Source of the DNA: Argopecten irradians
Lineage: Eukaryota; Mollusca; Bivalvia; Pectinida; Pectinidae
NCBI RefSeq assembly: GCF_041381155.1
Contig: NC_091146.1
Span: 3,014,733-3,078,732 of the forward strand
Direction: 5' to 3'
DNA: 64,000 bases
Shown here: piece by piece, positions 1 through 64,000 of the stretch
Layout of the letters: each line of letters starts with the position of its first letter
Position numbering within the stretch: the first letter of the stretch is position 1
Made by a program: the position numbers and the translations under genes
Notes under the pieces: generated by a model
What the model saw: only the letters and a program-made list of their open reading frames with translations
Told to the model about the DNA's origin: nothing
The model's database searches: none

Positions 1-94
1 ACTTAATATTTGTTTCTTGTTATTATTTGTAATTACATATGTTTATACTTGTTCAAATGTAATACTGTTATTGTATATCTACCGTCCATAACTA
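1..94. other. AT-rich stretch, nothing recognised
   Basis: No open frame, repeat or RNA feature could be supported here. Confidence 0.4.
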
Positions 95-275
95 GTTCTG
101 GGTGACGAGTTTGAATCCCACGTGTGGTATGTGACAGGGTATGTTACAGGGGCTGACCACTGGTTCACGGTTTTTCTCCGGGAACTCCTGCTTTTCTCCA
201 CCTGTAAGCCCTGTTCGTCCTTACAAGACCATGATGGCTCATAGGAGGTTTATCTAATCAATCCAAAGCAAAACC
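95..275 (+). repeat. tRNA-derived SINE, 5'-truncated
   Basis: A B-box-like stretch (gagtttgaatccc) is followed by the pyrimidine-rich core ttttctccggg...actcc...ttttctccacc and a tail resembling that of the SINE at 29670-29893. The A-box half is not visible, so the copy is truncated or diverged at its 5' end. Family membership is inferred from the shared core and tail order. Confidence 0.6.
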
Positions 276-459
276 GTAATTAGCCTCTTATTGATAAATA
301 GGGTAACTTGAGACATTGTTGTAACTAGTATTTGTGCCCTGCCTTATCGAAACACATGAAAGATAGATCCCGATTTTACAGTAAGTTTCTTCAACAAGCG
401 CTTACAAAAATAGTCTTAAGGTACCGATGATGGTTGGTATATAAAGAGCGGCTATGGAA

Positions 460-772
460 TATGATTTTTTTTAAACCGAGTTAAGTCATTTATATGCCAC
501 GAGCCTTTAGGCGAGTGGCGTATTGAATCATTTAACAAATTTTATACCACGAGGGTAAGATTCTATTTATCACATAACTACTATTTATGTAAATATAGAC
601 GTGTAAATATAGACGAAACTTTCAAGTTCGTGTCTATATAATAGTGGCGAAATCAGGCTCTAATTTGACGTTCCCGTCCTCCGAGACAATCGCGTGAAGT
701 CATATTTTTATGATAACGTCATTATTACATGTGACGTCACAATAGTGTTATTACACACGTGTCTTATGATAT
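460..772. repeat. Dispersed repeat, copy 1 of 2
   Basis: Shares an ordered set of motifs with 5010-5288: gcgagtggc(g/a)tatt, tttatcacataac, the stem cgtctatataa, tccgagacaatc and paired TGACGTCA-like sites. The two copies are clearly diverged, so this is an old interspersed repeat. No coding capacity is seen. Confidence 0.6.
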
Positions 773-1896
773 TTATGACATTGGCGTATGACATGACTGA
801 TTGTGTCAACTATGAGATAAATATAGGTTGTGTTTTTATATGGTAGACTTTACACCATGCTCAATATTGTACACTTACTTATTGTAGCGGGAATCTTAAT
901 GTCGTCGCTAAACAAGCAGTGTGATGATCATAGTTCCTGTATGACGTCACCATATAGTAACTACTTACAATGCTAATTCATCATTGCGCTACATGTAACT
1001 TGATCAAAATTGGTCTTAAATTAAACTTTGATTGCACCAATAAGTACGGTTACATTACAAATTTTATATCATGTGATACTTTACAAGATTTCTTATTTTA
1101 GAAAACCATAACATTTTTAAAGTTTAATATACATTCAATTTTCCAGTATTTCTTATGTATGTAGTAATGTTTGTTTACACTTTGCATTGTGATCAGATCG
1201 TAAAGTAGTTTATTTTTCTCTGTGGTTTTGATATAATTGTAATGTACAACCAAAATAAAATACCTTCAACGCTGTTGTTTAACCTTACTTGTTGTATTAT
1301 ACATAATGTGACGCTACCCAAATTGGAACACTTTTTAAGATAATTGTGAAAAAAAATCTTACGTATGCATAAAATCAGATTTTTATCTTAACTTTCCACA
1401 AATAGATGCCTTCAGTTATGATTTCATGATTTGTTTGCTTGTTAGCAGAGCATATATTTTGAAATAGAGAGCTTGAAGCATGCAAGTGTAACGACTTGTT
1501 TCGCTACGACCGTAGTCATTAGCGTAGAGCAAGAATGATACAATTAATTTGTTTTGCTCTGGGTTCGACTGCCGCGTTAGCTTGCAGATTCCTATGTCTC
1601 GCTACAATATTCAAAGGTACTAGTGAATATTTAACAGTTTATTAATATTTAACATGTGTAAAGGTGACAACAAGAAAATACCCGCGTGGCTCAGTGGGAA
1701 GTAGTGTGTAATGGACAGTTTTGCTGCTAATATTCTTACGTTTTCGCTATCAGAATTAACTCCTACCCATCAATGAAAGACCGAGCACGTGGCGCTACAC
1801 ACCGGGCCGATTATCGATAGTTTAACCTCCAATTTCACAAACACCGTTCTCTAGCGAAGATTCTCAAAATATCTCCTTAACGGTTAACCCCGAAAC
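773..1896. other. AT-rich intergenic DNA
   Basis: No gene is supported. Near 1681 there is an A-box-like string (tggctcagtggg) but no B box, so it is at best a worn tRNA-like repeat head. Confidence 0.35.
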
Positions 1897-2349
1897 TCAA
1901 CACAGGAGGCCCCCACTCTTTTCCAGCCTACCAACGGCTCTCAACAAAAGAGTGAAGACTTTTAAATACATGCCAAGTCCGACATTGCACAATTTCACAA
2001 GTATTTCAACCTCAAAAATATAGCAAAAATATCGACTGACAGCGAAAAATACACACACAGTAATGTTAATGCATTTCCATACTATACGATAACAGCAAAT
2101 TAGGGAAAGGATGGGCGACAAATATATAAAAATTACATAGGATTCAAAAACACAACCCTCACCTCTCAAGGCCCGGTAGAAAACTGAAAGCCTCGGCGCA
2201 GTCCCGAGATCTCGTGCACAGCAAATTCCCGCCAAAGTCCCGGTTAATATAATTTCCGGAAAATATAGCAACGAAGCGCACCACAGCAGCTTCGTTACAC
2301 AAGGTCTAGCCCTGTGTTTCAGCAGGTTCAAGTACCCAAAATGGGACAC
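1897..2349 (-). other. 150-codon open frame, not recognised
   Basis: An open frame of 150 codons with many Cys and hydrophobic residues and no recognisable motif. A good splice donor (GAGAG|GTGAGG) lies inside it near 2166, so if transcribed the stretch is more likely a 5' untranslated exon than a coding gene. I do not claim a product. Confidence 0.12.
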
Positions 2350-2869
2350 CTCCTAAATATAGTTTGATAAAAAATGTATAGGCATCATAAACAAATGTTT
2401 AAATTCATATATTTACATTTTCGTTTTTTCTTTGCTTTATAACTTTACCAACTGCGAAATCGTTTACACTTGCGTAAACGCAGTGGTTGCCGCGCAAGAA
2501 TACACACACCGGAAAACTGACTTTCGCAAGTAATGCGAATGCGCATCCGGTTAGGCCTATTGTTTCTGTATGAAACATCTTCAATAGATTGCATGTATGG
2601 ATGTTATGTAAATCTTAAATTATAAATCAGCAAATGAAAAGTTAACAAATATTGTGTAAATGGGATGAAAAAAGATAAACTATATTTTGTGTACTCTCTG
2701 AATTTGACAACAATTCCCGCCAAATTGAAGCCAGCTGTTCCGGGATTCCATCAATTGACCGGCTATTCCAACGATCGTATAACATTGGAAAAACTGAGTT
2801 TTATTTTATTTAAACACTTAATTTGAATGAAATGGTCAATCGAAATGTAAATATAAGGAATATTTTTAG

Positions 2870-4970
2870 CTCACCTGGCCCGAAGGGCCGGTGAGCTTAT
2901 GTCATGGCGCGGCGTCCGTCGTCCGTCGTCCGTCGTCCGTCCGTCGTCCGTCGTCCGTCTGTCCGTCAACATTTCCTTTAAATCGCTACTAGTCATAGAG
3001 TTCTGCATGGATTGTAACCAAATTTGGCCACAAACATCCTTGGGGGAAGGGGAACAGAACTTGTATAAAGTTTGGCTCTGACCCCCCGGGGGCAGGAGGG
3101 GCGGGGCCCAATAGGGGAAATAGAGGTAAATCCTATAAATTGCTACTTGTCCTAGAGTTCTGCATGGATTTTAACCAAATTTAGCTACAAACATCCTTGG
3201 GGGAAGGGGAACAGAACTTGTATAAAGTTTGGCTCTGACCCCCCGGGGGCAGGAGGGGCGGGGCCCAATAGGGGAAATAGAGGTAAATCCTATAAATCGC
3301 TACTTGTCCTAGAGTTCTGCATGGATTGTAACCAAATTTGGCCACAAACATCCTTGGGGGAAGGGGAACAGAACTTGTATAAAGTTTGGCTCTGACCCCC
3401 CCCCCCCCCCCCCCGGGGCAGGAGGGGCGGGGCCCAATAGGGGAAATAGAGGTAAATCCTATAAATCGCTACTTGTCCTAGAGTTCTGCATGGATTGTAA
3501 CCAAATTTGGCCACAAACATCCTTGGGGGAAGGGAAACAGAACTTGTATAAAGTTTGGCTCTGACCCCCCGGGGGCAGGAGGGGTGGGGCCCAATAGGGG
3601 AAATAGAGGTAAATCCTATAAATTGCTACTTGTCCTAGAGTTCTGCATGGATTGTAACCAAATTTGGCCACAAACATCCTTGGGGGAAGGGGAAGAGAAC
3701 TTGTATAAAGTTTGGCTCTGACCCCCCGGGGGCAGGAGGGGCGGGGCCCAATAGGGGAAATAGAGGTAAATCCTATAAATCGCTACTTGTCCTAGAGTTC
3801 TGCATGGATTGTAACCAAATTTGGCCACAATCATCCTTGGGGGAAGGGGAACAGAACTTGTACAAAGTTTGGCTTTGACTCCTCGGGGCAGGAGGGGCGG
3901 GGCCCAATAGGGGAAATAGAGGTAAATCCTATAAATCGCTACTTGTTCTAGAGTTCTGCATGGATTGTAACCAAATTTGGCCACAAACATCCTTGGGGGA
4001 AGGGGAACAGAACTTGTATAAAGTTTGGCTCTGACCCCCCGGGAGCAGGAGGGGCGGGGCCCAATAGGGAAAATAGAGGTAAATCCTATAAATTGCTACT
4101 TGTCCTAGAGTTCTGCATGGATTGTAACCAAATTTGGCCACAAACATCCTTGGGGGAAGGGGAACAGAACTTGTATAAAGTTTGGCTCTGACCCCCGGGG
4201 GCAGGAGGGGCGGGGCCCAATAGGGGAAATAGAGGTAAATCCTATAAATCGCTAACAATCCTAGAGTTCTGCATGGATTGTAACCAAATTTGGCCACAAA
4301 CATCTTTGGGGGAAGGGGAACAGAACTTGTATAAGGTTTGGCTCTGACCCCCCCGGGGCAGGAGGGGCGGGGCCCAATAGGGGAAATAGAGGTAAATCCT
4401 ATAAATCACTACTTGTCCTAGAGTTCTGCATGGATTGTAACCAAATTTGGCCACAAACATCCTTGGGGGAAGGGGAACAGAACTTGTATAAAGTTTGGCT
4501 CTGACCCCCCGGGGGCAGGAGGGGCGGGGCCCAATAGGGGAAATAGAGGTAAATCCTATAAATCGCTACTTGTCCTAGAGTTCTTCATGAATTGTAACCA
4601 AATTTGGCCACAAACATCCTTGGGGGAAGGGGAACAGAACTTGTACAAAGTTTGGCTTTGACCCCTCGGGGGCAGGAGGGGCGGGGCCCAATAGGGGAAA
4701 TAGAGGTAAATCTTATAAATTGCTACTTGTCCTAGCGTTCTGCATAGATTGTGGCCAAATTTGGCCACAAACATCCATGGGGAAAGGGGAACAGAACTTG
4801 TATAAATGTTGGCTCTGACCCCCCGGGGGCAGGATGGGTAGGGCCCAGTAGGGGAATTTGAGGTAAATATTCGAATTCCTTCAGAAAAGAAGCAATGAAC
4901 CTGTATTTAGAACATTAATTGTTATTACAAACCAGGTAAGCGATACAGGCCCTCTGGGCCTCTTGTTTAT
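2870..4970. mobile_element. Pearl-like non-autonomous element with 157-bp tandem core
   Basis: The left end is a hairpin (agctcacctggcccgaagggcc and its partner ggtgagctt) followed by reiterated cgtccgtcgtc. The right end is a short hairpin caggccctctgggcctcttg. Between them lie about twelve units of roughly 157 bp, each with ggattgtaaccaaatttggc and a GC-rich ggggcaggaggggcgggg segment; one unit near 3395-3415 has an expanded C run. This matches the known layout of bivalve pearl elements and Helitron-associated tandem-repeat elements (unique ends around a ~160-bp core). Assignment to Helitrons is inference: no Rep/helicase gene is present. Confidence 0.8.
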
Positions 4971-5009
4971 TGTTTGTTGTTTACTGGTGTGTAAACTGCA
5001 TTTTTTGTA

Positions 5010-5288
5010 CAGATATTTCAACATGACGCGCTGACGCGAGTGGCATATTAGATTATTTAACGATTAAGATAAATTTCATATCACATAATCACGAGTGTAA
5101 GATTTTGTTTATCACATAACGTTTATTAATAGAAATATAAGTAAAACTTGAAATTTCGTCTCTATATAAAACCCTAAATATCTTACTCGGATGTAGCGTT
5201 TCCGACTTCTGAGACAATCATGCGGCGTCATATACAAATCATGACGTCAAAACTACCTGTGAAATCATTATGGTGTTCTACAAAATGA
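5010..5288. repeat. Dispersed repeat, copy 2 of 2
   Basis: Diverged copy of the repeat at 460-772 in the same orientation, with the same motif order ending in gagacaatcatg, gcgtcatat and atgacgtcaaaac. Non-coding. Confidence 0.6.
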
Positions 5289-5691
5289 GGATTAGGATAT
5301 TTTTGATATGGCTGGACGGGCAGTTATGTGATAAGGAGCTTTATGCATTTTGGGTGAAACCCATGGAATTAGTTTTGCAATATATGGTCTAGAGACCTGG
5401 TATAGGGCCTGAAGCATGCTGGGGTAAGGAGTTTGTCCAATTCATGACCTTGACCTTTATTTAATGTAACAGTATTTTAAACTGCTAAAATAATTTAAAC
5501 TATTTTCTAAAAATAATTTAAATGTTTAAGAGGCCTAGATATATCATATAAGACCTGTAGAATGTTCAAATGAAAGCCTTGACCATCATGCAAGGTCACA
5601 GGGGTCAAATAGGCTTTTTTCATAGATATTATATATTTATATAGAATGCTGGGATTAAAGACGCAAAGCCTTCCCACAGATGATACAGCGT

Positions 5692-5999
5692 TCAAACATT
5701 TTTACAGCGAGACACATCTTCCATGACCAAGAACAGGAGAATGTCCTTAATACCTTGTTCCATAGATACTGTGGAGATGTAGCTTAGCTTTTGAATCTTG
5801 TCGGAGGAAACCTCGTAATCTCGTTTGTCTCTTTCTTCACCTGAATTGGATCCGGTGATTTTACATCCGGACACCTTGCTTTGTATAGTACGTGCAGCAT
5901 GCGACTTTGTCATATTCATCTTTTCATCACCAACATCGTACGCCTGCTCTTTCATCGCATCAAAATTAGAAAGAGCAAATAAAAATGCACGGGCAGCGT
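5692..5999 (-). pseudogene. C-terminal exon of an NAD-dependent epimerase/dehydratase-like gene
   Basis: An open frame enters after a splice-acceptor-like tgtag at 6000 and reads DAARAFLFALSNFDAMKEQA, then YDVGDEKMNMTK, DKRDYEVSSDKIQKLSY and STVSMEQGI before a stop at 5692. This order is the C-terminal part of extended short-chain dehydrogenase sugar-nucleotide epimerases (V/VASAF..AL, NVG..., RDYEV...KI.KLGF, ...EGI). The N-terminal Rossmann exon lies at 6943-7065 on the same strand. Roughly 180 middle residues, including the catalytic Tyr-x3-Lys region, find no place in the 940 bp between them, so the locus looks internally deleted. A small amount of coding sequence further out could be missed. 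Confidence 0.6.
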
Positions 6000-6345
6000 C
6001 CTACACATGTATAAATAGATATAATATCTTGTACCTTTTAAAAATATACTTAGTGATATTTAAATAAGTATATTTAGTGTGGTAATGCTGTAACCCTTCG
6101 TGTATGACTATGTATCTATATCGGTGTATCTACTCGTATATCGATTAAAATTTGAAAGCGACCGCACGGATTGAAAAAAAAAAATGTTTGTCTGTTTTGC
6201 TTATTATCTCAATACTTTGATCTTTTATAAAATCAAAAATAAATTCTGTCTATCACATGTTGAAACGAATTACGGTATAGAAATAAATAAATGTATCACA
6301 ATTAATTCGGTTAGCAACACACAACACAATGTTTGTAATGATCAA

Positions 6346-6414
6346 TCATCGGTGTGTACGTACGTCAAGCATCATATCCTTCAAGGATTAATTTAATTGT
6401 TACGTATAATTTCA
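6346..6414. repeat. Short direct repeat, copy 1
   Basis: A segment beginning cggtgtgtacgtacgtcaag is repeated at 7117-7192, where it carries one 10-bp insertion. The two copies lie on either side of the epimerase Rossmann exon. Confidence 0.7.
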
Positions 6415-6430
6415 TTTTACAGTTATCTTA

Positions 6431-6456
6431 GGATTAGGGTTAGGGTTAGGGTTATT
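6431..6456 (+). repeat. Short interstitial TTAGGG run
   Basis: About three TTAGGG units in a row. TTAGGG is the telomere repeat of bivalves, but a run this short is a minor interstitial match and does not indicate a chromosome end. Confidence 0.6.
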
Positions 6457-6942
6457 AAAACTTATTCATTGTTGAACTCAAAAAAATAATCAAAAAAAAA
6501 TCCAAAACTTTCTGTGTTGATTTTCTTTCATACAATTTAATTGCACATAGATACATCCAGTTAGAGCATAAATTAGAGTATTTGAAACATCGAATTTCAC
6601 ACTTTTAGTTATTTACATTCGAGCCAGAGCTATTGTACGATTAACCTCCCTCAACAGTAATCATAAAAATAGCTAATCGACTTTTCCTTTGACCGTGATA
6701 GCACATCAGTTATAGCACAGCTATAAGCCACAGACTATTATAACGTCACTTCCGGTTTAGGGCTAGAAAATATGCATAATCGGGCGGTCAGAAAATTTGA
6801 CCTCAATATCGACGGCTTACAGGTAATTTCGGTCGCGCGCGACACGGACAGGTTTCTTCACGTGTTAATGAAGCTATTTCCAGCATAAATTGAAATTATC
6901 ATTTTTGACTGCACAAATCCTTTAAAGACATCAAAAAGTGTC

Positions 6943-7065
6943 ACCTTGTACCATCTTCTAAATGAATCGGTATCATAGTTGTGCCTAGGTAGCCAGCGCC
7001 ACGCGTAACCAACACGTGACCTTTACTGCCATCGGCTGCAGATGCAAAATGTGACGCCTTAGTTT
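6943..7065 (-). pseudogene. Rossmann-fold exon of an NAD-dependent epimerase-like gene
   Basis: Minus-strand exon bounded by an acceptor (atcttacag) at 7066 and a donor (AAG|GTGACA) near 6943. It reads HVLVTRGAGYLGTTMIPIHL followed by EDGTR. This matches the beta1-loop-alpha1 NAD-binding motif TGxxGxxG of sugar-nucleotide epimerases (usual form VLVTGGAGYLG). The first Gly of the usual motif is Arg here. With the C-terminal exon at 5692-5999 it is two ends of one gene whose middle is absent, so I call it a broken host gene. Its 5' exon was not found. Confidence 0.6.
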
Positions 7066-7116
7066 CTGTAAGATAAAATATATTTACATCAAATGAAGTT
7101 CAATTTGGTTGCAAAC

Positions 7117-7192
7117 ATCGGTGTGTACGTACGTCAAGCATCATATCCTTGATGCTTAATCAAGGATTTATTTAATTGTTACGTATAATTTA
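7117..7192. repeat. Short direct repeat, copy 2
   Basis: Second copy of the 6346-6414 segment, with the extra 10 bp gatgcttaat forming a small inverted repeat with the neighbouring tcaagcatc. Confidence 0.7.
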
Positions 7193-7792
7193 ATAAGTTT
7201 AGCTGTACATGTATCTGGTCATTCTGAATCTGAACCATTCACGTACCTCGTATCAGTTTTGTGTCGGACAGCTGCCCAGGTGGGTCAGCGCTTTGCCCCA
7301 TATCACATTAATATTCACACAATATAATATATTTTCGGAATGGATTTCTGAAAACCAAATTATAGACAAAATGTCACTTTTTGTGTAAGAAAACCTTTAA
7401 GTAAGTTTTCATATAATTGCAATCAAATCGATATGTTGTCAGTGATGCAATTAATTCTGTTATGTTTCTGTTATAGTGCTATCGTGACCTTGATCAAATT
7501 ATTCATGGTAATGTAGTATTCTGAGTAAATACTGTCTTAAAATGATTTATGCTGTGGATGATTATGTACGATGTACAAGATACCAAAAAATACATTAACG
7601 TTTATCAGCACAAAATATCATCTGAATTTCTGCTGATGTTCGCCTTCTGAAATGCGATAATTCCCCGATCTGTGTCATTTTATCAACTTGGTTTTGCATT
7701 TCAAGTACATGTTGTGTGTCCTCGTTGAAGTTAAAGGTTCAATATGTATAGAATAGATCTTTAACATGGTAAAACATTAAAAACACACAGGA
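7193..7792. other. AT-rich intergenic DNA
   Basis: No gene or repeat recognised. Confidence 0.4.
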
Positions 7793-7796
7793 GTAT

Positions 7797-9128
7797 TGTG
7801 ACAACACGATGTTTTGTCAGTGTATGCAGTTAAATCTATTTATGATAAGGATTATCACTTACGGTTGATAGATAGATAGATGCTACTACTGATACTGATT
7901 ACTTACGAATGTCTGTTTATTGTGTAAAGATGTCAAGTAATCGATGTATTGGAAGCACGTGTTTTCTGCTACGGGCGCAGCCATTATGTTATGACAGCTG
8001 CGGAGCTAGCCGATAGCTTATAATTAGTATTTCGTATTTTGTATTACTAGAGCTTCCGGTTGTTGCAGACGATGTTTTTGAATGTGTGATGTGAAGGAAA
8101 AGTGAGTTATTAGAGTTATCTTACGTGTATTAATGTTTATAGAAGATAAACATTGTTTTTGTATCGGATTATTGATGTTGGTTAGAGATTTATCCAGCGA
8201 GTGATCCAGCAATTTCCAGCGAATCCAGCGATCGCTTCACGTGCTTATATTTCTATAGATGATGTGATATTTGAATTGAACCCAGTCAGTCTGCGTCTGT
8301 CCTGTGTGTCTGAGGTCGGTTGTTCCCATCCATGTTGTGTTTGGCTTGTTTCATTGGATAACTCCTACTACACATACAGTCAAGGCTTACGATTTAAACT
8401 TTTTGGGATTTAGTGTAATGTGTTTTTGTTAGTGGTCTTGTTGATTTGTTAGTGTTGATAGGCGCAATAGAGATACTCGTAAGAGGGTGTTTTGCCTCTA
8501 GGTATCCTGGAGCTTTTGTAAATGTTTTGTGTAAATTAAGTTATACAATGTAGATTCAAACGCGTGTGATGAGGGTAAGGCATTTAAGGGTCTATTTCAG
8601 CTTCATTAATTAGGGCCTCTAGAAATTGGTGAGTACATGCAGACGCTGGGCCTTCAAAACCGATTGTCCGAAGGAATCAGCACTCTGGTTATCCAGTTAT
8701 ACGGGTTAACGCGTATCATCTGTTATTGGGCTTAATATTTAATGTCCATTGGATGTTGAAAGAATTCTCGCTAACAAGAACGGTAAAACGAGGGAGTTGG
8801 ATGTACGTGTGATAATGAGCCCTGGCATGAATCTGGAATCTTGAGTATGTTTGGAGATGGTGAAATATTGCTGATATTGTGAACCTTTATTTTATGTGTC
8901 TTATTAATAAATGTCTAAGTTTGTACCTGTATTTTGGAATCCTGGTTGTTTCTTATAGGATTTTATAACTATTCAGGTGAAACCATGGTGAAACTAAGTC
9001 GTCAATGGTTAGGGTAGTTAGTCAAGAGTCTTCTACCCCTAAAAATGCTTGTGTGGCGGTAGTCGCGCTACCACTGGTTATTTTCAAGTCGGTTCAGGAT
9101 ATAGAGTCCTGACCACTTGACCGTCACA
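7797..9128 (+). repeat. 5' LTR
   Basis: 1332 bp, TGTGAC...GTCACA. The outer parts (about 520 bp at the left and 290 bp at the right) align with the 3' LTR. The central part, about 8319-8838, has no visible match in the 3' LTR. Confidence 0.85.
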
Positions 9129-9380
9129 TAGTATTTTTGGTGGCAGCGGTGGTCGTCCCCGCCAGTATTTAGAGGCATTTTGTATCATAGTATTTTTGGT
9201 GGTAGCGGTTGTCGTCCCCGCCGGTGTTTGGGTTTTTTGTATCATATTTTTGATGATAGTGGTGGTCGTCCCACACAGTATTTAAGCTTTGGTATAATCA
9301 TATTTTTGGTCATAGCGGTAGTCGCCCCTGCCAGGATATGTATACTCAGTACAAGTATGTGCAGATTCTAGTATTTTTGG
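9129..9380 (+). repeat. Four-copy leader repeat directly after the 5' LTR
   Basis: Units starting at 9129, 9188, 9245 and 9301 share tatttttggtggtagcgg and gtcgtccccgcc, spaced 59, 57 and 56 bp; a partial fifth begins near 9370. The first unit holds the TGG-starting stretch where a primer-binding site is expected, so that region is reiterated. Confidence 0.75.
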
Positions 9381-10940
9381 TGTATTTTAATTATTTTTTT
9401 TTGTGATACCTGTAGACGTCTACGGTCTAGACAACATATGGTTTATATCAATAGGTATATAGATCTACTGTACTAATCAACCTTTTAGTGTGAAAGTATT
9501 TATTTTTGTATATGTTTATGGAGAAGGTACATGATTTTTTTAATGTATCGGTAGTATGTATATGCCTATGGAAGTTATAAGTAATGCTTATCGACATGTA
9601 TATATGTGTAAGCCTTATGCGTCATTATCATTCTGACAATTGAGGCCTGTCAAATGGTGTGATATAATTTACATATTGGTAATACATAAGTCCATTTTTT
9701 ATGTGGAGTTGGTTTTCTGTGAAGAAATTATGAAGAAAATGTGAACCAACTATACATGTATTTTGGGACAGCTATGTGGTTATAAAGCAGTGATGTACTT
9801 TGTAGTTAAACCTGCATTAAGTGATGTAGAGCTGATGGCCACAGTTTTACATTTTACTTATATGCTGCGGAGGTTTATATAGACTGCTGGTGTATAACAA
9901 GTGTTTATTATTTTTTCTACAAACTGAAGAGAAGTCATGAGAAATATAGAGAAGATGTAAATTGGAAATATGTGAAGAGAAGTTATGTGAGACATAGATA
10001 TTTAGAAGTTTTGTGGATATTGAGGTTCTGGGAAATGAGAAGACAGAACTTGAATTTGTGGTTTTTTCTTGAGAATATGAGATTTTTGAGAAATAGAGGA
10101 AGTTATATCATCAGCATTAACTGTTGATATGTGATGATGTACAATATTTTTTATATGGACTAATGGTGGAAAGTGGAAATGTGAAGATTTTTGTGATTTG
10201 TTGTTTAAAAAATTATGGAATGTCAAATATTATGATTAGCCAGATATGTGATTGAGGTCCACATATTTTGAGTTAATAGCTGATATGTATCGCTCTAACT
10301 GTAAAGTGCTAATGAGGTTTAGGCTCTTGGCAGATTATTTTGATACAGACACCATGTATTTTCTAAGGCAAATGTGAAATGTCAAAAAAGGACAAATTTC
10401 AGTAGAAAGATTTCTTAGTCCGCAATGTTGTCTTGTTTATTTATTTAGATACTGGATGTTGATGTAACAGGCCAGCCATTGGGTGATAGAAATGAGACAT
10501 CCGAGAGCTGACATATGATTGGATTGTTGAGACATAGATCCTGAATTTGAAGTATTACCTAGACAAAGAAGTAGATTGTTTATCAAAGACTGGATGTATG
10601 TTATATGAGAAGTCACATTAGAAGATTTTAGAAGATTCATTACATTTATTTGTATATTTCCACATACTAGTGTGTTTTCACTGGCAAAGTGTGTTATATA
10701 AATTTCCTTATATCAGCATTGGCACGTGCTGGTAAAGAGGGGTATCAAACTTCCATACACTAGTGTGTTTCACTAGTAAGTGGGTAAATTTCCTCAAATC
10801 AGTATTGGCACGTACTGCTGAAGAGTGGTATATTTCCATAAAGCTGGTGTGTTTCACTAGTGAAATGGTGTAAATTTGGACAAACTTTGTTTTCAGTGTC
10901 CTAAACAATTCCACTGAATTGGCAGTGAGCAACGAAGTCC

Positions 10941-12560
10941 TTGAAGATGCCTGGGAGAAGATCCAGACAATCCAGAAGACAACCTGACCCATTTACAGAT
11001 ATTTCTGATGAAGAAAATGTTGCTGTAGCTGACATTACAACTGATGAAGATCATGGGACAGCAGGGATTGCTCTTTCTCACAAACCTAAAGAAATTAATA
11101 CTGAAGATACAGGGAATGAAGAAGGTTTAGCATTGAACCAGACCTTGAAGTGTTTGGCAGAAACCATAATGGCCATGCAGTCCACATTTGAAACCAGTTT
11201 GACAGCTATTAAAATGGCAGTGACAGGAATGCATGAAACTTTGAAGACCCAAGGATACATTTCCAGGGAATTGGATCATCCTAGAGGGAGGAGTCCGAGA
11301 AGATCTGCCACAACTTCCCGATATCGAACTTAAAGCGAAGCTAGCTCATTTTATGCAGATGAAGAGGGAAGGGGAAATGGTAATTCCAGATATTCTACAG
11401 ACTCTGATTCGGAGAGTGGATATGTCTATGGTTCCAGATCAGGAAGGAATACCAACACTAGACTTCCACCTTTCACAGATAAAGAGACTTGGAAGACATG
11501 ATTTAGCAGGTTCGAGACTGTAGCCGACAGATGTAGATGGGGACACGAGGAACGTCTGGATCAGCTATTACCTAGACTACAGGGGAAAGCTGGAGACTAT
11601 GTGTTTGATCAACTTACTAAACGGGAGCGTAACAACTATAAAACACTGGTACGAGAACTTAATAACAGATACAGAGTGATTGAGTCATCGTAAACCTATG
11701 CAGACTATTTAGCAGAAGAAATCAGAAACCTAGTGATTCTGTAGAGGAATATGCAGCCGAACTGAAGAGACTGTATGATAAAGCTCATAAAAGGAGAGAT
11801 ACATATACTAGGACTGAAGATTTACTCAGAAAATTCTTCGATGGTGTATACAATGAAAAGGCAAGTTTTGAAGTCGAATTTCATAAAGATCCAAAGGACA
11901 TTGATGAAGCTGTATTCCATGTTGTGAATTATATAGAAACGAAGAGAATGCCTAATCGTAGAGTAGAAGATGATGATCAAAATGCCAGAAAGATGAGAAA
12001 AGTTGAAGTTGAACAATGCTCAGATGCAAGTGAAGATGAATGGCAGGACGAGGACTTTTTCAAGAACCATAACTCAGTCAGGGCTGTGAATACTGTAAAA
12101 TAAGGAGAAGAGTAAACAGAGAACTTAAGTCAGTAATGAAAGTCAGAGTGCTGAGGGAGATGATGATGAAATGAAGGATATATTGGTGAAGGCATGTGAA
12201 CAAATTACGAGTAGGATGAACAAGATGCCCAGAAATTTAGATGACAGAAGATGTTACTCCTGTAATGAAGTTAAACATATTTCCCGTAATTGCCCATTGA
12301 GAAACCAGTCTCATGATTGTAATATGGATGGTCAAAGATTAGGAGGTCAAGGAAATTCCATGTATGGACAGCAATGGTACCGAGGGAGAAATGACTTTAG
12401 TCATTCCAGGAACTTTTCTTTTGGACAACATGCATATGGTAGAACCTTTGGTACACATAACTCCACTGGAGAGAAAACTGCTGCTACTGGTTGGATTCCT
12501 ACAAGAAAGAACAATTTTGGTGGTAAAACGACTTTTAATGGAAATGTATGAGGCTCTTGA
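10941..12560 (+). pseudogene. gag region of the LTR element
   Basis: The region begins with a basic/acidic leader near 10941, continues into a retrotransposon gag capsid-like segment (11480-12050, with LDQLLPRLQGKAGDYVFDQL near 11550-11610) and ends with a CCHC zinc knuckle (CYSCNEVKHISRNC) at about 12252-12293 followed by a Gly/Asn/Phe-rich tail. Together these are the usual gag parts. The region is broken in several places and should be read as a fossil. Confidence 0.65.
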
Positions 12561-12867
12561 ACTTTTACATCAACTGTGAATTGAAATTGATAACTGCACT
12601 GTTAAAATAATTGCCAAGTTTTAGTAATAATAATTACCTGTATTGATGAAGTGATAGTGAGATACATGTATACAATGTAGCAATGATTTGTATTGTTTTC
12701 TTCATCAGTTTCAGTTAAAATTAGGACTCATTTGTAATTTTGTGTAGTCCTATAAATGCAATATAGGTTTTACGTCTAATATGCCAGTGCTTTACTCCTA
12801 GCTACATCTAATTTTTTGTTATGTTTTCGTGTTCATTGGGACATTGAACACGTTAAGAGAGGGGTAA

Positions 12868-14003
12868 TGTGACAACACGATTGTTTTGTCAGTGTATGCA
12901 GTTAAATCTATTAAAGATAACGGATGTATCACTTTACGGTTGATAGATAGATAGATGCTACTAACTGATACTAGATTACTTACGATGTAATGTTTATTGT
13001 GTAAAGATGTCAAGTAATCGGATGTAATTGAAGCACATGATTTTCTGCTACCGTTGCGCAGCCAATATTGGTTAAGACAGATGCTGCGGCAGCTAGCACG
13101 CACTCAGCTCTATACATTAGTTTCGTATTTTGTAATTTACTAGTGCTTTCGGTTGTTGCAGACAATGTTATTTGAAACGTGTGGATGTGAAGGAAAAGTG
13201 TGAGTATATATAGAGTTTAATCTTACGCTGTATAAAATGTTATTAGAAGATAAACAATAGTGTTTGTATGATTATTGATGTATTGGTAAATTTTTAGAAG
13301 ATTATCCTGCGAGTGATCTCAGCAATTTCCAGCGAATTCCAGCGATCGCTATCACGTGCTTATATTCTATAGATGACGTGATCATTTGAAACCAGTCAGT
13401 CTGCGTCTGTCTGTGTCCGAGGTCGGTTGTTTGTTGTTGTTAGTGTGTAGCGATGGACAGAGAGGTGATTTCCTCAGTTCCTGAGCTTGTAATGTTTGTG
13501 TATCATGTTACATGTAGTTTATATGTGTGGGGATGGATTTATGGGATTATTCATGTTAATTTTAGGAATTTATTTGGTACTGAGAAGCTGGAAATACTTT
13601 GTAAAGATGCATCTGTTACTGTTACGTTAGGTTCAGCTGTTATTGGATTATATTTATTTATTGATGTGAAGACTAGATTGTAATGAAGATGTCAATAGAT
13701 AGTTGGAATGGAATCTTGAGTATGTTTGGAGATGGTGAAATATTGCTGATATTGTGAACCTTTATTTTATGTGTCTTATTAATAAATGTCTAAGTTTGTA
13801 CCTGTATTTTGGAATCCTGGTTGTTTCTTATAGGATTTATAACTATTCAGGTGAAACCATGGTGTGTAACTAAGTCGTCAATGGTTAGGGTAGTTAGGCA
13901 AGAGTCTTCTACCCCTAAAAATGCTTGTGTGGCGGTAGTCGCGCTACCACTGTTATTTTCAAGTCGGTTCAGGATATAGAGTCCTGACCACTTGACCGTC
14001 ACA
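12868..14003 (+). repeat. 3' LTR
   Basis: 1136 bp, TGTGAC...GTCACA, directly after the polypurine tract AAGAGAGGGG. The centre, about 13422-13706, differs completely from that of the 5' LTR. A 76-codon open frame with hydrophobic segments (13453-13683) lies inside the unmatched block; no function is claimed for it. Confidence 0.85.
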
Positions 14004-14007
14004 GTAT

Positions 14008-14895
14008 GACCATATATGACACACGTTATGGCCTTACTGCTGATATGGGTACATGTAGCCTAAACTAGAATTGCAAAATAGCAAAATATTAGGTAAGTTA
14101 ATGACGAATTTATTGATCTTTAAAAGCATGCTTAATGAAAATTATACTGCATTTAGATTCATATAAATCATTGTCTCTTGTGGTATTAATTTTATTTATT
14201 TCTTTTATCTTTTTAAAGACATTTCATATAAATGCTTAGCTGCAATATTGTGGCTCAAACGACTTTAAGATAGAGAATGATATCGTCTTTAGATCTACAA
14301 TTGGTACCTAAATATTTAATCATAGAAAATATCAAATTCACAGCGAGACATTATTTGCCTTATGTATACATGTAGAGGTGACTTTGAAGGGAATGTATAC
14401 GACAAGTCTACAAAATGTGAATTTGACTTCTTGTGAGCGGTACAGTAGATATTAAGAATAGTAGCTATGTTTGTTTTGGACTTAAAAAACATATGATGTT
14501 AATGCTTGGTATAGTAGGCCGTGTACGTATATTCGTTCTTATCAGCTATACAACAAATAAATACTACTCAAAATTTGCCAAGGATCACATCTAAAATTTT
14601 AGGTAAAATTTGGTGGAAATGGAAAATGTTATTTCCCTTCAATATAGTTGTACACATGCATGTAAAACGTCTCTATGTATCGTGTGTCAGTCACTTATCA
14701 AGTCATCGACACGCGCGTACAAGTGTATACCTTTATGATAGCGTACATAGTGAATGCCACATAATTGCGTTTTTGTAAAAAAAAAATACTTTTTTTTTTG
14801 ATTTCTTGACTGTTGTAAATATGTTTCTCTACACAATGTATTTTGTAAAAAAACTAATAAAGTTTGAAGTTTGCATTTGTATTAGTGTTTTGACA
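14008..14895. other. AT-rich intergenic DNA
   Basis: About 50 bp near 14240-14290 (gcaatattgtggctcaaacg) resembles 45550-45600, a worn dispersed repeat. An A10/T10 inverted run lies at 14777-14800. Nothing coding is supported. Confidence 0.4.
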
Positions 14896-15460
14896 CAGAG
14901 CCTGCTCCGACAACACACAAGACATCGTTTAAATGTTTCTGATATGTATAGGGGCATCGGTATGTTACAGTCTGGTAGGTCTCAACGTGATGTAGCCAAT
15001 GAACTTGGTGTGTCCCAGAGTGTTGTGTCACGCATATGGAATCGGTATCAAACTTTTGGAACTGTTGTTTAGACGACACGCAGGATGTCGGCAACGGATA
15101 TATTAAAGCGCCAGGACCGATATCTCGTCATTGAAGCACACCAGGCAGGTCTAAGGTCTCGTAGACATGCAGTAAGAACTCCCTTGCCTGGTAGGCACGC
15201 TCAGGCTAGACTTACATCGGCCTGCGATCATGCGAGATGGACTATCAGAGACTGGACCCCTGGTGTGTTCATAGACGAGCCCAGATGCTGTATTGACTTC
15301 ACAGACAGGAGTGCTAGGAAGTGAAGAGTACCAAATGAACGATTTCACACAGCCAACTTCTGGATCGATAACAACACAATCGATATGGCGGCGGGTCTGT
15401 GATCGCCTGGGGCGGTATAGGTGTGACGTTTACCGGGTCCGTACCAGTCACAATTAACTG
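14896..15460 (+). pseudogene. Tc1/mariner-like transposase remnant
   Basis: The first part carries a Tc1-type helix-turn-helix (GMLQSGRSQRDVANELGVSQ followed by SVVSRIWNRYQTFG). After a stop the sequence resumes at 15085-15324 with QDRYLVIEA, then ARLTSACDHARWTIRDW and FIDEPRCCIDFTDRSAR, the region around the second catalytic Asp. From 15325 another frame gives NFWIDNNTIDMAAG and VIAWGGIGVTFTGSV. Sequence between the DNA-binding half and the catalytic half has been lost, and there are at least two frame changes and stops. The C-terminal catalytic residue and the terminal repeats were not found. A dead fragment of a Tc1-like DNA transposon. Confidence 0.8.
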
Positions 15461-17225
15461 ATGATATATACAGTGTCTACAATATCTACTGTTCCTATCA
15501 AACTACTCAGTGCAAATACAATATGTATATACAGATACTACACAGCTGGCCTAGCTGTGATCCTGTATACTATCTATCCCTAAATATTTACAGTCAGTGG
15601 TGAATTGATAGTATATATAAAACCCGGTGATTTCAACCAAAGGCTACTCAACTTTATTTCTCGATAGATTGAGTATGTCACGCGCGATTTGGAGCCGCGC
15701 GGATTAATTTATGATGGTCCAAATCAGAAACTTTTGGTGTTTTCAGTACCGAACGTACGTTCGATGAACATGTACATGTATCAAAATAGGTTTGAACACA
15801 TGCATGTACGTGTGTAAATACAAAATGTAGAAAAGTTACATTGTTTATGTACTACCGTACCTCTTTGAGCAATGCTTCCGTGCGTATGATAAACAAAACA
15901 ATGTTGTACAATGTACAGTTTTGCACATTCCGATGACGTCGCAATGTTTACATGTTGTGTGTCGGTGAGTGTGTGAACATGTAGTATACATCTATTTGTA
16001 TTTTTAACAGCTTTGGTTGTACGCAAATAGATAAGATATGTCAGGACAACATCAGTCTTTGAGTTGGATAAGTTTAACCAAAACGACCTAGCACGACAAT
16101 GCATTTTTGTTCGTTATCTACTGTGAATCGGTGAGAGTAGGCCTAACATACACATTGAATGTACGTTTGGGTGTTTCGAAATATCAATGAAACTGAATCA
16201 TACAATTGTAGCTTTACAATACTTGTAAAGCTTGTTTCATGGACCGCTTCGCGGTCCATTCCAAATATCGATACCCTACTCAACTTTATCCTTCGATAGA
16301 ACCACCAGAAAGAGACTTTAATCCTTAAATATTATAACAAGATCAATCCTAATGATTACTCAGTGCCCCTGAGCGATCATGATAACCTAAGATCAAAATA
16401 TACAAACAGCATAAACCATACAGATCAGAATAATTATTAAATGATTAGTAACAAATATTGAATGAGCCTTAAGCATATGCGAGTAGTCTCCCCTAACTTG
16501 GGTGATTCGATAATCCCTACTCGCACATATATAACAAGACTACGATAAAACTCATATACTATTGTCAATAAGAACCTTTCCCTAATGCCTAACACTACCG
16601 AGTACTCAAAATCGCTACAGTACTGCAATTGAGCACTCACGTTTACCGAGTACTCTCAGAGCAATCACCCCAGCAATGATTCACACACAATCATTACATA
16701 TTACCGAGTACTCTCAATGATTCATGTAAACGTAATCATTCAACGAGCAATCCCAAGGCTCGGTTTTCAAATTACTCTCCAGAGTATTCAGGAACTTCAA
16801 TCACCGATCTCAACTCTACCGTAAATTATTAACAACTGGCGCATATAGGCAAGCCTTGTTCAGACACATCTATATTTACCTTGTATTACTTCAAGAAAGT
16901 GTTCTCGCTTCAACAGTTCGTCCAACAAAAATAAAAACTCGCTGAAACCGCGGCTTTATATACTGCCGGGCAACGACAATAGCGCCATCTATTTACAACA
17001 ATACTAGGCCCTAGAACGCTTAACACACATAGCTTAACATTACAAGCGTCTACTTGACGGCGAGACTAACAAGCAAACTAGAGCGGACAGCGATTCCGGA
17101 TAGCATGGTTATACAACCGTAATTCATCAGACTACCCACGCCTCCGAGCAACACGTGTCCTCACGAGCCATTACAGAAATCTAAAAGATATAAAATAGAT
17201 TCAGGACAAAGGATTTTGTCAGAAT
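15461..17225. other. Intergenic DNA with short repeats
   Basis: No gene is supported. A hairpin tggaccgcttcgcggtcca lies at 16239-16257. The string ctactcaacttta recurs at about 15648 and 16274. The motif accgagtactc recurs three times between 16596 and 16715. The whole 16300-17050 stretch may be a non-coding element read on the minus strand. Confidence 0.4.
16905..16968 (-). promoter_or_regulatory. Possible TATA promoter
   Basis: On the minus strand CAGTATATAAAGCCG (16953-16967) is followed about 90 bp on by CAAGGTAAATATAG, a fair splice donor. This looks like a core promoter with a short non-coding first exon. No linked coding exon was found, so it may belong to a decayed element. Confidence 0.25.
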
Positions 17226-17654
17226 GAATTGTTGTGATTTTTCTATACACCACTATGGACATAGTTATGATGGTGTTGTGCTCCCTATATTGTGTCCGCT
17301 GGGGAGTTATCGCCCTTCACCGGATGTGAAGATGAAAGAGAACGCGCTGAATTCAGAAGGAGGGCAGCGTTAGTTGTAAAGTGACAGGAACGCGCGTCGG
17401 AGACAACGACTCAAGAAGGAGCTGTGTTACCATGAACTGTATGTATACGACATTGCGTGTCTTCGAAATGAACTGAAGGAGGTTGCCTTGTTAACGTCAT
17501 GAACGTGTGTATCAACTGTGATGTCGGTGTAATACGTGTGGAACTGTGGTGACGGCTGTACATGTGTTTACACCGTGTGGAAATTGGGTCACAGCGCGGG
17601 CGGCAATAGACTGTTGGTATAATTATAGTGTTATTGTGTAAACTCGACACCCCC
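17226..17654 (+). repeat. Possible LTR part of the Ty3-like fossil at 35.5-40.1 kb
   Basis: A TGTTGTGA start near 17230 would pair with the ACAAC at 35524-35528, just before a primer-binding-like site. Removing the MITE at 17655 and the large transposon at 18812 would leave a plausible 640-bp LTR. This is inference; no second copy of this LTR is in the window. Confidence 0.3.
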
Positions 17655-18632
17655 TACTGGCTGGCGACATATTATCGTGAAAAAATAGCGATTTTTCTCG
17701 ATTTTTTTCTAAACGTTGTATTTAAATTTAGATTTTTAGAGTTGTAAATAAGCTTTAGTCCACAACACTTTAAATAAATAAGCTTTAAGTGAATTTATAT
17801 GATATTTTACAATAAACACAGCCCTTTGAAAAAAGTCGGTCAAATAGGTTTTCGTGTCATTTTACTGAACATATTATCGTGATTTTTTTCAAAAAAATAT
17901 TAAAAATAGTTACGTGTGATGGAATAAATTAAATTTGGTATCAACATAAAGATAAACATTTGAACTATTTTTAAAAAAATAATTGATGTAAAAACTGCGT
18001 TTCAAACGAGAGAAAACGTGTATTGTTTATAACATGTCAAATCGTTAGATTACGCTGACAGGGGAAATGAAGAGGTCGCCATTTACCAATCTATTTCTGG
18101 CAAAATGACAAATATTTCTCACATGTCTGTATAAATTATTAGCATTCTGAATAAATATAAAAGATATTTGAATGATTTCTGATGGTGATTAATTCTTTAA
18201 ACAATAAAATAGCAAATCAAATCGGCATTGTTTACTACCTTGTATTTTGTCGTCTGGTCAAAAGCGCTTGAGTGACCCAGATAAGCGTTCTTTTCTAAGA
18301 TTGAATTACCTCCCTTATAACATTAGTTTTTTGAACGCTGTTGTCTGTCATCAGAGGAAGCAGATGATATATAAATCGGGACTATTATCTTAGAATAAAG
18401 CCGATATCATGCATTCCCCTGGGCTTATGTTGTACTTGTAAGGTAAGATTTACTGAAATTTGGTATTTTTATGTTAAAAATTAAATTTTCTTCTAAATTT
18501 GAAAATATTGTTGGTAATTTTGGTAGGTGTCATCTTTCTAAACACAAAACCGTTTAAAAATCGCATTCAGTGCAACCCGCCAATCAAAATCACGATAATA
18601 TGTTCTTCACGATAATATGTCGCCAACCAGTA
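17655..18632. mobile_element. TA-flanked MITE with subterminal repeats
   Basis: Inverted ends of 26 bp with one mismatch (17655-17680 and 18607-18632) include TA at each edge and then CTGGCTGGCGACATATTATC. The inner motif acatattatcgtga is repeated at 17869-17882 on the left and, inverted, at 18590-18603 on the right. About 978 bp, AT-rich, no coding capacity. The TA duplication suggests a Tc1/mariner-type transposase acting in trans. Confidence 0.85.
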
Positions 18633-18811
18633 TTGTTTCGTTATTATGTCTAATTAAATGTTAAATGTATCTCAACGTCTCTGTCGTCATTTCATAGTCC
18701 AGCTTACAAATATCGTCCAATATACCTAACGAAAGATCCCAAAATAAATTAGTCTAGGGATAGGTTGAGCGGAATCGTCTTTGGACGTCGTCTGTTTCGT
18801 CTCCGCCCCAT

Positions 18812-18876
18812 AGGAGATTTCAGAAAAGATGGCGATGACGTCACAGAAAGTTTACATCCGGGTCCTCAAAGGTACA
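18812..18876. repeat. Left terminal inverted repeat of the ISL2EU element
   Basis: 65 bp, inverted at 35425-35488. It contains a perfect TGACGTCA (18836-18843), the consensus cAMP-response element, and extends toward the start of the transposase gene about 80 bp on. Confidence 0.9.
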
Positions 18877-18958
18877 AGTCCGGGAGCCGTATATATAGAA
18901 CATGGTGGATTCCCAGCCGTAGGCCAGGGTCATGTTTGTTTACATTTGATTATGAGCT

Positions 18959-21745
18959 ATGGTACGTCAGTCGTGTGCTATTGGGCCATGCCCAGAGAAA
19001 ACATACAAAAAATCGGAAGGTGTCACTTTCCTCTACATGATAAATGTCAAAGATAATGACTTAAAGCGAGCGTGGAAAGACCGAATATTGAACACTAGAA
19101 AAGATGTCCGCTCTCGGGACGAACTCAACCATGTTGCTATCTGCAGTAGACATTTCAAGGATGGAGACCCATCTAACATCCCTACTATAATTCCAAAGAT
19201 TCATGGAGGTGAGGTTGTTTGGCCTGAGACAGAGAAGCCACGGCCTAAAGTTATTCGCCGAGCGCTAGATTTTAATGACAGTGCATCGCCGCCATCTTCG
19301 CCGCCCGATGTTGAATCCGAGCCTCCGCCATCACTTACGCCTAAATTTAAATCAGAATTACAACAGAAACTGGACCAGATACGCACTGTGATGACAGAAA
19401 GTCCCCCTAAAATTGTAAGCATTTTTTGTTTCATGTATATATTTATGTAAATCGAGTCACATGCTGGTTATTTTTAGGTGTACAGTCAGACACCTGTAAC
19501 CTGTTCAGTCGGTCTAACATAAAAATTGTACTGTAGGCCTAATGTCTGTCGAGACTGGGGTACATTAGGCATAGGCCTAGTATCTAGTTGTTTTTTAAAA
19601 TACCTTATTTTTATGCACAGTTCTTTTCATCATCGTGTAAGATTGTTTTTAACTATTTGTTTTCCAAAGAATATCTTTTTTTATCAGAAGGAAAGGGTAC
19701 ATTGAGTTACCCTCAAAAATGAGGGGACCTATTTGACATACATAATAATAATAATAACATACACGACTTAATTTAAAAAGCACATTATATTTTTGCATAT
19801 GCATTAGAGCAAAGAGGGTTCAAACAGAAAAATACTGACAAATTTATTGGTAAGCAATGTATAATTGATTTAAAGGTATTTACTGAACAAAACTAAAAAA
19901 AATCAACAGTAGGCACACTTGCAAAAACAAGGTAATATAAGTTTGGAAACCACAATTTTCATAGCTACAGAAGGCCTAATTGATTTTAATTCAACAACAA
20001 TTAATTTGCAGTGTTTACAACATAAATATAAATATATATATGCAATACAGTTGAGTTGTTTTTTACATCTGATGTAAATCAGTTTATGGGATTGGCATGC
20101 ATATGAGTTCAAGATTATTTTTGGGAAATTTATACTGCTACTAATTATCTTATTAATAAATTGAACAATGAATTAAATCATGGCATGTATATATAATATA
20201 TACATGGGACATAATATATGCATGTGTAGATAATTTTACCACTCGTGTACATAGCATTAATTTCTTTATTTACTTTTTATAGGTGAAAGAGATTGAGAAA
20301 AGAAAAGCGGATGAGATAAATGAAATGACTCCAGCTGTAAAATCCATTTACAACCAGGTTATGACATCTGCGCACACATCTGTTATGCAATCTCCGCCTC
20401 TCAAAAAAAAACTTAAGTTTTTGAAGGAAAAGACTAACAAAGAGCCAGATGGGGTATGTTGAACTTGAACATTTATCAACAGCGATCTGATATAATGATA
20501 TAAAATGGAGCCAGATTTATATATCATTTTTACAAATATGAATGTTAATATGTTATCATGACTGATTTTGGGAATTTATTTACCCCTAAGTAAATTTCAA
20601 TCAAGATTACATACCGGTATTCATTCTGAAAATAAAATTGAACATCACCTACACATCATTATATAACAATACATTATTATTTCACAACTTGTTTTTTGTT
20701 AGTTCATTTTTTTTAATTTTTTTTTTTAATTGATCATCAGGTTCGACCTCATGTTTCCAAAAGCACGCCAAATGCCAAAGATTCTTTAATACAACATCTT
20801 AAAGACCTGCTGGATGTAGAGATGAGACAGAATGCAGATCTCAGACTTCAACTTCATGAGAAAATAAATGGGAATGTGTTTGGTATCGAACAATTTAGAT
20901 GTTCTCCTTGTGATATTCAGTTTTACACAGGAATGCCAGATTACTTAACTTTCTTGGCCCTATGTGACTTCTTACAACCAGAAAGACACAAAATGCAGTC
21001 ACTGTACTATGAGCGGAAAGACACAGATAGTGCATATGCTTTAAACCGAGGGAGAGACCCCATTCTCAGTATTCATGAACAACTGTTCTTGTACTATGCA
21101 GATTAAGACAAGGTCACAGAGAAGTTGACTTGGCTCATCGTTTTGAAATTTCCACATCAACTGTCAGCGACATCATCAGCAAATGGATCAAACACATGGG
21201 ACATGTGCTTACTCAGCTTCCAATCTGGGCGCCAAGGAGTCTCATCACTCGTCGTTTGCCACAAACCTTCCAAGACCTGGGTTACAGTAACACAAGATGT
21301 ATTATTGACTGTACTGAAATCTTCATACAGCAGCCTTCCTCCAACTTGGTCTTAAAAGACAGTGCTATTTAGTACCTACAAAAACCACCACACTGCTAAA
21401 GGTCTTGTAGCTATTGCACCGCATGGTCCTGTAACCTTTGTATCAGACTTGTATGCGGGTTCAGCAACAGATTATGATATGATCACCAAGGACTGTGGGT
21501 TATTGAATCTAATTCAGGAGGACGACCCACATCATGGCAGACAAAGGGTTTGAGATCCAAGACTTGTTGGATCCTCTTAATGTACGGGTGGACCACCCTC
21601 CTATACTGCGAGGTGTGCATCAAATGAGTATTCAACAAGAAACCTCCACCAGTACGAATCGCCAGGTTACGCATACATGTTGAAAGGGCCATAGAGAGAA
21701 TAAAAAATTTCCGGATTCTGCAGGAAAATTTTCCATATAAACAAT
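18959..21745 (+). pseudogene. THAP-domain DDE_Tnp_4 transposase, three exons
   Basis: Exon 1 (18959-19414) holds a THAP zinc-binding domain: C-x4-C (SCAIGPC), a Trp (RAWKDRI) and CSRHF, about residues 5-64, then a Pro/Ser-rich linker. Donor TT|GTAAGC. Exon 2 (20283-20453) is Lys-rich and probably coiled. Exon 3 starts at 20741 with VRPHVSKS. Both junctions are phase 0. Exon 3 carries QFYTGMPDYLTFLALCDFL, a transposase helix-turn-helix (HREVDLAHRFEISTSTVSDI) and the catalytic core: IIDCTEIF (first Asp), FVSDLYAGSATD (second Asp) and HVERAIERIKNF (Glu). From about 21087 on, the frame changes at least four times, so it is a recently decayed gene. It would bind the element ends and cut and join DNA in the nucleus. 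Confidence 0.85.
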
Positions 21746-21790
21746 GGAGAAGCTGCTGAATTGACGTATTGTGGATAAAATATGGTGCCA

Positions 21791-21797
<7 letters not shown>

Positions 21798-21847
<50 letters not shown>
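21798..21847 (+). repeat. Poly-A run of about 50
   Basis: An uninterrupted A tract just past the transposase 3' end, either a homopolymer expansion or the tail of an unrecognised insertion. The poly-Phe frames seen opposite it are artefacts. Confidence 0.8.
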
Positions 21848-21850
<3 letters not shown>

Positions 21851-22565
21851 ATTTTTTTCCAGCACGAAAGTCTTGATTGTGATGACACTAATTTTACATT
21901 TTTTGGATTTATATCAAGCTTGATACCTACAGTGATTCCTTCTGATTGGAATAATTCTATTTGAAACTTTGTACATGTCATGGAGTATACCTGTGGACTA
22001 AATGGCACATGGTGGAGATATCCATTTTCCCCCATTATAATCATAGATATACAACGGATCCCAGGGACTATAACATGCAATTAAGTGTTTGTTTATTGAT
22101 CATGTCACAAAGGTAACCATACAATTCTTGATTCTTGCTAAACTGCAACCTTTCCACATTGCTTTTAAATATGAAGTATCACATGACATTTTAATATATT
22201 TATATTTATATTATTACATCTGATAATGATCATGAATTACACAACATCATTTAATGATACATATGAAATAAATAGATGAAATCACAATATAAACTAAGAT
22301 GTACTATATAGTAGTAATTCTTGGAAGACCAGAATATAATAACCTTGGGTTATTTGGAGAAATGTCATCTGACATTAAATAGTTTAGTATTTATATATAT
22401 GTTTATATTTTAGTATTTTACTTGCAAGTTTGGTGCAATTATTTATGATAGAATTCTAAACTTATAATAATCTTATGTTTGTTGACTGTTCGATATTAAC
22501 AATAAAATAATTCATGCCTATATACTTTCATTTTCTTGTTTGTTTTAAAACCATGTATTCTGTAT
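21848..22565. other. AT-rich transposon interior
   Basis: Inside the ISL2EU element; no gene recognised. Confidence 0.4.
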
Positions 22566-22746
22566 TTGCATATTACAGAGTTATCTGCCCTTGTGGATTG
22601 GTTAAGATTGTTATGTCATGTTTGTATGAGTGCAACAACACATTTTTCAGTGCAAAATGATGGAATTTTTGCTATCAAAATAATGATGTGACAAACATAA
22701 TATATTGAAACTTATACCTGCAAGGGCATAACTCTGTAATATGCAA
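22566..22746. mobile_element. Short hairpin MITE
   Basis: Inverted ends ttgcatattacagagttat (22566-22584) and its complement (to 22746) followed by CTGCCCTT/AAGGGC enclose about 180 bp. No coding capacity. The target duplication is not clear. Confidence 0.65.
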
Positions 22747-24145
22747 GGATGGTATACCTTCATGTAATGAAACCATTGTTTAAGCTTCCACATTTATTTT
22801 ATTTGGCTTACCAGTAAATATTTATAAGCTATATCTGCTAGTATATATTTTTTATAACCTATTATATAAACACATTGGTGTCATTTAGGTCAGGCCATGC
22901 TTATATACATGTATATGGAAGCTCGAGCTTGAGGTTGATGATGAAAGAATTGAAAGCAGGAGAACCAGAGAAAAGCCACAAAACATCTATCAGTACCAGA
23001 TCACTGGATTTCAAACTCAAAACAACCCAGAGTGTCACTAAAAGAAAAAATCAAAGTACTGAAAGTACTAAATGGCTCGGTCTCGATATTAGGAGGAATA
23101 TATTTCTAAGGTCAATACTACTGTAGTTTTGTACAATAAGAAATAAATTTGGCTGGTGTTCCTTCCAGTTTGGACTTTTGAGGATTCCTTGGACACCAAG
23201 GTGTAAAATAAGAGACACATACTAAAATCTTGGAAGCCCATTCTAATATTTCCTATGATGTTATATGTCAAATGATTTTATAACACCTTTAGCATTTTCC
23301 TTGTTAATTTGATGTTAATGAAAATATCCATTCTTAATGACTATTGTCATCAAGTTCCTGGGACCACAGTATCAGTTAACAAGTATTGTTTTGCAGCAGA
23401 GAAAGACAAGGGGCATACTTTTCTATGCCAAAATGTCTTAAATATGGAATATATCTGTCCTCTAGAAGACTTATCAATATCACCATGTGATTTTTGAATA
23501 AATTGGTCAATTGGTATACTTTTAACAAGTTTTGTAATTATTCTTTTGTAAAACAGCAAGTTGATTGATATACATTGTATCCGAACTTCAATTCAAACCG
23601 GATAACTTGTTAGCTCACCATAGACCATGAAATTGTTTGTACACTTTCTTAACTTCAGGATCGTTTTACAAAATTACAAATGAATTTTTCTACAACATTT
23701 TTTATTTTCAAATCCCCATACCTCTGATGAGTAAAATAAAACTGTCATTACAAGTGAATCAAATATTTTCAGTTTAAGATGAACAGGAAGAGATACATTC
23801 CTTTATTTCTTATAAACAACAAACACCGATTTAATTGTTTGTTCAGCAGGTTTTTCCCCTTTCTTTAAAAACGCTACCACTAACATTATTGTCTGTACCT
23901 AGATATGTAAACAATTCTTATAAATCTAATTCTGTATTCCATAACATCAACTGGTGTTGTGGTACCGATTTACGTCTTGAGAATATCACAATTTTTATCT
24001 TTCTGATATTAAGTTCTAATTTCCATGTTATGCAATATTGTTAAAATTCATGTAACACTTGTTGTAGACCATCAGATATTTCTGATATCATAACAGTGTT
24101 ATTGGCAAATAGTATGATAAAAAGTTTGGGATACATTCCAATATC
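22747..24145. other. AT-rich transposon interior with one weak frame
   Basis: An 83-codon plus-strand frame (22875-23126) is Lys/Ser-rich and follows an AG, but has no recognised motif. I see no other gene here. Confidence 0.3.
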
Positions 24146-24660
24146 ATTATACCGTAAAAACTGGTTTAATTTTGCGCAGGTAATTTTTAGGGCTGAAAAT
24201 GCTTAAAAAATCTACTATCAGTATATTTTGCGCATCAACAAAATGGGGAAAACAATGTCCAGGGAGTCCCAAAACCGATGTATGAAGGTGACAATTTCAA
24301 TGCAAAATATTCCCCATAAATGCTTGACAACTTGCACAAAAAGTGTTGTATTTAGAAGAAATAACATATGAAAACCGCATTGTGTTTGTTTTCTTTTATT
24401 GGTCACCGTAACCTGAAACTGAAATATCTAGCAGATGTCCAAAACATTGGCGGTCTGGTCCGCCGTACTCCGTGCACATGTCAATGTTTTGAGATATTAC
24501 ACATGAATAGTAATCAGGAATATTTGAAAAGAGTAGAATATATTTACTTAAATTGGCACAATAAGTAATTAGTGTGTTTGAGATCATTAACAATCAACAG
24601 CAACCAGCTAGCGGATACGTAGTTTAGCTTGCAACAATCACAGTGTGCATAATTTGTCAA
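24146..24660 (+). repeat. Dispersed ~500-bp repeat, copy 1
   Basis: Aligns by eye along its length with the reverse complement of 37427-37975. Shared blocks include accgtaaaaact, aatgcttgacaact, tgtatttagaagaaataaca, ccgccgtactccgt and gtgtgtttgagatcattaac. Divergence is moderate. Short frames in it are not convincing genes. Confidence 0.75.
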
Positions 24661-24764
24661 GATTTGTAAGACAAAATATTCTTTTCCACCAGGTAAGATT
24701 CTAAGTCATAAAGGTAGATTGAAAAAAGGAAGGGAGATAAAATAACCAGATAAATATTTGTTGC

Positions 24765-24850
24765 GGGATCAGACTGGGTTGATTATCGGCGATCAGGTAG
24801 CTCAGTCGGAAGAACTACATTTTCTTCTCTCCTGTTACAAAATTGGCACC
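24765..24850 (+). repeat. tRNA-like SINE head, deleted copy
   Basis: Contains gatcaggtagctcagtcgg (A box) joined directly to the downstream part ctacattttcttctctcctg, lacking the B box present in the sister copy at 24925-25050. Confidence 0.6.
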
Positions 24851-24924
24851 CAACTAAATAACCAACGGTTGTGGTGTTTTAAAGGGTCTCGTATGTATTC
24901 AAAAAAAGAGGGAGGAGTGTAGCG

Positions 24925-25050
24925 GGACTGGACTGGGTCGATTATCGATGACCAGGTAGTTCAGTCGGTAGAGCACTCAGCTAATGTTCGGAGAGTCCCG
25001 GGATCGAATCCCGGTCTTGCCGCTACATTTTCTCCTCTCCTGTTACATAT
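24925..25050 (+). repeat. tRNA-derived SINE head
   Basis: A box (tagttcagtcggtagagc) and B box (gggatcgaatccc) are both good. The acceptor-stem halves do not pair, and the unit continues into ctacattttctcctctcctg as in the copies at 24765 and 53585, so it is a SINE head and not a tRNA gene. Confidence 0.7.
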
Positions 25051-26030
25051 GGTACCATGCATGTAGATATTCAAGGTAAATCAATAATGTTCGCTGATCT
25101 TGCAGAATTGCCTTACAGTGTTATAATGAATGCAGTAAATGTATGTTTCATTGGTGTGATTGATTTAAAGGCAGTTCATGTGGTGACCGAAAAAAAAGGT
25201 AAAATCAATACTTTCAGAGTGATCAGGGAACATTGATAGTCAAGGCGGGGAAAACATAAGACGACCTGTGTTATACAAATAATGTTTAATTGATATTCAT
25301 TAAATTGTCTCGAAGGTGATGATTAGTGTGTTATGAACGATAAGCTTAATATGTTTTTGACAAAAAGTATTAACAGCTAATGTCATATTGTGTTTTAAAT
25401 TTAAATAATCTTTTATTTATTCATTTCATTTCAAGCATGTACATGTCATAGAATATTAACAAATATCAGGTATATGCTTAAATCATATTACAGTTAAATT
25501 CACAATAAGGAATTTGAAGATGATGATAGTAATTATTTTCGGATTGAAAATCATTACAATATTAAGCTTCCACAGTTGAAAATTACTTCTTTTTGTTCAC
25601 ACAATTCTTCTCCTAGACTGTTTCCAGTTGAAATGATACATGCATGCTGACATTCTGTAAACATAAGGAAACAATAAATGTATTAACAGAGTAATTACTG
25701 AAAAGGCTAATATCATATAATTAAACATTTTAATCATAAATAGCAATACCAGCATAGAGGAAATATCATTGAAGTTTAATTCCCGCTGTTCTTCAGTCCT
25801 CCTGTTCTTACATGTAAGAGTTTTTGTCCTTCATAAATTGATTGTAATATACAGTCTATTGCCGTTGTTATATAATGTGCACAAAGAAGTATAAATGCAC
25901 ACGTATGCATGGGTACAGTGGTAAATTAATAAGTTATACAGAAAATGATGGTGCGTAAAGTCTATTTTGTTGAGTAAAAAGTTAAAAAAACTAACATTGT
26001 TCACACCCTAAGATGTAATCGCACTAAAAA
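25051..26030. other. AT-rich transposon interior
   Basis: Nothing recognised. Confidence 0.4.
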
Positions 26031-26034
26031 CAGT

Positions 26035-26400
26035 GATCATGTGGGCATTTGAAAGACTGTGTCAGGTGGTAGAGATTAGTTCCGCTCGAGTGATCACACA
26101 ATGCAAGTGAGAGTCGGGAATATGTTTATGTAAGTTTTAATTGCTAATCTGTGATGCTTGTTGGTAAAATATAACTCAGGATAATTGCTAAACAATTAAC
26201 AGTTTTCTCTACATTTGTTACAGATTGAAACAGCTTTTTAAGTGCCGTTTTACGGAAGAATTATGAAGAAGAAATCGGCATTTTCGTCGATCTAGTACTA
26301 GTAGTCCAAAAAATATCACTTCGAGTTATATGAACATTCCACATATGATTTATGTCATTCGGCCAAAAATTTATACTTCGTATTACCTAGTTTAATGAAT
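26035..26400. mobile_element. Tigger/pogo-type non-coding remnant
   Basis: Diverged copy of 52850-53240, the terminal non-coding part of the Tigger-like element. Shared blocks include caggtggtagag, gagtgatcacac, ttgctaaaca, aaatcggcattttcg and cttcgtatta. No transposase is present here. Confidence 0.65.
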
Positions 26401-27576
26401 ATGCTGTATGTATATGATCAGAACGTCAAGCTCCTGTGGTGAAAATAACTAAAATGTTTTAAAAGTATGGTTTAGTGGTAATCTCTGAACGTGCTTTAGT
26501 ATATAGATATAATCTGATATTTATACATGTGCTTATAAAATTATCGATAATAATGGATGTGGTAAATATTCATACCTTATTAACTGCCGTTAGTTTTAAG
26601 ATTACGCCACCTTGGACATTTACAAAATGTTCACCGTCTGTCACGTGCTATTTTATCGGTAGTCCAAGTTTGTCCAAAATTTTGTTAGAGTTGTCTTTCT
26701 TCCATTGTGGATTTACACGTACATGTGGCATAACGCAGCCGTGATAAACAAATCTCCATATCGTCCTGAAATATATTTGCTCCCGAACTAATGTGATTCA
26801 AAGTGCAAAAATCATTATTGTAACAATTTTAATGTTTGAGGTGAAATATAGATTTCATTTTTTCCGTTGCGGGATAATTGTCATTAGTAGGGACTAAACG
26901 CATGGGGCGAAGCGAAACATTTTCGGGACGAAACGTCTTCATGTATTGAAAACAACATTTTCGGGACGAAAAGTCTAGATACATTGTACACAATTCAAGC
27001 GAAGATTTCCAACCTAAGATCATTTGGATGATGTATATGTTAAGGATATGAAAGCAGTAATCTACTATTCCTATTTCAACATTACAGATACGCTTATTTC
27101 AGTAACTTTCATATTCAAAATTTGCTATTTAAAATTCCCGGTAAAATCAAAGTTGTTGAATACACTGCCGCTAGGAGCGCTAGTATCTGCGAGCAAGTTC
27201 TTAGCCAATCATATTGAGGAAATTGACTGTAAGAGAATTTTGCAACCACGATCACAATGGCGAGGTGACCCTCGCCAAAAACTGCACCATGACACAATCT
27301 TGTAAGATTATGCATATGGTTAATGGTTATGTAATTATTTTTCATTATTTATGTATAAAGTCCTTAAATAAATATCATGCTGAATTTCTTATATAAGAAC
27401 TTACATTAAAAGAAAAGAAAATCTTAACTTATCTTCATAGTATATGAAATTCATTCTGAACACTTCTATTGTTTTGTATGTGTAAATGTTCAAAAGAACT
27501 ATGGTACATACAGTAGCCAGTCTACATAAATCACAGTTCTTTATACACATGTACATTTAACAATTCAAAATGGCAT
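26401..27576. other. AT-rich transposon interior
   Basis: A 15-bp string cattttcgggacgaa occurs twice (26918 and 26956). No gene recognised. Confidence 0.35.
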
Positions 27577-29233
27577 TCAATCTTCATTCCTTGCCAGCAA
27601 AGGCAACATGTATTCGAAATAAAAAGATGTCAGTTTGGGGAAAACTGATGACCAAAATGTTCTGTTACGCATTACTCTCTGAATAGCCATTCCAACAGGA
27701 GTCCACACAACCAAGTCACACCACTCCACATCACACACAGCAAGTTGTCCTTGGATTTGGTAATAGTAGGAATGGTCCTCCTTAATTTTCAACTGGCCAT
27801 CATCAAAGTCATAAAAACTGTCGGGCATACATGATGCCTGCTCCGGTGTGATGTCAGAATATTTAGATAATGATTTCACTTCCACCAAGCCTTGGAACTC
27901 TGTGCCTGTCTTAGAAGTCAAAGAAACGAAAGCATCTGGTGATGCACCCAAATAGGGGAACTGAGGATTGACAACCAGACCTAAATCTTGCGTGACAACA
28001 GTAAATCCTTCTCTAGTCTTCTCACTTTTGTACTGCGCCAATGCCACACCTTCTGCTTGATGTCCCCCCATGCAGTATGCGCTGACTGGAACTGTTTTGG
28101 CTTCGACAAACTGGTGACAAACTTCTCACAGGGATATTTCCTTCGATTGCACACTTTTTTGAAGTTTGATGCAGTAATTCTCTTACACCTCTCTTCCATC
28201 CATTTCTTTGTCTTTGCCTGGCCCTTTGTTTTAGTTGAAATGTCCATTTGATGGGATATGTCTTTAACACAAACATTCCTTTCATAAAACATGTGCTGAT
28301 CTGGCGAGACAGAATGTTCAAGATTGAAACGTGTTTTCACATGATCAGAGCGCTTCTCTTCTACTGCATGTTGTGTTTCTGTACTTTGTGTTGGACACTG
28401 ATAAGCAGGCTGATGACAATTGGCATTCAGGATTTCTGTAAATTGTTCTGCTACTCCAAGGGCAGATAAGTAACTAGAAAATGTTTCAATTTCCTCCTCA
28501 TGAACACACAAATCTTTCATCAGGACACGATGACAGATTTTTATAGTCTGTCTTCTGTTTCTTAATTGTAGAGCAGTCATTCTCTCTTTCAAAATTGAAA
28601 GACTCAAATGCTAAGTCTGAAAACCTGATGCATGTCCGTCCTTTTACTTTTGGTTGATGCCATGTTTGTAAATTTGACGTCTTTGATCCTCCTTTTGGTG
28701 TAAATTTATAGCCTTGTCGTTGACTGTCCATTACGTGGAACAAAACTGCTGCAACATGTTTGCAGTACCCACCTAGGCCAGCTTTGCAAAAGCATCGACC
28801 ACCTAGTATTGTCCCTGAATGTTTATCACAGCAAACATAAGTGAAGTAATGTTTCTTTGTCTTGCCTGTTATAATCCCTCTGTCAAATGATGCTTCTACA
28901 TTTCCTCTAAGCAGTAGAACGCTGTCATCAATGTCCATCTTGAATTCTGATGATATCACTTTACCAGACTTAAAGAAAGTCCATCCAGTGTCTCTGTGTT
29001 TTTTGGCAGTAGCGCTGTTGTCATCACATTTTACCAAGAAGTACTGATGGATGTCACCGTCATCTATGAATGGAACGCCATCAAGGTAGGAAGTATATCC
29101 TGCAGGTGGTGGATGAGATTCCAAAAATGAGCTGTTGTTCTCAATGGTAGCTTGGCTGTATATTTTCTTATTGTGTCTATCTGGATGCACAAGGTATTTG
29201 GTGTCCCAACCATGCTGGATGTAGAACTTTACC
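27577..29233 (-). pseudogene. SWIM zinc finger and YqaJ-like nuclease exon (exon 2)
   Basis: Exon 2 begins after acceptor TTTTCCAG at 29234. The N-terminal half has a SWIM zinc finger, CxC-x6-CxH (CFCKAGLGGYCKH, 28794-28758). The C-terminal half is a YqaJ exonuclease domain: RITASNF (near 28181), GHQAEGVALAQY, GASPDAF (metal-binding Asp near 27936), LVEVK (the ExK motif near 27880) and YYYQIQGQLAVC. These are the expected residues of the PD-(D/E)xK fold. The frame changes near 28500 and again in a G6 run near 28068, so this copy is probably dead. In ISL2EU elements this protein accompanies the transposase; its role in transposition is not established. The alternative, a phage-type recombination nuclease of the host, is less likely given the enclosing inverted repeats. 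Confidence 0.85.
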
Positions 29234-29669
29234 CTGGAAAATATAAACATTTATTTTTATTAAAACTTAAAAAGAAATTATAATGTACTACAGTCAAACT
29301 TATTTATATATTTATACAAAGCACCAAAGGGGCAAAGAACAAAATTGTCTTTCAGGGATATGGCATCATATCAGATTCTACTGTATCAAACTCCCTGTTT
29401 ATATCACAAAAAGCTCTTCACTTAAAGCATAATGTGAAGAAAAAAAAAGTTTGTCTTTTTGAAATCAGAAATGGAATACTTGACTTCAGATCTGGCTAAA
29501 TGACCTTGAGCCTTGACCTGATGCAATGTTACTGACCTATATTGTCAGAGCCTTTGTTTATTTTCATTGCTTTCGATGGAAGATATTATATTATAATGCT
29601 CATAACTCTAAATTTAACCTTGACCTTTAATGTATGACATTGAATCCTTTTAATTAACTCATTATTTAT

Positions 29670-29893
29670 GGGTTTGGGTTTATTAGTTTAACGTCCTATT
29701 AACAGCCAGCGTCATGTAATATAATATAAGGACGTGCCAGGTTTGTCGGCTGGAGGAAAGCCGGAGTATCCGGAGAAAAACTACCAACCAGCGATCAGCG
29801 CTGGCAACTGCCCCATGTGGGATTCGAACTCGCGAAGTGGAGGGCTTATGGTAACATTTCAAGACATCCTAACCACTCAGCCACCACGACTCA
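29670..29893 (-). repeat. Full-length tRNA-derived SINE with target duplication
   Basis: On the minus strand it starts with a tRNA-like head (A box tggctgagtggttagg, B box gagttcgaatccc), then the core ttttctccggatactccgg and ctttcctcca, and a tail aggacgttaaactaataaac. A 10-bp target duplication CATTATTTAT (29660-29669) / CATTGTTTAT (29894-29903) has one mismatch. Complete and fairly young. Confidence 0.85.
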
Positions 29894-29903
29894 CATTGTT
29901 TAT

Positions 29904-31285
29904 AGTTTTTAACAACTTTGCTTTATAATGTTAGCATTAATATGTTAAATGCAAAAGTTTACTTTTTTCATAGTTAAAATCCAAGATTGCAAAAAATATA
30001 GACCACATGGGGTTAATTATCTTACAAAATTTGTGAACAAACACCAGACACATGGATGAATAGTCTGATAACTCGATACATGAGTGTGTATGTGTGTGCG
30101 CGGGGGTAATTTATATATCACTCATTCAGGGTGCTATCAGCTTACAATTTATTCCAGCATTCCATGCTAATGATTGAAACCACAGTTAGTAAGTTTTAGA
30201 GATAAATAATAGAATCAAAGTACTGAAAGTACTCATAGTCAGGCATGCCTAGCGATATAGGTCATATATACACGTAGCATTAATAGGTAATGTACTACGG
30301 TAATACTTTTAATTTCCTCATGCTTTTATCAATGTAGTCAGACAAGTCAACAAAATCATTCAATAGTGTTCTTTTCACATTTGATTATCTTATACTAAAA
30401 CAATATGCCGAGTGTTAATAAAATATCTTTGATATCATTCAATATCAAATACGGGGTACTGTTCATTTAATATCCTTTACAAATAAGAATTCCCATAGGC
30501 ACAGTAATAGCTGATGGAGAATTAGAGATTTTCATTGCTGTTTTTATCAGGTCATGTGGTGGTCAAAATTTGTGACAATAACGGTTAACTTCTTGTATCA
30601 ATCACACAATGTTTCATTATATATTGTAGCATTCACTGCAGTTGTGATAGAGGTAACTTTATGGAATGTACATGCAAGTATTTAATGAACAATTAACACT
30701 ATTATTTACACTAATAGTTTTATTACAAAATTTGAAAAAGATACTGTATTGTCGTGGAACATTTAAGCAGATTATCATCATGAAACACATTTGTATAATG
30801 TAATACAAAATGAATTTTAAGATTTCACTGTTATTGCTGAATCATCTTGCGATGAAATAAAATCATTAAAGCTAAGAAAAAAGTTCAACATACATTTTGT
30901 TATCATGTCAGTGAGGCTATTTTACATGTTCATTGGAATGTTATTGACAACACATTGCTAGTTATGTTAAATTGAGGTAACAATTGCAAATAAAAAAAAG
31001 ATCTGTAAATTCCTACAGCTCAAGAGAGTGCGGTGATGCAAAAACTGGGTATGTTCCAGCTTTTTGAGAACAATGAAAATTTTTAAAAATGTATATTTTT
31101 TCTGCCATTCAACAGAAGTTAATATCCAGTGATTAATATATGTTTTACTTGTAATTTTACAAATTGAAAATAACACAAAAATCTTATTTTGCATAAGGAA
31201 ACCATATCTGTTTAACTGTAAAATTCTATTAAATGTTAAACATAACAATGCATCTCTGATATACTAGTTACTACACATGCAGTAT
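29904..31285. other. AT-rich intron DNA
   Basis: A 15-bp string tagtcaggcatgcct at 30237 recurs inverted near 33600. Nothing coding is seen. Confidence 0.35.
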
Positions 31286-31289
31286 CCAT

Positions 31290-31830
31290 TTTAAATCATC
31301 TATCGATTTCAACACTGATATTATCTATTATAAATCATGTACTGACTTCAATACTTGTAGTATCCAACATCTAATGATTTCTACGCATTATTTGTCAAAC
31401 ATAAATCATCTACTGATTGATTTCAACACTTTCTTCTATTAACTTCTATACTAACATAAATCATCTACTGATTTCTACACTAGAAGTATCCATCATAAAT
31501 CATCTGCTGATTTCTACACTAGAAGTATCCATCATAAATCATCTGCTGATTTCTACACTAGAAGTATCCATCATAAATCATCTACTGATTTCTACACTAG
31601 AAGTATCCATCATAAATCATCTGCTGATTTCTACACTAGAAGTATCCATCATAAATCATCTACTGATTTCTACACATTAAGAATCCATCATAAATCATCT
31701 ACTGATTTCTACACATTAAGAATCCATCATAAATCATCTACTGATTTCTACACATTAAGAATCCATCATAAATCATCTACTGATTTCTACACTAGAAGTA
31801 TCCATAATAAATCATCTACTGATTCATCCT
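31290..31830. repeat. 39-bp minisatellite
   Basis: About thirteen units, the central ones nearly identical (ctactgatttctacactag and aagtatccatcataaatcat). The left units are degenerate. Because 39 is divisible by three a repeating 13-residue frame appears, which I regard as non-coding. Confidence 0.9.
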
Positions 31831-32500
31831 AGATGTCAATTCTTATTGTTTTTCACAATATTTAGGAAAGTAGGTCACACTGATCTAATTTTACAAAATT
31901 CTTGTTCGGTATGTTTTGGTCATCCCAGATATCAATTCTTATTGTTCTATAACAATATATAGAAAATTAGGTCACACTGACCTAATTTTGCAAAATTCCC
32001 CTTCACCATCTATTGGTCACCCTAAATGTCAATTTTCATTGTCCTGTGGTAATTTTTAAAAAAGTAGGTCACACTGACCTAATTTTACAAAATTCATGTT
32101 CGTTGTGTTTTGGTCATCCCAGTTATCAATTCTTATTGTTCTATCACAATATGTAGAAAAGTAGGTCACACTGACCTAATTTTACAAAATTCATGTTCGG
32201 TGTGTTTTGGTCATCCCAGATATCAATTCTTATTGTTCTATCACAATATGTAGAAAAGTAGGTCACACTGACCTAATTTTACCAAATTCATGTTCGGTGT
32301 GTTTTGTTCATCCCAGATATCAATTCTTATTGTTCTATTACAATATGTAGAAAAGTAGGTCACACTGACCTAATTTTGAAAATTCGAAAATGCAAGATCA
32401 GTAAGTTTCGCACTCATCTCAGATATCAATTTCTTTGGTCCTATGATAATATTTAAATATTAAGTATTATTTAAATTTAATGTACTAACAATGACCATAT
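31831..32500. repeat. 97-bp tandem array with ERE-like palindromes
   Basis: Six units at an exact 97-bp period, each with AGGTCACACTGACCT. Five copies are perfect (31969, 32066, 32163, 32260, 32357) and the first (31872) has one mismatch. The palindrome equals the consensus estrogen response element AGGTCAnnnTGACCT. Units also share atcaattcttattgttcta. Confidence 0.9.
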
Positions 32501-32533
32501 TTTGTTTGTTGTTTCTCCTGAATGTCGTTTTTA

Positions 32534-32840
32534 GGTCACCTGAGACGAAGTCTCAGTTGACCTATTCTTGTCGTCTGTTGTCCGTCGTCGTGCGTCAAAA
32601 TATTACAAGGAGTCAACTTATTTTAGGTGTATAGGTTCCATAATAATTGGATCAATATATAAATTGCCACAAGATGAATTTGCCCTTGCTTTCTCACCTT
32701 TCAGTGTGCTAGTTTCATATGGCGGCGGGGAGTTTATGTCTTAGATATTTTCTATTTTTTTTTTTTTTGCACTTTGTTCTTTATTTATGCATCAGAACTC
32801 AGGTGACCGGTAAGGCCCTTGGGCCTCTTGTTATTGTTAT
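32534..32840. mobile_element. Short pearl-like element without tandem core
   Basis: Begins with a hairpin aggtcacctgagacgaagtc, then tccgtcgtcgtgcgtc, and ends with taaggcccttgggcctcttg. The end hairpins and the gtccgtcgtc block parallel those of the 2870-4970 element, but the 157-bp array is absent. Confidence 0.7.
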
Positions 32841-35238
32841 GCGACAATTTCAGAAAAATAGGTCACACTCATGAGTCATGATTATAGACGTCTTTCTGTG
32901 TTATAACTATTTTATCTATTGATCATTCAAAGATTCAAAGTAATGTCAATCAAACCAAACATAAATTCATTACAGGTTTTACATTTAGAATTTTAAAATT
33001 TGTTAACATTTACTACACTTATGCTAAAAAAATGTGCTATGCCTCATGTTGTCTACAAAGTCTGAAAAAGACATTTGTCACCAACCAAATTTTATCAGCA
33101 ACTTAAAGCTCCAGGAATGTTAAACTGGATAGGAACCAGTGTAAACAGGTACACCGGAATAAGTAAAACAATACACACAAGCATGTGCGTTTGTCACTTG
33201 GCCTCCAATGTAACAGTACACGAGGCGCATTAATCTGAAGCCGTTGTCTAAGCTATTCACAGGCTCCATTGGCGGAAAAGCGAAAACAATTACCAGTATA
33301 TGGTTTTATTTCAGGGAGGGAAATTGATCAGCCATTTCTTATCTGAAAAAGCACGGATATTTGGCATATCTTTGATAAAGACAAATCAAAGAAAAAATAA
33401 CTTCTACCTAAAACTTTCATTTTGATTTTCATACATTTTTCTTCCGCATTGAATGATGCTGACTATAAAATACAGCTTCGAAATCACTGAAAAGCCAGGG
33501 ACTATCTTCAGCAGCGCATTGATTTCACTGAAGGTAGTAAAAGGCAGTGAAAGTATTTTTCTCAAATGGTCGCTATGCCTATAGTCAGGCAATGCCTAAG
33601 GCATGCCTGACTAAAAATTGAGTATTGTGTAACTAGAAAGTATGGAGTCTGTTATAAAATGGAAAAGTGGATTAGGTCTGTATGTATAACTGTAGAAATA
33701 TATATGACCTCCCCCAAACCTCCATCCCCCCCCCCAGGGATTAATATTGACATGATTTAAATTGCCAGGTACTTTAAAATGTGAAAAGCAATATTTCTTC
33801 ATTTAGTGCAAATTCATCTTGATATATAAGTAACAACCTTAATTTTTGTTATTTGCACAAAATCACAAATTTTGGTACAAATTCTGTAAATCTAAGACAC
33901 CAATAATCCCCTAGGAATCAAATCAATAGTTTTATATAAGGTTGAATAGTCCATTTCAGTTTTTTGCTTCAAGAAATTGGGATGATGCGAGGAAAACTAA
34001 TCCCTTCCTACACTTCAATTTTAAAGGATGTTACCAAAAACAAGTATATATATATATTGTTTGGCCTAAATATCAAAGAAACACAATATATATTGTTTGG
34101 CCTAATTTAATATTTGAAATGAATTAAATTCATTTATCAATGTAATCAAAATCATCTTATGATAGGATTGAAATTCATGTGATTATCTAAATATAAAGAT
34201 TATATTAAACTTAAGGATATAATATAATGTAAATGAAAATTACATGTAATAAATATACCAGTTTAATTCACCTGTATACTTATACCTGTCCCTTCAAGTT
34301 CATACATTAAAATAATATGAAATAAGAGCTTTGTTACATGCGACATGTAGTATATATAGGAGTACTTTTTGAAAATCTTTTCACGGACTGGTCATTGTAA
34401 TTTTTTTTTACATGTGTACATGCTTGGTGTACATGCTTGTTGTGCATATCAGTTCAATTATAAGACCTAAATTATGGCAAAATAATTACATGTCAGACTT
34501 AAGGTCATTATATATCTATATATCAAACACTTTTCCAGGCTGATTCTTGGTATTAAATTTAATGTCATTTGTAACCAGATTTTTAACCAAGCATGAATAA
34601 AAATACTAACTATGTATCTGCGGGCGCCCCTTAATCCTCCTAGGACCTAAGGCTAGATTATCTGCGACTAGACTGATTTTTTTTGCGGTGTTATTTAAGC
34701 TGTCAAACATGTTTTCGTTTGACAATATATGTTATATGTGTGTGTGTTTGTGTGTAGTCTGCAGTCGAATTGCGGCCATAATGCCTTGAGAATCCATTCT
34801 CGCCATAGGCCTATATAATTGCACGAGTACAAAAGGCCTAGGCCTATACTTCCCTGACTTTTCAAGCAAGATTTTATTATGGAACATCTTCGATCAGAAG
34901 ATGTATTTTATTCACGAAAATTCGTGTGTAGCCATCCAAATACACATGCGATGTCGAGAATGGGTACTAGGCGAGAAATGGTCGTCAGCCATTATAGCCT
35001 ATGGGACTGTAAAAAAATGGACGGGCCGAGCCGCTACCTACTTTAAAAAACGTATTCTAATGAACTGATTTCAATACCAGACTTGCTATCCAGAATATTC
35101 TCGTAAATACCTTTCTTTTTGAAACATATTATTCTTACAGGAAAACACATATTTTCCGATTATTATGGACGATTATAATGCATAAGTGATATACACGCGG
35201 TACACACGTGTACTGCAGTATACACCTGCAAGTCGGGC
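32841..35238. other. AT-rich intron DNA
   Basis: Contains a hairpin caggcaatgcctaaggcatgcctg near 33588-33611, a direct repeat tatatattgtttggcctaa (34050, 34088) and a TG run near 34738. No coding exon recognised. Confidence 0.4.
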
Positions 35239-35242
35239 CTAC

Positions 35243-35418
35243 CTTTCCACTAATTCTGCCTTTTTTCCTTTTAAACTTGCTCCACTTCTGCAACGTAGCC
35301 ATTGTAAAAGAGCTGCTTTTGTAAGATGTTCTGGTTGTTTTCCCCTAAGCGACGCTCCGGGTATGTCATCTTCGTCGAAAGTAGCGAAGTGTTTGGTAGT
35401 GTTTACATCTGTCGCCAT
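35243..35418 (-). pseudogene. SAP-domain first exon of the YqaJ gene
   Basis: The ATG at 35418 starts MATDVNTTKHFATFDEDD and leads into a SAP motif, HLTKAALLQWLRCRSGASLK followed by GKKAELVER, the helix-extended-loop-helix DNA-binding signature. The donor AAAG|GTAGGC follows and fits the phase of the SWIM exon at 29233. An upstream in-frame ATG at 35466 lies inside the terminal repeat; I prefer 35418 because the extra residues merely translate the repeat. The exon itself is open, but the gene is broken in exon 2. Confidence 0.75.
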
Positions 35419-35424
35419 TGCGGT

Positions 35425-35488
35425 TGTACCTTTGAGGACCCGGATGTAAACTTTCTGTGACGTCACGCCATCTTTTCTGAAATCTCCT
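35425..35488. repeat. Right terminal inverted repeat of the ISL2EU element
   Basis: 64 bp, inverted match of 18812-18876, with TGACGTCA at 35458-35465 about 40 bp upstream of the SAP-exon ATG, a position suitable for promoter function. Confidence 0.9.
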
Positions 35489-36131
35489 ATTCTAGATATT
35501 TATCTAGATCATTTTTCTCCTGACAACTTGGGGGCTCGTTCCGGGATATTTTTCATGGGTAAATTGTTGGACTATGAAAGTGACTACAGGTGTTGTATGT
35601 TTATATACCTATGCATTAGAATATATAGTGTGATATATTTGTATAGGTGTAGGTAGTCGGCGTATCATGTCACCTCTCTACCGGAAGTTAGACATGAACC
35701 CTCAGTAGTAGCTGTAGACTAGCTGATAGCATTAGAGAATCATAACAGACAGTCAAAATAGGTCGGATTGTATAATATTTATTATGCTATTATTCTGAGG
35801 GTCAGGATAGGTTGGGCATATTATTATCAATTGTTATTTTGCACTAGAGTGTAGGTTAGTTGCTATTGTAAGCTATCATACTGGACAGGGTACATGTATA
35901 CAGGTCTATTTATAGAAATACTGTGGATTTACTGTTATTCTAGACAGGGTAGAATAGGTCGGGTAATATACACAGATATTTTAGAGATATTAGGATTAGC
36001 GCACAAAAGTGTTTGTGTTCAAAATTCCAGAATTTGTGAAATTTGGATATTTTTGAGTAGAATCATCATAACCGTGATTATTTGTGGTTTATTGTCCATA
36101 CTCATATGGTGTAAGCGACTGGAAATATACC

Positions 36132-36792
36132 ATGGATTACGAAAAGTGGTTAAGTATTGGGGAGAGGCTTGGTTATAAAGAAGCTGAATTACAGCAGTTT
36201 GTGGCAGCCAAGGAAAGGGAGTACTTAGAAAGAGAGGAAAGAGCAAGGAGGCGTGAAAATGAGAAGGAACAAAAGGAGGAAACGCGAACTTGAGGAAGCC
36301 GAGAGAAATAGACAGTTTCAGCTCGAAAAGCTTAGAATGGAGAATGATGTAGAGACGGCTAGACTTAAGGCAGAACAGGAAAGGAACGAGAGGTCAAGGT
36401 CACATACAGAGGAGTCAAGGTCAATGTCATTGCGACCCAAGCTACCAAAGTTTGACGAACAAAGGGATGACATGGATGTTTTTCTTGAATGTTTCGAGAA
36501 GTTTGCTATGGCACAGAATTGGAATATTGACATCTGGGCTGTGAGCCTTAGCCCTCTACCGGAAAGGGACTTCAGGTCTATTCAGGCATGCCATCGACAC
36601 AGATCAACGATTATGACGAGTTGAAGAAGGCACTCCTCAGAAGGTATGAGCTAACAGAGGAAGGATTCCGCGTGAAGTTTAGAGAAGTAAAACCTGATAA
36701 AGGTGAAACTGCGTTTCAGTTTGTTGCGAGATTAACTCGATATCTGACGAGATGGACTCAAATGTCAGAGATTGCGAAATCGTTTGAGGGAT
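36132..36792 (+). pseudogene. gag region of the Ty3-like fossil, first part
   Basis: Starts with MDYEKWLSIGERLGYKEAEL, a Glu/Arg-rich coiled segment, then LPKFDEQRDDMDVFLECFEK and TRYLTRWTQM, the standard layout of Ty3-type gag (charged leader, then capsid N-terminal part). Read as a fossil; broken. Confidence 0.65.
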
Positions 36793-37426
36793 TACAGCCG
36801 TGCTACCCCAACTGAGAACGACGCGTGTATATAAACCCCTACCGCTCTACCGCTGACTTGTATCGATGTATTGAATGAGTGTACTGTCGCTGTGTTATTT
36901 ATAGACTCGAGTACTGTCGCCAAACTCCACAGGTAAATTGGTACTGGATGCTATGCTCGGGCCTCTCATCCAGCTTAACGAAACTGAATGGCTAGTTAGC
37001 TTAACCGATCTATATATCATCAACAATGCGTCTGTATCTACTTAAAAACAAAACAAATATTCTTCAAATTGCACTAACATTCACTTGACTAGTATTTCTT
37101 TATTTTAGATATTTTAACAAATCTTCATATTTCTAGTAAAATTGCATATGAAACTCCTTATAGATCTAGATCTAGCGATGCTCATTACGTAGGGAACCGC
37201 CATAACATGTCCTGGCTGCAGGCCGTGTGCAAAAAGTCAAAACACAGGTAGGATTTATAAGACGAGTCCTAAACTGTCCTATATTTAGGATTTTAAATAA
37301 GTGGTTTGTAATATCATTACAGCAAAACTGACAAGCTACAAGGTTAGTGTCATTTTTAACCGTACTGTTATATATAATTAGCCATCATCTTGGATCTTAA
37401 TTGTGCCGTACAGGTAGTGAGTTAAC

Positions 37427-37975
37427 TCACAATGTGATTATTGCAAGCCAAACGTATCTGCTATCTGATTGCTCTTTAAAGTTTGTTAATGATCTCAAAC
37501 ACACTTATAACTTATTGTGGCAATTTTAAGTAACTAGATCTAGAATATTATATTTTCAAATAGTTCTGATAACTAATCATGTGTAATATCTCCAGACATT
37601 GACATGTGTACGGAGTACGGCGGACTGCCAATGTTTTTGACATGTTCTCCAAGATATATTTCACTGTTTCAGTTACGGTGGCCATTAAAAGAAAACAAAC
37701 ACAGTGCAATTATATTATGTTATTTCTTCTAAATACAACACTTCTTTGTGTAAGTTGTCAAGCATTTATTGTGAATGTAATTACCACCTTTATAACATTG
37801 AAATTGTGGTTCCCCGGACATCGTTTTCCACAAAATTTGAATGCGCAAAATATTCCGATAGTAGATATTTTTCAGCATTTGAAGCCATAAGAAAAAATAC
37901 AAGTACAAAGTACACTGGTGTGTTATGTAAGTAACACAAGTTTTTACGGTATTTGTAACAATAACGATTGTGTTT
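37427..37975 (-). repeat. Dispersed ~500-bp repeat, copy 2
   Basis: Inverted, diverged copy of 24146-24660, lying inside the TIR element. Its presence here and in the ISL2EU interior shows it is an independent mobile repeat. Confidence 0.75.
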
Positions 37976-38070
37976 GGTACAGCTAATGTAGCCAGAGCGC
38001 CCGCGATTTACCTGTGGATTGGCGACAGTACTCGAGTCTATAAATAACTAGCTTCACTCATTCATTACAT

Positions 38071-38525
38071 GGACCGAGACCACAATTAACTCTGCTATAT
38101 GTTTCATTGTAACGTTAAAATTCATAATAAATTCCCAAAATTTCGTTGACAAGTTTCCATCTAACCTGGTCAAGGTCAATATCCGAGGAACAAATTCTGA
38201 AAGTTTCAACCTAGCATGACCGGCATTTTCTCAAGATATCTGTCATCAAGTGTCACCATGTGCCAATTATATACATCCGGGTCATGGGTTGGGGTCAAAA
38301 CAGGACTTTTTACACAGGATCCTGGAGCAATAAAAACATAAGAAAATTCAGTATTTTACACTATAACAGTTAATTTGACATATACACTACACATCTACAT
38401 TAAATTTGTTGGCAAATACCAAGTTCACAGGGGCATGCTGCATGTTTTCATAAAATACATACATTTCTGAAGGGACTTCATTCGTGGGTACTGAAACCGG
38501 AAGTATGTAATTGTGGTCTCAGTCC
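38071..38525. mobile_element. 455-bp MITE nested in the TIR element
   Basis: Inverted ends GGAC(C/T)GAGACCACAATTA are flanked by a 4-bp duplication ACAT (38067-38070, 38526-38529). The opposite arm of the host TIR element shows the uninterrupted site (cattcaatacatcgat, inverted), which confirms the insertion. Confidence 0.85.
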
Positions 38526-38602
38526 ACATCGACACAAGTCAGCGGTAGAGCGGTAGGGGTTTATACACACGCATCGTTCTCAGTTGGGGTAGCACGGCTG
38601 TA

Positions 38603-39060
38603 ACAGACCTGCTAATAAGAGAGTAGTTTATCCAAGCGTGTTCGTCAGGCATGGCACTTTTCCTCAGGGAGAGAGCACCAAAGGATGCTCGGGAGTTAAC
38701 ACGACTAGCTGAACAATATATGGAGGCCCATGGAGGAAATATTGGGAAGTCTAGCAAGGCCACATACAACTCGAGTAAGCCGAACCATCAAGTACGTAAT
38801 AATAACCCCCAGCAACAGAAAGCGAATGACAAGACAACAGAAGTGAAAGGTCAGAGGACACGACTCTGTTTCATTTGTGGAGGTGAAGGTCATATCGCGA
38901 GAGATCATTCAGATGGAGGCAAGATAGGATCAAGGCCTAACAAAGGTGGTCAGAGTAAGGACACAAACAAGGCAGCACTTTGTAAATCTACACAGAAGGA
39001 CAGGGTAGTAACAGATGATTGTATTAGGAGTGAGATTCACAGTAAGAAAGATTCAAGCAC
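38603..39060 (+). pseudogene. gag region of the Ty3-like fossil, second part
   Basis: Continues gag with RERAPKDARELTRLAEQYME and a zinc-knuckle segment (CFICGGEGHIARDH, near 38868-38910). Part of the fossil described at 35491-40163. Confidence 0.65.
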
Positions 39061-40120
39061 AGCGATAATGGGACGTATACGACTGGAAGACAGAGATGTA
39101 ACACGCTACTGTCGATCTTGCGATATATGCCAAAAGACAACTCCGAAGGGCAGGGTGACCAAGGTACCGTTAGGAGAAATGCCATTAATTGAGGAACCAT
39201 TCCAACGGGTAGCGGTGTATTTGATTGGTCCGATTTATCCGGCATCGGAGACTAAAAACCGTTACATACTGACAGTAGTGGATTATGCCACTAGGTACCC
39301 TGAGGCTACGGCATTACCAAAGATTGAGACAGAGAGGATAGCAGAAGCGCTCATGGAAATATTTTGCAGAGTTGGTTTCCCGAAGGAGATACTTAGTAAC
39401 AGAGGGACACAGTTCACCTCAGGACTCATGGAGGAGGTGTGTAGACTGGTGTCAGTCAAACAATTATTCACAACGCCTTACAATCCCAAATGTAACGGCT
39501 GGTGTGAGAGGATGAACGGAGTTCTGAAGAGCATGTTAAAGAAGATGTGTCAAGAACGACCAAAGGATTGGGACCGATATATCCCTGCAGTATTGTTCTC
39601 TTACCGGGAAGTCCCACAAGCGAGTACCGGATTCTCATCGTTTGAACTATTGTATGGGAGAACAGTTCGCGGGCCTATGCAGGCGTTAAAAGGAATCTGG
39701 ACAGATGAGGCTAACGAGAAGTCTGAAACGAGGAATACTTACCAGTATGTTCTCAACCTTAGAGACAGGTTAGAAGAAACCTGCAAGATAGCTAGAGAGT
39801 TTACGTCAATCACAAGGATCGCACAAACATCACTACGACAAGAAAGCTAGGAATCGGCAACTTGAAGTCGGACAGAAAGTACTGGTGTTATTACCTACTG
39901 ACAACAACAAACTTTTGCTTCAGTGGAAGGGGCCATTCAACATAGTGGAAGTTGTGAACCAAATGAACTATAAAGTTGAGGTTGGTGGTAAAGTGAAAGT
40001 GTACCATGTGAACTTGCTAAAGCATTATGTTGAAAGAAAGGACAGCAAAGAACAAGAGGAGACAAATAGTGAAGCATCAGCATTGTATCCGATATTACAT
40101 AAACTTGCGAGTCTTTCTCA
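39061..40120 (+). pseudogene. Integrase region of the Ty3-like fossil
   Basis: A zinc-binding tail (CRSCDICQKT), the integrase core (YILTVVDYATRYPEATALPK; GTQFTSGLMEEVCRL; TPYNPKCNGWCERMNGVLKS) and the downstream FELLYGRTVRGPM and KGPFNIVEVVNQMNYKV segments are all recognisable. This is the catalytic and C-terminal part of a Ty3-type integrase. Fossil; not expected to be functional. Confidence 0.8.
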
Positions 40121-40163
40121 TGTTAACCACAACATAATAATGTATGTCAAATGTAAAACTTAA

Positions 40164-40495
40164 AACACGGTAACATATTAATGTACCTTGAGTACAGAAA
40201 GATAGATAAATTATATTATTTCCTCAACTTACATGTTGGTTCATTAATAAGCGCCCCTTTGTTACAATTTTAAGCCCTTAGGCGCTAATTATGGCATATA
40301 GAGTACTTTAAATATGCAACCAACTGTTGTACGCCATTACTTAGTAAATATAATGCAGTTGAGAATGAGTTGCATTGTGAAACAGGCATTATACAGTTAT
40401 GGCAATAAACAAAAATGCCTTGTGCCATTTACATGTACTTATCACACTTTTGTCTTTGATAATGAACGTTTTGCCCATGCGATACTGGTGCTGGC
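40164..40495. other. Intergenic DNA
   Basis: Nothing recognised. Confidence 0.35.
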
Positions 40496-41495
40496 CGCGC
40501 CGTCATATCAGCGCCCGGGCTGATATCACATTATGACGTCATAATTTGATATCAGCCCGGGCTGATATCAGTTATCGGCCTGGGCTGATATCACGTCATC
40601 CGGGATTTTCAGTCCGGATTTTAGAGTTGCCGGCCGCTTCGATTCAGTTTCCTACAGACGATAAATTGGATACAATATTCAAATTTCAAAAAAGCTCTCG
40701 AATAAACGTGTTGAGAAAGATATCAGAAATCAGAAATAGTCTGTTTCATGATGATTTTACTGGAGATAGATGTCTTTACTAAGATCAGGTTGAAATGAGT
40801 TTTGTCCACAGTGCCGAAAACAAAGCATCGCAATTCACATAATTATAACACAAAAAGAATGTATTCGGTATAAATAAAATCAACGACATGCGTTTGTCAA
40901 CAAGAAGAGACACAGGGATAAATTAGACAGTTTAATACATGTACGTGTAGTTTAATTTTTCCGTCGAATTCATAATTCCTGTTCGTTGTAAAACTGATCA
41001 TTCTGAAATGAACCCGCTTTGCCGGATTTTGTTGAACATTATCATTTTTGTAAGTGAAAGTTAACATTCACTAGGATCTTGTTTATTTTGCTTAAAATTT
41101 ATGTTTCAACTCGTTCATTGAACCGGGGATTACGTATTTGCGAAAAACCTATACAGTGTACATGTACATGTAATGAAGTTTTTCCACTGTTTCAACATTA
41201 AATTGGCCTACAATATGACCAATGGAACGTCAGTCATTGATCAATACGTTTTAATACATGTTTTTAAATTATTAAAATTTTTGTCTCCTTTTTTTCCAAA
41301 ATGTGTGATAAAAAGGTTATGATATGCCAATTTTGATATCGCACCCTTTATCAGCCCGAGACCGCCATATCAGCCCAAGGGCCGCAGGCCCTTGGGCTGA
41401 TATGGCGGTCTCGGGCTGATAAAGGGTGCGATATCAAACGGCCCTTGGGCTGATATGGCGGTCTCGGGCTGATAAAGGGTGCGATATCAAAATTG
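40496..41495. repeat. Palindrome-bounded repeat, about 1 kb
   Basis: The left cluster (40503-40600) has three gggctgatatca-type palindromes and tgacgtca. The right cluster (41331-41492) has the large hairpin. The shared (g/c)ggctgatat(c/g) motif suggests both clusters are ends of one element, but no clean target duplication was seen. Confidence 0.5.
41332..41438. repeat. 107-bp near-perfect palindrome
   Basis: Two 52-nt arms around a 3-nt loop (gca at 41384-41386). A third copy of the arm follows directly at 41440-41491 in the same orientation as the right arm. The arms read tttgatatcgcaccctttat and onward. Confidence 0.9.
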
Positions 41496-41559
41496 TCATA
41501 TAATAACCTCTAAATATTGTACATCTATATATATTCATACCAAGTTCAAAACCAGTATT

Positions 41560-41755
41560 TGCATGGTTGTTGTTGTTTCACATCCAATTGACAATTATGG
41601 ATGTGTCAGGTTTTATAAACAGAGAAAAGCCAAAGTATTCGAAGAAAACCCAATGACCTACAGTCAGTACATGAAAACTGCCACACATCAGAGTTGAACT
41701 AAAACTAGCTAGTGGTGATTTGTTGAAAAACCTTATTTAACCACTTGGTCACACT
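41560..41755 (-). repeat. Diverged tRNA-derived SINE
   Basis: On the minus strand: head gaccaagtggttaaataagg, core gggttttcttcgaatacttt and ggcttttctc, tail like other SINEs here. Its head lies next to the left arm of the foldback element. Confidence 0.55.
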
Positions 41756-42569
41756 GGTAACCCAAAATGTGTTAATCTTGCCGAAACTTGTTAGAATAAC
41801 GGCAGAATACTTAATTTTTAACAAGTTTCGGCAGGATTAGCATATGTGCTTTTTTATTCAGTATTAACCCTTTATATTAAGACTTTTCCTCAGAATTCCA
41901 ATTCGATTAATAAAATTAAGTATTTCTGCCGTAAAATTAAGTATTTTTCTGTCCGCCGTGGGTCGTGACGGCTGACGGCCGAATAACAGAGGGTATCAGT
42001 CACAATTACCCAACTTCGTTACGTGCACGGCTATTTATTGCTACATTGTCGGAGGTTGGGAATCGCCAAACTTTTCCGGATGCGACGGTGAAATTAACAG
42101 ATTCGGCGATAGAATTAAGAGTTTCTGCGTTTATATTCAGTGTTTCTGCGTTTATATTCAATGTTTCTGCGCTAATATTAACACATTTCGTCGCTTACAT
42201 CGAGCGGGCGCGCCGAGCCGTGACGGCCGAGCACACGGCTTACACAGGTAAACTTTACCTTGTGAAACGAGACTTACAGTACGTACAGCCGCCAGCCGAT
42301 TGTACCTGTAAAATAATTATGTTTACAATTCTCTTTTCCCCTTTAAAAATACATATATCCTCATTATCCTATTCTCCTATATTTTGTTGTTTTCTTTCCC
42401 GCGTCTCGTCATTTGAGCTATGCATTTTGCACCTTTTTTCGGAAGAGTTCCGATACGAGCGGTAACAAATGAATAACTGTCTAGGTTATGTGTAAAATAT
42501 GTGTATATACACGGGGATTAACTATGACAAACAAATTACAGTTGGTAGTAGACTAAAGGTTACACATTG

Positions 42570-42690
42570 TGCACACACGGTGTGAACTACGAGTGGACAC
42601 GGAGTGCACGAGGTTTAGACTACAGGTAGACACGGAGTGCACAAGATTTAGACTACAGGTAGACACGGAGTGCACTACGTGTGAACACGG
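42570..42690 (+). repeat. 36-bp minisatellite
   Basis: About three units of actacaggtagacacggag and tgcac(a/g)agatttag. The frame repeats RLQVDTECTRF every 12 residues, but the open frame is short and probably non-coding. Confidence 0.75.
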
Positions 42691-42740
42691 TGCCCACTAC
42701 AGGTGGACATCGTGTCGAGGTAAAATGTCCACTACATCAA

Positions 42741-45660
42741 GACCACAGACAGACTAGATGATGTGCCACAGAGATATGAGAAAATATGTATTTATTCTGC
42801 AGTCTATGGACTTTGACAGATAGAAATATTTATTGCGATCAGAAACATAATATTTATTGCAACATAAAATTGCCGTTAATTACTGGAAATCATTCGTACT
42901 GTAATGTTTATTTGAATAGATACATATAAAGTAAAATGTATCAATATATATTATCATACAATTTAATTTATAGGACGTATAATTTGGACGTTTCTTAGAA
43001 GTTATAAAAGCAAATTAACTGCGTACGGTAAACCACGTACTGGTTAAGTCTCATCAATGGATAGTTCAAGTCCGCATTTTCCCAGTAAAAACTATTTCTC
43101 TTAGCAAGTGATATGTAGTTTAAAGATTCAATTCTTTTTCGAACGCATAAAGTGATGAACCTTGCAGGGAGTAAGATTTTCAGTGTTAGCAAATCGTCGC
43201 CCAAGAGATATTTTGATAGGCAAAATATTTTGATTAAAAAGGATATATTGATGGGCATAATAAAAGCAAGGACATCATGATAAACATAAACAAATTAAAT
43301 TCTTCATAAAATGTTTAACTATGTATGTAATCTAGTTTTCTAAACGGCAAGGTGCGCGAAATAGTTTTAATCCTGTCAAATGTATATACGTATACATTTG
43401 CTACATAGAACCTGGCGCGTTGCAAAGCATTGGAAATATGTGAAATCGTCCATAGACGTTAAAAATAGGCATTAGAAATTACATTTTATTGTGTCAACCG
43501 ATTGAGGAACCTGTAAGCACTGGCTTAAGAAAGCAAAAATTTAGAATCGGGCATGTGGCTGCTCGTGAGCATCAATATAAGTACACTGTTCAAAGGACCG
43601 ATCGCAAAAATGTAGGTCACATGCCTGATAATAAATTAAACAGACAATCAAAATAAATCCAAGTTCTACCCATTTAAACTGTAGATTCATAGTTGTTGAT
43701 TAGATTCTGAATTTGTCACAATTATTTTAATTCTAGAAACTCTGATAATTTGACAATATCCTATTCTGACCTTCTTTTACAAACCGCGAGAGTTACGTGA
43801 TAACAGTGTGTGATCCATACATGTAGTATATCGTACACTTAAAATATGCCTGCTCGAAAGGTATAGACCCCTAGGCTAGGACTGCAGTTGCCATGGTCAC
43901 TTGGACTTCATACTGTTCCATCAACCACACGGATATGATAATCTAAATTACCTAACATTGGTCAGAGTGGGGCCAGGGGCCTGGGGCCTTTTTTGGGCAC
44001 CCTTCAATATGTTCAGTCAAGTGTATCTCAGACTAACAACACCTGTGTGTAGTACCTTATCCCAACCCCAGGAGGTCCATTTATAGCATGCTGTACTTAG
44101 GCGGCAGCCTCTCTACATATACATTGTACTCATCACACAAATACGAACAGTTATACAACAATGGTAGTCAATAGGGATATGTATTTTAACTGGTAGTGCA
44201 TTTTAATTTATTTGCTAATGACGCTTTATATATTAAAAAAAAAAATAATCAAAATACCAAGTGTATAATTAACTAAAACATTTATTTCAAGATTATTGGA
44301 AAATCATATTTCATCCAATATCTTTTCATTAATTTATTTTTTTCTACACTGGCTTTTTACATATATCAGAAACCTGATTATCATGACTATGTATATTTCA
44401 TTTCAAAATATTTTATTAATCAATACAAGATATACATGAATTACAGAGAAAGATATTATATTAATGTATTGCTAAATGGATTGGACAACAGGCAAAGCCT
44501 AATAAGGTCCTCTCCTGTCATGACTATGTATATAAAATACCATATTACGATGTTGAATAAGTACCTAATCTAAATTAATTTTGATTATAATATATACATG
44601 TATTATTGGTAAATTCAAGGTTGTGTCAGACATGCTTGATTTACGCATTGTACAGCTCCCGTCAGCTCCACTTCACGGCTGCCTGTCATGACAATAATTG
44701 AGGTGTATTCAGCATCACTTACTATATGTTTTGCCAGCTAGTTTTTTACCTCATCCCAATCTACCAACCCCCCCCCCCTCCCCGGGAAACGGTGTACATG
44801 TTTACCCAGGCTCTACAACAAACATGTACATGTATCTAATAAGAATGGTACTTTTGTGTTTCAAACTCATAAACCTATATGATTTTTAAACGGTAAAGTA
44901 GATTTGTTTGTCTTAACAAACTTCCATTGAAACAATTCTAAAAAACACATATTATATAAAGATACGGCCTCCATTCTCATAAAGCCGTGCAAACACAGAA
45001 GGCAACGATTCTGCCCTCGGGCCATCTATCGATGGTCACCCCTTGAGGTACCTGTATAGCTGGATACTGTGGCTTACCTGTATGTTTGACAAGTTATAAT
45101 TATTGGACCATGACGCAATATACGGTCAAGATAACTTGCGGGGTTGGGATCATAAACATATTGTGTTTACCGGTAATTAAGAATCAAAACAAGCTGAATT
45201 GGGTACTATATGTACTTGTAGGTAGACTATAGCTACGTCATAAAGTTTGAAGTGGATTTATTCTGCATGATCTTTTAAAGACGTTCAGTTTTTAATAAAG
45301 AATATGTAATTAAGCTATTTTTACGTACAATACTTTTAGAACTTAAAATAGCAAAGAAAAATATTATAAAAGTGTATATTTTATGAAAGACGATCTACAA
45401 GGGTGTCGCTAGAAAACCGATTGATAGACACCAAATCTTTTTATTTAAAAGCTATGTATTACCCGGTATATGATTGTATTACTAATATTTAGCTTAAATT
45501 ATAAAAGAAAAAAGTGTCTCAAAAGCACAATAGGACTGGTTTTTGCCGTAGTTGCAATATTGTAGCTCAAAAGACTTTTAGACAGAAAATGGTATTTACA
45601 TAAATTTCTCATTATTTTTATATTCTTCGAGTTCAGAAGCTGTGAAAATTTTTATATTTA
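42741..45660. other. AT-rich interior of the foldback-like element
   Basis: No gene is supported. 45550-45600 resembles 14240-14290. Confidence 0.4.
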
Positions 45661-45661
45661 A

Positions 45662-47520
45662 TCTGTAAATAACAAATATTTATTTATTTTATGGAAAACG
45701 ATCTTATTTTAATATCGTCAACAATTCAAGTTTGTGAGAAGAATATACATACATGTAATTGCACATAATCAAACACATAATTTGTTTGTCATAGTTAATC
45801 CCCGTGTACATTTGTTACCGCTCATATCGGTATATCATAGGTGCAAAATGCATAGCTCAAATGACGAGACGCGGGAAAGAAAACAACAAAATATACATGT
45901 AGGAGAATAGGATAATTAGGGTATATGTATTTTTAAAGGGGAAAAGAGAATTGTACACATAATTATTTTTCAGGTCTATTTGCTGATGACACTTCTTTGA
46001 TGTATTCTTCATCCTCTGTTCACGATATTGAATTAAATCTTAATAGAGATTTAGATAGATTAAACAGATGGTCTCTAGATTGGCTCACTAAATTTAATCC
46101 TCAAAAAACGGACGTTTTACTAGTATCCAACTCTGAAAACCTGCATCCCTTGCAACTTTCTTTTGGTGATGAAATTTTAAGATGCGTTGACAGTCATAGG
46201 CACTTAGGTGTGACATTTAGTGCAAATGCTAAGTGGTCGTTACACATTTCAGAAATTCAAAAATCGTGTATGAAAAAACTTTCGGCATTACGTAAGTTAA
46301 AATTTTTACTCAATAGGAAAACTTTATTAAGGATATATAAAGCATTTGTGTTGCCTGTGTTGGAATATGCGTGCGAAGTATGGGATGGTTGCTCTCTGGG
46401 AGATGTTAACAAACTCGAACAAGTGCAGCTTGAGGCGGCAAGAATCATAACGGGTATGCCATCCTTCTCAAGTAAAGACTCACTCTATTTCGAAACTAAT
46501 CTTGTACCTCTAGTAAAAAGAAGAAAAAATAAAAAACTTATTCTAATGTATAAACTCCATAATAACCTAACCCCATCTTATCTGACCAATATCCTTCCTC
46601 CTAAAGTTGGAGAGCGATCCGCCTACAACATGAGAAATAGAGAAAACTATGTTATTCCGATAGTTCGTTTGTCATGTTCACTTGAATCTTTCTTGCCATC
46701 TTCTATTAGATTATGGAATGATTTGCCTAGCAATGTCAGAGAGCAGCCATCCGTTCGTACCTTCAAAACATTGATACAATCTGATGTAAATTCTTTACCC
46801 GTTTATTATTTTACTGGGAAAAGGAAGTTTAATATTTTACATACAAGATTGCGACATTCGTGTAGCAGTCTGAACTATGATTTGTACAGAGTAAATATAA
46901 TTAACGACCCATCATGCGCATGTGGTAATCAATGTGAAAATGCAACTCATTATTTTTTTTTGAATGTAGTCTTTATACTAGGCAAAGAGATGTTTTATTC
47001 CGTAATGTTTCACAATATGGTAATATTTCAATTAATATTTTGCTTTATGGTGCTCCACACTTGTCCAATATGGAAAACCAAATGATATTTCAATGGGTAC
47101 AAACCTTTATTAAAGATAGTGCTAGATTTTAGGTCAAGTCTGTAACAACAAACTCATTTTGATTTTTTTTTCTATTTCTTCTTCAATATTTTCTGTATAT
47201 ATACATAATTATATGATTGTATGCTGTCAAAGTATTGTATATACATGTATTATGGAGAAGGCATTATTAAGTTGTGATAACTTGTGCCTAATCCATTATT
47301 GTATTTTTGACAATAAAAAAATATGTTTGAATCGAATACAATTCCGCCATTTTCAGGTACAATCGGCTGGCGCCGCTGTAGGGTAAAGTTTACCCGTGTA
47401 AGCCGTGTGCTCGGCCGTCACGGCTCGGCGCGCCCGCTCGATGTAAGCGACGAAATGTGTTAATATAAACGCAGAAACATTGAATATAAACGGAGAAACA
47501 TTGAATATAAACGCAGAAAT
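45662..47520. repeat. Third arm copy, interrupted by a LINE
   Basis: 45662-45975 and 47349-47520 match consecutive parts of the right arm region (47696-48200) in the same orientation, with more differences than the outer arms show. Confidence 0.8.
45976..47348 (+). mobile_element. 5'-truncated LINE
   Basis: Starts inside reverse transcriptase with LFADDTSLMYSS (FADD active site), then QKTDVLLVSN, HLGVTFSANAKWSLHI, RIYKAFVLPVLEYACEVWDG, MYKLHNNLTPSYL, IRLWNDLPSNVR and a Cys/His end (CACGNQCENATHYF). This is the C-terminal third of a Jockey/CR1-group reverse transcriptase. The frame is open from 45976 to about 46955 and changes once in a T run there. The 3' UTR ends near an A-rich caataaaaaaat. 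Target duplications ATTTTTCAGGT (45965-45975) and ATTTTCAGGT (47349-47358) frame it. Young but dead on arrival, as usual for truncated LINEs. Confidence 0.9.
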
Positions 47521-48632
47521 AAATAAATACTGGAATTACATGCAACAAAGTACATCAAATATTACCAGAATATGATATCGGTCGTTTAATGTATATCAAA
47601 TCAATTCAGCAAACCTGAAAAGCAGATCATTATGTATAACACTTAATCAGCATTTTACAATTAAAGGCAACAGCAAAATATCTTTCAAAACGTCTGTAAA
47701 TAACAAATATTTATTTATTTTATGGAAAACGATCTTATTTTAATATCGTCAACAATTCAAATTTGTGAGAAGAATATACATACATGTAATTGCACATAAT
47801 CAAACACATAATTTGTTTGTCATAGTTAATCCCCGTGTATATACACATATTTTACACATAACCTAGACAGTTATTCATTTGTTACCGCTCGTATCGGAAC
47901 TCTTCCGAAAAAAGGTGCAAAATGCATAGCTCAAATGACGAGACGCGGGAAAGAAAACAACAAAAGATAGGAGAATAGGATAATGAGGATATATGTATTT
48001 TTAAAGGGGAAAAGAGAATTGTAAACATAATTATTTTACAGGTACAATCGGCTGGCGGCTGTACGTACTGTAAGTCTCGTTTCACAAGGTAAAGTTTACC
48101 TGTGTAAGCCGTGTGCTCGGCCGTCACGGCTCGGCGCGCCCGCTCGATGTAAGCGACGAAATGTGTTAATATTAGCGCAGAAACATTGAATATAAACGCA
48201 GAAACACTGAATATAAACGCAGAAACTCTTAATTCTATCGCCGAATCTGTTAATTTCACCGTCGCATCGGAAAAGTTTGGCGATTCCCAACCTCCGACAA
48301 TGTAGCAATAAATAGCCGTGCACGTAACGAAGTTGGGTAATTGTGACTGATACCCTCTGTTATTCGGCCGTCAGCCGTCACGACCCACGGCGGACAGAAA
48401 AATACTTAATTTTACGGCAGAAATACTTAATTTTATTAATCGAATTGGAATTCTGAGGAAAAGTCTTAATATAAAGGGTTAATACTGAATAAAAAAGCAC
48501 ATATGCTAATCCTGCCGAAACTTGTTAAAAATTAAGTATTCTGCCGTTATTCTAACAAGTTTCGGCAAGATTAACACATTTTGGTCATGTACTGCATCCC
48601 CTTAAGAGAACTGACTGCAGTCAAAGCATGGA

Positions 48633-49820
48633 TTATAGGATAAGCTTCTCCATCTTCTCCTTATGGTGTTCAGTTTTCCCTGTGAGGTTTTCGTGCTCTT
48701 TCTGCTTTAGTGACTCAAAATACCTTTCTATTGACACTGGAATTTCAAAGATACAGATACTAGAGGGTGTAATTTATGTAATACTGAAATTTATAATTAT
48801 AAAACAGCATATCGGTACATGTATTTGAAATTATTTTCTTTTTCATATTTCTTGTACTTTAAATGGTTTGTTTTGTTTCTTTTTATAATTAAGGTAGTTT
48901 ATTGGAGGTAAATGTACTTGGTTTATAACATAGATGAAAGCTGTGGTATGAAATTAGAATGATGTTAAAGAAGTATTTCAATAATCAATTTTCACTTACC
49001 CATTATTACTCCATTCTGTGCAGAGGGGTACATTCCTTTGACAAAACTTAGTATGTGTTCTGTCATTTGACTGTTTTCGTTTGAGTAATGCTTGCAAGTC
49101 ATGACAAAAAAAAGTTACATTGAAAAACAAAGGAAGTTTGAAATATTGTAAAAATTATTCCTGGGGGTTGGGGTCAAATGCCACACCAATATGAAAAGTT
49201 TGATAATGGTCAAAACATCATATCACATTGTATTTTTTTAAATAAACAGTTTCAAATGTTAACGTAAATAATTAACAAATATTTAAAAAGTCGAATAGGC
49301 CAGAAGTTTAATATTTTTAGTCGTAGTACAAATTTGAACACCTGACTCAGATTTCTTAACAAATGTACAAGTTTATAGTTACTTTAGACTGTTGCCGCTC
49401 CTGTCTTTGATGGTCCAGTTCATGTTTTTGCCCTCACCGCCACATTTGTAGACATCATGGACTGCTGACTATAATATGTTTTTATAAGTGATAATAACCG
49501 ACATTATACTGATCAAGAAAAGCTTAATTTCAGCATTCTGATTCTACAAATTACATATGGTTAAATGATGTATTGACTATTATTGTTATGCATTGTGAAA
49601 AGTATAAAATCAAAAGTACTAACTACTGATTAGAAAAATTTCACCATTAAACACATACCTTAATTTCTGCTGGTACATTGACTTGTTTAGATTTACTAAT
49701 ACGAGCGGTACATTCTTTGGATTTCTTAGCAAGAACCTCATCCAGCTTTAGGAGTATCAGCTCATTCTGCTTTGCTAGCATATCCATCTTTCTAAGCAAA
49801 ACATTATGGATCTCGGATTC
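48633..49820 (-). CDS. Four-exon gene of unknown function (partial at 5' end)
   Basis: Proposed minus-strand exons: 49820-49659, 49468-49383, 49070-49000 and 48736-48633. Donors AAG|GTATGTG, AAA|GTAACT and TGG|GTAAGTG; intron phases 0, 2 and 1 agree across all junctions and the sum is 423 nt (140 codons and a stop). Exon 1 is a Lys/Glu/Leu-rich coiled-coil segment (MDMLAKQNELILLKLDEVLA; a possible start codon is in MDML). Exon 2 reads SAVHDVYKCGGEGKNMNWTI. Exon 3 reads FVKGMYPSAQNGVIM. Exon 4 reads SIERYFESLKQKEHE and ends MEKLIL. I do not recognise the family. It could be a host gene or a transposon accessory gene. The third acceptor (AACAG) has a poor pyrimidine tract, so that edge is less certain. 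Confidence 0.45.
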
Positions 49821-50146
49821 CTATCACTACCAGCTCCCATTGTTAATTTAGCTGGGGACCACTAATTAATGTAGAAGAACATGGAAAATTGAACCTTGGT
49901 CTCCAGCGAAAAAAATCATAGAGGAAACCCAGGTTTAAATCCTGTTCCAAGTTTTCAACTTAGGTGTACATGTATTTTACCATTCTCCATATGAATGTTT
50001 TGTAGATGTTAGAAATATAAAAAAAGTGATCTACGTGTAGTATTGTGCCGCCAGCCAGGTTTTAAACCGCAACCTGGACTTCCTGGTTCACTGCTCAATC
50101 ATTGGGCTAAATGGAAATTCCCACTTAAGCAAAGCAAGAAGGTGAC

Positions 50147-50355
50147 TGGGTGGTCAGATGGTGTAGTGGTTAAGCAAGTCGCATTTCATCCAGCCGGCCA
50201 GGGTTCAATCCCCGGTACAGACGTAAAAAGGTCAGGGGTCACCTACCTGATCACATGGCTTTTCTCGGGGCACTCTGGTTTCCTCCCACTCTAAGACCCC
50301 ACACGCTTTCATCAGAGCCATTGAAAGATGGTGAGACTAGTATTGACGATTAAAT
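50147..50355 (+). repeat. tRNA-derived SINE (unit 1)
   Basis: A box tggtgtagtggttaagc, B box gggttcaatcccc, core ttttctcggggcactctgg and tttcctccca, then a short tail. Its 3' end abuts the broken Tigger transposase at about 50356. A tRNA-like head in the opposite orientation (ggtttaaaacc) lies just left, near 50050-50110. Confidence 0.75.
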
Positions 50356-50384
50356 GTGTACTCTACCGGCATCGTTTTGGGTTC

Positions 50385-50798
50385 TCAAAACCCCCAAAAC
50401 TTACTACAGGAGGTAAATAGAGGGAGTTTCTCGGTACCAGTCATGTTGGCGCAAACCAGGGCGGTGAGTCTCTCTTTGCTGCGTTTTCCGCCGTGGCAGT
50501 CGGTACCTTTGAAGTCCAGGGTTCGGTCAGGCAGCATTCGATAAAATATACCAGTCTCATCAGCATTAAAGATATCGCTGTGGTTGTACTGTAATAGGAG
50601 AGTATGGAGGTCGTCGGCCCACTGCACCATTGCGTCACTGGATTTGTCTACGGACTTTGCTTCACCACAGATTTTCTTGAAGCAGATACCATGTCTGTCT
50701 TTAAATCGATCAATCCAGCCAGTACTGCAGTCGAAGCTAGGCTCTCCAATTCCTGCGGCAAGTTCGTTCGCTTTTACTTTAAGCATCTGGCCGGAAAT
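50385..50798 (-). pseudogene. Tigger/pogo transposase fragment (unit 1)
   Basis: Identical to the middle of the copy at 51890-52663. It carries the CENP-B-type DNA-binding helix-turn-helix (MLKVKANELAAG, GWIDRFKDRHGICF) and the first DDE motif (IFNADETGIFYRML). It lacks the N-terminal part because the duplication breakpoint cuts it at 50800. A frame change near the 3' end stops it as in unit 2. Confidence 0.85.
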
Positions 50799-50856
50799 AG
50801 TTTCAAATTTGATTCTCGAATAGGCATATTTTTAGTCGGCAAATTTGAACAACCAT

Positions 50857-52305
50857 TTCTTAACAAATGTACAAGTTTATAGTTACTTTAGACTGTTGCC
50901 GCTCCTGTCTTTGATGGTCCAGTTCATGTTTTTGCCCTCACCGCCACATTTGTAGACATCATGGACTGCTGACTATAATATGTTTTTATAAGTGATAATA
51001 ACCGACATTATACTGATCAAGAAAAGCTTAATTTCAGCATTCTGATTCTACAAATTACATATGGTTAAATGATGTATTGACTATTATTGTTATGCATTGT
51101 GAAAAGTATAAAATCAAAAGTACTAACTACTGATTAGAAAATTTTCACCATTAAACACATACCTTAATTTCTGCTGGTACATTGACTTGTTTAGATTTAC
51201 TAATACGAGCGGTACATTCTTTGGATTTCTTAGCAAGAACCTCATCCAGCTTTAGGAGTATCAGCTCATTCTGCTTTGCTAGCATATCCATCTTTCTAAG
51301 CAAAACATTATGGATCTCGGATTCCTATCACTACCAGCTCCCATTGTTAATTTAGCTGGGGACCACTAATTAATGTAGAAGAACATGGAAAATTGAACCT
51401 TGGTCTCCAGCGAAAAAAATCATAGAGGAAACCCAGGTTTAAATCCTGTTCCAAGTTTTCAACTTAGGTGTACATGTATTTTACCATTCTCCATATGAAT
51501 GTTTTGTAGATGTTAGAAATATAAAAAAAAGTGATCTACGTGTAGTATTGTGCCGCCAGCCAGGTTTTAAACCGCAACCTGGACTTCCTGGTTCACTGCT
51601 CAATCATTGGGCTAAATGGAAATTCCCACTTAAGCAAAGCAAGAAGGTGACTGGGTGGTCAGATGGTGTAGTGGTTAAGCAAGTCGCATTTCATCCAGCC
51701 GGCCAGGGTTCAATCCCCGGTACAGACGTAAAAAGGTCAGGGGTCACCTACCTGATCACATGGCTTTTCTCGGGGCACTCTGGTTTCCTCCCACTCTAAG
51801 ACCCCACACGCTTTCATCAGAGCCATTGAAAGATGGTGAGACTAGTATTGACGATTAAATGTGTACTCTACCGGCATCGTTTTGGGTTCTCAAAACCCCC
51901 AAAACTTACTACAGGAGGTAAATAGAGGGAGTTTCTCGGTACCAGTCATGTTGGCGCAAACCAGGGCGGTGAGTCTCTCTTTGCTGCGTTTTCCGCCGTG
52001 GCAGTCGGTACCTTTGAAGTCCAGGGTTCGGTCAGGCAGCATTCGATAAAATATACCAGTCTCATCAGCATTAAAGATATCGCTGTGGTTGTACTGTAAT
52101 AGGAGAGTATGGAGGTCGTCGGCCCACTGCACCATTGCGTCACTGGATTTGTCTACGGACTTTGCTTCACCACAGATTTTCTTGAAGCAGATACCATGTC
52201 TGTCTTTAAATCGATCAATCCAGCCAGTACTGCAGTCGAAGCTAGGCTCTCCAATTCCTGCGGCAAGTTCGTTCGCTTTTACTTTAAGCATCTGGCCGGA
52301 AATAG
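50857..52305. repeat. Tandem duplication, unit 2
   Basis: Second unit. It carries copies of gene exons 1 and 2 (51324-51163 and 50972-50887), the SINE and the transposase part. Only a few bases differ from unit 1, so the duplication is recent or an assembly artefact. Confidence 0.95.
51651..51860 (+). repeat. tRNA-derived SINE (unit 2)
   Basis: Same SINE as 50147-50355, carried by the tandem duplication. Confidence 0.75.
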
Positions 52306-52663
52306 GGAGATTTTGATCTCTGGCATGGGCGAACCACTTCAGAAGGGCTGCTTCAATGTCTTCAAATTTCGCTGTACGCATCTTCTTTCTTGCTGGGCTC
52401 GTTCCGTCACTGCTAAAAGCGGTCTTGATTTTTTCTTTTGACTTCAGCCATGTCGACAGGGTATTTGGTGGTATGCCGAATTCTTTAGCAATCGCCGACT
52501 TTGACCTGTCTCCCCTTTCAACAGCTAAGATGGCCTTGTATTTCGTCTCAATTGTCTGGGCCGTCATCTTCCTCTTCACTCCGGTCTTCACCCTATCAAC
52601 TGATCCAATTATCCCCCCGGTTGTACCGGGTCCTTCGTTGGATTGCTCAGTTGACTTCGACAT
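51890..52663 (-). pseudogene. Tigger/pogo-like (CENP-B type) transposase, 3'-truncated
   Basis: The start ATG at 52663 gives MSKSTEQSNEGPG. Domains: a psq/CENP-B N-terminal helix-turn-helix (TIETKYKAILAVERGDRSKS; IAKEFGIPPNTLSTWLKSKE; about residues 40-85), a second CENP-B-type DNA-binding domain (KWFAHARDQNLPISGQMLKV; WIDRFKDRHGI; about residues 115-180) and the start of the DDE domain (IFNADETGIFY with the first Asp; SKERLTALVCANMTGTEKLP). The reading stops at 51890 shortly before the sequence meets the SINE. The second Asp and third acid are absent. About 257 residues against the usual 450-550. An upstream in-frame ATG at 52726 exists but adds residues outside the family's usual start. Confidence 0.9.
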
Positions 52664-52726
52664 TTCCGAAACGGGTATGATATTGCTGTGAAACTGCAGT
52701 GAATTTATTATACACGTACATGACAC

Positions 52727-53360
52727 CTCCTCAGTTACAGAGCTACTCTTAATGAGTGCCTCGGGACTAATTACACCATTGCTTTTTCATATTTTCCGAC
52801 TCTGACACGATAATTAACTAACGTATATACACCTGTAAATTAACACGGTGCCAGGTGGTAGAGCTTAGTTCTGCTTGAGTGATCACACTAGTGACAGGCG
52901 GCCGGGACCACATGTTTTGTATCATATCGCTGTACCAGTCGGGATAATGTTTACGTAAGTACAGCGTACATATGCCGCAATTTTAAATTTGATGATCACT
53001 GATTATTGTTGATACAAAGAATTAACGACATTGCTAAACATTTAACAGTTATCTTCGTGTTTACGTAGTTGAAAACGACTTTTTTAATTGTCGTTCTACG
53101 CCAGATTTTTTTTAAATCGGCATTTTCGGCAATCTTTTACTCACAAAAAAATCTCACTTCGTATTATACGAACATGTTATGTAGGATTTTTGTCATTCGG
53201 ACCAAACTTCGTATCAAGCGAGTTTTTCGAGTTTTCCGAATTCGAATTTTCCGAGTTTTTTTAACATAGATAAAGAGGGAATTCGGCCGGGACCGGCCAA
53301 GTACTTCGTATTAAGCCGGGTTGTCGTATTATCCGAGTTCGTATCAACCAAGTTCGACTG
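52727..53360 (-). mobile_element. 5' end of the Tigger-like element
   Basis: The non-coding leader ends at 53360 with the inverted-repeat-like end CAGTCGAACTTGGTTGATAC (minus strand) followed by TA, as in pogo/Tigger elements. Reiterated cgtatta and cgagtt(t/c) strings lie at 53195-53345. The partner end was not found because the other side is truncated. Confidence 0.75.
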
Positions 53361-53584
53361 TATATGTAGATGAAGGTCCTAACATTCCGGAAAATGGTGC
53401 ATTCATTTTTCCAATTCTACTATATTTTGTGTCGTGACCAAACCCCGTTTCAGGCATTGGTGATGAACATAATAGGGGATACCCGAACCAGGGTTTTATT
53501 TTGAGTTTGGGGGAAGAAAAAAAGTAGAGTGGGGGAGTCAGGGAAGGATTACAAATGTAATAGTTCTGGATAGATTGATCGCTG

Positions 53585-53665
53585 GCACACAGGTTGCGTA
53601 TCCAGCTATCATTTGGTGATCGCATGTTCGAATCACGGTTTGGCCGCTGTTACATTTTCCCTACA
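53585..53665 (+). repeat. tRNA-like SINE head, diverged
   Basis: B box gttcgaatcacggt followed by ggccgctgttacattttccc, like the SINE at 24925-25050. The A box is poor. Confidence 0.45.
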
Positions 53666-53786
53666 TTTAACCTAAAACTTGTATACTGATTGTGATCATC
53701 TTTGCCGTTGTCGTCCAAAATTTATCGATTAATATTATTAGCTAGAGCTCTAGATCTACTTTCGGTTTCGTTATATTACATGCAGG

Positions 53787-54191
53787 TTATGATAGACTTG
53801 CGCAAGTCACTGAATTATCAAGCCGTAATTTATGCGATATTAAAATATATAGGCCTAGCAAGCGATAAATATTGATTTTGTTGAATCTAAATATTATCTT
53901 GGAAGATCCTAGTCTGGACGAAGGGGTTGTTGGCTGCAGTTCATGTGTTGTTTTGTTAATCGTCGAGCTCGACCTCTCTGTGTGACGTTTCCGGTTATGC
54001 GCAGATGGTGTAACGTTGTCAATAATGGCGCCCACCATGGCTGTTCTCCCTGTCCGAGGTGCTATGCTATTTTCTCCAGAGGAGCCGCTTTTCAGCTCTG
54101 AAAGGTCTTCTCCATACTCAGATCCTGTGTCAGAGGAATAAGCGATCGAGTCGCCGAAGAAATATGTTGGTGATGATGATCCAGAAGCCAT
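53787..54191 (-). CDS. Possible N-terminal exon, hypothetical
   Basis: From ATG 54191 (gcgaATGGC context) the frame reads MASGSSSPTYFFGDSIAYSS, then an acidic Ser/Gly-rich stretch (EYGEDLSELKSGSSGENS) and a basic Thr/Ser-rich stretch (HNRKRHTERSSSTINKTT), a composition typical of a disordered protein N-terminus. The hydrophobic tail of the frame after about 53900 looks like intron read-through. No good donor was found. It could be the 5' exon of the minus-strand gene at 48633-49820, but this is a guess. Confidence 0.25.
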   Translation of the reverse strand: MASGSSSPTYFFGDSIAYSSDTGSEYGEDLSELKSGSSGENSIAPRTGRTAMVGAIIDNVTPSAHNRKRHTERSSSTINKTTHELQPTTPSSRLGSSKIIFRFNKINIYRLLGLYILISHKLRLDNSVTCASLS

Positions 54192-54269
54192 TCGTTCGAT
54201 GTTTGAATAATGTGGGAAATGCAGTTTGCCTTTGTTGATGATGCTGTGGAGACTGGGCACCGGTCAAAT

Positions 54270-56580
54270 TGCGCCAGTCTAATTTTGGCGGTAGGTATCA
54301 TGTTTCTTACGCAATTAGTTTCGGACAGTGTAATAACCAACATTGAAAGCCTGCAATGAATCGAATACTCCTAAGGAAATGTATGTTTTGGTGTAGAATT
54401 CATCAGTAGAACCGATCTTTACACCGTAAACAATTCAAGGGATTTTAGGCCTACGAAACTTGCAAAAACATGTGGAGATTAAATACGAAACTGTCCCTGC
54501 ATATATAATGCATATTTGGCGCCAAGCGTACGGGCATATTACGTTCGCAGACAAATGAATGGTTAGTGAGTAAATTTTGGGTTCGAAAAGAAGACACCGG
54601 GTAAGATTCAAGACGGACAAAATGGTGTCACTGTTAAGCTGTAAACGGACAAACATTTCATGTACATGTCACTATATCTTGTTTTCGTTTCATTTTCTAT
54701 TTTAAAATACCAAATGTATGTAACTTGTGTACACAATATCATACATACACCAATCTTTATCAATTAGTTACATACATGTACATGTAACATATAAATACAT
54801 TTGTTAATATATATAGTTCCTTCAGAATACAGCATGATGGAAGTTATTTTCTCTTTCATAATCATATACACGTAGCCTATATATAGCTACAGTTCGGAGT
54901 TGTGTAAAATGTGTCGCCAAATATGGCATGTGATTGTATGTGATACAGCCTCAGCCGACATGACTAATGTATGTGGGATATAAAGTATATAAACAAGTAC
55001 CCAGGTATTAAATCCAAGATATGTATTGTGGTAGAATATAGGTAATACCAAGCTGGAGGTATGTGACATCAACATGAAAAAATGCTGGGATGGTAGCCTT
55101 ATTTATCATTCCTTTTTAATTTTAGTATTCTCTTCTCTTTTTCAGGAAAACAACACTTGATGTCTCACATATGCTATTGGATATACCACTGTGTTTCCAA
55201 TTATGCCATTTGAATGGTTTCCCACATGCACCATGTTATACTTCTGTTACATGTATGCATTACAAGTAAAATCACAATACCAGTAATTAAAATACTTTGC
55301 ACATTTTCATATGTTGATTTGTAGTTGTTATACAAATGGAAAATTAAATGATCAAGTAATATACAGGGATTATTTTGGATCTAAAATGACACCTTTGATT
55401 CAGGAAATTTCTTTCTATTTCTTTGTTATATTAATGGCCCTCTGATAATTGTCAAAATATAAAAAAATATCTATGCATATTCTCAACCAAATGATCCCTG
55501 AATATTCTTTTTGTATCGTATAGCTATGCAAATTCCTGAACCATGAATTTTAAGATCTTGACAGCTTATATTTCAATTTCGTGCAATAAGTATTCTGATA
55601 TACACTAACTACATGCAGCCAACAATTTTTGTTTTTCTACTTTCAGAAATGAACTTTCAATCTTTAGGTATGACAGCATCAGTTTTAGTACAAGGTCTAG
55701 ACTACTTTACTGAATTATGGCAGATGGCTGTAAGAGTTTATTTTTGAAACTCATGGCAAAGGGTAATTATAATATTTTATCAAACTTGGAATGTTGCAGC
55801 ATTCAAGCAAAACTGGTTGAACACGGGTACTTGGCTCTATAGACATTTCCTCTCTATATACAGTTCAACCTACTCAAACTAACTCGGATAGTGCAAAAAG
55901 TTGTTTTATATGAAAGGGATTGAAATCCCCAGCAAATTGCATTCAATATCCTTGTGTTAATTACTCATTACACTATGTCGATTAATATGAAAACCTAAGT
56001 GATATATAATGATATCTGAGTCCACATGGGTACATTTTTGTGTGTTGTTTTAAATCCCTGTAATACTGTGAATAACACTACCCAATTTCAGAAAAAGTCT
56101 GATTATTAACAAACTGTATAAGATGTGACAGTGGGAATACTCTCAATCGACAGATGATTTATGTTTAATTTGGTATATGATACAATATATGTCATGCTGT
56201 GTTAACACTATAGGTTCCCAGAAACATTGAAAAACAGCCAGATTTACCAAGGGCTCTAATGGGTAGCTTAAAAACCACTGCATGTCAACACCTCAGCTTC
56301 ATAAGAATGGAAATTTGTAATATTATTATATAATCTCAATCCATTAGCCATCATGTCGCTTACTGACTACCTTTTCCTTACATGCATGAACTGTATCCTC
56401 TTTTTTTCATAGCAAGTCTAAAACAGTCGATAAGTTAATCAGTTGTAACAGTATGATATATCTCTCAATGTTAAAGTGATGTAAAGTGACAATATGGACG
56501 ACAGAGTATGGCATACATATGGTGACATGACAACACTATACATTGTATAACTGTGTTCCTATTTTGTAAACACTGTGCAT
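54270..56580. other. AT-rich intergenic DNA
   Basis: No gene, tRNA or repeat recognised. Confidence 0.4.
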
Positions 56581-57420
56581 CAGATGAAGATGACTGTGAA
56601 AGTTGTTTGGACTTTTGCTCGGAGGTAGATCTTTCAGAGACTGAACAATAAATTAAACAGATTTTGAGGGATGACTCTTTGCAAAATATACATAAAAGAA
56701 AACATTTTAAAGATTTTTTTTGTAATGCTAACACGTCAAATGCTATTATATTGGAGAAACAATTAGAAGATGAGAGAGAGAAAAGAAAGAAAGCACACCA
56801 ATTAGCACTTCTCTGTACAGACCTTGTAAAATTTTATAGAATGAGATATAAAAAAACTATTAACCAACTTCATTTATTTGGTATTATTATTTATAATGTC
56901 TTCAAAACGGGAAAATCTCCCATGTGCATTCTGTCTATAAGACAAAACGCTACCAGAAAGAAATGTCCAGGATGTGAGCAGATGTTTTCTAGTCAGTATT
57001 ATAAAAACCATGTGGCTAAATATTTTTTTACATAATCAATTTACATGTTCAATGAATAACTCACCAGTACTAGGAAATAGGAATAGAAGTGAACATTTGC
57101 AAAATGATCTGTATAATGCCCAGACAGATGTGTCAAGCTCTGAAGATAATGAAGAACTTTTGAAACATAATTTAAAGAGTTTATTGAAAAGCAAACTTGA
57201 AAAAAAGGAGCAAATGTCCATTCTTCAGATTTACTTAGTGATATGTCGGAATCAGATGATGAGATTTAGAATGATGTCTCAGAACCTGATATTGAATCAG
57301 ATTTTGTTAAGGATAAATCTTTACATGGTAAATCAAGTCAAAATTCAAAAGTCATATCCCTTGTATTTTGGCTTTGTTTATTTAATGTACTTGGCAAGCA
57401 CTGAATTTAGTTACTGATAC
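56581..57420 (+). pseudogene. N-terminal region of a CACTA/Tnp2-like gene
   Basis: Acidic start (EDDCESCLDFCSEVDLSETE), a Lys/Glu-rich coiled segment (LEKQLEDEREKRKKAHQLAL) and a C2H2-like finger (KKCPGCEQMFSSQYYKNHVA, near 56960-57020). After a frame change the reading resumes with acidic, Ser-rich sequence (SSSEDNEELLKHNLKSLLK) to about 57240. This layout of a finger plus acidic linker precedes the Tnp2 domain in animal CACTA-like proteins. Several frame changes and stops. Confidence 0.55.
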
Positions 57421-57466
57421 TGCTCTTTACTCCATACTCTCTTTCCTGTCTGCCTTTTTCAATGTT

Positions 57467-59155
57467 TTGAGAACAGAATCTGGTCTAATTGCTGGAGTAG
57501 CAGCGACCTGTCCTTCATCAGTGTATATACTTTGGAGAACATTAGGTTTACAAAAGGACAATTTTCAAAGGTTTGTTGTTTGTAAAAAATGCTACGCATT
57601 GTATAAATTTGAAGAATGCATAAAAGTTATTGAAGGTGAGCAAATTTCTGCATTATGTTCCAAGGTAAATTTCCCAAATCATCCTCAACATGTAAGGCGG
57701 AGAGCATGTGAGAACCATTATTAAAAACTGTCATTCTTTCAAGTGGCAAGAAGAAGCTTTACCCTTTCAAAACCTACTGTTACAAGCCTATTCAAGAAAC
57801 TATTTATAGACTAGTGCACCAAAAACATTTTGAGGATGATTGTGAGAAATGGCGTCAAAGAAAACAACAACCTGGCTTTTTGACAGATGTTTATGATGGA
57901 AAAGTTTGGAAAGAATTCCAAAGTGATAGCAAAAATAAGTTTCTATGTACCAAAAGAAACTATGGACTTATGCTAAATTTGGATTGGTTTCAACCATTTG
58001 ATCATGTACGTTATTTTGTAGGAGTTTTATCTGCTGTTGTAATGAACTTGCCAAGGAAAGAAAGGTTTGAACTGAAAAATGTTATCCTTATTAGCATTAT
58101 ACCAGATCAGAATGGGGAACTTAGCATGAATTACTTTTTAAAACTATTAGTAAATGAGATGAAAATTGCTTGGGATAATGGTTTTTGGATGACATCTTTC
58201 AATAGCAAGAAAAAGGCCAATATTTTTAAATTTGCTTTCTTGTGTGTTGGATGTGACATTCCTGCAACAAGGAAATTGTGTGGATTTTAGGCCACAATGC
58301 TAAATTTGGTTGTTCTAAATCCTTTAAGGAGTTTACAGGTGGAGTAGGACACACAGATTACAGTGGATTTGATGTAAAAAAAAAACTGGCCAGGACGTTC
58401 TTTGGAACATCACAGAAGGGTGATAGAACAGTTGGATACTGCAGGAATTAAGACTCAGTTACAGGAACTGGAAAGCGAATTTGGTATTCGTAAATCTAAG
58501 ATTTGTGAATTGATATACTTTGACCCAATTAGAATGTCAGTTGTAGATCCTATGCACAATTTGTTCCAAGGAACAGCAAAGAAAATGATAAAAATTTGGA
58601 TGGACCTCAATGTTTTGAATGTTGATCACTTAAAAGATATACAGGCAAAAGTTGATGCAGTAGATGTTGCATGTAAATGTTGGAGCTATTCCGAGGAAGA
58701 TTGCTTCATCCTTTGGGGGTTTTACTGCAGAACAACGGATCAATTGGACTAACGTTTTTTTTTTCATTTATGCATTGAAAGATATTCTTCCAAGCAAACA
58801 TTTAGAAATATGGAGGCATTTTGTTTTGGCTAGCAGAGCAATAACATCAAAATACATTACTGAAGTAGACATTAAGGAATTTGAATTGCACATATTTAAG
58901 TTCTGTAAGGAATTTGAGACAGAATATGGCAAGCAGTATGTAACCCCAAATATGCATATGCATATGCATTTTGCAAGCTGTGTTCGAGATTATGGACCAG
59001 TTTACTCATTTTGGCTTTTTAGTTTTGAGTCGTACAATGGACATCTTGGTTCCCTCCCTAATAACAATAGGTCAATAGAAATACAATTGATGCGAAGATT
59101 TAATAGAGAATCTTTTATTTCAACAATGTCTTTTCCTGATTTTGTATCAAGATGA
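57467..59155 (+). pseudogene. CACTA/EnSpm Tnp2-like transposase, decayed
   Basis: Recognisable order: a CxxC zinc-binding segment (CKKCYALYKFEEC with FPNHPQHVRRRACE downstream), W..R....G.L.DVYDGK with VWKEFQ, LMLNLDWFQPFDHVRYFVGV, VILISIIPDQNGELSMNYFL, FLCVGCDIPATRKLCGF, then ICELIYFDPIRMSVVDPMHN with LFQGTAKKMIKIW (a conserved catalytic-region Asp near 58546), LKDILPSKHLEIWRHFVLAS and VRDYGPVYSFWLFSFESYNG. These match the Transposase_21/Tnp2 family. At least five frame changes or stops separate the pieces. The protein would normally cut and rejoin CACTA element ends. No CACTA termini were found. Confidence 0.75.
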
Positions 59156-59760
59156 ATTCAGCAGTGTTCTAGAAAAAGCAACATGCACACAGGAAAAGGA
59201 CATATTTACAGATTTTGATATACTGAAAATAGTGTATATGTCCGGTAAATGTGCACCAGTGGTTAATCAGGAATGGAATTTTACTAAACCTTATACATTT
59301 TCAAAGCAGTCAAATAAGTGTCTTAACAAAGATGACTACACAATACTGAAAGCTATGTACACAACGATTTATCCTGATTTACTTGACAATATTAATAACA
59401 TGCCAATGTCATATAGAAAATGTTCCACAATATCTCTCGGAGAAGAAGTTTTTGGGTCTTGGAAGTCTAGGCATAGTAGGTCTTCTGTAGTAATGGCATA
59501 TTGACATATACGTTGTGAAGGAACCATAGCAACTGAGGAAGGCTATGGACAATTAGTTCATGGTGTTATTCAGGAATTTATTTTCCACAATTTGCTTGTT
59601 GGAGGTGAGAGTAAACTACATATTTTTACTAAGATGTATTGGCTTCAGAAATTACCTGATCTGTATCGTTATCATTGTGGAAAAACCAGTTGAAGTTTGG
59701 AGTAAAGATATGTATGATGTTTGGGGTGCCTCTGCATTTCTTCCTGTTTAGCGAATTTTT
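59142..59760 (+). pseudogene. C-terminal region of the Tnp2-like gene
   Basis: Follows the main domain after a frame change. Reads FDILKIVYMSGKCAPVVNQE, LKAMYTTIYPDLL and SLGEEVFGSWKSRHSRSSVV, the usual C-terminal tail that in Tnp2-like proteins follows the DDE core, then breaks up in other frames to about 59750. Confidence 0.6.
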
Positions 59761-60486
59761 TGCAAGTGTGTTAGAGCTGAAGGGAAATTGCTACAAAAAG
59801 AGGTTCACTTCATTTTCCCTTTGAGTTGTAAGTTAGGTACATGATCAAATTTTACCTGCAATTGTAAACTTTGTATCAAAGACTTTCTACCAGTTGCTAT
59901 TAGACGTACCGATATGTTAATATTTGCAAAACCAGATACAGAAGTTATTTTTATTTGTTTTTAAAAGATACTCCACCCCCATCATATATATGTCAAATTC
60001 ACACAAAAGCATACATATAATTTATTTTGCTTTTGGTTCGTGTGTAATTAGTTTAAATTAGATATTCAAACTTTCCAATGGTGGTTATGGTATAAAGTAA
60101 GTAACTTGTGTAACTGAAGAAAATGCTTATTCGTCTTTTCCTGTTTTTGATTGAGAAAACATACCATTTGTAAGTGGTAAAGCATCTATAATTATTGGTA
60201 CAGTATATCTTAATCACTTGATGAGTTACAAATATCAAATGACAAAGATATGAAATTCACATAATGTAATAATTAAAATTGGAATAGCAATAAATTTTGA
60301 ATAAGGAATATTAATAATTTTTGTATAAAAATCTTATATCCATACGTATACATTTTGTACACTAAGATAAAACACCATGTGCATGATAAGATGTGTCTCA
60401 ATCTATTATATTTTTTTAAGTGTACATTGCTTGAAGTGAGCTTGTATGATACATCGTATTTAAAGAGTGTAAAATATGGTATTTTG
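59761..60486. other. AT-rich DNA
   Basis: Nothing recognised between the Tnp2 remnant and the tandem array. Confidence 0.4.
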
Positions 60487-61205
60487 CCTTGTGCAACTTG
60501 GTAAAACACAAATGTTGCATTACAAAATACCACGTTGGAAGGGTGTATCGCCCTGTACCACTTGGTAATTCAAAATATGACGCGTTACAAAACACCACGC
60601 TGGAAGGGTGTATCGCCCTGTGCCACTTGGTAAAACAAAAATGTCGCGTTACAAAATACCACGCTGGAAGGGTGTATCGCCCTGTGCCATTTGGTAAAAC
60701 ACACATGTCGCATTACAAAATACCACGCTGGAAGGGTTATCGCTCTGTGCCACTTGGTAAAACACAAATGTCGCGTTACAAAATACCAAACTTTAAGAGT
60801 GTATCGCCCTGTGCCACTTGGTAAAACACACAAATGTCGCGTTACAAAATACCACGCTGGAAGGGTGTATCGCCCTGTACCACTTGGTAAAACACAAATG
60901 TCGCGTTACAAAATACCACACTGGAAGGATGTATCGCCCTCTGCCACTTGGTAAAACACAAATGTCGCGTTACAAAATACCGCACTGGAAGGGTGTATCG
61001 CCCTCTGCCACTTGGTAAAACACAAATGTCGCGTTACAAAACACCACGCTGGAAGGGTGTATCGCCCTGTGCCACTTGGTAAAACACAAATGTTGCGTTA
61101 CAAAATACCACGCTGGAAGGATGTATCGCCCTGTGCCACTTGGTAAAACACAAATGTCGCGTTACAAAATACCACACTGGAAGGGTGTATTGCCCTCTGC
61201 CACCT
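60487..61205 (+). repeat. 64-bp tandem array
   Basis: Eleven units at a 63-66-bp period (64 bp for the last five). Consensus parts gttacaaaataccacgctgg, aagggtgtatcgccctgtgc and cacttggtaaaacacaaatg. The GGGTGTATCGCCC core is an imperfect hairpin. Frames in it on both strands are artefacts of repetition. Confidence 0.95.
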
Positions 61206-62140
61206 GATGATTTGTTCCTAATGACATGTTTCCTGCAGCTTGTAATAGAAATATCAAGTTTTATATATTCAAAATTGATTTAATAGATATGAATAAAAAT
61301 TTTAATGGATTCTTATTGGAACAAAGACTCATATATAACATAATGTGTTTCAAGACTGTAATATTTGATGATAAAAAAAAACAGAAATAAATTGATATTG
61401 ATTAATTAAGCTTAAGTACTCTCTTGTGGGTTTTTTTCTGTGTTTTTGAAGCCTTGACATTTTTGCCAGTACTCCAAGAAAATTTCATTCATGTATTATA
61501 ATGGTTATGATCAAATACAGTTATATGCAATTGACACATTTACATGCCCAATGTGTGATGTACAAATGTACATAAAATTGTACATATAACTGTCCATTTG
61601 TCCTCGTAATCTAAAGTTTCAAGATGTAGAAGAATGATGTATATCAAATACATGTATATAAATAATGCATGTATATATCGTTACAATAAACGTTTTGTAA
61701 ACTTGTAAATACGGAAGGTAAACCTCTAATTTAGTTGTAATTAAATCCAAAGTATCTAACAAGTATAAATGTTCATTATACATCAGGTATAAAGACAATG
61801 AAATTTGATGTAAACTTTAAACTTCAAGTTTAATTCAAGTAAAAATTCTGTTCAACTCCAAGTATCATGAAAGTATAATTTCCCATTATATATTACACAT
61901 AAATGCAATTAAATTCATTGTAAACTTTAAACTCTCGGAGTATAAAGAAATATAAATACATATAATTGCAAGTAAACGCATCATTTCCTGCAGTGTTGGT
62001 GCTTGAATTGCATCATGTAGTTGATATTTTGTTAGCAACCTTGATAAATGAAAGGTTTTAGTAAGTGTCAACAGATCAGAATTTATATCTCCAGTTATTA
62101 CTACATTTAATAATACAAGTTTAAGTTTTATTACATTTTT
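61206..62140. other. AT-rich intergenic DNA
   Basis: Nothing recognised. Confidence 0.4.
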
Positions 62141-62144
62141 ACAT

Positions 62145-62665
62145 ATATTATGTATCTATCTGTAAACTATACTTTCAACGAAGTTTGGATAAAAATAAAA
62201 GCCAGGTGGTCTTATATCTACAAATAACAAGATTCAGGGTTTCTTGCAAGATCGCTCAATTAGCGAAGCCATATCGCTTTTTTTTTCAATATTTCCACAC
62301 TGCTTTTTGTTTTGGCCAAATTATTCATGTGTTAGGTAAGTATATGTAAACTGTATTTGCATTGGTGTTGGTATGCAAATTAAAGCCCGTGTAGTCTTAT
62401 ACTGTATCTACAAATAACAAGATTGCGCCTCTTCACTGTGGTTTAGTTTAATCATATTTTATTGAAACGATTGGGCACAAGTTATTTCAACTTATATCAA
62501 ACCCATGTGGTTAGGTTGCGAGATCGCGAATTTCGCCAACCCATAATTCTTTCGTTCTTCAATGCTTTCATGCTATTTTTGGCCTATATCATTTATACGT
62601 TAGTTATCTATCTGTGTACTATACTTTTAATGGTGTTTGAATGAAAATGAAAGCCTAGGTGGTCA
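62145..62665 (+). repeat. Diverged tandem repeat, about 2.3 units
   Basis: Blocks gtaaactatact...aaagccaggtggtcttat and atctacaaataacaagatt occur at about 62163-62233 and 62345-62424, and the first block again at 62610-62665. A ttgc(a/g)agatcgc stretch links them. Old and imperfect. Confidence 0.6.
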
Positions 62666-62671
62666 TTATGG

Positions 62672-62732
62672 ATGCCCCGGGCGGTGCCGGGCTATGCCGG
62701 GCGGTACCGGACAGTACCGGGTAGTACCGAGC
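62672..62732 (+). repeat. GC-rich decamer run
   Basis: About six imperfect 10-bp units of ccgggcggta / ccgggctatg, an island of GC in AT-rich DNA. Confidence 0.8.
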
Positions 62733-62739
62733 TATAATT

Positions 62740-63733
62740 AGTACGTTCCTACAGAACAGATGGACTGTTACAAGATATTCGGAACAACTATAGATTTAGT
62801 TTCTTTTCTACCAAAAATTAAATTAACTTAACTAAAATTTCATAAGGAATATTATATCCAGTAAAAAATATATCAATTTAAGCTACAATAATAGGTTTGG
62901 TACGGTTAGATTTGTAGTTCAAGTTTAGATTATAATTGTCACATGTCAAATATTATATTAGCAACAAATTTATTCGTTTATCACTTGGGTTATTTCTTGT
63001 ACGCCAAAATCAACCGTGAAATATCATGAGTTTTAATGGATATCAGGTTTATTTTTATAGAGTTCTCATTTTATCTTTATATTTTGGTAATTAATAGCAA
63101 TTTCAAATATGTATACACATGTAGTTCTATATTTTTTAAGATTTAAGTTGTTACTAGTTCGCTATAGCTATAATGTACCTGCCTATCATCGTCGGAGACC
63201 CACGGGTGATCGCATTACACTACGCTACACTTATCATCCTCGAAAAATTTGCTAACTTACATACTAGAATTGACCAATTAGAATACTCGATATGTAATTC
63301 GGAGCTCTTCAGAATGAAGGCTAGTTGATTATTGGATGAAATGCCATCGCAAAAATGCACTGGAACCAATCAAATTCTACATGCATATACAATGTACATA
63401 ATGTATATATAGTTTGCCCACGTGCCTCCGACGATGCCTGCGTGCCTATATTATAAGCTTATGCAATTGCCTAATATATAGTCTATATATTAGTTAAGAT
63501 TTTTGTTTTACAAAAGTCTCATACATTGTAATATAGGCAGGTTATGCGGACTATAAATTAGGGAAAATAAAAACCTAATACTATACAAAGTACATTTTGT
63601 AGTTGCATGTACCAATGCAAATTTTGCCTTCATTATTTTCCGCGGAGATGATATACCAGGGTTTGAAGACCCCCGAATTCCATTGTCAACAGTGATGTGT
63701 TTACACCGGTACCGTACGTGTGTACACAATATT
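62740..63733. other. AT-rich intergenic DNA
   Basis: No gene recognised. Confidence 0.4.
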
Positions 63734-63765
63734 AATGTGTAACCTTTAGTCTACTACCAACTGTA
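63734..63765 (-). repeat. 32-bp inverted match to the foldback interior
   Basis: The reverse complement is identical to 42537-42568, which starts exactly at the inner edge of the foldback left arm, with looser similarity beyond. Probably the edge of another copy of that element's interior. Confidence 0.6.
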
Positions 63766-64000
63766 CATTGTACCTAACATGTAATTAAAATAATTAGTGT
63801 CACACTTGATCAGACTAATTATCTCATCATCACTTGTAATTAATTAGTAAAGTATGACTCAAAGGGAAATTAAGTATATAAGCGGACGGTATAAACAAAG
63901 AAATTACATAAACAAGGACAAACGGTACGATAATTAACCTAATAGCATAGTCGTACTTAAACAACTTTAACGCCGACCCTCATGGACCGTGACACTGAGT

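Follow-up and report, generated by a model that had tools for sequence, protein, structure and literature searches.

An ISL2EU transposon in a host LTR of Argopecten irradians, very probably lengthened by two nested rolling-circle elements

Our analysis of a window of 64,000 nucleotides from the genome of Argopecten irradians points, with high confidence, to an ISL2EU (PHIS superfamily) cut-and-paste transposon that was inserted in an LTR and lengthened by two nested rolling-circle elements. The locus offers a worked case in which a cut-and-paste element gains unusual length by nesting and not through cargo of its own, and it includes both the transposon's own empty site and a sister copy without the added pieces. 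No report combining ISL2EU with nested insertion was found in the literature searched. The part most worth following is a pair of matching footprints that the two nested elements appear to have left in the sister copy, a probable duplicate on another contig (C3).

Ends, target site and short relatives

The transposon and its immediate surroundings are laid out as follows:

18810-18811 and 35489-35490: AT duplications, with 16.68 kb of ISL2EU transposon between them, inside an LTR
18618..18811, forward strand: host LTR, left part, ending in the AT duplication 18810-18811 (repeat matches, LTR pairs)
18812..18877, forward strand: left terminal inverted repeat, 66 nt
35424..35488, reverse strand: right terminal inverted repeat, 65 nt
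35489..35525, forward strand: AT duplication and last 35 nt of the host LTR (matches stopping at joined position 247-248)

Aligned with the AT included, the ends 18810-18877 and 35490-35424 are 98.5% identical with one 1-nt gap, and the inverted repeats proper come to 66 and 65 nt once the AT duplication is left off. The first-pass annotation had given inverted ends of 64 bp; that they are intact stands, and only the exact length is to be corrected.

An AT at both ends says little alone, and for this reason the flanks were joined across one AT and searched in the window's genome (846 Mb, 1,508 contigs). At least seven uninterrupted paralogous sites (7 of the 41 matches listed) cover positions 21-442 of the joined flanks at 94-97%, four of them with exactly the length of the query, and an eighth match among the 41 spans the junction at 79%. 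Since the joined flanks match uninterrupted copies of a repeat, the insertion turned one AT into two, and these empty sites, each with its single AT, bear out the AT duplications claimed earlier. At least 19 of the listed matches cross the junction and then stop at joined position 247 or 248, and each of the seven empty sites has a same-strand partner about 5.5-8.3 kb downstream that stops at 235-248. This is the pattern of a 5′ LTR with its leader and a 3′ LTR; from these paired matches it follows that the target was the LTR of a multi-copy LTR element, entered 35 nt before its end. The left part of this LTR has 37 other matches listed, which begin at 18620 or later; on a by-eye reading, we took the TG at 18618 as the LTR start and noted a primer-binding-site-like stretch directly after the LTR end. 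Downstream of the transposon, at 38627-39847, there is also a frame with a match to the rve integrase.

As characterized in the relevant passages of PMC4482050, the ISL2EU group features an AT target-site duplication with A|AT|T as the preferred target, terminal inverted repeats of 6-259 bp whose first bases are usually GG, a transposase combining THAP, HTH and DDE domains, and a separate ORF with a YqaJ domain; the autonomous consensuses average about 4.84 kb. Compared with those passages, the window's element agrees in its AT duplication (seen through the paralogous empty sites), in its inverted repeats, whose 66/65 nt fall within that range, in a transposase with DDE, HTH and THAP all present, and in a second ORF with a YqaJ exonuclease domain. 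It differs in being 16.7 kb long, in inverted repeats that open AGGAG after the AT (AGG instead of GG, with GG sitting one base in), in a site that reads C|AT|T and hence does not match the A|AT|T preference, and in broken frames, such that the two intact ORFs that serve as a criterion of potential activity, and not of membership, are absent from the assembly. Because A|AT|T is a preference and not a requirement, we keep the assignment; the ISL2EU identity proposed in the first-pass annotation is upheld by the AT duplication, the inverted repeats, the THAP-HTH-DDE transposase and the YqaJ gene.

The search for other copies that had been proposed for the ends proved productive: allowing up to two mismatches, the window's genome contains the terminal 30-mer 515 times and its reversed control 0 times, and the end as a query gave 41 matches (best 40 of 1,170 candidates scored). 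From this best 40 of the 1,170 scored candidates come 29 other end loci, among which L019 and L020 overlap. All 29 start with ATAGGAG, the base before the AT being T (21) or A (8), and the base after the AT in the short relatives is A or T in eight of the eight readable cases; before the window's AT stands a C. In 21 of the 29 loci the fetched stretch includes a facing far end, and in the other eight it does not. By the rule used, nine of the 29 are complete short relatives, 902-1,567 bp long and 82.0-99.7% alike (median 88.7%, gaps excluded). These MITE-like elements share with the window's element the terminal 67 nt, at 98.5% in the best matches, as well as the adjoining ends: past the inverted repeat, similarity to the YqaJ end (88-97%) continues for as much as 99 bp, and in 14 of the 21 loci with a far end similarity to the THAP end (71-77%) reaches at most about 150 bp. 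Their middle, in contrast, is unrelated, and over the fetched stretch of the 29 loci these genes are absent, with resemblance only near the ends. The first-pass annotation had held that copies with ends unrelated to these genes would speak against it, and the gene-less loci seem at first to be of that kind; yet the likeness runs past the inverted repeat, and the refutation fails. To judge from their sequence, these short end-sharing elements are non-autonomous relatives of the usual look. The region 18878-19654, at the left end of the gene-bearing element, matched itself and, at 79%, one 82-nt stretch of a different contig, and nothing else.

The two genes and their interrupted frames

As the first-pass annotation had it, the element carries two convergent genes with introns, the left one running rightwards and the right one leftwards; the intron borders are GT-AG in both.

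18959..19414, forward strand: transposase exon 1, THAP domain (Pfam THAP E 9e-6), with a GT donor
20283..20453, forward strand: transposase exon 2, with AG/GT borders, its frame linking exons 1 and 3
20741..21890, forward strand: transposase exon 3, HTH and DDE; end approximate, inside a damaged patch; frame broken in the assembly
21752..22189: insertion-rich patch; compared with C3, 40 insertions, 0 deletions and 13 substitutions; run of 50 A
27580..29233, reverse strand: second gene exon 2, SWIM and YqaJ nuclease (YqaJ 2.6e-7, SWIM 7e-4); frame broken in the assembly
35243..35418, reverse strand: second gene exon 1, with a GT donor; proposed SAP motif without Pfam support

On the window's own frames, HTH_Tnp_4 (8e-12), DDE_Tnp_4 (3e-9), THAP and YqaJ all lie above the Pfam cut-off, and SWIM falls 0.1 bit under it. 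Spliced models with the homologous C3 exon give DDE_Tnp_4 at 1.2e-39, HTH_Tnp_4 at 1.1e-14 and THAP at 3.4e-5 for the transposase, whose D, D and E motif words are residues 399, 444 and 520 of that model, and YqaJ at 8e-15, Viral_alk_exo at 9e-6 and SWIM at 0.002 (below the cut-off) for the second gene. SAP reaches 0.055 in Pfam on its exon, and the spliced model has no SAP line at 0.01. The THAP-HTH-DDE combination and YqaJ are supported, SWIM weakly and SAP not; among the domains named for the two proteins, it is accordingly the SAP that drops out.

Protein searches of the window's genome gave 151 DDE and 150 YqaJ matches, of which 128 and 149 rows, respectively, entered the pair count. In 95 of the 128 tabulated DDE rows a YqaJ match lies within 15 kb, in convergent (81) or divergent (14) orientation, from which we conclude that the DDE-YqaJ pairing is common in this genome. 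We excluded the window's second DDE row deliberately, and among 22 listed DDE rows that had first been omitted only the window's own has a YqaJ match within 15 kb.

By analogy with the family, the THAP and HTH domains of the transposase would bind the ends of the element and the DDE domain would cut, such that the transposase would excise the element at its 66/65-nt ends and insert it at an AT, which would thereby become duplicated; the SWIM-YqaJ nuclease-like protein may assist in this transposition. The shared ends suggest that the same transposase probably moved the short elements as well.

Both reading frames are interrupted in the assembly, by at least four frame-breaking indels in transposase exon 3 ahead of the damaged patch and by two in the YqaJ exon. 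Neither gene is open in the window copy as assembled, which qualifies the earlier description of a transposon with both of its genes. The standard of comparison is C3, the sole place found outside the window that is close over most of the query, at 98% (DDE) and 93% (YqaJ), with frames open over 369 aa (DDE) and 539 aa (YqaJ); the other protein rows listed have at most 50% identity, except for one 61-aa YqaJ fragment at 75%. Over the 1,010 nt of transposase exon 3 that end at 21,750, the window copy differs from C3 by 2 substitutions and 5 indels; over the 1,654 nt of YqaJ exon 2, it differs by 3 insertions and 0 substitutions. Mainly indels with few substitutions make up a pattern that unpolished long reads can leave. 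The patch 21752-22189 is probably unpolished sequence, and the comparison with C3 suggests that the broken frames of the window copy reflect sequence error more than decay. That both genes are truly dead, with the frameshifts as real mutations, we regard as rather doubtful: the frameshifts do stand in the assembly in both genes, but neutral decay would yield mostly substitutions, whereas indels dominate the differences from C3. The case is a reminder that sequence error can underlie broken frames in an assembly.

Nested elements and the length of the copy

Two large pieces of the interior, C and A, are multi-copy repeats that fit non-autonomous Helitron/Helentron-like elements, in the sense of likeness and not of membership:

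23051..27276, forward strand: nested Helitron-like element C, 4.23 kb, multi-copy, with a 3′ hairpin; no Pfam match in six frames
30215..33612, forward strand: nested Helitron-like element A, 3.4 kb, multi-copy, with a 3′ hairpin
31455..31824: 39-bp tandem array inside element A
31824..32385: 97-bp tandem array inside element A

Element C sits between the 3′ ends of the two genes, and element A in the intron of the YqaJ gene. At least 22 other near full-length copies of C (93-99%) and at least five of A (95-97%) are found elsewhere in the genome, in searches that, like those with joined flanks, scored 34-40 candidates each. The two elements open with the same 19 nt, a start found at 1,046 places genome-wide, the control giving 0, and their 3′ end hairpins have z values of -6.0 and -5.6. 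In the fetched loci, a search at up to three substitutions found no further Helitron 5′ ends beyond the two of the window. Together, A and C make up 7.62 kb of the 16.68 kb and leave about 9.05 kb with the A-run counted as target, or 9,042 nt with slightly wider Helitron borders.

The borders were further assessed on relatives of element C by joining the flanks of three copies and searching the genome for empty sites. For one C-family copy, 41 of the 42 matches listed cross the joined flanks, 34 of them at 94-99%; the other two flank pairs had no match listed. At three empty sites whose junctions were read, the element had entered a run of A without target duplication, and its 5′ end proved to be element sequence. 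Because two of the three flank pairs lack a listed match, the A-run target rests on one insertion; for element A and the window's own C, the flanks are what is seen, the empty sites being those of the one C-family copy. Among eight frames of the nested elements scanned with Pfam, six in C and one in A had no match; the eighth, in the 39-bp array of A, matched DUF2427 and Gemini_AL1_M weakly, with no stretch passing alone, which we take as a repeat artefact.

The pertinent portions of PMC4067079 deal with Helentron-associated non-autonomous elements (HINE, DINE-1-like) that contain tandem repeats, and those of PMC7492417 with satellite-carrying Helentron elements of the Pacific oyster. On the features given there, A and C resemble these elements in the lack of target duplication, the A/T-run target, a 5′ palindrome four nt from the end, the 3′ hairpin, the lack of a coding match that fits a transposon protein in the frames scanned, and tandem repeats inside one of the two. 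HINEs, according to those portions, also repeat the 5′ palindrome in inverted orientation 38-60 bp from the 3′ end; an exact-match search for its core, AGTACT, found none near either 3′ end here.

The first-pass annotation had pointed to satellite arrays and introns inside an unusually long copy. They are present, with the qualification that the nested elements account for the arrays and for most of the extra length; satellite arrays "inside" a transposon, as this cautions, can belong to a passenger element. Its suggestion that an element can be colonised without losing its ends fits well, in that the near-identical ends were kept through two nested rolling-circle insertions. We give scarcely any credence to a natively giant ISL2EU, in which the long introns and satellites would be its own cargo and the element would move as a 16.7-kb unit. 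The ends are indeed intact and near identical at that length, and C3 seems to have held both Helitron-like pieces before losing them, which implies that the long form does not belong to the most recent state alone. Against this, each of the two large pieces recurs with the same borders as a dispersed repeat in unrelated places, on which ground we rule a native giant out. Moreover, the median gap of the genome's convergent pairs is 1,246 nt, and the 6,199 nt of the window, the next largest being 2,564, would shrink to about 1,970 without element C (one further pair, with a gap of 14,581 nt and probably a wrong partner, was kept in the counts). C3 also shares the LTR flank and is hence not a second transposition, and the matches listed include no further 16-kb copy that sits elsewhere with an AT duplication of its own.

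C3, a probable duplicate, and its footprints

C3 is probably a truncated duplicate of the same insertion. It keeps the right end and, beyond it, 13 nt of the same LTR flank; it has no left end, its match to the window stopping at 19655. An independent transposition is ruled out by this shared flank and the missing left end. The window has three stretches extra relative to C3, at 23.05-27.28, 30.2-33.6 and 33.73-34.74 kb. Between the two there are 28 substitutions in 19669-20770, 2 at the junction of element C and 1 elsewhere outside the patch; this recount supersedes the hand-rounded figures (28/1,109 vs 4/4,450) used in a Fisher test of their clustering. Because the substitutions cluster in 19669-20770, the left part of C3 may come from another source.

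At the site of element C, C3 reads through the left flank, the first 8-9 nt of the Helitron and a right flank that is short by 8-9 nt; at the site of element A, it has the left flank, the first 9-11 nt of the Helitron and a right flank short by 13-15 nt, the ranges stemming from letters shared at the joints. Each loss starts within the first arm of the 5′ hairpin and extends past the 3′ hairpin, by 8-9 nt at the site of C and by 13-15 nt at that of A. One might take C3 as the older, empty state, with Helitrons that later picked sites already resembling their own 5′ ends (TCAAAGTAC before insertion), given that C3 carries AATCAAAGTAC at both Helitron sites. We hold this to be quite unlikely, above all in view of the three empty sites of a third insertion of the same family, which are a plain A-run without the motif; besides, two chance copies of an 11-mer in 9 kb are improbable (as estimated from base composition), and the window has the short right-flank stretches that C3 lacks. 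Since the empty sites of the related insertion lack the motif, we read the stubs in C3 as remains, and C3 probably once held both elements. Part of the locus would have been duplicated to C3, and both rolling-circle elements would then have been lost there.

The usual view holds that rolling-circle elements spread by copying and do not leave their site. It is a possibility, which we put forward tentatively, that C3 lost both Helitrons by an end-specific process leaving a repeatable footprint; if true, this footprint class offers a way to look for rolling-circle excision. Helitron excision has been reported in maize, as the part of PMC10095026 bearing on it describes. The footprints could have been made either by end-specific excision, which the matching breakpoints favour, or by deletions during copying, which the further losses in C3 favour. 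An in-frame 51-nt stretch of the YqaJ exon is missing from C3, as is one stretch of intron:

33730..34744: intron stretch without counterpart in C3, 1.0 kb, with a dispersed repeat at about 33826-34076

As a young insertion this stretch was rejected: its other listed matches span only 87-337 of 1,001 positions at 73-87% (40 of 225 candidates scored), and it was more likely deleted in C3 than inserted in the window.

Differences from the C3 copy

The gene-bearing relative of the ISL2EU element on contig C3 (L062, L092), probably a truncated duplicate of the same insertion, has alike breakpoints for both of the Helitron-like elements nested in the window copy (23051-27276 and 30215-33612): on the 5′ side the break falls within the 5′ hairpin's first arm, such that 8-11 nt of each element remain, and on the 3′ side slightly past the element's 3′ end. 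Both elements were probably lost from the C3 duplicate. Twenty-eight substitutions separate the window from C3 at 19669-20770, with almost none across the other shared sequence outside a patch at 21752-22189; this sharp step suggests recombination or conversion. The patch itself, which differs from C3 by 40 insertions, 13 substitutions and no deletions, also includes a run of 50 A and looks like an unpolished assembly stretch.

Gene layout among relatives

A second layout is seen among relatives of the element in its own genome: 14 of the 95 DDE-YqaJ pairs are divergent rather than convergent, with gaps of 107-998 nt.

Further repeats and transposase frames in the window

The inverted-repeat pair listed first below is perhaps a further DNA transposon with long ends; a Pfam scan of two frames in its region (41941-42462, 45937-47082) gave no match.

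41762-42538 and 47809-48584, 777-bp inverted repeats (99.7% identity, ~5.3 kb between)
49311-50800 and 50826-52305, 1.5-kb direct duplication (98.9%)
51893-52786, reverse strand, CENP-B/Tc5-type transposase frame overlapping this duplication
57712-58287, Transposase_21 (tnp2) frame (Pfam match, 1.9e-9)

Two tandem arrays also lie outside the ISL2EU element:

2974-4868, 157-bp array, 12 copies
60486-61203, 64-bp array, 11 copies
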